Source of the DNA: Candidatus Woesearchaeota archaeon
Lineage (GTDB): Archaea; Nanobdellota; Nanobdellia; Woesearchaeales; GW2011-AR9
Length of the DNA: 33,723 nt
Direction of reading: 5' to 3'
Assembly: GCA_018670095.1 (NCBI GenBank)
Contig: JABHRR010000012.1
Span: 1 to 33,723 of the forward strand
Shown in pieces: positions 1 to 33,723 of this stretch (position 1 is the stretch's first letter; each line of letters begins with the position of its first letter). The notes beneath the pieces are model-generated. The model saw only the letters and a list, made by a program, of their open reading frames with translations. It did not search any database and was not told the origin of the DNA. The position numbers were made by a program, and so were the translations under genes.

Positions 1-1
1 A

Positions 2-199
2 GTTTTTTGGGCGGAAGAGCTCTTTATGATATTGGTAAAAAATTTTATCAATCAAGACGAGAAAAAGATCTATTCTCAGATTAAAGAATTTCTGAATAAC
101 TTATTACCAGATGCAACAATTGAGTTAGTTAGAGAAAATGTTCCCCATCCAGTATTATCAAAACTTAAAGTAAATATAGAAGACAGATATACAATATAA
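2..199 (+). CDS. C-terminal fragment of a CDS truncated by the window edge (hypothetical)
   Basis: Open frame from base 2 to TAA at 197-199: VFWAEELFMILVKNFINQDEKKIYSQIKEFLNNLLPDATIELVRENVPHPVLSKLKVNIEDRYTI*; no family recognised. Confidence 0.5.
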   Translation, partial: VFWAEELFMILVKNFINQDEKKIYSQIKEFLNNLLPDATIELVRENVPHPVLSKLKVNIEDRYTI

Positions 200-294
200 T
201 AAGAATTTATATTATCTGATACTTTAAAGAATTGGCTGATTTAAATTATTTTTGTAAGTAGATCATTATTTTTAGGAAGTTTATTTAAGTAATT

Positions 295-699
295 CTAAGA
301 AATTTTTAAAACAGCAAAATGTCTTTCATATTTTTTTCCAGATATTACTTCTAAAGAATATCTGGACGAACAATGAAGTTGACTTTTAATATCTTCCAAT
401 GCATTTAATGGGTTCTTATTTTTTGTTTGAGTAATTGAAACAATTTCTTGTTCACTAAATTCTCTGCCAACATTAGCAAGAAGGTAAACCAATGCTCTTC
501 CACCAGTAGTATTTAAACCCCCTTTAATTTGAGAATCTTCACTTCCCACATGATATTTGCCATCATGAAAGAATATGTCTCCATAAACGTTAGTTCTTTC
601 AGGGTTCAAAGAAATAGTTGGTAAATCAAGTGCAACCATCTCTTCCAATCTTCGACCAATTTTTTGTGTTTCATTTACTAATTTTATTGTTGGGCCCAT
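295..699 (-). CDS. Hypothetical protein, possible C-terminal winged-helix-like segment
   Basis: ORF 295..753; internal ATG at 699 (MGPTIKLV...) avoids overlap with rpoL and is the more plausible start; start choice uncertain. Confidence 0.6.
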   Translation of the reverse strand: MGPTIKLVNETQKIGRRLEEMVALDLPTISLNPERTNVYGDIFFHDGKYHVGSEDSQIKGGLNTTGGRALVYLLANVGREFSEQEIVSITQTKNKNPLNALEDIKSQLHCSSRYSLEVISGKKYERHFAVLKIS

Positions 700-721
700 T
701 TTTAATAATTTAACAAAGAAT

Positions 722-991
722 TTACAAACTTTTAACTTCTTTTTCAAATTCACTTGCTTTCTTTTTCAGAGATGCTAAAGCAGATTTCAAAGCTTTTCGA
801 GGTTCAACGCCTTTTGTTTCTAAATGAAACTTAGGAATACCAACCAAAGGATGATCAATTTTGTAAGTAACAAGTTCTACACCTTTAGTGTCTTGTAATT
901 CTTTCTTAAGAACATTACAAAAAGTATGTGTTTCGCCTTTTAATTCAAATACAAGTTTGGTTTTACTTTCTTCGATAACGTTAAATTCCAT
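722..991 (-). CDS. rpoL: DNA-directed RNA polymerase subunit L (Rpo11)
   Basis: 89 aa with HTFCNVLKKEL...VTYKIDHPLVGIPKFHLETKG..PRKALKSAL, characteristic of the Rpo11/RpoL family. Confidence 0.94.
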   Translation of the reverse strand: MEFNVIEESKTKLVFELKGETHTFCNVLKKELQDTKGVELVTYKIDHPLVGIPKFHLETKGVEPRKALKSALASLKKKASEFEKEVKSL

Positions 992-1104
992 TTTAAGTTA
1001 TTATTATGTGTTTGGTTTATAAAAGTTTTGTATGATTTGGTTATAATTATATATCAATAACAATCGAAACGTTTAAATTCTCCAAAAATACTCTAACTCT
1101 TCCT

Positions 1105-2292
1105 ATGTTAGAAAAACTTACTAAAGAATATCGCGCTTATAAGATTGTTGAACATTGGAAACCACAAAATGAAGTTCTATTAGTAAAAGATTTAACCAAT
1201 CCTAAAAAGAAACTAGGTAAACTATTTGCTTATTTATACGAAAAGACGAAAGAAGAATATACCCATTTTCCAAGACGAAAAGATGGTTCTGATCCGTTTA
1301 TTCATCCTTTAAACTTAGTTTGGAATTTAAGAAAAGCAGGTGTTACCGATATCATAACATTATCAGTTGCTTTAGTACACGATTTAGTTGAAGAAAGAGT
1401 AGATTTGTACAAAAAAGAAAAAAATATCAAAGAAGATGATAAAGGGATAAAAGTTCTTGATGAATATGAAATAGAAACTATGCAAGAATTGGAAAAAGAA
1501 ATTAAACAATTCTGTAAGGATACTAAAATTAATTGTGATTTTAGTGACGAGATGATTGAAATTTTGAAATTATTAACCAGACATAAAAGAGACTTTTATT
1601 ATCGTTCAATTTCAGCCATTTTTACTCATAAGGATGACCAAATTAAAGAAAAAGCAATTCTAATCAAACTTTCTGACCGGATTCATAACATTCAAAGTTT
1701 AAAATCTTATGATGAAGCGGGCAGAATTTATCAAGCTTTCAAAAATTTGTTTATTCTTAACAACAGCAAAAATTATTTGATTAAAAAGTATGGAAAAGAA
1801 GCTAGTTCTGAAAGGGAAAATGATCTTTTAACAAAAATGTTTAAAAAATGTGCAAAGGCAACATATGATGCATTTTCAAGAGTTTGTGACATCTGTTTCC
1901 ATAAAGGAGTAGAAGATATTACTTCGATGTTACAGTTAGCTTTCAGAAAGTTTGTCCATGAAAAAAAAGGGTTATGGACAGTTACTAAGATTGATACAAA
2001 AGAAACTCATCCTTTAAGATTATATCAAGGCATTGTTAGGAAATATGATGCTCGGTTACATCAAGAATGGAAAAAGTTTGAAATGATGAAGAAAGATGAA
2101 ATGAATTATGTCCGAAAATTCTTTGCAGAATATCATTTCTCTAAAGAACAGTTGCAAGCCATTCTTGATTATAAAGATTCATTTGCTTTGAAAGAAGTTA
2201 TTGCTAGAATGTTATACAAGAGAAATTATGTTATCTTAAATTTTGGTTGTAACGAATTGTGTAGTCGTGGACAGATTTGTATGAAATGTTAA
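1105..2292 (+). CDS. HD-domain protein, RelA/SpoT-type HD hydrolase-like, with a Cys-rich C-terminus
   Basis: DPFIHPLNLVWNLRKAGVTDIITLSVALVHDLVEE and KLSDRIHNIQSL motifs; C-terminus CNELCSRGQICMKC. Confidence 0.75.
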   Translation: MLEKLTKEYRAYKIVEHWKPQNEVLLVKDLTNPKKKLGKLFAYLYEKTKEEYTHFPRRKDGSDPFIHPLNLVWNLRKAGVTDIITLSVALVHDLVEERVDLYKKEKNIKEDDKGIKVLDEYEIETMQELEKEIKQFCKDTKINCDFSDEMIEILKLLTRHKRDFYYRSISAIFTHKDDQIKEKAILIKLSDRIHNIQSLKSYDEAGRIYQAFKNLFILNNSKNYLIKKYGKEASSERENDLLTKMFKKCAKATYDAFSRVCDICFHKGVEDITSMLQLAFRKFVHEKKGLWTVTKIDTKETHPLRLYQGIVRKYDARLHQEWKKFEMMKKDEMNYVRKFFAEYHFSKEQLQAILDYKDSFALKEVIARMLYKRNYVILNFGCNELCSRGQICMKC

Positions 2293-3086
2293 ACTTTTTC
2301 AGCTCGTCCTTTTCTGATCATTAACTCTGCAACTTCAGGAAATATTTCTACTTCGTCATTAACATCGTAAGGACCGTATTCTTTCATATCTTTCCAGATA
2401 AAGCTGGGCATTGCTTTAATCATTTTTATCTTAGTCATTTCTTGAGGTTCTGATGTGGTTTCTGGTGATGATTCTTGTTTTGTAGACTCAGGTTCATCTT
2501 TTGTTTCTTCTGTTTCAGCAGTCTCTTCTTCCGGTTCTTCTGTTTCACTTGTTTCTAAAGAATCCTCTGCTGGTAATGTTGCTTGTTCCAGTTTAGGTTC
2601 TAATTTTATTTTCTTTTCTTCTGGCTTTTCAACTTCGAAACAAACTCTGCTCAAATCTAATAAAGAAGGCAACTCGCCTTTGAATAAATTCATAATTATT
2701 CCCTGACGAAACTTATCCAAAGTATCTAAAATTCTTTCATAGAATTCTTTCTCTTCTCTAAGCATAGAACTAGTGTCAATTATTTCTGAACCAGTTCTAC
2801 TTCTATTAAGCGCGATATCTAAGATCTTCTTCTCACGTTTTTCATAAATCTCTTTCAGAATGCGTTTAATACTTCTAATTTCATACTCTAACTTATCTTT
2901 TTCCCCAGAAGCAAACAAATCATCTACATCTTTCTTTGTAGCTAAGAAGGCTTGTTTTTCACGCATATAACTAATTACGTCAATAAAGAAAGTACTTTCT
3001 AGTTTTTGTAAATCTTCCCTCTTTTTCTCATTCCTGAGAATATCGTACAAAGTTTCCAGAGTAATCTTTATATTGTCCATATCCAC
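2289..3086 (-). CDS. DNA replication GINS complex subunit-like protein (Sld5/Gins51 type)
   Basis: Helical N-terminal domain with LDIALNRSRTGSEIIDTSSMLREEKEFYERILDTLDKFR, Glu-rich linker, C-terminal small beta domain (MPSFIWKDMKEYGPYDVNDEVEIFPEVAELMIRKGRAEKV). Confidence 0.82.
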   Translation of the reverse strand: MDMDNIKITLETLYDILRNEKKREDLQKLESTFFIDVISYMREKQAFLATKKDVDDLFASGEKDKLEYEIRSIKRILKEIYEKREKKILDIALNRSRTGSEIIDTSSMLREEKEFYERILDTLDKFRQGIIMNLFKGELPSLLDLSRVCFEVEKPEEKKIKLEPKLEQATLPAEDSLETSETEEPEEETAETEETKDEPESTKQESSPETTSEPQEMTKIKMIKAMPSFIWKDMKEYGPYDVNDEVEIFPEVAELMIRKGRAEKV

Positions 3087-3209
3087 CCCAAATTTCTAGA
3101 AGAACAACTTATTAAAAAGCTTATCTTTTCTTAAGGATACAGGTTAAGTTACCACTGAGTGATTACTACCACCAATAAGTTTATAAAAAGCAACCATAAT
3201 TACCTCAAT

Positions 3210-4439
3210 ATGGCAGAACTAACGTTTAAAACGTTATCTTTTGAACTAAAAGAGAATGAACTACAAGTTAATTTACTTAGAATATTCTATGCAAAGATTC
3301 CAATAGAAGAATTAAATCAAGTTGGGCCATTTAAGTTGATTGATCAACATACCTTAGAATTTACCGACACATATCAAGAGAAAGCAGAAATGAAATTCTC
3401 ATACTTATTATCAAAACATTTTGACAATCTTAAAAACTCAATTAACGGCAATAAAACTGTTTATGTTCATCAAAACTCAGGAATTCCTTTGATGGGTAAC
3501 GTTTCTTTTGGAATTGTTTACAGAAACACTTCTTTAATTGAAATCAAACCCGTAACATCCTGCAATTTGAATTGTATCTATTGTTCTGTTGGAGAAGGAA
3601 AAAAGTCCAAGAAAACTGATTTTGTTGTTGAAAAAGATTATTTAATTGAAGAATTGGAAAGATTGCTTAAAGTTGTTAAAGAGCCAGTAGAAATTCATAT
3701 TGGCGTGCAGGGAGAACCTTTTCTTTACGCAGACTTAATTCCGTTAGTTGAAGATTTGTACAATAACAAGCAAGTAACCGTGATTTCGATGGACTCAAAT
3801 TTTACTTTAGTTACTAAATCACAGATGGATACTTTATTTCAATTTAAAGACAAGTTAAGGTTCAATGTTTCTTTAGATGCAATGAATCAAGAATTGGCTG
3901 AGAAACTAGCTGGTTGCAAATATAATCTAAATTATGTTTTAGAAATGATTAAGTATGCTGTTAAGAAAGAAATTAATATTTTAATTGCTCCGGTTTTCAT
4001 TCCTGGTTATAATGATGAGGAATTAGAAAAAATTACTGAGTTTGTTAAAGAATTAGGTTTAGAAGCAAAAAGTAAACATCCTGTATTAGGAATCCAAAAT
4101 TTTCTTAATTATAAAACTGGTAGAAATCCAGTGAGAGCAAAAGATTGGCAAGAATTTTATAAAACGATTAATGAACTTGAATGTAAAGTTGGATTAAAAC
4201 AAAAATTGTCAGCAACAGATTTTGGAATTAAGAAAACTATTGAGTTAGACAAACCATTTCAAATGGGAGATGAAGTTAAAGCAATGGTTAAATCAGTTGA
4301 TCGGTTTCCAAACTCAGTTATTGCTGTAGCTAAGAATAGAAGTATCTCGGTACCTGAATGTCGATTTAAGAAAGATAAGAAAATTAGAATTAAGATCACT
4401 AGGGATAAACATAACGTGTTTGCTGGAAAAATTTTATAA
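3210..4439 (+). CDS. Radical SAM protein with C-terminal TRAM-like domain
   Basis: CX3CX2C motif CNLNCIYC; EIHIGVQGEPFLY; C-terminal MGDEVKAMVKSVDRFPNSVIAVAKNRSISVPECRF...; ATG at 3210 (MAELTF) preferred over the non-ATG start at 3159. Confidence 0.85.
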   Translation: MAELTFKTLSFELKENELQVNLLRIFYAKIPIEELNQVGPFKLIDQHTLEFTDTYQEKAEMKFSYLLSKHFDNLKNSINGNKTVYVHQNSGIPLMGNVSFGIVYRNTSLIEIKPVTSCNLNCIYCSVGEGKKSKKTDFVVEKDYLIEELERLLKVVKEPVEIHIGVQGEPFLYADLIPLVEDLYNNKQVTVISMDSNFTLVTKSQMDTLFQFKDKLRFNVSLDAMNQELAEKLAGCKYNLNYVLEMIKYAVKKEINILIAPVFIPGYNDEELEKITEFVKELGLEAKSKHPVLGIQNFLNYKTGRNPVRAKDWQEFYKTINELECKVGLKQKLSATDFGIKKTIELDKPFQMGDEVKAMVKSVDRFPNSVIAVAKNRSISVPECRFKKDKKIRIKITRDKHNVFAGKIL

Positions 4440-4488
4440 CTACCGAAATAACAAAAACTTTATATCTAAATTAATCTTTCTCTACTAA

Positions 4489-5325
4489 ATGGGTATGTTA
4501 TTTAATAATATTTTGAATATTTTTAGAAAAAAAAGACCAAATAAAGCTTTTCATAAAGCCTATGAAGAACTAAAAATTTTATCTAAAATGTTAAAGAGTG
4601 ATTTTGTTGTTCTTAGAAGACTACAAAAACAATATATTCGTCAGTTAAAAAAGAAAGGGGTAAAATTTGCTGGCCATTCTAATCTTTCAAAAACATTAGT
4701 TATTGAAGAAGAGTTATTACCAAAATTAAAGAAAATAAATAATATGACTAGGGTAAGATTTAATTCTGCAAAAAAAGATTCGTGCTCAACTGTACCAATC
4801 TCCGCCGCGGAGGATTTAGAGCTTAACAGAATAACAAAGCTTTTGCATGAAGTAGATCAATTATTAATTCGTGAAGAAGAAATTAAAAAGAAAGAAAAAA
4901 CTATAGAAAAATTGCATTTAATTGAAGAGTCTTTAAAAGCAATTTCAAAGATTCTTAAAGAATTTCATTTTATTGAAATGTACGGACTTGAAAAAAATAT
5001 ATTAACTCATAAAATTTCACCTCTTCTCAATAAGATTTTTTATTCACCAGATATCCATACATTTTTTAATCCAAATACTAAAAAAAAAGAAACCCTTTAC
5101 GAATATTCAATTACACCAAATCAACTAAAAAAACTTCAGAAAGAAGCCCATAAAATTAATTCTTATAATGATCCAAAATATAAAATTGATTGGCGTCATT
5201 GGTGGAGAGAAGAACAGAAAACTGAAATAGATAGAGATACTGGGTATCATAAAGAACACATTAATTTTGAATTAAAGCTTGATGGTGAAAAAAAGAATAT
5301 CCATCTATTATTAAAAACAGCTTAA
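4489..5325 (+). CDS. Hypothetical coiled-coil-rich protein
   Basis: 278-aa ORF with ATG start and TATA-like sequence upstream; no recognised family. Confidence 0.7.
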   Translation: MGMLFNNILNIFRKKRPNKAFHKAYEELKILSKMLKSDFVVLRRLQKQYIRQLKKKGVKFAGHSNLSKTLVIEEELLPKLKKINNMTRVRFNSAKKDSCSTVPISAAEDLELNRITKLLHEVDQLLIREEEIKKKEKTIEKLHLIEESLKAISKILKEFHFIEMYGLEKNILTHKISPLLNKIFYSPDIHTFFNPNTKKKETLYEYSITPNQLKKLQKEAHKINSYNDPKYKIDWRHWWREEQKTEIDRDTGYHKEHINFELKLDGEKKNIHLLLKTA

Positions 5326-6221
5326 ACTTTTCCGACATAAGACAAAATTTCAAAGTCTCCTAAATTAACCATATTTTTTCCAAGTTTTTTGAAAATTTCA
5401 GAGGGATCGTGGTAACAATCAGGATGTTCTGATTTAAGTGATGCATCAGAGATTATTTCTGGAACATACACCACTTTTCTTAATTCTCTTACTTTTTCTT
5501 CATTTGCTTTGAAAGAACTTAATGGTTTTTTTCTACCACTACCATGAGGCATAGATTGTTTGGGAGGTAAATGTTGTGGAGAAAAAGTATATGCTAAAAC
5601 AGTATATCCTAAATGTGATGGAAGAATATGAACTTCATCAGGGATAACTTTTATTACCCCTTTTCGATAAATGATTTTATCTTTATCAGACTCAACTGAA
5701 TTATGAGTCCAATCACCAAAACATTTGCCTGAGACTCCTAAAAGCTTCATTAAAGTATTTCCAAGTTCAGTTCTAAATGTTTTTGCATCTTCTACTTTAT
5801 GCTCAGCCTCTTTATATGTTTTAGGAAATGTATTGTTTAAATATTTCCCATCAGAATGAATCAATAAAATCATGTGAGAATCTAATTCCGAATTTATTCC
5901 ATTAATGCCAGAACAAATATCAATAAAATGATTACCTCTTCCAAGAATATTTTTTCCTTTAAGATAATCTGCAACAATGTCTGCACTCTCTTTATAATCT
6001 ATTTCTGGAATAATAAATCCAGCTATACCGCAACCAACATCAGTCCCCATGATTCTAGGATTATACTCAGCTTCATTGCTATAAACCCAAACACTGCTAT
6101 TAGGTATTCCTTTTTTTTTCTCTCCTCCCGGAAATAATACCACTTCTTCTAATGAAGTTCTATCTTCTTTATTTGGATAAAAGAAATGTTCTGAATAATT
6201 CTGAATTTCTACCATTTTCAT
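5322..6221 (-). CDS. Compact, divergent RtcB-family (RNA ligase-like) protein
   Basis: Ordered RtcB-like motifs: MGTDVGCGIAG, LGRGNHFIDI, HSDGKYL, HNSVE...IIYRKG, LPSHLGYTVLAY, MPHGSGRKK; only 299 aa. Confidence 0.82.
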   Translation of the reverse strand: MKMVEIQNYSEHFFYPNKEDRTSLEEVVLFPGGEKKKGIPNSSVWVYSNEAEYNPRIMGTDVGCGIAGFIIPEIDYKESADIVADYLKGKNILGRGNHFIDICSGINGINSELDSHMILLIHSDGKYLNNTFPKTYKEAEHKVEDAKTFRTELGNTLMKLLGVSGKCFGDWTHNSVESDKDKIIYRKGVIKVIPDEVHILPSHLGYTVLAYTFSPQHLPPKQSMPHGSGRKKPLSSFKANEEKVRELRKVVYVPEIISDASLKSEHPDCYHDPSEIFKKLGKNMVNLGDFEILSYVGKV

Positions 6222-6260
6222 TATAAAACCATATTTATTTATAAATTTAACGGTTTTATA
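6222..6260. promoter_or_regulatory. Inverted repeat TATAAAACC-N21-GGTTTTATA bracketing a TATA-like box
   Basis: Arms 6222-6230 and 6252-6260 are exact reverse complements; spacer contains TTTATTTATAAATTT; abuts the RtcB-like start codon. Confidence 0.6.
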
Positions 6261-6309
6261 CTACTGCTTAATGATAAAACCAAAAGATTTATAATAAAGT
6301 AAATGAATA

Positions 6310-7056
6310 ATGAATAAAATGGTAAAACGAAATGATAAAACAAGAGCAATACAATTTATTTGTGATAAATTAGAAGATTCTAGATTGTATGATATCTTGA
6401 ATAAAAATGATAAAGGGATCTTGGTTACAGAAAAACCAGAATTTAGTGAGACTCCACAAAAAATAGTTGTTTTTATCCCTAATTTTTTAGGAACAATTAA
6501 AGATGTTAATCAAGCTTTTTATAATAATCAAAGTCAACAAATTGTTTCAGCGCCAGTATTATACAAAGATTGTAAAACTTCTTTTGTGAGACTGGTAGAT
6601 AATAGTTCATGGAGGGCCGATAAAAGTCTTAAAAGATATACTCCTAAAGAAATTAATCAAATGTTAAGTTTACGAAAAAAAGAAAAAGCTGTAATGGATA
6701 GATTTGGAAGTGGATTGACTTTTTATCAACCAGAAACTGAACGATTAGATGAATCATTAAAAGAATTTATTTTATATGATGTTGAATTAGATTATAGCCA
6801 TCTTAGTCCAGGAGATAATGGATACGAGTTTGCAAGAAACAGAACTTCTATTGATTACAAAATTGCTAGAGAGATTGGAGTTATTGAACCGGCAGCTAAA
6901 TTTAGTTTTGGAAATAATAGAAATTTTTATTTGGCTAAATTAGTCCCAGCAGAAGATCTTATAGCAGTTAAAGAAGATCTAATGAAAAATGCTATGGATG
7001 AGCTTGGAATTGATGATCCAGTAGAAGCATATAAATTAATGCATCCAGAAGATTAA
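6310..7056 (+). CDS. Hypothetical protein divergently transcribed from the RtcB-like gene
   Basis: 248-aa ORF; several possible ATGs (6303 is in another frame; 6310 and 6319 in frame); no recognised family. Confidence 0.7.
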   Translation: MNKMVKRNDKTRAIQFICDKLEDSRLYDILNKNDKGILVTEKPEFSETPQKIVVFIPNFLGTIKDVNQAFYNNQSQQIVSAPVLYKDCKTSFVRLVDNSSWRADKSLKRYTPKEINQMLSLRKKEKAVMDRFGSGLTFYQPETERLDESLKEFILYDVELDYSHLSPGDNGYEFARNRTSIDYKIAREIGVIEPAAKFSFGNNRNFYLAKLVPAEDLIAVKEDLMKNAMDELGIDDPVEAYKLMHPED

Positions 7057-7487
7057 ACAAAATTTTCTTTTTTTATTTCATTGATGATTTGATATTCTTG
7101 TTTCTCAGTAATATCAAAAGCTTCATCTAATTCATCTATAAAGTTTAAATATTCTTTAATATCTTTATGAATAGTTTCAACCATAAAATCAAAACCACCA
7201 TTAATTTCGTGAATAGAATTTATTGCTTGATGGTTTGTTAAGAATTCTTGCAAAGATTGTTTTTGTAAACGAGAAACTTGTAATGCCAATTTTGTATGAT
7301 GATGATATCCTAATTTTTTGAAATCTATTAGTGCAGTAAACTTTTGAATAATTCTTTCTTTATTGAAACGATTAATTTTATCATAGATAGTAGAAATGGG
7401 CATATCAATACTTTCTGAGATTGAACCTAAACTTTTTCTTGAATTTTTTCTCAAATGTGATATGATCAACCGCTCTTTTTCTTTCAT
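7053..7487 (-). CDS. Lrp/AsnC-family transcriptional regulator
   Basis: N-terminal HTH (SLGSISESIDMPISTIYDKINRF) plus C-terminal RAM-like region; paralogous to 18436..18873 and 22092..22544. Confidence 0.85.
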   Translation of the reverse strand: MKEKERLIISHLRKNSRKSLGSISESIDMPISTIYDKINRFNKERIIQKFTALIDFKKLGYHHHTKLALQVSRLQKQSLQEFLTNHQAINSIHEINGGFDFMVETIHKDIKEYLNFIDELDEAFDITEKQEYQIINEIKKENFV

Positions 7488-7535
7488 CTCTAGAAAAGTT
7501 ATTTTTCTTTTTAAAAAGGGTTTTCATTAGTCTTC

Positions 7536-7548
7536 CGGAAAGTTTCCG
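7536..7548. promoter_or_regulatory. Operator-like palindrome CGGAAAGTTTCCG upstream of the decarboxylase
   Basis: Perfect 6+1+6 palindrome in the divergent Lrp/decarboxylase intergenic region; TATA-like TTTATAAAT follows at about 7564-7572. Confidence 0.65.
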
Positions 7549-7575
7549 AGAAATGTTTTTTCATTTATAAATCGT

Positions 7576-7588
7576 CGGAAAACTTACG
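7576..7588. promoter_or_regulatory. Degenerate second copy of the CGGAAA-N-TTTCCG motif (CGGAAAACTTACG)
   Basis: Imperfect match downstream of the TATA-like box, 40 bp from the first copy. Confidence 0.4.
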
Positions 7589-7649
7589 GAATTGTTACGG
7601 GATTTTTGGGGAAACGGAGATTAAAAGGAATGTCTTGGAAGTAAGTAAA

Positions 7650-9506
7650 ATGACACTAAAAAAACAATCTGACAAACCAAGTTTGAACTTTATTCGCTAC
7701 CACCACTTTTTAGATCCAGCTGGAACAAATAGAGATAGATTAGAAAGTATGGTCAATTATCTAACTAAAAGTTGGTTAGATTGGTATGTTGCGAATAATG
7801 TTGATGAAAAAATAACCCAAGAAATTTTTGACATATTCAAAAAAACTGAGAAAAATGAAGATGAAGTTGAAAAATGGTTTCATGAAAGAGAATTATTGTC
7901 AGAAAAAAGTAAAAAACCAGTCCCTAACACTATCAGTAGAGAAAAAGCTTGGGAAAAATACGGTATTAAAAACGGTGGTTTTCCTGAAAAAGGACATTCA
8001 TTAGTTCATGTATTAGAACAATTGGATAAAAAGACTAATCCTAGTATTAGATTTACGCAAAATTTTTTAGGTGAAATGCATCCACATGATTGTATTCCTG
8101 CTTTTGCTGGTAATTATATTGGATCTTTACTTAATCCTAATATGATAGCACAATGCGTTTCTCCTTCATTAAGTTATATGGAAAATAAAGTAGTTAATTG
8201 GTTAGCTGATTTAGTTGGTTATAATCAAGATGAGGAATCTACTTTTGCTTTGGTGGATGAAGGATTATTAAAAGATCTTGAAGAAACTAAGTATGTTCCC
8301 CATGGTAACATTGTTGGCGGAGGTACAGTGGCTAATCTTACCGCTTTATTAGTAGCGAGAAATAAACTTTTACGCAAAGAAGTTGGTGAAAAAGATTACA
8401 TTGGAGTTACAGAAAAAGGTATTGAAGAACTTTTACCTGAAGAAGTTAGTGAGAAAGATTATATTGGAGTTGCAGAAAAAGGTATAAAAGCTTATTGTCA
8501 AGAAGAGGGTATTAAAGACTTAGTTATTTTTTGCTCTGAAGAAGCTCATTATTCAATTGAAAAGTTAGGCGGATACATTGGAATCGGGGACAGTAATGTG
8601 ATTAAAGTTGGTACTGATGAGCAAGGAAGAATGCGTTCTGATTTGTTAGAAAAAGAAGTTAACAAAGCACAATCTGCTGGTAAAAAAGTCGTTGCAATTG
8701 TAGCTACTGCAGGAACAACTGGCTGTGGAGCAATTGATCCTTTAAACGAAATTGCTGATATTGCAGAGAAAGAAGGAATTTATTTTCATGTAGATGCTGC
8801 TCATGGTGGTGCATATTTAGCTTCAGATAAAATGAAAGGTAAGTTTGCTGGAATTGAAAGAGCAGATTCTGTTACAGTAGATGGGCATAAGATGTTTTAT
8901 ACTAATTACTCTTGTGGTGGAATTATCTTTAAGAATAAGAAAGACCCAGTAGATTTACTCAAACAAAGTGCACCATATATTTTAGACAAGAGTGACCATT
9001 ATGACTTAGGTAACAGTACTGTTGAAGGGTCAAGGGGAGCAAGTGGAACATTACAATTGTATGCTTCCATCACTGCTTTAGGAAAAGAAGGTTATGAAAC
9101 TGTTTTAGATCATACTATAGAAATGACTCATTACTTGGGTAAGTTGGTAGATGAAACTTCTACTCTGGAAAGGATACATGATCCAGAACTAAATCTGTTA
9201 TGTTTCCGTTATATTCCGGAAGGATGGGATAAAATTACTGACCGAGAAAAAATTAATCAACTTAACAATGATTTGAACAAAGAGATTTATGCAGAGGGAA
9301 ATTTCTATGTTGGTAGTACTAAAACAAAAATTGATGTAGAAGAAACCAAAATGAAAATTAGTGGAGAAGAAACCAATGTGCAAAGAGCAATTTTAGTACA
9401 TCCGTACATAGAAAAAGAAACTTTGGAAAACTTTGTAAACAAAGTTGAAGAATTGGGGCAAAAACTTGTAGGAGAGTATGTTCCTAAAATAGTTGAGGAG
9501 GTCTAG
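7650..9506 (+). CDS. Pyridoxal-phosphate-dependent group II amino-acid decarboxylase (tyrosine/DOPA/glutamate-type; substrate unknown)
   Basis: GGGTVANLTALLVARN, VDAAHGGAYLAS, and PLP-lysine region VDGHKMFYTNYSCGG; ORF starts with TTG at 7635, ATG at 7650 preferred. Confidence 0.85.
   Translation: MTLKKQSDKPSLNFIRYHHFLDPAGTNRDRLESMVNYLTKSWLDWYVANNVDEKITQEIFDIFKKTEKNEDEVEKWFHERELLSEKSKKPVPNTISREKAWEKYGIKNGGFPEKGHSLVHVLEQLDKKTNPSIRFTQNFLGEMHPHDCIPAFAGNYIGSLLNPNMIAQCVSPSLSYMENKVVNWLADLVGYNQDEESTFALVDEGLLKDLEETKYVPHGNIVGGGTVANLTALLVARNKLLRKEVGEKDYIGVTEKGIEELLPEEVSEKDYIGVAEKGIKAYCQEEGIKDLVIFCSEEAHYSIEKLGGYIGIGDSNVIKVGTDEQGRMRSDLLEKEVNKAQSAGKKVVAIVATAGTTGCGAIDPLNEIADIAEKEGIYFHVDAAHGGAYLASDKMKGKFAGIERADSVTVDGHKMFYTNYSCGGIIFKNKKDPVDLLKQSAPYILDKSDHYDLGNSTVEGSRGASGTLQLYASITALGKEGYETVLDHTIEMTHYLGKLVDETSTLERIHDPELNLLCFRYIPEGWDKITDREKINQLNNDLNKEIYAEGNFYVGSTKTKIDVEETKMKISGEETNVQRAILVHPYIEKETLENFVNKVEELGQKLVGEYVPKIVEEV
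8379..8504 (+). repeat. In-frame tandem duplication, 2 x 63 bp, inside the decarboxylase
   Basis: EVGEKDYIGVTEKGIEELLPE / EVSEKDYIGVAEKGIKAYCQE; units 8379-8441 and 8442-8504. Confidence 0.85.
9497..9502 (+). promoter_or_regulatory. Strong Shine-Dalgarno sequence GGAGGT for the TyrRS gene
   Basis: GGAGGT 8 nt upstream of ATG at 9511, overlapping the end of the decarboxylase CDS. Confidence 0.7.
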
Positions 9507-9510
9507 AAAA

Positions 9511-10746
9511 ATGAAAGATACATTATCTGTAGAAGAGATCGATAAAAGGATTCAATATTTACGTCGAGGAGTTGAAGATCTTATTGAACCTCAAGAACTT
9601 GAGTGGAAAATTGATAAAGCACACAAAGAAGAAAGATCTTTAGTAGTAAAGTTAGGAGTAGATCCAACTGCACCAGACATTCATTTAGGACATACTGTTC
9701 CTTTAATGAAACTTAAACATTTTCAGGATTTAGGTTATGATGTAGATTTTCTTATCGGAGATTTTACAGCTAGAATTGGAGATCCTAGTGGCAGATCAGC
9801 AGCTAGAAAACCAATGACTCATGAAGATGTGTTAGGTAATGCTGATGAATATAAAAGACAAATATTCAAAATTCTTAATCCTGACCAAACAAATATTGTT
9901 TATAATAGCGATTGGTTAAGTCCGATAAAATTGGACGATTTCATTAAAATTCTTGGAAAAGGAACAATCAACGAAATGGTTAAAAGAAGAGGAGTAGCAA
10001 ATCGTCTTGAAGAAGGCAACCCAGTTTCTGTTGCAGAATTTGTTTATCCATTCTTACAAGCTTATGATTCTGTTGCGATGAAAGCAGATGTAGAAATTGG
10101 CGGTGCTGACCAATTCTTTAATTTTGTTTTTACTAGAGAAATGCAAAGAGCTTATGGCCAAGAACCACAGGTAATTATGACTTTACCTTTACTTGTTGGA
10201 CTTGATGGTAAAGAAAAAATGAGTAAAACGTATGACAATCATGTAGCATTAGAAGATCCAGCTAATGAGATGTATGGTAAAATTATGTCCATATCAGATG
10301 AACAAATTATTAGTTATTTTGATTTACTAACAAATGTTCCGTATGAAGAAGTTTCTGAAATGCAAAGGGGATTGATAAAAGGAGAACAACATCCAAGAGA
10401 TTTAAAAGCTAAACTTGCTAGGGAAATAACGACTCAATACCATGATAAAAGTGCGGCATTAGAAGCTGAAAATAATTTTGATAGAATCTTTAAATATCGT
10501 CAAGAACCTGAGAATATTGAAACATTCTATTTGTCTAATAAAGAATCTAGAGATATTGGTTCGTTATTAGTAGAAATGGATTTAGCACCATCAAAGAGTC
10601 AAGTAAAAAGACTGATTAAACAAGGCGGTGTACGTGTTGACGGTGAAAAAATTGATGACCCTCATTATAACATTAATCCTGAAGAAGGAATGGTTATTAA
10701 TGTTGGGAAAAGGAATTTTAAAAAAATTGGTTATGAAAAAAAATAA
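9511..10746 (+). CDS. tyrS: Tyrosyl-tRNA synthetase, bacterial TyrZ-like type with C-terminal S4 domain
   Basis: HLGHT, FLIGDFTARIGDPSGRS, IGGADQFFNF, KMSKT; S4 segment SKSQVKRLIKQGGVRVDGEKIDD. Confidence 0.93.
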   Translation: MKDTLSVEEIDKRIQYLRRGVEDLIEPQELEWKIDKAHKEERSLVVKLGVDPTAPDIHLGHTVPLMKLKHFQDLGYDVDFLIGDFTARIGDPSGRSAARKPMTHEDVLGNADEYKRQIFKILNPDQTNIVYNSDWLSPIKLDDFIKILGKGTINEMVKRRGVANRLEEGNPVSVAEFVYPFLQAYDSVAMKADVEIGGADQFFNFVFTREMQRAYGQEPQVIMTLPLLVGLDGKEKMSKTYDNHVALEDPANEMYGKIMSISDEQIISYFDLLTNVPYEEVSEMQRGLIKGEQHPRDLKAKLAREITTQYHDKSAALEAENNFDRIFKYRQEPENIETFYLSNKESRDIGSLLVEMDLAPSKSQVKRLIKQGGVRVDGEKIDDPHYNINPEEGMVINVGKRNFKKIGYEKK

Positions 10747-10752
10747 ATAAAA

Positions 10753-11394
10753 ATGGGTAAAAAAATTAAAAAGAAAAAGAAAAAGAAGTTTGGCATTAAA
10801 CAGTTGAAAGCATTAACAAACAATGTTGGTGTTAAAAAGAATGAAATTAATAAAAATGTTGCTTTCATTTCTTTTGTTGAAGAACAGTTTGATCTTAGTA
10901 ATTATAACCATGTTTATGATCTTTGTTGTGGGAAAGGGATTGTGGGCACTTACTTTTCTTTAAAAAGAAATAATGTTACGGCAGTAGATAATAGTGGAAA
11001 TAATAAAAGAAACCAATTAATTAAACGTTTAGATGAAAAATTTTATGATTTTATTAATACTAGCATTTATGATCATGGCCATTTACAAAATGATTCCTTA
11101 GTTCTTTCTCTTCATGCTTGTGGTAATCTTACTGACAAAGTTATTGAATTAGCATTACAATCACAAAGTGATTTTGCGGTAATGAGTTGTTGTCATGGAG
11201 ATAAGCAATATTTTTCTCCACGCGAAATCCCTGATGTTAATTTAGTTGACAAATTAGGGAGAGATCATTATGCAGATTTGTTAAGATTAAATTATGTTTC
11301 AGAGATAGGTTATACTGCTGGCATATTTGAAATTTCTGAAGACATTACTCCCAAGAATAGAATTATTTGGGGAAAGAAGAAATCCAGGGAATAA
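10753..11394 (+). CDS. SAM-dependent methyltransferase-like protein
   Basis: VYDLCCGKGIVGTYFSLKRNNVTAVDNS and LSLHACGNLTDKVIELALQ..FAVMSCCHG; Lys-rich N-terminus; directly downstream of tyrS. Confidence 0.75.
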   Translation: MGKKIKKKKKKKFGIKQLKALTNNVGVKKNEINKNVAFISFVEEQFDLSNYNHVYDLCCGKGIVGTYFSLKRNNVTAVDNSGNNKRNQLIKRLDEKFYDFINTSIYDHGHLQNDSLVLSLHACGNLTDKVIELALQSQSDFAVMSCCHGDKQYFSPREIPDVNLVDKLGRDHYADLLRLNYVSEIGYTAGIFEISEDITPKNRIIWGKKKSRE

Positions 11395-12154
11395 TCCCAT
11401 TGCTTGCTTGAGTACAAACACCATCTGTGCGATATAATTCTTTTTGATTAAATTTAAATTTATCTCCATAAAAATCAGTAATAATTCCTCCAGCTTCATT
11501 TATAATAACAGAGGGTGCACAAATGTCCCACTCTCCAATTTCTGTTTTGCATTCAGGTCTCGCAACATGCGCTTTAGTTTTGCCTATAGCAACAGACATT
11601 AAACAATAACCAAAAACATTTCCATGAATTTGTCTCTCTGCTTCAACTAAATTTACTAACTGCTCATTTCTATTATTATACATACTACCAGCAAACTCTA
11701 TTGGAGATTTTAAATCTGTTTTTAATAATACTTTTTTTGGCAATTCATTTTCAGTTACCTGGTATGCCCCTTGATTTTTAATAGCATAGAATAACTCTTT
11801 TCTAGCAGGCACATAGACAACTCCTAAAATTGGTTCATGACCAATGGCTAATCCAATATGAACTGCAAAATAACTAAATTTTTCCTCATAACTTTGTAAA
11901 TATTTTAATGAACTACCACTTCCATCAACAGGATCAATGATCCATGTTCGTGGTTGATCTAATCTACTTAAATCATCATTGTCTTTTACTAATTCTTCAA
12001 TAATTAATGCATCTTCAGGATAATTCTTTGAAACTAATTCTGCTAGTCTAGATGCGACTAGCATATCTTTTTTTTCAACATTTCCATCAAATATAATCTC
12101 TTCAGCGATATGAGATGCTTTAATTGCAAATCTTAATTCATTTTCCAAATTCAT
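11363..12154 (-). CDS. Inositol-monophosphatase / CysQ-family phosphatase
   Basis: WIIDPVDGSGSSLKYL and EWDICAPSVIINEAGGIITD motifs; overlaps the methyltransferase tail-to-tail by 32 bp. Confidence 0.85.
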   Translation of the reverse strand: MNLENELRFAIKASHIAEEIIFDGNVEKKDMLVASRLAELVSKNYPEDALIIEELVKDNDDLSRLDQPRTWIIDPVDGSGSSLKYLQSYEEKFSYFAVHIGLAIGHEPILGVVYVPARKELFYAIKNQGAYQVTENELPKKVLLKTDLKSPIEFAGSMYNNRNEQLVNLVEAERQIHGNVFGYCLMSVAIGKTKAHVARPECKTEIGEWDICAPSVIINEAGGIITDFYGDKFKFNQKELYRTDGVCTQASNGIIPWISSFPK

Positions 12155-12210
12155 TTTTTCAAAATAATAATATTCCTATCTCCTTTTCAGATGTTATAAA
12201 TAGTTTACCA

Positions 12211-13296
12211 TCATAACAATCTCACTCCCAATCCTGAACCAGGAGGTACTTTAATCCCACCTGATACTAATTCTAATCCGGAAGTTATTTTATCGGTTAT
12301 TTCATAAACCCCTACCAATTCAGTGGTGATAATATTCTCACTTAAAGAAGCTAAATGAACACTTGCAGCAGTACCAATATCAGTTTCAATACATGAACCA
12401 ATTATACATTTAATATTATTATTTTCAGCCAAATCAAGAATTTCTTTCGCTCTTAAAATTCCTCCAGCTTCGTGAAGTTTGATATTAAACAAATGGCATG
12501 CTTTTTGTGCAATAATTATTTTTGCGTCTTCTGGGCCCCATAATGAGGCGTCAGCCATAATTTTTAAAGGGCTTTTTTCAGTGATTTTTGCAAGTTCAGA
12601 ACTATTTCTTACTGGGTCCTCAATCCAAGCAATACTATAATCTTTAATTTTATCAATCATTTCTAAACTCTTTTCAACAGTTTTCCATCCTTCATTAACA
12701 TCAAGAGAGAAAATGATATTCTTATCAACTAATTGATTGATTAATTTAATTTTTTCTAAATCTGATTGATCATCATTTCCAACTTTAAGTTTAAGACAAT
12801 TAAATCCTTGTTGAATAGCTCTTTTAGCCTCTTCAAAACAACTTTTAACATCATTACTCATAGTCAAAACATAAGTTAATTTCACTTCATCTTTTACTTT
12901 ATTACCCAACAATAAATTTATTGGTGAACCTTCAATTTTACCTAACAAATCAAACACAGCCATTTCTACAGCAGCTTTACTACTAGGATTAAATGGAATC
13001 ACTTTTTCCATCTCTTTAACTAAAACCCGTATATCATCGATAGAATTTATTTCCCTTCCAATTAAGATTGGTTTAAAAAATTTATCAATAACTTCTATAA
13101 ATCCGGCTTGTGTCTCTCCAGTAATAATCCAAGGGCAAGCAAATTCCCCGATACCTCTTCTAATTTCTCCTTCTTTATCTTCCGCGAACAATTCTAAAAG
13201 ACCATAATTTAGTTCTTTGATTTCTCCTAATGCAAAAATAAAAGGTTTTCTTAATGATAAATCTATCTTTTTAGTCCTAATTTCTTTGATAATCAT
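12211..13296 (-). CDS. Enolase-superfamily (MLE subgroup) enzyme: N-succinyl/N-acyl amino-acid racemase, OSBS or dipeptide-epimerase-like
   Basis: LKLKVG (KxK), SLDVNEGW, AWIEDP, IMADASLWG, FNIKLHEAGG: both catalytic lysines and three metal ligands appear present. Confidence 0.85.
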   Translation of the reverse strand: MIIKEIRTKKIDLSLRKPFIFALGEIKELNYGLLELFAEDKEGEIRRGIGEFACPWIITGETQAGFIEVIDKFFKPILIGREINSIDDIRVLVKEMEKVIPFNPSSKAAVEMAVFDLLGKIEGSPINLLLGNKVKDEVKLTYVLTMSNDVKSCFEEAKRAIQQGFNCLKLKVGNDDQSDLEKIKLINQLVDKNIIFSLDVNEGWKTVEKSLEMIDKIKDYSIAWIEDPVRNSSELAKITEKSPLKIMADASLWGPEDAKIIIAQKACHLFNIKLHEAGGILRAKEILDLAENNNIKCIIGSCIETDIGTAASVHLASLSENIITTELVGVYEITDKITSGLELVSGGIKVPPGSGLGVRLL

Positions 13297-14405
13297 TTTA
13301 TTTCCTCAACATATTTTTCTAATATAGTGATATATTTTTGAAAACTATCTAAGTTTAAATTTTCTTCGGGAGCATGCATCCCATTACCCGAAGGGCCAAA
13401 ACAAATAACTGGAATTTTTTTTTCTGCAAAAAAGCGTGCATCAGAAGCCCCCTGACCTCCCCTATAAAGAACATTTCCAGTTTCATTTGTAATTATTTCA
13501 GCTAATTTTTTTACTTCTACATTTTCTGTACTGCAACCAACCGAGAAACCATGTGGAGCACGACCAAATTCTTTAACTATAATTTCTCCTCCTTCAATAT
13601 AATTCTCTTTAGCAGTTTTATTGAATACAGAAAGAATCTGTTCTCTAGTTAACTCGGGAATATACCTTAAATTAACGACAGTTTCACAATAATCGGGGAC
13701 TTGATTTTCTCTTTCATTTAAACATTTGATTAATGTTTGTGAAAAAGTAGTTTTACCTAATAAATCATTACTTTTCTCAAAGATTGAATTACTTCTTACA
13801 GCCTGAATATAACTAGATAATTGTTCAATTGCATTTATTCCCTCTTCAGGTTTGGAACTGTGTGCAGATTTACCTTTATATGCTACTTCAACATTTAAGA
13901 AACCTTTTGCACTGATACCAATTTGCATTTCAGAAGGTTCAGCAGCAATTACAAAATCTGGTTTGATTAATGGATCTTCCAAATGCACTATCTTTCCTGC
14001 CCCATTAAAACCGCCTATTTCTTCATCTGTTACAAAAAGATAGGCAATGTTTGGATTTACTTTAGTTGTAGCTAAATGAAGCATTGCAGCTACTCCTGCT
14101 TTCATATCTAAAACACCTAAACCATATGCTAATTCATTTTCAATAGCCAACTTAAATGGATCATGCAATTCCCATCCCTTTGCATCTACAGTATCTAAAT
14201 GTCCTAAAAATAATATTCTGGGAGTATAATTCTCATTAACTGATGCATAAACTGAATTATGTCCATTGAATGAAAAGTTTTTTAAGGCATAACCTGCAGG
14301 CTGAAGATATTTCTCAATAACTAATTCTAATAATGAATTAGCTCCATCTTTAGTCGATGAATCGTGTTCAACAAGTTCTTTAAGTATTTTTATGATTTCG
14401 TCCAT
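13293..14405 (-). CDS. M20-family metallopeptidase/deacylase (succinyl-DAP desuccinylase / acetylornithine deacetylase-like)
   Basis: ILFLGHLDTVDAKGWELHDPF, YGLGVLDMKAGVAAML, VTDEEIGG, GGQGASDARFF, HAPEE. Confidence 0.9.
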   Translation of the reverse strand: MDEIIKILKELVEHDSSTKDGANSLLELVIEKYLQPAGYALKNFSFNGHNSVYASVNENYTPRILFLGHLDTVDAKGWELHDPFKLAIENELAYGLGVLDMKAGVAAMLHLATTKVNPNIAYLFVTDEEIGGFNGAGKIVHLEDPLIKPDFVIAAEPSEMQIGISAKGFLNVEVAYKGKSAHSSKPEEGINAIEQLSSYIQAVRSNSIFEKSNDLLGKTTFSQTLIKCLNERENQVPDYCETVVNLRYIPELTREQILSVFNKTAKENYIEGGEIIVKEFGRAPHGFSVGCSTENVEVKKLAEIITNETGNVLYRGGQGASDARFFAEKKIPVICFGPSGNGMHAPEENLNLDSFQKYITILEKYVEEIK

Positions 14406-15201
14406 TTTCCCCCCTAATTAGTTTATTTTCTGATTTTTCTAATAAATAAAAGTTCTTGATTAAACCATCTGGAGTTCCGTTTTTTGAAATAAAGTCCATA
14501 ATATGGTAACCTTGTGAAAAAAAGTTTTCAAACAATTCTCGAGTATCATATCTCCATTTTATTGCTTCATCAAAATCTAATTTTTTAATTTCTTGGAAAT
14601 TATGAGGAACTTCAATCAAGATTTCTTCTGGACCAATTATCTTATCTAAAGACCGTTCATTTTTATTTTCAAACTTTTTTTTGACCCTCTCACTATTGAC
14701 TCTCCAAGTTACATTAAGACGGTCTGAAGGAAGACCATCATTAATTCCATCTTGATTACCATAATTATCTCTTTGATATTCTCCTTCAACAATTCCACCA
14801 ATTTTAGCTATGTATAATTTAGCGTTTGCACATTCTAAAGGATCATAAGTCCATTCAAGAGTTTCTATTCCATATGACTGAGATTGTTTTAACTGTTCTT
14901 TAAATAGTTCTTCTCCAACAGATTTACTTTGATAATCTGGATGAATACCAATCATATGTAAATATTGTTTTTTAGGATTTGGTGTAGGAAAAGTGTAAAT
15001 AAAACCAACCATTTTTCCATCAATTTCAGCTCCTAAAGGAGTACAGGGACCAACACCTATAGATTTCATAATGTGGGCTGGGATAGCATCGCGATAATCA
15101 AATCCCCAAACTTGCACTTGTAAATCAGTAATCTTTTCTAGGTCATCAATATCATTTAATTTTCTAATTGAAATTTCTGTTGTTAAATCATTATTTCCCA
15201 T
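14380..15201 (-). CDS. GNAT-superfamily N-acyltransferase, COG3375-like
   Basis: LQVQVWGFDYRDAIPAHIMKSIGVG, GAEIDGKMVGFIYTF, HMIGIHPDYQSKSVGEELFKEQ, LEWTYDPLECANAKLYIAKIGG, DGLPSDRLNVTW. Confidence 0.85.
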   Translation of the reverse strand: MGNNDLTTEISIRKLNDIDDLEKITDLQVQVWGFDYRDAIPAHIMKSIGVGPCTPLGAEIDGKMVGFIYTFPTPNPKKQYLHMIGIHPDYQSKSVGEELFKEQLKQSQSYGIETLEWTYDPLECANAKLYIAKIGGIVEGEYQRDNYGNQDGINDGLPSDRLNVTWRVNSERVKKKFENKNERSLDKIIGPEEILIEVPHNFQEIKKLDFDEAIKWRYDTRELFENFFSQGYHIMDFISKNGTPDGLIKNFYLLEKSENKLIRGENGRNHKNT

Positions 15202-15207
15202 TTTATA

Positions 15208-16395
15208 TCACTTACATCTCCGTAAAATATTACAAATATCTTTGACTTGTTCATCATTACCAACCGTTATTCGTGCATATCCTCTATCTTTTGTTCCTTC
15301 GTATGGATTTTGGTTAGATACTTTAACACCTAAAGAAGTTAAAGTGTCATTCAAATCTTTACCAACACCATCATTATATTTTGCTAGTAAAATATTGGTA
15401 ACAGAACCTCTAACATAATTTAAATGAGGATTTTCTTCTATAGCGTCTTCCATTAATTTTCTTCGCACGGCCGTTTGATCTCTTACCATTTGCATATGTG
15501 ATTGATCTTCTAAAGCCAAAGGCGCTATAGCAGCCCCAACATTATTCATATCATAAGGCAAAGCCCATTCTTTGAAAACACCACCATCTTTAATGTCATC
15601 AGATACTACCCCATAACCAACTCTTAACCCCGCCATTCCGTAACCCTTAGAAAATGTTCTTAAAACAATTAATTGATTTGCTTTATCTTTAACTAAGTCA
15701 ATAGCAGTGTAAGGTTCATTTAAAGAATCATTGAATTCTCCATATGCTTCATCAACTACTAAAATGCCTCCATTTTTAACAACATGTTCGTGTACGTTGG
15801 CAATAAATTCTAATGAAGCAATTTGTCCACTGGGATTGTTTGGAGTTGAAATCCAGGTTACTTTTGGTTTAAGTTTGTTAATTTTATCAATCAATCTAGT
15901 TTCAACTTTTGTTGTAAATGTATAATTATCTTTTTCATCCCGATCAACAAATAATAATTCTGTTCCTGCTCTTTGATGGGCATCTTTAAATCTAAAAAAT
16001 TCTGGTGCAGTCGCTAAAGATATTTCTCCAGGATTAACAAATACACGCGGAATTGTTTCAATTAAACAATCACTACCGGTTCCAAGAACAATGTTGTCTT
16101 TACTTATATTATAAAACTCTGAGATTGCTTCTTTAAGACCATCTAATTGTTCTTCTGGATAATTAAGAATATCAATTAATGATAATTCTCTAGTTTTATC
16201 TAATGCTGTTGGTGTTGGACCAATGATACTTTCTCCTAAATTTAGATGCAACCAAAATTCATTTACTGAATCACTTATCTCCTCTTGACTAGCAATAGCA
16301 TAACTTTTTGCTTTAGTTTGTAAATAATTATTTGCTATATTACTTAATACATCGTCAACGATATGACGATCACCTTCGTGTGTGTTGTTTTTCAT
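15208..16395 (-). CDS. Class I/II PLP aminotransferase, histidinol-phosphate/aromatic-type
   Basis: TWISTPNNPSGQI, ILVVDEAYGEF, VLRTFSKGYGMAGLRVGYG; ATG at 16395 (MKNNTHEGD) preferred because the ORF start at 16431 lies inside the tRNA. Confidence 0.85.
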   Translation of the reverse strand: MKNNTHEGDRHIVDDVLSNIANNYLQTKAKSYAIASQEEISDSVNEFWLHLNLGESIIGPTPTALDKTRELSLIDILNYPEEQLDGLKEAISEFYNISKDNIVLGTGSDCLIETIPRVFVNPGEISLATAPEFFRFKDAHQRAGTELLFVDRDEKDNYTFTTKVETRLIDKINKLKPKVTWISTPNNPSGQIASLEFIANVHEHVVKNGGILVVDEAYGEFNDSLNEPYTAIDLVKDKANQLIVLRTFSKGYGMAGLRVGYGVVSDDIKDGGVFKEWALPYDMNNVGAAIAPLALEDQSHMQMVRDQTAVRRKLMEDAIEENPHLNYVRGSVTNILLAKYNDGVGKDLNDTLTSLGVKVSNQNPYEGTKDRGYARITVGNDEQVKDICNILRRCK

Positions 16396-16424
16396 TTGTT
16401 TCTTTCCTCCATTATGAATATAAG

Positions 16425-16589
16425 TCCCCACTCCCGGACTTTCAAATCTTCAGGAAGAGTTGTAGTCTCCCTGAGGGATACTTGAACCGGGGATCTCTCG
16501 GTCACGGCTGGTCGTTTTTCATTTCCAGTCATACGACGTAATCAAACGACATCTACAGCCGAGCGTTCTAGCCACTGAACTAAGTAGGG
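16425..16589 (-). tRNA. tRNA-Tyr(GTA) with two predicted introns: about 16503-16552 (anticodon loop, 37/38) and about 16439-16480 (T-loop, 59/60)
   Basis: Removing the introns leaves a 73-nt cloverleaf: CCCTACT TA GTTC AGTGGCTA GAAC G CTCGG CTGTAGA CCGAG AGATC CCCGG TTCAAGT CCGGG AGTGGGG A; C1:G72, A73 and a GUA anticodon loop typical of archaeal tRNA-Tyr. Confidence 0.9.
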
Positions 16590-16770
16590 ATATTGTAACT
16601 TCTACTATCACATTTGAGAACTTCCAGAATAATTTGGAAATTCTTAATCTAATAATAATAGAAGTTATAGCTAACACTAAAGCCAAAACAATTCATTTGT
16701 TTTATTTGGTTTTTAGTGTTCATATTTATATCCAATGTGTTTATTTAAATATGGTTTACTATGTTTTTTT

Positions 16771-16783
16771 CGGAAACTTTCCG
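16771..16783. promoter_or_regulatory. Operator-like palindrome CGGAAACTTTCCG (15-bp TCGGAAACTTTCCGA at 16770-16784)
   Basis: Perfect palindrome between the tRNA-Tyr/aminotransferase operon (-) and an Lrp gene (+); minus-strand TATA-like TATTTAAATA nearby. Confidence 0.65.
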
Positions 16784-16906
16784 AGGATAAAACAGTTTAA
16801 TCTATTCAAAGTGATTTTAATAAGGTAAAAGCATTCATATACTTATTGGTAAGATATTCAATTTTATGACGAAAAATTTATAAATAGTTGAATAATCTAC
16901 AACTTT

Positions 16907-17356
16907 ATGAAAAACATACAACCAAAACTGATCAAATTATTCAAAGAAGGTTATTGTACACCACAAATTTCTAAAATTGCTAAAAAACTCAAAGAACCGT
17001 CGACAACTATTCATTATAATATCAAAAGATTAGAAAAAGAGAAAGCAATAATTGGATATAAAGCAGTTTTTAATCACAAAAAGATTGAAGAAAGTTTTGG
17101 TTGTTTCGTATTAATCAATTTATCCCCAGATGAATATGGGAACCCAGAAAGTATTGCTCGAGAATTAGGAAAACATCCTGAAATTGAAAGTATTAACATC
17201 ATTACAGGAGATTGGGAAATGATTCTCAAGGTTAGAACAAAAGATCAAGAAGCATATTATGATTTGATTAAAAGAGTAATTTCAAGAAAAGGGGTAACAA
17301 ACATTAAATCATTGACTTCACTAAAAGAGATTAAGAATGAGTCAATTGTATTGTAA
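16907..17356 (+). CDS. Lrp/AsnC-family transcriptional regulator
   Basis: N-terminal wHTH (TPQISKIAKKLKEPSTTIHYNIKRLEKEKAIIGYKAV) and RAM-like C-terminal domain (IESINIITGDWEMILKVRTKD). Confidence 0.88.
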   Translation: MKNIQPKLIKLFKEGYCTPQISKIAKKLKEPSTTIHYNIKRLEKEKAIIGYKAVFNHKKIEESFGCFVLINLSPDEYGNPESIARELGKHPEIESINIITGDWEMILKVRTKDQEAYYDLIKRVISRKGVTNIKSLTSLKEIKNESIVL

Positions 17357-17452
17357 TCACCCAACAACAAACCCTTCTCTCTTAACTTCATCAATTAGAT
17401 AATGGATTTGTTTATCTTCTATGTTGTATTGTTCATGCAATTTTTCTAAAAA
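17357..17452 (-). pseudogene. Truncated 3' remnant of an Lrp/AsnC-family regulator
   Basis: Minus-strand translation FLEKLHEQYNIEDKQIHYLIDEVKREGFVVG* matches the C-termini of 18436..18873 and 22092..22544; homology ends at the operator-like motif. Confidence 0.85.
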
Positions 17453-17453
17453 C

Positions 17454-17466
17454 CGGAAACTTTTCG
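17454..17466. promoter_or_regulatory. Operator-like motif CGGAAACTTTTCG (one mismatch to CGGAAACTTTCCG)
   Basis: Upstream of the small membrane protein/zinc-ribbon pair, adjacent to the Lrp remnant. Confidence 0.5.
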
Positions 17467-17531
17467 GGATTACCAACAAAAGCCTAATTAAAAGGGAATA
17501 CCAAAAATATTCTATTGGAGGTTAATATAAA

Positions 17532-17699
17532 ATGAGTAGTAAAAGTAATGGAGTAATGTTAATATTTTTAGGAGTAGGATCGTTTGTTTTACCATTTTTT
17601 GGTTTGCAATTTAAGATACTAACTTTATTTGGCGGTTTTCAATGGGTTATTTCATTAATCTTAGCTGGGTTAGGTTTATTCCTAATGGTAAGAGAATGA
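17532..17699 (+). CDS. Small two-TM membrane protein (55 aa), not in the supplied ORF track
   Basis: GGAGGT SD at about 17517-17522; MSSKSNGVMLIFLGVGSFVLPFFGLQFKILTLFGGFQWVISLILAGLGLFLMVRE*; ATGA overlap with the next gene. Confidence 0.75.
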   Translation: MSSKSNGVMLIFLGVGSFVLPFFGLQFKILTLFGGFQWVISLILAGLGLFLMVRE

Positions 17700-17935
17700 T
17701 TCTCTTCGGCACAAAAACCAGACACACTAAAGTAAAAGATGAAGTAATACTATCTAACTCGTGTCCAAAATGTCAGGGAAATTTAGAACTGTATGACGTT
17801 AAAGAATGGTTTACACTTTATTTCATACCTATCTTTCCTTTTAACAAAGTTGATTCATGTTACAAATGCGATAAATGTAAACAAGCATACATGAAAGAAA
17901 TTAAGAGTATGTTTGTAGGTTCACAAAAGAATTAA
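17696..17935 (+). CDS. Zinc-ribbon protein
   Basis: SCPKCQGNLELYDVKEWFTLYFIPIFPFNKVDSCYKCDKCKQAYMKE; ATG at 17696 preferred over the upstream start in the ORF track. Confidence 0.8.
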   Translation: MILFGTKTRHTKVKDEVILSNSCPKCQGNLELYDVKEWFTLYFIPIFPFNKVDSCYKCDKCKQAYMKEIKSMFVGSQKN

Positions 17936-17961
17936 AAAGTAAATTCATTTCGGTAATTAAA

Positions 17962-18435
17962 ATGGCAATAATTGGCAAAGATTATAGAAACACTGCATTA
18001 GCAATTTTTAGAAGAGAAGATGGTAAAATATTAATCGCATTAAATCCAAGAACAAATTCTTTAGACAAAACATTTGTTGATAAAAATACCTATAAATTTC
18101 CTCAAGGAGGAATAGATGGAAATGAAGAGCCTTTAGTAGCATTGAAAAGAGAGATGCATGAAGAATTAGGATTAGAATTAGAAGATGATTGGAATATTAA
18201 ACAATTAGAAAAACATATCAGTTATTGGTTTAGAAATGAAAATAAGCCTGACTTTGAGATAAGATTACATGCGTTTTTAATTAATGTGAAAAATTTAGAT
18301 GAAAAATTATTAAAAGTTGATCCTGAAGAAGTTGCAGAAGTAAAATGGGTTGATCCAAAAGAGGTAGACAATTTAGAATTAGGTATTAGACATCATGCAT
18401 ATTTAACTATTTTAAGACAATTTGAATTAATTTAA
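17962..18435 (+). CDS. Nudix hydrolase
   Basis: Nudix box GGIDGNEEPLVALKREMHEELGLE; KFPQGGID context. Confidence 0.92.
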   Translation: MAIIGKDYRNTALAIFRREDGKILIALNPRTNSLDKTFVDKNTYKFPQGGIDGNEEPLVALKREMHEELGLELEDDWNIKQLEKHISYWFRNENKPDFEIRLHAFLINVKNLDEKLLKVDPEEVAEVKWVDPKEVDNLELGIRHHAYLTILRQFELI

Positions 18436-18873
18436 TCATCCAACAATAAACCCTTCTCTTTTAACTTCATCAATTAGATAATGGATTTGTTTATCTTCTA
18501 TGTTATAATTATCTTCTAATTTCTCCAGGAAATCATCTAACTCTTTGATATTCCTATGTACAGTTTCAATAATAAAATTCCAACCATGATTAACTTTATG
18601 TAAACTATTAATACAAGGGTTGATGTTTAAATGGTGTTTTAATTTTTCTTTGTTTTCTCTATTAACTTTTAGAAAAACTAATGCTTTAGTGTGGAATCCA
18701 AGTTTTGAATAATCTAAAATGATAGTACTTTTTTTAATCACATCTTCATTCAATTCTTTTAATAAATCAAACAAAGTAGAAATTGGGATATTGGTGCGTT
18801 TACTTATGCTGGTGAGTTTCTCTCTGGAATTATTTCTCAGCTCTAGGATTAGCTGAATTTTTTTGGAGTTCAT
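18436..18873 (-). CDS. Lrp/AsnC-family transcriptional regulator
   Basis: Close paralog of 22092..22544 (RNNSREKLTSISKRTNIPISTLFDLLKEL...; C-terminal HYLIDEVKREGFIVG). Confidence 0.85.
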   Translation of the reverse strand: MNSKKIQLILELRNNSREKLTSISKRTNIPISTLFDLLKELNEDVIKKSTIILDYSKLGFHTKALVFLKVNRENKEKLKHHLNINPCINSLHKVNHGWNFIIETVHRNIKELDDFLEKLEDNYNIEDKQIHYLIDEVKREGFIVG

Positions 18874-18959
18874 TTACACCTCATTTAGATAGAAAGGGGT
18901 CAAAAGATATATATCTAACCAATATGTTTTTATATTAGTACATACCTTATATACTTGTC

Positions 18960-19922
18960 ATGGCTGAATCAAGAAAAATTGTTAAATCCGGAAATACTAG
19001 TTATATTGTATCTTTACCAATCAATTGGATTAGAAAAAATGAGTTAGAAAGTGGGAATCACGTGGAGATAGAAGAATCTGAATTAGGGGATCTTACCATT
19101 TCAGCAAAAAAAAATATAATTGCTCCAAAAAAGGATATTATAACTATAAAAGTTGATGGCAAGGATGATGAAACTATTAATTTTGAATTTTTAGCAGCTT
19201 ACATTAAAGATCCTGCATCCATTATTTTTGAAGGTGAATCAATTGTTTCAAAAACAAATAAATTATTAGATGAAGTTAGATTTTTTATTGGTCTAGATGT
19301 TGTTGAACAGACCACACAAAATATTGTAGTGAAAAACTTTTTTTCATTAGATAAAGAGACATCACCTTCTTTTTTAGTTAAAAGAATGGATATGGTAAAT
19401 AAAGCAAGTTTTGTGATGGTAAATGCTTTTTTTAAGAAAAGTTTTGCAAATGAAGATTTTTTTGAATTACAAAAACTTAATGAACAAAATAAACGTTTGT
19501 TCATATTAGTAAGAAAAAGTAGTATTAAACTTTTTGAATATCCAAACTTAATGAAAAAAATTCAAACAAACCATTTACAAGTTTCCAAAGAAAAAATATT
19601 TGCTAAATCATTTAGACATATTTCTAGAATGTTACTTTCATTAGGAAATACTTTTCTATTTTTAGATCCTTCAAAACAAGGGATCAATATATTACGTGAA
19701 ATCTTTACAAAAACTGAAAGTGATTATAATAGTCTTATTAATGCCATTAATAATCGTTCTCATGAAGACATTTATTTATTTTTGAGAAGGCATTCAAAAC
19801 AAAAAATTGAAATCAACCATTTTCTTAAAACATTAGAAGATCCTTTGATGATTCAGACAATTAATTCACTATTATCAATATATAATGACTTAGAAGATGC
19901 AGCTAGAGAAGCATTAGTTTAA
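18960..19922 (+). CDS. Archaeal PhoU-like phosphate regulator with N-terminal AbrB/SpoVT domain
   Basis: AESRKIVKSGNTSYIVSLPINWIRKNELESGNHVEIEE followed by an all-helical PhoU-like region. Confidence 0.82.
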   Translation: MAESRKIVKSGNTSYIVSLPINWIRKNELESGNHVEIEESELGDLTISAKKNIIAPKKDIITIKVDGKDDETINFEFLAAYIKDPASIIFEGESIVSKTNKLLDEVRFFIGLDVVEQTTQNIVVKNFFSLDKETSPSFLVKRMDMVNKASFVMVNAFFKKSFANEDFFELQKLNEQNKRLFILVRKSSIKLFEYPNLMKKIQTNHLQVSKEKIFAKSFRHISRMLLSLGNTFLFLDPSKQGINILREIFTKTESDYNSLINAINNRSHEDIYLFLRRHSKQKIEINHFLKTLEDPLMIQTINSLLSIYNDLEDAAREALV

Positions 19923-20947
19923 AGTTCTATAGCTTTTGTTTTTCCAGTATTAATAATTAAAATCTTAGATTTTTTTGGAATCTTATCTTTCATTTGTAAA
20001 AGCATGCCTAATCCTGCAATACCAGAAGGTTCACATTTAATATTTTGTTCTTTAGCAATCTTTATTGCTTGTTCTAAGAACTTTTCTTTTAATAAATGAA
20101 CATTTGATCCATGTCCACAAAAACCAGATAACCGATAACATTTCAGCCATTGTTCATCAAAAAGAGTAAAAGGTCGATGAGGGGCATATAATTTATCGGC
20201 TTTACTTCTAGGATCATTTACTGTTGCACCAATAAAACTACAATTTCTCAATACTTTAACATCACCGCTAAAACGGGGATCATGTGACATTGTTGAAATT
20301 TCTCTTTTATTTATGTTTAAAATATTTTCATAAAGATGACCACTACCAAAAGGAATAAAACAGTAATCTGGAGAATGATTAATTATTTCATAACTTAACC
20401 AATCATAATATCTCATTACTGGATCTAAGCCTTCACTTGAAGTAACATCAATGCCTTTTGTATTTTCAGTTAATTCTAAAATGTCTTTCCAACTTAAAGG
20501 TTTTCTGGATAAATCTGTTGAATAAATTTCACACCCTAATGATTCAAGTAATTTGACCACTTTTTCTTTTAAATCCAAGTCTATTAAACATTTTAAAGGA
20601 GGTAATTTATACTTATTTAATACAGTTTGAATTGCAACAGCAGCAGCCCCAGAAGTTATGATTGATAATTGAGGTAATTTATCTTTAATCTGACCATTCT
20701 TCTTAGCTAACAAAATATCTTTATAGGTTACCACCATCTCCCAAGCCATACGGTCTTTATGTGTTCCGGTTGGATTTTTACTTTCGTCTTTTAACCAAAC
20801 ATTATTAAATCCAGGAACATCAATTTTAATAGTTGGAGTAGCAGGAAACTTCGGATTATCCGGAGGAAATTCTGGTTTTGTAGGGTCGTTTTCTGAAGCC
20901 ACTCGAATAGAATAAAGAATTTTTCTTTCTTTTTCGTTTAGAGCCAT
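19919..20947 (-). CDS. Threonine-synthase-like (fold type II) PLP enzyme, copy A
   Basis: VWLKDESKNPTGTHKDRMAWEM (PLP Lys), SGAAAVAIQ, FIPFGSGHLYENI. Confidence 0.82.
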   Translation of the reverse strand: MALNEKERKILYSIRVASENDPTKPEFPPDNPKFPATPTIKIDVPGFNNVWLKDESKNPTGTHKDRMAWEMVVTYKDILLAKKNGQIKDKLPQLSIITSGAAAVAIQTVLNKYKLPPLKCLIDLDLKEKVVKLLESLGCEIYSTDLSRKPLSWKDILELTENTKGIDVTSSEGLDPVMRYYDWLSYEIINHSPDYCFIPFGSGHLYENILNINKREISTMSHDPRFSGDVKVLRNCSFIGATVNDPRSKADKLYAPHRPFTLFDEQWLKCYRLSGFCGHGSNVHLLKEKFLEQAIKIAKEQNIKCEPSGIAGLGMLLQMKDKIPKKSKILIINTGKTKAIEL

Positions 20948-20965
20948 ATTAATTAATTAAAATAA

Positions 20966-20983
20966 TTAGGTATATAAACCTAA
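20966..20983. promoter_or_regulatory. Palindrome TTAGGT-ATATAA-ACCTAA overlapping the TATA-like element of PLP copy A
   Basis: 6-bp perfect arms around ATATAA, about 20-35 bp upstream of the start codon at 20947. Confidence 0.5.
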
Positions 20984-20995
20984 CGAAAAAATAAA

Positions 20996-22048
20996 TCAAA
21001 GTTTTAAACCATTAATAGCTTTTGTTTTTCCAGTATTTACGATAAGAATTTTACTATTTTTAGGAATTTTATCTTTCATTTGTAAAAGCATACCTAAGCC
21101 TGCAATACCAGAAGGTTCACATTCAATATTTTGTTCTTTAGCAATCTTTATTGCTTGTTCTAAGAACTTTTCTCTTAATAGATGAACGTTTGATTCTGGA
21201 CCACAAAAACCCGCTAAACGATAACATTTAATCCATTGTTCATCAAAAATATTAAAAGGCCGATGAGGAGCGTATAATTTATCGGCTTTACTTTTAGGAT
21301 TATTTACAGTTGCACCAATAAAATTACATTTTCTTAATATTTTAATGTTTCCACTAAAACGTGGGTCATTTGGTGCAGTAGAAACTTCTTTTTTATTTAT
21401 GTTTAAAATGTTTTCATAAAGATGACCACTACCAAAAGGAATAAAACAATAATCTGGAGAATGATTAATTATTTCATAACTTAACCAATCATAATATCTC
21501 ATTACTGGATCTAAACCTTCACTTGAAGTAACATCAATACCTTTGGGGTTTTCAGTTAATTCTAATATATCTTTCCAACTTAAAGGTTTTCGAGATAAAT
21601 CTGTCGAATAAATTTCACAACCTAATGATTCAAGAGATTTAACAATTTCTTCTTTTAAGTCTAAATCAACTAAACATTTTAAGGGAGGCAATCTGTATTG
21701 ATTTAACATTGATTGAATTGCAACTGCAGCCGCTCCAGAAGTTATAATTGAAAGTGCAGGTAATTTTTCATCTATTTGGTCATTCTTTTTTGCTAAAAGA
21801 ATTTCTTTATAAGTTACAACCATTTCCCAGGCCATACGATCTTTATGTGTTCCCGTAGGATTTTTACTTTCATCTTTTAGCCAAACATTATTGAATCCAG
21901 GAACATCAATCTTAATAGTAGGAGTGGCAGGAAATTTAGGATTTTGAGGAGGAAATTCTGGTTTAGTAGGATCATTATGTGTTGGATCTTCATTAGAAGT
22001 CTTTTTAATTAGATAAAGAATCTTTTGTTCATCATCAGTAAGAGTCAT
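20996..22048 (-). CDS. Threonine-synthase-like (fold type II) PLP enzyme, copy B (tandem paralog)
   Basis: Near-identical to copy A over most of its length; same PLP-lysine and phosphate-binding motifs. Confidence 0.82.
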   Translation of the reverse strand: MTLTDDEQKILYLIKKTSNEDPTHNDPTKPEFPPQNPKFPATPTIKIDVPGFNNVWLKDESKNPTGTHKDRMAWEMVVTYKEILLAKKNDQIDEKLPALSIITSGAAAVAIQSMLNQYRLPPLKCLVDLDLKEEIVKSLESLGCEIYSTDLSRKPLSWKDILELTENPKGIDVTSSEGLDPVMRYYDWLSYEIINHSPDYCFIPFGSGHLYENILNINKKEVSTAPNDPRFSGNIKILRKCNFIGATVNNPKSKADKLYAPHRPFNIFDEQWIKCYRLAGFCGPESNVHLLREKFLEQAIKIAKEQNIECEPSGIAGLGMLLQMKDKIPKNSKILIVNTGKTKAINGLKL

Positions 22049-22067
22049 TTTTAAACAAAAATGACTC
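22042..22067. promoter_or_regulatory. 26-bp inverted repeat GAGTCATTTTT-AAAC-AAAAATGACTC spanning the start codon of PLP copy B
   Basis: 11-bp perfect arms; start codon 22046-22048 lies within one arm; TATA-like AAATTTATAAATTT just upstream on the minus strand. Confidence 0.65.
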
Positions 22068-22091
22068 CAAATTTATAAATTTAACTCAAAA

Positions 22092-22544
22092 TCATCCAAC
22101 AACAAACCCTTCTCTCTTGACTTCATCGATTAGATAATGAATTTGTTGATTCTCAATCATAAACTTTTCATGTAATTTTTCCAAAAAACTATCTAACTCT
22201 TTGATATTCTTATGAACTGTTTCGATTAAAAAACTCCAACTATTATTGATCTTGAAAATAGTATTTACATTTGGATTTAAGTTAAGATGGTTTCTTAATT
22301 TTTCTTTATCTTCATTGTTGACTTTTAAAAATACTTTTGCTCGAGTATGGAAACCTAGTTTAGAGAAATCCAAAAGAACAGTACTTTTAGTAACCAAACC
22401 ACCTTGCAGCTCTTTCAGCAGATCAAATAGAGTAGAGATGGGAATATTTGTCTTCTTACTAATAGTAGTAAGTTTCTCCCGAGAGTTCTCTCTCAGATGT
22501 GTTAAAAGCTGTAGGGTTTTCGGATTCATTTGAGTATTTACCAC
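22092..22544 (-). CDS. Lrp/AsnC-family transcriptional regulator
   Basis: HTH RENSREKLTTISKKTNIPISTLFDLLKEL; paralog of 18436..18873; alternate start Met6 at 22529. Confidence 0.85.
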   Translation of the reverse strand: MVNTQMNPKTLQLLTHLRENSREKLTTISKKTNIPISTLFDLLKELQGGLVTKSTVLLDFSKLGFHTRAKVFLKVNNEDKEKLRNHLNLNPNVNTIFKINNSWSFLIETVHKNIKELDSFLEKLHEKFMIENQQIHYLIDEVKREGFVVG

Positions 22545-22628
22545 CCCTCAGTGATATTTTAAAACAGAAAGACTTATATAAATGTATGGCGTTATAACCC
22601 TTACTAATATACTAAAAACACCCCTAAA

Positions 22629-23615
22629 ATGGCAGAAAAGGAAAAAAATAAAGAAGTTATGTTCACTAAACCATTAAAATTAAGCTTAAAAGAAAGGAAA
22701 ATTCTTTATTTATTAAGATTGAACTGTAGAATGCCAGTTTCTGAGATAGCAAAAAAGATTGGTAGTAGTAGAGAATTAACCCAATATACTCTAAAAAAAT
22801 TAATTGAAAAAAAAATAATTGGCAGATTTTTTGCTTTAGTAGATTATAACAGGTTAGGATATGAAAGATATTATTTACTGATTAAGTTTAAAAATAATGT
22901 TTCAAATAAAAGTGATGAATTTATTAAATCAATTAAAAAAATAGACGGCGTTAGAAGAATATATCACTTTTTTCGTAGTTTTGATATTTTAATAGAAATT
23001 GCTTGTCCAAATATTAATGAGGTTGATAAAATATTTTTTGAAATAAAAAATTTAACAAAAGACATATTAACAAAATATTATTCATTAAGAATATTAAAAA
23101 AAGTATATTGCCCTACGAAATTTTTATTGTCTGATTCTGAAATAAAAACATTAAATGTTAATTCAGAAATCATAAAAAGAATAAAAGACGAACAATATGT
23201 TATTTCTGAAGGAGAAAAAGTAATATTAAACGAATTACATGACTATCCTAGAATAAGCATCACAGAATTAAGTAAAAAATCAAAATTTTCTTATAATAAA
23301 ACCAAAAGTTTAGTTGAAAGTCTAATTAAAAATAAAATCATTCTTGGTATTATGACTTCATTCAATTTTAGTTTAAAAAGATTTGAGGGATTGAATTCTT
23401 TTGAAGTTTTTTTAAGATTTAATGAAGATGAGAAACATTCAAGAAAATCATTTGAAGAATTTTTAGAAAGACACAGGTATGTTTCTTCCTATATTAGATT
23501 CACTGCCAGTGTTTATGATTATCTGGTTTGGATATATGCACCCCACATCAATGATTTAAATGACATGTTAAGTAAAATAAGTGGTGCTTTCCCAGACAAT
23601 TTAGAAATATTTTAA
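22629..23615 (+). CDS. Double Lrp-like regulator (two wHTH-Lrp modules in tandem)
   Basis: First module LSLKERKILYLLRLNCRMPVSEIAKKIGSSRELTQYTLKKLIEKKIIGRFFALVDYNRLGYERYYLLIKF; second module VILNELHDYPRISITELSKKSKFSYNKTKSLVESLIKNKIILGIMTSF. Confidence 0.82.
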   Translation: MAEKEKNKEVMFTKPLKLSLKERKILYLLRLNCRMPVSEIAKKIGSSRELTQYTLKKLIEKKIIGRFFALVDYNRLGYERYYLLIKFKNNVSNKSDEFIKSIKKIDGVRRIYHFFRSFDILIEIACPNINEVDKIFFEIKNLTKDILTKYYSLRILKKVYCPTKFLLSDSEIKTLNVNSEIIKRIKDEQYVISEGEKVILNELHDYPRISITELSKKSKFSYNKTKSLVESLIKNKIILGIMTSFNFSLKRFEGLNSFEVFLRFNEDEKHSRKSFEEFLERHRYVSSYIRFTASVYDYLVWIYAPHINDLNDMLSKISGAFPDNLEIF

Positions 23616-23619
23616 GATT

Positions 23620-26487
23620 CTATTTTTTCTCGCCAACAAACTCTCTTAACTCATCAGGCCAACTCTTCTCAACATCTTCTTTATGGTTTTCAATCTCATC
23701 CCAAATCTTTTTCTGCATATTGCCAGTTTCTACTAATTTAACCAGCTCTTCTTTCATATAAACAGGAACACGTTTCAAATTCCAGATTTGCATCTTTAAT
23801 TTTTCTTGAAATGTATCTTTACGATCTTCTTGTTGTTTTTTCTGCTCATCCCAGAAACCAGTATAAGAGAATTCTTCTTTCTTCTCTTTAATCAATTTCT
23901 TACCATCTTTCAAAGCGATTTTAGCCAGAACCATCTGGTGCATCCGTTTCAAGAATTCCTGTTTATCTTCAATCTTAATCACATCTGAATAACCGCCGAC
24001 AATCAAACCGAAAGAAAAAGGACTAGGCATCAGATTATTTGTTTCAACCAAAGAGATTTTTCCATCAACAATACCGTCAATAATCAATTGCGCATTTTTA
24101 TAATCCATTAAATCTTCCAGAACTTCTCGTCTTGCTTCTTTCAAAATGGGGAAATCATTACCAATCCTCTTAACAGCATTAAATAAAATTCTACTATTAA
24201 CTTGCATTCTTCCTGCACTTTTTTTCCTGCCCATATATGAACGAAGCATCATTAAAGAACGAGCGGCACAATGTCTAAATCTTCTAGAAAGAACTTCACT
24301 TCTTTCAATCGCATTTTCTAATGTCGCACGAAAATCTTCTGACTTTAACAATTCAAAAGCTCTCAAAGCATTAAATATCTTTTCTGAAGCCATATAAAAA
24401 CCATTATCTGTAATTCCTATTTCTACATCCCGATGTTGAGATCTGCCGATAGCAAAGCCTAATGCTCGAGAAAGGCAATCGTTTACTCTTCTGCCGAATA
24501 AAGTATTAAAAATAACATAATTCATTCCTCGATCAGAATATTTCTCAATAACAATTTTTTTGTGTGATGGAATTTCACTGAAATGATATTGTTCGTAAAA
24601 GAACTGGTAAATTGCATTAGCTGCTTTTCCGTCAACGTATAAATATTCGTTAATAAATTTGAGAATATCTTTCTTACTAACTTTATGAATAAATTTATCA
24701 TCCATCAAATGTCTGAACTTATTAATTTCCATCGCTAAATCAAATGACAACGGTAACATTTCACTGAACCAAGAAGGAACGGTTGGTGGTCGACTAACTG
24801 AAGTAGAAACTTGCACCGTCATTCCCCGAGAGAATTTAAACATGTAAACACTTCCTCCAAGAACAAAGACATCTCCCGGTCTCAATCGTTCAAGAAAGCC
24901 TTCATCAATTGTACCGACAATTCGTTCACCAACTTTAACTCTAATAAACGTCTGTTCAGGAATGGTTCCAATATTAGTCATGTAAATAACTCTCGCCATT
25001 TTTCCTCTCTTACCAATGTTTCCTGTTTCTGCATCATACCAAATTCTAGCAAAGACATATCTTTCTTCAAGAGCAACATACTCTCCGGAAAGATATTTAA
25101 TAACTTCAAAGAAATCTTCCCATTCTAAGTTATGGTAACAATAACAATTTTTGATGAGGTGAAACATTTCATAAATGTTTATCACGCCATTAATTGCTAT
25201 CCCATAAATGTGTTGTGACAAAACGTCTAATGCGTTTTGGGGGATATGAATGCGATCAATCTTACGTTCTATTGCTGCTTTTAGAATTAATGAACATTCA
25301 ACTAAATCATCTCTATCAGTAACAATTATTCTTGCTTTTACGGTAGAATGTAATTGATGCCCTGCACGACCTGCTCGTTGTAGGAACCTTGCCACAGACT
25401 TTGGAGATCCTAAACATAAAACTAAATCAACATAACCAATATCAATTCCTAATTCTAAACTTGTAGAGGAAACAACAACTTTTAAAGTTCCATCTCTTAA
25501 ATCTTGTTCCGTTTTAAAACGTGCTTCTTTACCTAAACTGCCGTGATGAGCAGCGATATTACCATCATTATATTTCTCTGGAAATCTTTCTTTAAGATTA
25601 TGGACAACACGTTCTGTAGCTGATCTAGTATTAGTAAAGATTACAGTTGTTCGATGTTCCTGAACAAGTTTATTCATCAATTCATACATTTTATTATGTG
25701 TCGAAGTATAATCTGTATCAACCAAACTTTTTACTGGGCTGAGAACTTGTAGATCCATTTCTTTAATGAACTGGACATCAATAATTCCACAATCTCTGAG
25801 GTCATCACCTTTGTAACCAACAAGATATTTAGCAATTTCTTCTAAAGGGGCAATGGTTGCAGAAAGACCAATTCTAGACATAGCCGGAGAAATTCTTTGC
25901 AATCGTTCCATAGTAAGATTGAAATGGACCCCTCGTTTATTATCAGCAATAGCGTGAATCTCATCAGCAATTAACCATTGCACATCAGTAAGTTTTTCTT
26001 TGAACTTTGGAGAGTTAATCATAATGGCAAGAGATTCAGGAGTAGTAATCAGAATATGGGGAGCGTTCTTCAACATCTTTTGTTTTTGGTAAGCGGTAGT
26101 GTCGCCTGTTCTAACGCCAATTCTGATCCCTAGTTTGTCTTTGTTAAGTTTTTCTATTTCTTCTAACGGTTCAATTAGATTCTTGGCAATGTCGTTGTTT
26201 AATGCTTTTAATGGAGAAACGTAAACACAATAGACTTTATCTTCCAATATTTGTTTCTTTGCCGAATCAATCAGTTCATTTAAAATGGCTAAGAATCCGG
26301 TTAGAGTTTTAGTTGCTCCTGTTGGCGCAGAGATGAGAACATTATTTCTTTTATGGATTTCCATTACTCCGTAAAGTTGTGGAAGCGAGAAGTCTTTAAA
26401 TTTCTTGAAGAACCATTTATTTATGAGAGGATGAAGTATAGACTTCAAATGTACGGGTTTATAGGGGTGTTTAATTTTAGTTATCAT
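23620..26487 (-). CDS. lhr: Lhr-type (large helicase-related) superfamily 2 ATP-dependent helicase
   Basis: SAPTGATKTLTGF (Walker A-like), WLIADEIHAI (DEIH), GLSATI, VVSSTSLELGIDIG, FLQRAGRAGHQ; 955 aa. Confidence 0.92.
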   Translation of the reverse strand: MITKIKHPYKPVHLKSILHPLINKWFFKKFKDFSLPQLYGVMEIHKRNNVLISAPTGATKTLTGFLAILNELIDSAKKQILEDKVYCVYVSPLKALNNDIAKNLIEPLEEIEKLNKDKLGIRIGVRTGDTTAYQKQKMLKNAPHILITTPESLAIMINSPKFKEKLTDVQWLIADEIHAIADNKRGVHFNLTMERLQRISPAMSRIGLSATIAPLEEIAKYLVGYKGDDLRDCGIIDVQFIKEMDLQVLSPVKSLVDTDYTSTHNKMYELMNKLVQEHRTTVIFTNTRSATERVVHNLKERFPEKYNDGNIAAHHGSLGKEARFKTEQDLRDGTLKVVVSSTSLELGIDIGYVDLVLCLGSPKSVARFLQRAGRAGHQLHSTVKARIIVTDRDDLVECSLILKAAIERKIDRIHIPQNALDVLSQHIYGIAINGVINIYEMFHLIKNCYCYHNLEWEDFFEVIKYLSGEYVALEERYVFARIWYDAETGNIGKRGKMARVIYMTNIGTIPEQTFIRVKVGERIVGTIDEGFLERLRPGDVFVLGGSVYMFKFSRGMTVQVSTSVSRPPTVPSWFSEMLPLSFDLAMEINKFRHLMDDKFIHKVSKKDILKFINEYLYVDGKAANAIYQFFYEQYHFSEIPSHKKIVIEKYSDRGMNYVIFNTLFGRRVNDCLSRALGFAIGRSQHRDVEIGITDNGFYMASEKIFNALRAFELLKSEDFRATLENAIERSEVLSRRFRHCAARSLMMLRSYMGRKKSAGRMQVNSRILFNAVKRIGNDFPILKEARREVLEDLMDYKNAQLIIDGIVDGKISLVETNNLMPSPFSFGLIVGGYSDVIKIEDKQEFLKRMHQMVLAKIALKDGKKLIKEKKEEFSYTGFWDEQKKQQEDRKDTFQEKLKMQIWNLKRVPVYMKEELVKLVETGNMQKKIWDEIENHKEDVEKSWPDELREFVGEKK

Positions 26488-26549
26488 TTGAGCTTAATTA
26501 TAAGAACATCTATGTAATATCTATTAGAGGAGGTACTTTATATAATTTG

Positions 26550-26625
26550 CCCGTGGTTGACCAGTGGGTTGTGCGACCTTTTTGTCGAATAACCCCCAGA
26601 AATCATTTATAATTTCTCGCGCGGG
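26550..26625. other. GC-rich intergenic block with multibranched folding potential; candidate structured RNA or regulatory DNA
   Basis: CCCGTG (26550-26555)/CGCGGG (26620-26625) closing stem; GGGTT..CGAC/GTCG..AACCC hairpin (26566-26595); AGAAAT/ATTTCT hairpin (26598-26617). Confidence 0.35.
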
Positions 26626-26705
26626 AGTGGGTCAGAAATACTCACAATTGAAACAATAACTTTTATCATGGTTTTTTGAGAAATGATTTAAGTAACTATA
26701 AAACA

Positions 26706-27851
26706 TCAGATGTATTCATATTTAACAATATATTTTGCAGGAATCCTTTTATTGATACTAAAATTATGGCTAACAACAGTAGATCTGAGACCCATTCTGG
26801 TAAGGAAAAAATCATTAACCATGGTTTCAATTCTTTCAGTAGGGATTAAGAAATAATTTGATTTTGAATCTGGAAAATTTTGGTAAACTATTAAATATCT
26901 ACTGAAACTAAACAAAAAATTATCAAGAATGTTTTTTTTACCATACAAAAATATTTTTTCTAATAATGCAGGACACTTTATAGAAATATGAAGTACTACT
27001 GGTTTTGAATCACCTAATACTTTCCATAGTCTATCAAAACATTTGAGGGCATAGTTAATCTCTTTTCTTTTCAGTATTGAATTTGCTTTTACATAATCTA
27101 ACAATTGATTATCGGAAATTTCTTTCTTACGATCATATTCTACACCAATAAGCCTAAGACAAACAGTTCTTCTAGCATATTTATAGTTTACAGGACCCTT
27201 ACCATTAGGGTCAACAATATATGACCAGAATTCTGCAATTCTTCTTGCATAATCTTCAGCCTCTGACTTAATTCCAGTATAATAGATCCATTTTCCTTTT
27301 TGATTCTTATAAATGTCCCCAGAAGTAAAACTAGAACCTGCTTTTCTAAATAGGGCAACTAATTCCTGTACGTCTCTTTCATTGTACACTTTCATTCCAG
27401 GAACAAGCCCATATCTCCGGATTTTAGCTAAAGCAGCAGAATTAGTTCCATGATAAATAAATCTCGAATTAAGATTATTCTCCCAACAATCTTTAAATAT
27501 TTCTATCTTTTCTTGATCTTCCTCAATCTCTTTTACTTCATTCTTAGTTATTCTCCTTATAGATTCTACAAGTTTTTTTGCTTTATTCACTTTCTCGAAT
27601 TTAGAATATATATATATACGGTCACCAAATGACCATTCCAATAGTTTACGAGCATCATGGAGTACTATGTAACACTCTCTTAACACTCTCTGATCTCCAT
27701 GATCAAATTCTAACTTTCTTATCTCAGCTAAGTCTAAGTCGACTATTGCTTTTATTTCTCGTCTTGCTTTAGTAATTTTATTACTAAGTAAGTCTTTATA
27801 CACCTCTTTAGCTAATGCCTGAATCATATAAACAGATACACTTAATTTCAT
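26706..27851 (-). CDS. Predicted ADP-ribosyltransferase-like protein
   Basis: FIYHGTNSAALAKIRRYGLVPG (H motif), KWIYYTGIKSEAEDYARRIAEFW (Y motif), C-terminal RIPAKYIVKYEYI. Confidence 0.55.
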   Translation of the reverse strand: MKLSVSVYMIQALAKEVYKDLLSNKITKARREIKAIVDLDLAEIRKLEFDHGDQRVLRECYIVLHDARKLLEWSFGDRIYIYSKFEKVNKAKKLVESIRRITKNEVKEIEEDQEKIEIFKDCWENNLNSRFIYHGTNSAALAKIRRYGLVPGMKVYNERDVQELVALFRKAGSSFTSGDIYKNQKGKWIYYTGIKSEAEDYARRIAEFWSYIVDPNGKGPVNYKYARRTVCLRLIGVEYDRKKEISDNQLLDYVKANSILKRKEINYALKCFDRLWKVLGDSKPVVLHISIKCPALLEKIFLYGKKNILDNFLFSFSRYLIVYQNFPDSKSNYFLIPTERIETMVNDFFLTRMGLRSTVVSHNFSINKRIPAKYIVKYEYI

Positions 27852-27904
27852 AATTAATATTAAAAGATAAGGACTATTTAAATATTTTCAAAAACCCTAA
27901 CGCT

Positions 27905-27927
27905 TTGCTACAAAACCAGTGTAGCAA
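27905..27927. other. Perfect 8-bp hairpin TTGCTACA-AAACCAG-TGTAGCAA in an intergenic region
   Basis: Exact inverted repeat, 7-nt loop; overlaps an alternative GCTTTGC/GCAAGC pairing. Confidence 0.5.
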
Positions 27928-28065
27928 CTGAATTTTCGGTCTCGCAAGCTTGACGAACATAACATAGTTAATCAAATAGATCAACATTTCTGATGACTTC
28001 TTTTATTCCCGATGTTAAATTTAATAGAAACACCTTTATAACTGGGAAGTATATTTTACACTATA

Positions 28066-29352
28066 ATGGAAGAAATAACATCATTTAAAGATTTGAAATT
28101 AATGCCCGCATTAGAAAGAGCAATAACTAAACAGGGGTATACTATTCCTACACCCATCCAAGCAAAATCAATCCCGGGTTTATTATTAGGTAAAGATTTG
28201 ATTGGTATTGCTCAAACAGGCACTGGTAAAACTGCTGCATTTGTATTACCAATACTGCAAAGGATGACTGAAAAATATCCTAGGACAATTAAAACTTTAG
28301 TACTTGCTCCAACTCGAGAACTGGCAGCCCAAATTGGAGAAAGCTTTTCTGTATATGGTGAGTTTCTTAAATTTAAACACACCGTGATTTTTGGAGGAAT
28401 AAGTCAAGGGCGACAAGTTCAAGCATTATCGAAAGGAGTTGACATTGTTGTGGCAACACCGGGCAGATTATTAGATTTGATGAATCAAAGAAAACTTAAT
28501 CTTAATAGTATAGAATTTTTTGTATTAGATGAAGCAGACAGAATGTTAGACATGGGATTCATTCATGATATTAAGAAGGTAATTGCAAAATTACCCCATA
28601 AGAGACAATCATTATTTTTCTCAGCAACAATGTCTCCACAGATCAATACACTAGCAAAAAGCTTGCTTAAGAACCCGATCCATGTTGAGGTTACACCACA
28701 AGCCACTACAGTTGAATTGATAAAACAATATGTTTTTTTTACTGATCAATCTTCAAAAGAAAAATTATTACTGGAACTATTAAGACAGAAACATCTTACC
28801 AGCGTTTTAATTTTCACTCGAACAAAACATCGAGCAAATAAAGTAGCAGTGTACCTTAACAAACATAATATCCCTGCTGATGCAATTCATGGAAATAAAT
28901 CACAAAACCAAAGAACCAAAGCAATTAGTAATTTCAAAACTGGTAAAATTAATGTATTAGTAGCCACTGATATTGCAGCAAGAGGAATTGATATTAAAAA
29001 TATTTCACATGTTATAAATTTTGAACTTCCTAACGAACCAGAAAGTTATGTTCATAGAATTGGAAGAACTGCCCGGGCAGGAACTGATGGAACAGCATTT
29101 TCTTTTTGTGCGGCTGAAGAAAGAAATTTTTTGAGAGATATTGAAAAATTAATCAAACAGGAGATAGAAGTAATGGACCATACCTTTCATTCAGAAACTG
29201 CTAAGAATGCTGTAGGAACAGCAGCTAAACCACCACCTCGAAAATCTTTTGGTAGAGGCTCTAGATCTAAACATAAATCTGCATCAAGAAAACCGTTTTC
29301 TAGAAATGGTAATTCTGGGAATAAATTTAAAAATAAACGTAAAAGACGGTAA
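28066..29352 (+). CDS. DEAD-box RNA helicase (RhlE/CshA-like) with basic C-terminal tail
   Basis: AQTGTGKTAAF, PTRELAAQI, VLDEADRMLDMGF, SATM, RGIDIKNISHVINFELP, HRIGRTARAG. Confidence 0.95.
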   Translation: MEEITSFKDLKLMPALERAITKQGYTIPTPIQAKSIPGLLLGKDLIGIAQTGTGKTAAFVLPILQRMTEKYPRTIKTLVLAPTRELAAQIGESFSVYGEFLKFKHTVIFGGISQGRQVQALSKGVDIVVATPGRLLDLMNQRKLNLNSIEFFVLDEADRMLDMGFIHDIKKVIAKLPHKRQSLFFSATMSPQINTLAKSLLKNPIHVEVTPQATTVELIKQYVFFTDQSSKEKLLLELLRQKHLTSVLIFTRTKHRANKVAVYLNKHNIPADAIHGNKSQNQRTKAISNFKTGKINVLVATDIAARGIDIKNISHVINFELPNEPESYVHRIGRTARAGTDGTAFSFCAAEERNFLRDIEKLIKQEIEVMDHTFHSETAKNAVGTAAKPPPRKSFGRGSRSKHKSASRKPFSRNGNSGNKFKNKRKRR

Positions 29353-29362
29353 ATTAAAACTG

Positions 29363-30106
29363 TTAAACCGCAATAAACTTTAACACAACCATTAATCCAA
29401 TCCCTAGAAGCAATGCAAAGATGTGCCAGAAAGAATCTTTAGGGCCACACTCTTTATGCAATTCTGGAATTAAATCCGAACCAGCAATGTAAATGAAGCC
29501 ACCAGCAGCAAATGGGATGATTAAACTGATAAAGGTTTCTGTAGCGAATAATAAACCTATGGCTGCGCCAATAATTGCTACTAATGCTGATAATAAATTA
29601 TAGAATAAAGCTTTAGATTTCTTTAATCCAGAATATAATAACACTCCGAAATCGCCAATTTCTTGCGGGACTTCGTGTAAAATAACCGCAATAGTTGTCG
29701 CGATTCCTAAAGGGATACTAGCAAGATAACTTACCGCAATAATTAAGCCATCAATAAAGTTATGGACACCATCTCCAACTAGATTCATAACCACTAAATG
29801 ATGTTTATGACCAGAACATTCTGGGTCATGGCAATGATGCCAATGAACATATTTCTCAATTAGAAAGAAAACTAAAATTCCTGATAAGACTGATAATGAA
29901 ACTGTTAAAGTGAAACCAGACTTTTCTATGGCTTCAGGAAGTAGATGCAGTAATGCACCACCAAACAAAGAACCGGCGGAAAGACTTACTAGGAATAGAA
30001 GAGTTTTCTTTAAAGTCGATTTCTGTAAGATAAAGAATACAATTCCTAATAATGAGATTAAAGATACTATAATTACAGATAAAAAAGTGTAAAGTATTGC
30101 GCCCAT
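29363..30106 (-). CDS. ZIP-family metal transporter
   Basis: HLLPEAIE, His-rich loop HWHHCHDPECSGHKHH, HNFIDGLIIA and HEVPQEIGD signatures. Confidence 0.93.
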   Translation of the reverse strand: MGAILYTFLSVIIVSLISLLGIVFFILQKSTLKKTLLFLVSLSAGSLFGGALLHLLPEAIEKSGFTLTVSLSVLSGILVFFLIEKYVHWHHCHDPECSGHKHHLVVMNLVGDGVHNFIDGLIIAVSYLASIPLGIATTIAVILHEVPQEIGDFGVLLYSGLKKSKALFYNLLSALVAIIGAAIGLLFATETFISLIIPFAAGGFIYIAGSDLIPELHKECGPKDSFWHIFALLLGIGLMVVLKFIAV

Positions 30107-30171
30107 TTTAAGTTAAAGAAAAAAAAGAAATATATAAATGTTCCTTAAAAGTTTATTTCTATTAAAATTAA

Positions 30172-30921
30172 TTAATCTTTAACTTCTATTAATTCTACAG
30201 ACGTTGGAGATTCAAAATACTCCATTAAAGTCCCGCCATAAGGTCGCCAAGATTGAATGATAGGGCATTTAATACTTTTTATTGCTTGACAAGGAATGCC
30301 TCCAAAAACTATGTATGTAGATAAATATTCAACGTTTTTGCCAAATTGTGCTCCAGAAAGACCTTCTGGATCATAAAAAATATTTCTTGTTTTTTGTAGT
30401 TCTTTAACATCAATTTCAAACAATAATGCAAAGTTATGCATTTCTTGTAAATCCATTGAAAGACCAAATCCAGAAGACCCAAGATCATCATCATCTCCAC
30501 AAGGCGAATAAGTTTCTTTTAGATAAGTAGGGCAATCTTCATCTTTCGAACCAATAACTTTATTTGCCATAATTTGAGAGAGATTTTTATCCAAAAGACT
30601 CCCCGTCCAGAACCAATTCTGATGAATCAAAGTATCATACTCTGGAGTAATTGGCTTAAATCTTACATCAACAAGATCCACAACATCATCAAGATCTCCA
30701 TCATATTGAATTTTTCCATTATATCTCTGGATAAATTTGTTTAAATCAGCATCTAAACCTAATTCCGTTTCTACGGGGTGCTTTTTCATTAATTCTGAGT
30801 AAAGATAAGATTCTGGTTTAATTACGCGAGGATCTACGTTTTGCATTATTCTTCTTACATTTTCAACTAATTGATCTAGATCTAAGACGTTATAATTATC
30901 ATCAGGATTTTTAACTTTCAT
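30172..30921 (-). CDS. Hypothetical protein
   Basis: ORF to 30945, but a TATA-like TTTTATAAAT overlaps that ATG, so Met9 (30921, MKVKNPDD) is the likely, possibly leaderless, start. Confidence 0.6.
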   Translation of the reverse strand: MKVKNPDDNYNVLDLDQLVENVRRIMQNVDPRVIKPESYLYSELMKKHPVETELGLDADLNKFIQRYNGKIQYDGDLDDVVDLVDVRFKPITPEYDTLIHQNWFWTGSLLDKNLSQIMANKVIGSKDEDCPTYLKETYSPCGDDDDLGSSGFGLSMDLQEMHNFALLFEIDVKELQKTRNIFYDPEGLSGAQFGKNVEYLSTYIVFGGIPCQAIKSIKCPIIQSWRPYGGTLMEYFESPTSVELIEVKD

Positions 30922-31002
30922 TATACTATAAAAAGTTAAATCCATTTATAAAACTTTCGCCCAAGTGTAACTAAAGAGTGACAAAAGAAATAAAAAAGAA
31001 AT

Positions 31003-31374
31003 CTAACCAAACAAAGTCCAAAGGGTCCAAACAGATAATACTCCCCAAATTAAGAATACAGGGATTAACGCTTTTCTGTTCTTAATGATGTCTTTGCCAA
31101 ACTTTAAGTAGAGTTTTGGAGACATTACTAAAACTAAAGCAAAAGTCATCATTCCAAATAACGATGCTACGATTAAATTGACAACTCCTAAAAACAATAC
31201 CAAATAAGCTCCTAATACTAAAATAAAAATACTTACAAATACAGCTTGCAAAACGATATACTTATGCATTGATTCTACTAATGTCATTAACCATTTTGGG
31301 TTAAACAAAAACATAATTATTTTCAATAAAGTTAAAATTGCAATTACTACTGCAATTATTTCCATTGGATTCAT
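31003..31374 (-). CDS. Small multi-TM membrane protein
   Basis: Hydrophobic 123-aa ORF, 6 bp downstream of the 84-aa ORF. Confidence 0.65.
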   Translation of the reverse strand: MNPMEIIAVVIAILTLLKIIMFLFNPKWLMTLVESMHKYIVLQAVFVSIFILVLGAYLVLFLGVVNLIVASLFGMMTFALVLVMSPKLYLKFGKDIIKNRKALIPVFLIWGVLSVWTLWTLFG

Positions 31375-31380
31375 TTTAAT

Positions 31381-31635
31381 CTACCTCTTTTTTCTTTTTA
31401 CTGTTTTTTTATCAACAACTATCCACTTGTATGTCCACCAGAATACTGCCGAGATTATAAAAACTGCAACAGCTAAATATACTAATTTTAATAAACCCCA
31501 ACTAATCATCCAGGATCCGCCTTTTCCATAAAAATGGCCAGTTCCAGTTTTATTCCAAGCACAGTCTGCTAAAACCATGGGTAATGCTGAAACTGTAGAT
31601 AAAACTCCTGTTATTATTTTCTTCATTGCATTCAC
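31381..31635 (-). CDS. Small membrane protein with N-terminal signal-like segment
   Basis: 84 aa: MNAMKKIITGVLSTVSALPMVLADCAW...LKLVYLAVAVFIISAVFWWTYKW. Confidence 0.65.
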   Translation of the reverse strand: MNAMKKIITGVLSTVSALPMVLADCAWNKTGTGHFYGKGGSWMISWGLLKLVYLAVAVFIISAVFWWTYKWIVVDKKTVKRKKR

Positions 31636-31650
31636 CTCTTTTTTAAATAA

Positions 31651-31683
31651 AGAATTATAAAGAAGTATTTAATAGTTTCCTAA
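31651..31683 (-). promoter_or_regulatory. Promoter block, copy 1 of an about 31-33-bp direct repeat
   Basis: + strand AGAATTATAAAGAAGTATTTAATAGTTTCCTAA; repeated at 32756-32788 with two substitutions; minus strand contains TATTAAATA. Confidence 0.6.
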
Positions 31684-32636
31684 AGTAATATTTGCAACAA
31701 ATTAAACAAATAACCCGTAAAGATGATTGCTAATGTAACAATTCCAAAAAAGATTAAAATTAATTTTAATTTCATTGCTCTTCTAAGAATGATTGCTTCT
31801 GGTAAACTTAAAGCCGCAGTAGCCATCATAAAAGCTAAAGCAGTTCCTAATGGAACGCCTTTCTGAAATAAAACAACCGCAATAGGAACTATCGCAGCAC
31901 AACTTCCGTACATTGGCACTCCTAAAAAGACAGCAATTGGAACCGTGAAAATACCGCCTGATTCCATTACTCTTTGAATAAATTCTTGCGGCACATAATT
32001 GTGAATTATTGCTCCAAAACTAACTCCAACCAATACCCAAAGCCAGATTTTCTTGGTAATTGATAAAGCTTCTTTTATTCCAAACTTTATCCTCTCTTTG
32101 AAATTAGAATAAATTATTTCTTTCAGTTTTTTTCGAGAAGTTATTAAATCTTTTACCAAATGTTTTTCTAATTTTAATTTTCCTAAAATAAATCCACCAA
32201 CAACTCCAACAGTGATTCCACTTAAAACATAAGCTAAAGTAATTTTCCAACCAAAGAACCCTAACATCAAAACAACAAGATATTCGTTAACTAATGGAGA
32301 AGTTATCAAAAAAGAAAATGCTACCCCTAAAGGTATTCCTGCTTCTAAAAAACCAAGAAAGATAGGAATTGAAGAACATGAACAGAACGGAGTTATTGCA
32401 CCGAATGAAGAAGCGAAAATATTACTTAATACTGGGAATTTAACATTTAACCATTGCTTAACTTTCTTTTGCGGAAGGTAAGTTCTTAAAAAACCAACTA
32501 CCGCAATTAGAAGAATTAACAGTAAAATGATCTTGACAGAGTCATAAAGAAAAAAGTTAATTGCTTGTGCGAGCTTTGAAGCAGGATTGAGGTTAAATAA
32601 ATTGTACAACAGCCAATCAATGATCACTTGCAACAT
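31680..32636 (-). CDS. Permease, DUF318/ArsP-like family
   Basis: [40 protein letters not shown] and [46 protein letters not shown]; polytopic. Confidence 0.88.
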
Positions 32637-32746
32637 TTTTGTTTACTTTTTTCTTCAGAACAACAGCAAGGTTTTTCATTAGATTTTTCTTCCAATCTTT
32701 TATCTAACTTATCCATTAATTTTTTAATAAAACTTTTCTTTTTCAT
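32624..32746 (-). CDS. 40-aa Cys-rich microprotein upstream of and overlapping the permease gene, not in the ORF track
   Basis: [40 protein letters not shown]; stop codon lies inside the permease start region in another frame. Confidence 0.65.
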
Positions 32747-32755
32747 AGGTAAAAA

Positions 32756-32788
32756 GAATTATTTAGAAGTATTTAATAGTTTCCTAAT
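32756..32788 (-). promoter_or_regulatory. Promoter block, copy 2 of the repeat also found at 31651-31683
   Basis: + strand AGAATTATTTAGAAGTATTTAATAGTTTCCTAA; immediately upstream of the Cys-rich microprotein. Confidence 0.6.
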
Positions 32789-32791
32789 CTT

Positions 32792-33481
32792 TCATATTCC
32801 CATTAAACTTCTATAAGGGGCAAACTTCTGTCGATCAAAATGATTTGCAAGTTTTTGTAGTTCTGTTTCTGTAAGATCTTCTAATGTCCACGGTGATGGC
32901 ACAGGATGAGATGTAAATTTATACAATCCATTTACTTTTTCTTGTGTTGTTCTTCCACTAATCATAATTGAATTTAACTGTGAACAGTCATCAAAATCTT
33001 CTTTAATTCTATCTAGCGCATCTTCACCACGATATGTTGCAAATTGACTAACGTAAATGAGAGGGTCGTCTTCTACGGTTCCGGTTTCTGTTGCATTAGG
33101 GAAATCACATCTTGTAACTGTAGTTCGTCCATCATTAAACCAACATTTTGCTTCAAAAACTTTTTTCTGATCATCTCTCTTCTCATATTGTAAATTACAA
33201 TTTGCTGCCCATCTTCCCGTTTTTCTTACTTCATCAGGTTCATAAATATCTCTTGCGGGTTCAATATATTCTTCACCAGCCATTTCATAAACTGCGGGCA
33301 TTACTTTTTTGTGAACAAATGAATCGATAGGTTCTTTAAATAAAGTATAACTCAGTAAACTAACAGATACTGCTACTACCGTGCCGACAAATGCACTCTG
33401 GCCAAAACCTGGTTTTTTCCAGAATGGTGTTTTTTGTTCAGGAACATAATTTATTGGGGTATTATCTTTCATATATTTCAC
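32792..33481 (-). CDS. Hypothetical membrane-anchored protein with Cys-containing extracytoplasmic domain
   Basis: 229 aa; TM segment SAFVGTVVAVSVSLLSYTLF; Cys residues in the C-terminal domain. Confidence 0.7.
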   Translation of the reverse strand: MKYMKDNTPINYVPEQKTPFWKKPGFGQSAFVGTVVAVSVSLLSYTLFKEPIDSFVHKKVMPAVYEMAGEEYIEPARDIYEPDEVRKTGRWAANCNLQYEKRDDQKKVFEAKCWFNDGRTTVTRCDFPNATETGTVEDDPLIYVSQFATYRGEDALDRIKEDFDDCSQLNSIMISGRTTQEKVNGLYKFTSHPVPSPWTLEDLTETELQKLANHFDRQKFAPYRSLMGI

Positions 33482-33622
33482 CTACACAAAATTTACGGTC
33501 ATTATTAATAAATGTTTAGAAACTCAAGACTATATTTTGGGCAACTATTTTCCTAACAACCATAATTCTTACCAAAGATTTACAAAAATTTATAACTGCC
33601 AGAATAATTATAAAATTAGATT

Positions 33623-33723
33623 ATGGAAAAAGATAAAATAATATATATTGTTGTCTCTTTATTATTTTTAATAGGACTAATAACAGTAAGTATCCTCTAT
33701 GGCTGGTTTCAAGAAACTATTTA
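33623..33723 (+). CDS. N-terminal fragment of a membrane protein truncated by the window edge
   Basis: MEKDKIIYIVVSLLFLIGLITVSILYGWFQETI...; TATA-like sequence upstream. Confidence 0.5.
   Translation, partial: MEKDKIIYIVVSLLFLIGLITVSILYGWFQETI

Follow-up and report, generated by a model that had tools for sequence, protein, structure and literature searches.

A twice-interrupted accessory tRNA-Tyr gene in the putative leader of a tyrosine operon in a woesearchaeal genome

The DNA analyzed here, hereafter the window, is a stretch of 33,723 nt of contig C41 (JABHRR010000012.1) in the draft genome of a Candidatus Woesearchaeota archaeon (G000, 84% complete). It carries a tRNA-Tyr(GUA) gene amid two sets of genes that revolve around tyrosine (Table 1). 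Read along the minus strand, the parts follow each other in the order TATA-like box, leader ORF, long hairpin, tRNA-Tyr and, 29 nt on, an aminotransferase gene, and no terminator was found between the tRNA and this gene. The acyltransferase, deacylase, and enolase-superfamily genes that come next (12211-15201) presumably form a set resembling the N-succinyl route from D- to L-amino acids. The opposite strand encodes a decarboxylase and a bacterial-type tyrosyl-tRNA synthetase (TyrRS), whose nearest matches outside the order are bacterial (37-47%). In G000, only this TyrRS and a TrpRS were found, which may reflect the incompleteness of the genome. Further along, the window has two closely similar PALP (threonine-synthase-like) genes in tandem (19919-22048).

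Table 1. Features of the tyrosine region of the window and leader reading frames next to the linked tRNA-Tyr genes of relatives.
Feature	Position in window	Strand	Basis or remark
tRNA-Tyr exon 1 (positions 1-37)	16553..16589	-	Spliced product folds to an exact cloverleaf
Intron 1, 50 nt, at 37/38, relaxed splice sites	16503..16552	-	Homologous intron in relatives
tRNA-Tyr exon 2 (positions 38-59)	16481..16502	-	Spliced fold
Intron 2, 42 nt, at 59/60 in the T-loop	16439..16480	-	Central helix TTCA/TGAA, 3' bulge AG^T
tRNA-Tyr exon 3 (positions 60-73)	16425..16438	-	Spliced fold
TATA-like box ATTTAAAT upstream of leader ORF	16743..16750	-	Read from sequence
Leader ORF MNTKNQIKQMNCFGFSVSYNFYYY, then stop	16649..16723	-	Counterparts at six other bacterial-type TyrRS loci
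Leader hairpin A	16673..16720	-	
Leader helix P1	16596..16667	-	5' strand 16667-16652, with Tyr codons; 3' strand 16611-16596
Hairpin P2, enclosed by P1	16644-16617	-	
Palindrome CGGAAACTTTCCG, candidate operator	16771..16783		Before the tRNA leader
Same palindrome	7536..7548		Upstream of the decarboxylase-TyrRS operon
Lrp/AsnC regulator, divergent from tRNA leader	16907..17356	+	PF01037
HisC-like aminotransferase	15211..16395	-	Start 29 nt past tRNA 3' end, GGAGG between
GNAT acyltransferase	14383..15201	-	
M20 peptidase / ArgE-DapE-like deacylase	13296..14405	-	
Enolase-superfamily enzyme (muconate cycloisomerase / o-succinylbenzoate synthase-like)	12214..13296	-	
Methyltransferase	10753..11394	+	PF13679; adjoins TyrRS in several relatives
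Accessory bacterial-type tyrosyl-tRNA synthetase	9493..10746	+	TIGR00234, E 1.9e-107
Group II PLP-dependent amino-acid decarboxylase	7635..9506	+	
Lrp-like regulator, divergent from decarboxylase	7053..7487	-	Resembles other Lrp/AsnC-family proteins of the window
Leader ORF in G036			MNIKQSLPNSAIRFSVNYNFYYYY
Leader ORF in G107			MQIVKNPKILILHSCNSGFYYIY
Leader ORF in G119			MKVETKTTTTTTIVTNSFNYKYY
Leader ORF in G182			MNKQTSNQSRDFSSLQTGFYYYQ
Leader ORF in G306			...SDLCYSFYYYYY
Leader ORF in G334			...VSLRTVFYCY

The leader ORF has 24 codons and ends in YNFYYY-stop, with Tyr codons right before the stop. When the ORF is masked, the predicted helix P1 opens and the tRNA is still folded; the tRNA indeed folds with P1 open or closed. 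Within P1, a synonymous Asn change (AAC/AAT) between the window and a relative, G036, is matched by a G to A change on the opposite strand. No competing antiterminator helix was identified in this leader, masking of the ORF gave no consistent alternative, and a search for T-boxes gave no Rfam covariance match at the gathering threshold.

The same arrangement recurs elsewhere in the order. Bacterial-type TyrRS genes occur in 10 of the 338 genomes of the order, and most of these genomes keep another TyrRS, which indicates that the bacterial-type enzyme is accessory. A tRNA-Tyr gene is linked to it within about 6 kb at seven of the ten loci (none was found in G063, G156, and G236). Each of the seven has, 41-68 nt upstream of the linked tRNA, a short ORF with Tyr codons at its end. 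The seven peptides end in ...SYNFYYY, ...NYNFYYYY, ...GFYYIY, ...FNYKYY, ...GFYYYQ, ...YSFYYYYY, and ...VFYCY. At least three Tyr among the last eight codons were found in 6/7 linked leaders versus 0 of the 41 ordinary tRNA-Tyr genes whose upstream sequence was long enough for the comparison (Fisher p about 6e-7, calculated by hand). The five leaders tested fold with z values of -7.8 (the whole leader of the window, against dinucleotide shuffles), -5.6, -4.5, -6.0, and -3.7, versus +0.8 upstream of the ordinary tRNA-Tyr copy on contig C7 of G000. A 16-bp helix in the window and in G182 has the Tyr codons as its 5' strand, and its 3' strand reaches almost to the start of the tRNA; G036 is similar. 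For G306 and G107 the pairing is partial, and the minimum-energy folds predicted for G119 and G334 do not show it. As in the window, there is no terminator before the next coding sequence in G107, where the linked tRNA precedes a TyrA-like protein (identified by eye), nor in G182, where it precedes the TyrRS.

The predicted leader architecture is thus well supported, and from it we infer a regulatory action. A different reading is that the leader is only an operator region at the DNA level, made of inverted repeats and served by Lrp-type regulators, the Tyr-ended ORFs having no regulatory role. Lrp genes and the palindrome CGGAAACTTTCCG do stand beside both transcription units. The palindrome has three sites in the window at no more than one mismatch, when 0.06 are expected, and a similar one lies upstream of the linked copy of G036 (L100:10638); G119 has a homologue of the Lrp/AsnC regulator at 16907, 67% identical, at the matching place. 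Yet an operator alone would leave unexplained both the run of Tyr codons before the tRNA in seven genomes, seen in none of the 41 ordinary copies, and a leader folding far beyond that of the shuffles. We regard it as unlikely, and we favor an attenuator-like leader.

What follows this leader is a tRNA that would be assembled from three exons. A sequence-only reading of this DNA had proposed that removing two segments, about 50 nt at 37/38 and 42 nt at 59/60, leaves a 73-nt tRNA-Tyr, and folding confirms it: the exact cloverleaf is the minimum-free-energy fold (-28.5 kcal/mol) of the spliced 73-mer, CCCTACTTAGTTCAGTGGCTAGAACGCTCGGCTGTAGACCGAGAGATCCCCGGTTCAAGTCCGGGAGTGGGGA. Archaeal tRNA-Tyr is recognized by a C1:G72 pair and a short variable arm, both of which the window copy has along with the cloverleaf and the GUA anticodon. 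In its unspliced form the gene was not detected by ARAGORN or by Rfam RF00005.

The geometry of the T-loop intron had been called near ideal, and this holds for all but the 5' side. The TTCA/TGAA helix and the two AG^T cuts stand: the central helix has 4 bp in register with the cuts, and the 3-nt bulge of the 3' side is cut between its second and third bases. At the 5' splice site, AGU lies opposite a single U in a 3x1 internal loop. Since a strict bulge-helix-bulge (BHB) would have a clean 3-nt bulge there, we class the site as a relaxed BHB. An alternative 7-bp helix at this site is 1.6 kcal/mol more stable than the BHB fold. A Watson-Crick central helix arises in 1.1% of the dinucleotide shuffles of the intron, and the exact placing of TGAA is not a matter of chance.

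The relatives tell us what kind of insert this is. A pattern search of the order gave 96 distinct tRNA-Tyr genes that could be parsed, a few of the parses being unreliable, and 28 of these genes have an insert exactly at 59/60. The inserts, of 13-89 nt, have unrelated sequences, and removing them always restores a 7-nt T-loop, TTCRANT. Their central helix is fully paired (4/4) in 22 of the 28 cases, whereas 4-mers taken from the interior pair in 2.3%. Covariation is seen between nucleotide 57 and the intron base opposite it (A/U 13, G/C 8, G/U 2, A/C 0; Fisher p = 9e-5). Only 8 of the 27 inserts tested have strict symmetry on the inner side, so that many of these introns are relaxed. Still other tRNA-Tyr genes are interrupted at 53/54 or within the variable region. 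Altogether, more than one third of the parsed tRNA-Tyr genes of the order have T-arm introns. Two of them (L161 and L167) apparently have three introns, at 37/38, in the variable region, and at 59/60. In G000 itself, the genes for tRNA-Phe(GAA) (L080, G000:C89:19303-19423) and tRNA-Pro(UGG) (L083, G000:C49:813-920) have apparent D-arm inserts, and hence non-canonical introns would not be limited to tRNA-Tyr.

The anticodon-loop intron has a homologous counterpart of ~50-60 nt at 37/38 in nearly all parsed relatives. Its splice site is relaxed, as the earlier reading had it, with GGCUG/CAGCC pairing, a 5-nt bulge on the 5' side, and a 3' bulge of more than 3 nt. Of 81 parsed relatives, 77-79 share a motif inside the intron, GA...AUGA (by eye similar to a kink-turn), with CAG after it. 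Such conservation suggests a conserved role, which could be to bind a protein or to help modify U35. For the window copy, all of this makes a strong case, built on sequence comparison, that both introns are removed by splicing.

The gene is not the only tRNA-Tyr(GUA) of its genome. Another copy, with the canonical 37/38 intron only, lies at G000:C7:12551-12674, and it makes the window copy dispensable. The sequence-only reading had held that an intact tRNA-Tyr elsewhere, combined with a lack of reads across these junctions, would speak against splicing here. The first half of this applies, but it does not overturn splicing: in G001, a genome of the same genus that is 97% complete, the sole tRNA-Tyr found (L084) has the same kind of 59/60 intron, which must be removed if the cell translates Tyr codons. 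A hairpin with a GCGTTCT-like loop is present 3' of many ordinary tRNA-Tyr genes (L002, L005, L006, L007, L008, and L084) and missing after the window copy. The surroundings of the window copy are themselves variable. A segment of 16.5 kb (7078-23592) is absent at the orthologous place in the sister genome G002, where the flanks align with G002:C29:1-10753, and is replaced by other sequence in G001. In this segment lie the tRNA and its aminotransferase operon, as well as the decarboxylase, TyrRS, and methyltransferase genes. No flanking direct repeat indicative of site-specific integration was found at the 7078/23592 junctions. By these genome comparisons, the window tRNA-Tyr is an accessory copy within the leader of a putative tyrosine operon.

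How would such introns be spliced? According to reviews, only (alpha-beta)2 and epsilon2 endonucleases process relaxed non-canonical introns efficiently (PMC6379350, PMC4033280). We searched the order for its endonuclease. The domain PF01974 was found in 223 of 238 genomes, nearly always once (eight genomes have two matches), and in the family of G000 almost every genome has one clear EndA match. The copy of G000 ends at a contig edge, and its features were read from family members: a catalytic protein of ~180 aa with an N domain and a catalytic domain, the latter with an invariant Tyr/His/Lys triad (Y155, H165, and K195). It is colinear and nearly gapless with the EndA of M. jannaschii (an alpha subunit) and retains the acidic C-terminal (L10-like) loop, whereas the alpha subunit of N. 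equitans, the closest solved chain (3iey_A), is without this loop. A Crenarchaea-type loop is absent from the EndA of the order. With the EndA profile, no gene for a second subunit was found in a set of 14 genomes, of which 12 are at least 90% complete. This profile matches the N. equitans beta subunit (NEQ261) in the PDB with E 1e-15; it does not reach the beta subunits of A. pernix or P. aerophilum in the PDB, so a divergent beta of crenarchaeal type could escape it. On these grounds the splicing endonuclease of the order looks homomeric. Full-length EndA proteins (e.g., L064:1477-2133) have a Lys-rich low-complexity N-terminal tail that is absent from the M. jannaschii protein and could take over the task of the RNA-binding loop that broad-specificity enzymes have. 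Some 10 kb from the interrupted tRNA, the window encodes a 299-aa protein (5322-6221) that is weakly RtcB-like, with E 2.8e-4 (below the Pfam cut-off).

These results bear on the idea that a Thermoproteota-like, heteromeric endonuclease splices the two introns of what would be a plain housekeeping tRNA-Tyr. The sequence-only reading had hinted at such an enzyme. In its favor, non-canonical introns generally go with (alpha-beta)2 or epsilon2 enzymes (PMC6379350, PMC4033280), and many 59/60 sites of the order are relaxed on their 5' side. The survey does not support a heteromeric enzyme: there is one EndA gene per genome, with the acidic C-terminal loop retained, and no beta in the 14 genomes though NEQ261 is within reach of the profile. 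Against the housekeeping part of the idea stand the second tRNA-Tyr of G000 and the accessory nature of the locus. We hold the whole to be improbable. Similarities with nanoarchaeal systems are partial. In the nanoarchaeon Nst1, only the catalytic EndA subunit has been identified, and the position of the tRNA-Tyr intron is common to N. equitans and Nst1 (PMC3655853). The order shares the tRNA-Tyr intron, and its nearest solved EndA is the N. equitans alpha subunit, but it has many T-arm and variable-loop introns and no N. equitans-like beta. The likeness of the EndA to that of N. equitans and the small genome size point to a probable DPANN, Nanoarchaeota-like lineage, and on these grounds a thaumarchaeal origin was rejected. 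As for the intron itself, the non-canonical positions listed previously in archaea include 53/54, 56/57, and 59/60 (PMC4090602), and multiple or non-canonical tRNA introns are also known outside the Thermoproteota, e.g., in Asgard archaea (PMC11291895). The window intron has in common with these the 59/60 position, the 4-bp central helix, the cuts within bulges, and the co-occurring 37/38 intron, and it differs in that the EndA of the order looks homomeric and lacks a Crenarchaea- or ARMAN-specific loop. The 59/60 intron is therefore of a kind already known; what is new is the lineage, with its unexpected enzyme.

A dispensable copy could also be a decaying duplicate, i.e., a pseudogene with a chance insertion. 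Besides the other tRNA-Tyr of G000, this reading can point to the linked copy of G036 (L100, G036:C10, minus strand near 10311-10475). In that copy the 5' acceptor strand is lost and the 3' strand of the leader helix has taken its place. Hence the copy cannot be a normal tRNA; at present it may serve as no more than a tRNA-like regulatory element. For the G036 copy we also considered a bacterial-style class II tRNA-Tyr, and rejected it: removing a 30-nt insert at 45/46 as an intron restores a 5-nt variable loop. The window copy is different. All its stems pair, and its acceptor stem differs from that of the C7 copy by compensatory changes (A5-U68 versus U5-A68, U7-A66 versus A7-U66), which argue for function and against a pseudogene. 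The linked copies have full stems restored in G107, G119, and G182 and are apparently intact in G306 and G334, and the position recurs in seven genomes. Decay of the window copy thus strikes us as quite doubtful.

Two further readings have hardly any probability left. The T-loop insert could be retained, giving a tRNA with an enlarged T-loop, and standard tRNA searches do miss the unspliced gene, but 28 unrelated inserts exactly at 59/60 with a covarying central helix, one of them in the sole tRNA-Tyr found in G001, contradict it. Equally far-fetched is a misbinning of contig C41, with the second tRNA-Tyr from another organism: G000 is a draft, but it has a single copy of the flanking Lhr helicase, with 99% identity to the one in G002, which makes misbinning unlikely, both flanks align with G002:C29, and intron 1 of the window copy is most similar to that of the genome's own C7 copy.

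We consider it rather likely that the window holds a functional accessory tRNA-Tyr(GUA) in an operon leader that acts by leader-peptide attenuation and whose regulated unit includes the cognate tRNA. The TATA-like box that precedes the leader ORF would drive a transcript that runs through the hairpin and the tRNA into the aminotransferase operon. The leader ORF would be translated, probably leaderless. A single homomeric EndA would excise the relaxed 37/38 intron and the 59/60 BHB intron, and a tRNA ligase would join the exons. When Tyr-tRNA is in short supply, the ribosome would stall at the Tyr codons of the leader and, because these codons form the 5' strand of P1, open this helix just upstream of the tRNA. 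The opening of P1 would then alter the output of tRNA-Tyr and of the operon. The accessory bacterial-type TyrRS may charge the window tRNA.

Several known systems resemble parts of this scheme. The bacterial trp, his, phe, and ilv attenuators likewise have, upstream of the metabolism genes of an amino acid, a short ORF with a run of codons for that amino acid, and this run is part of one strand of a helix in the leader. The window leader differs from them in being archaeal, in having the cognate tRNA gene before the structural gene, and in that no classical terminator was found. As in T-box leaders, a tRNA would be functionally linked to the leader of an amino-acid operon, but here the tRNA is encoded in cis and sensing would be via translation. 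In lactic acid bacteria, tyrS-tdc operons place a TyrRS beside a tyrosine decarboxylase. The window shares with these an accessory TyrRS beside a PLP decarboxylase, whose substrate is only putative here, but it has an archaeal host, Lrp regulators, and an extra tRNA-Tyr. We propose that the window leader is leader-peptide attenuation in a new form, archaeal and with the tRNA in cis; no precedent for a translation-coupled leader-peptide switch for amino acids in archaea was found in the open-access literature searched.

In its widest form, the scheme is an archaeal ribosome-mediated Tyr attenuator that comprises a leader peptide with Tyr codons, a switch helix, a cognate spliced tRNA-Tyr, an operon of Tyr metabolism, and an accessory bacterial-type TyrRS, and that spread as an accessory module in an order splicing relaxed T-arm introns with a homomeric EndA. 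We give this full form an even chance. If it is true, archaea have a translation-coupled leader-peptide switch for amino acids, and a tRNA gene would be both the sensor target and the regulated product of that switch. The rule that only (alpha-beta)2 and epsilon2 enzymes splice relaxed non-canonical introns efficiently would then become testable, and the order, with one homomeric-looking EndA and yet abundant relaxed T-arm introns, would be a natural test of it.
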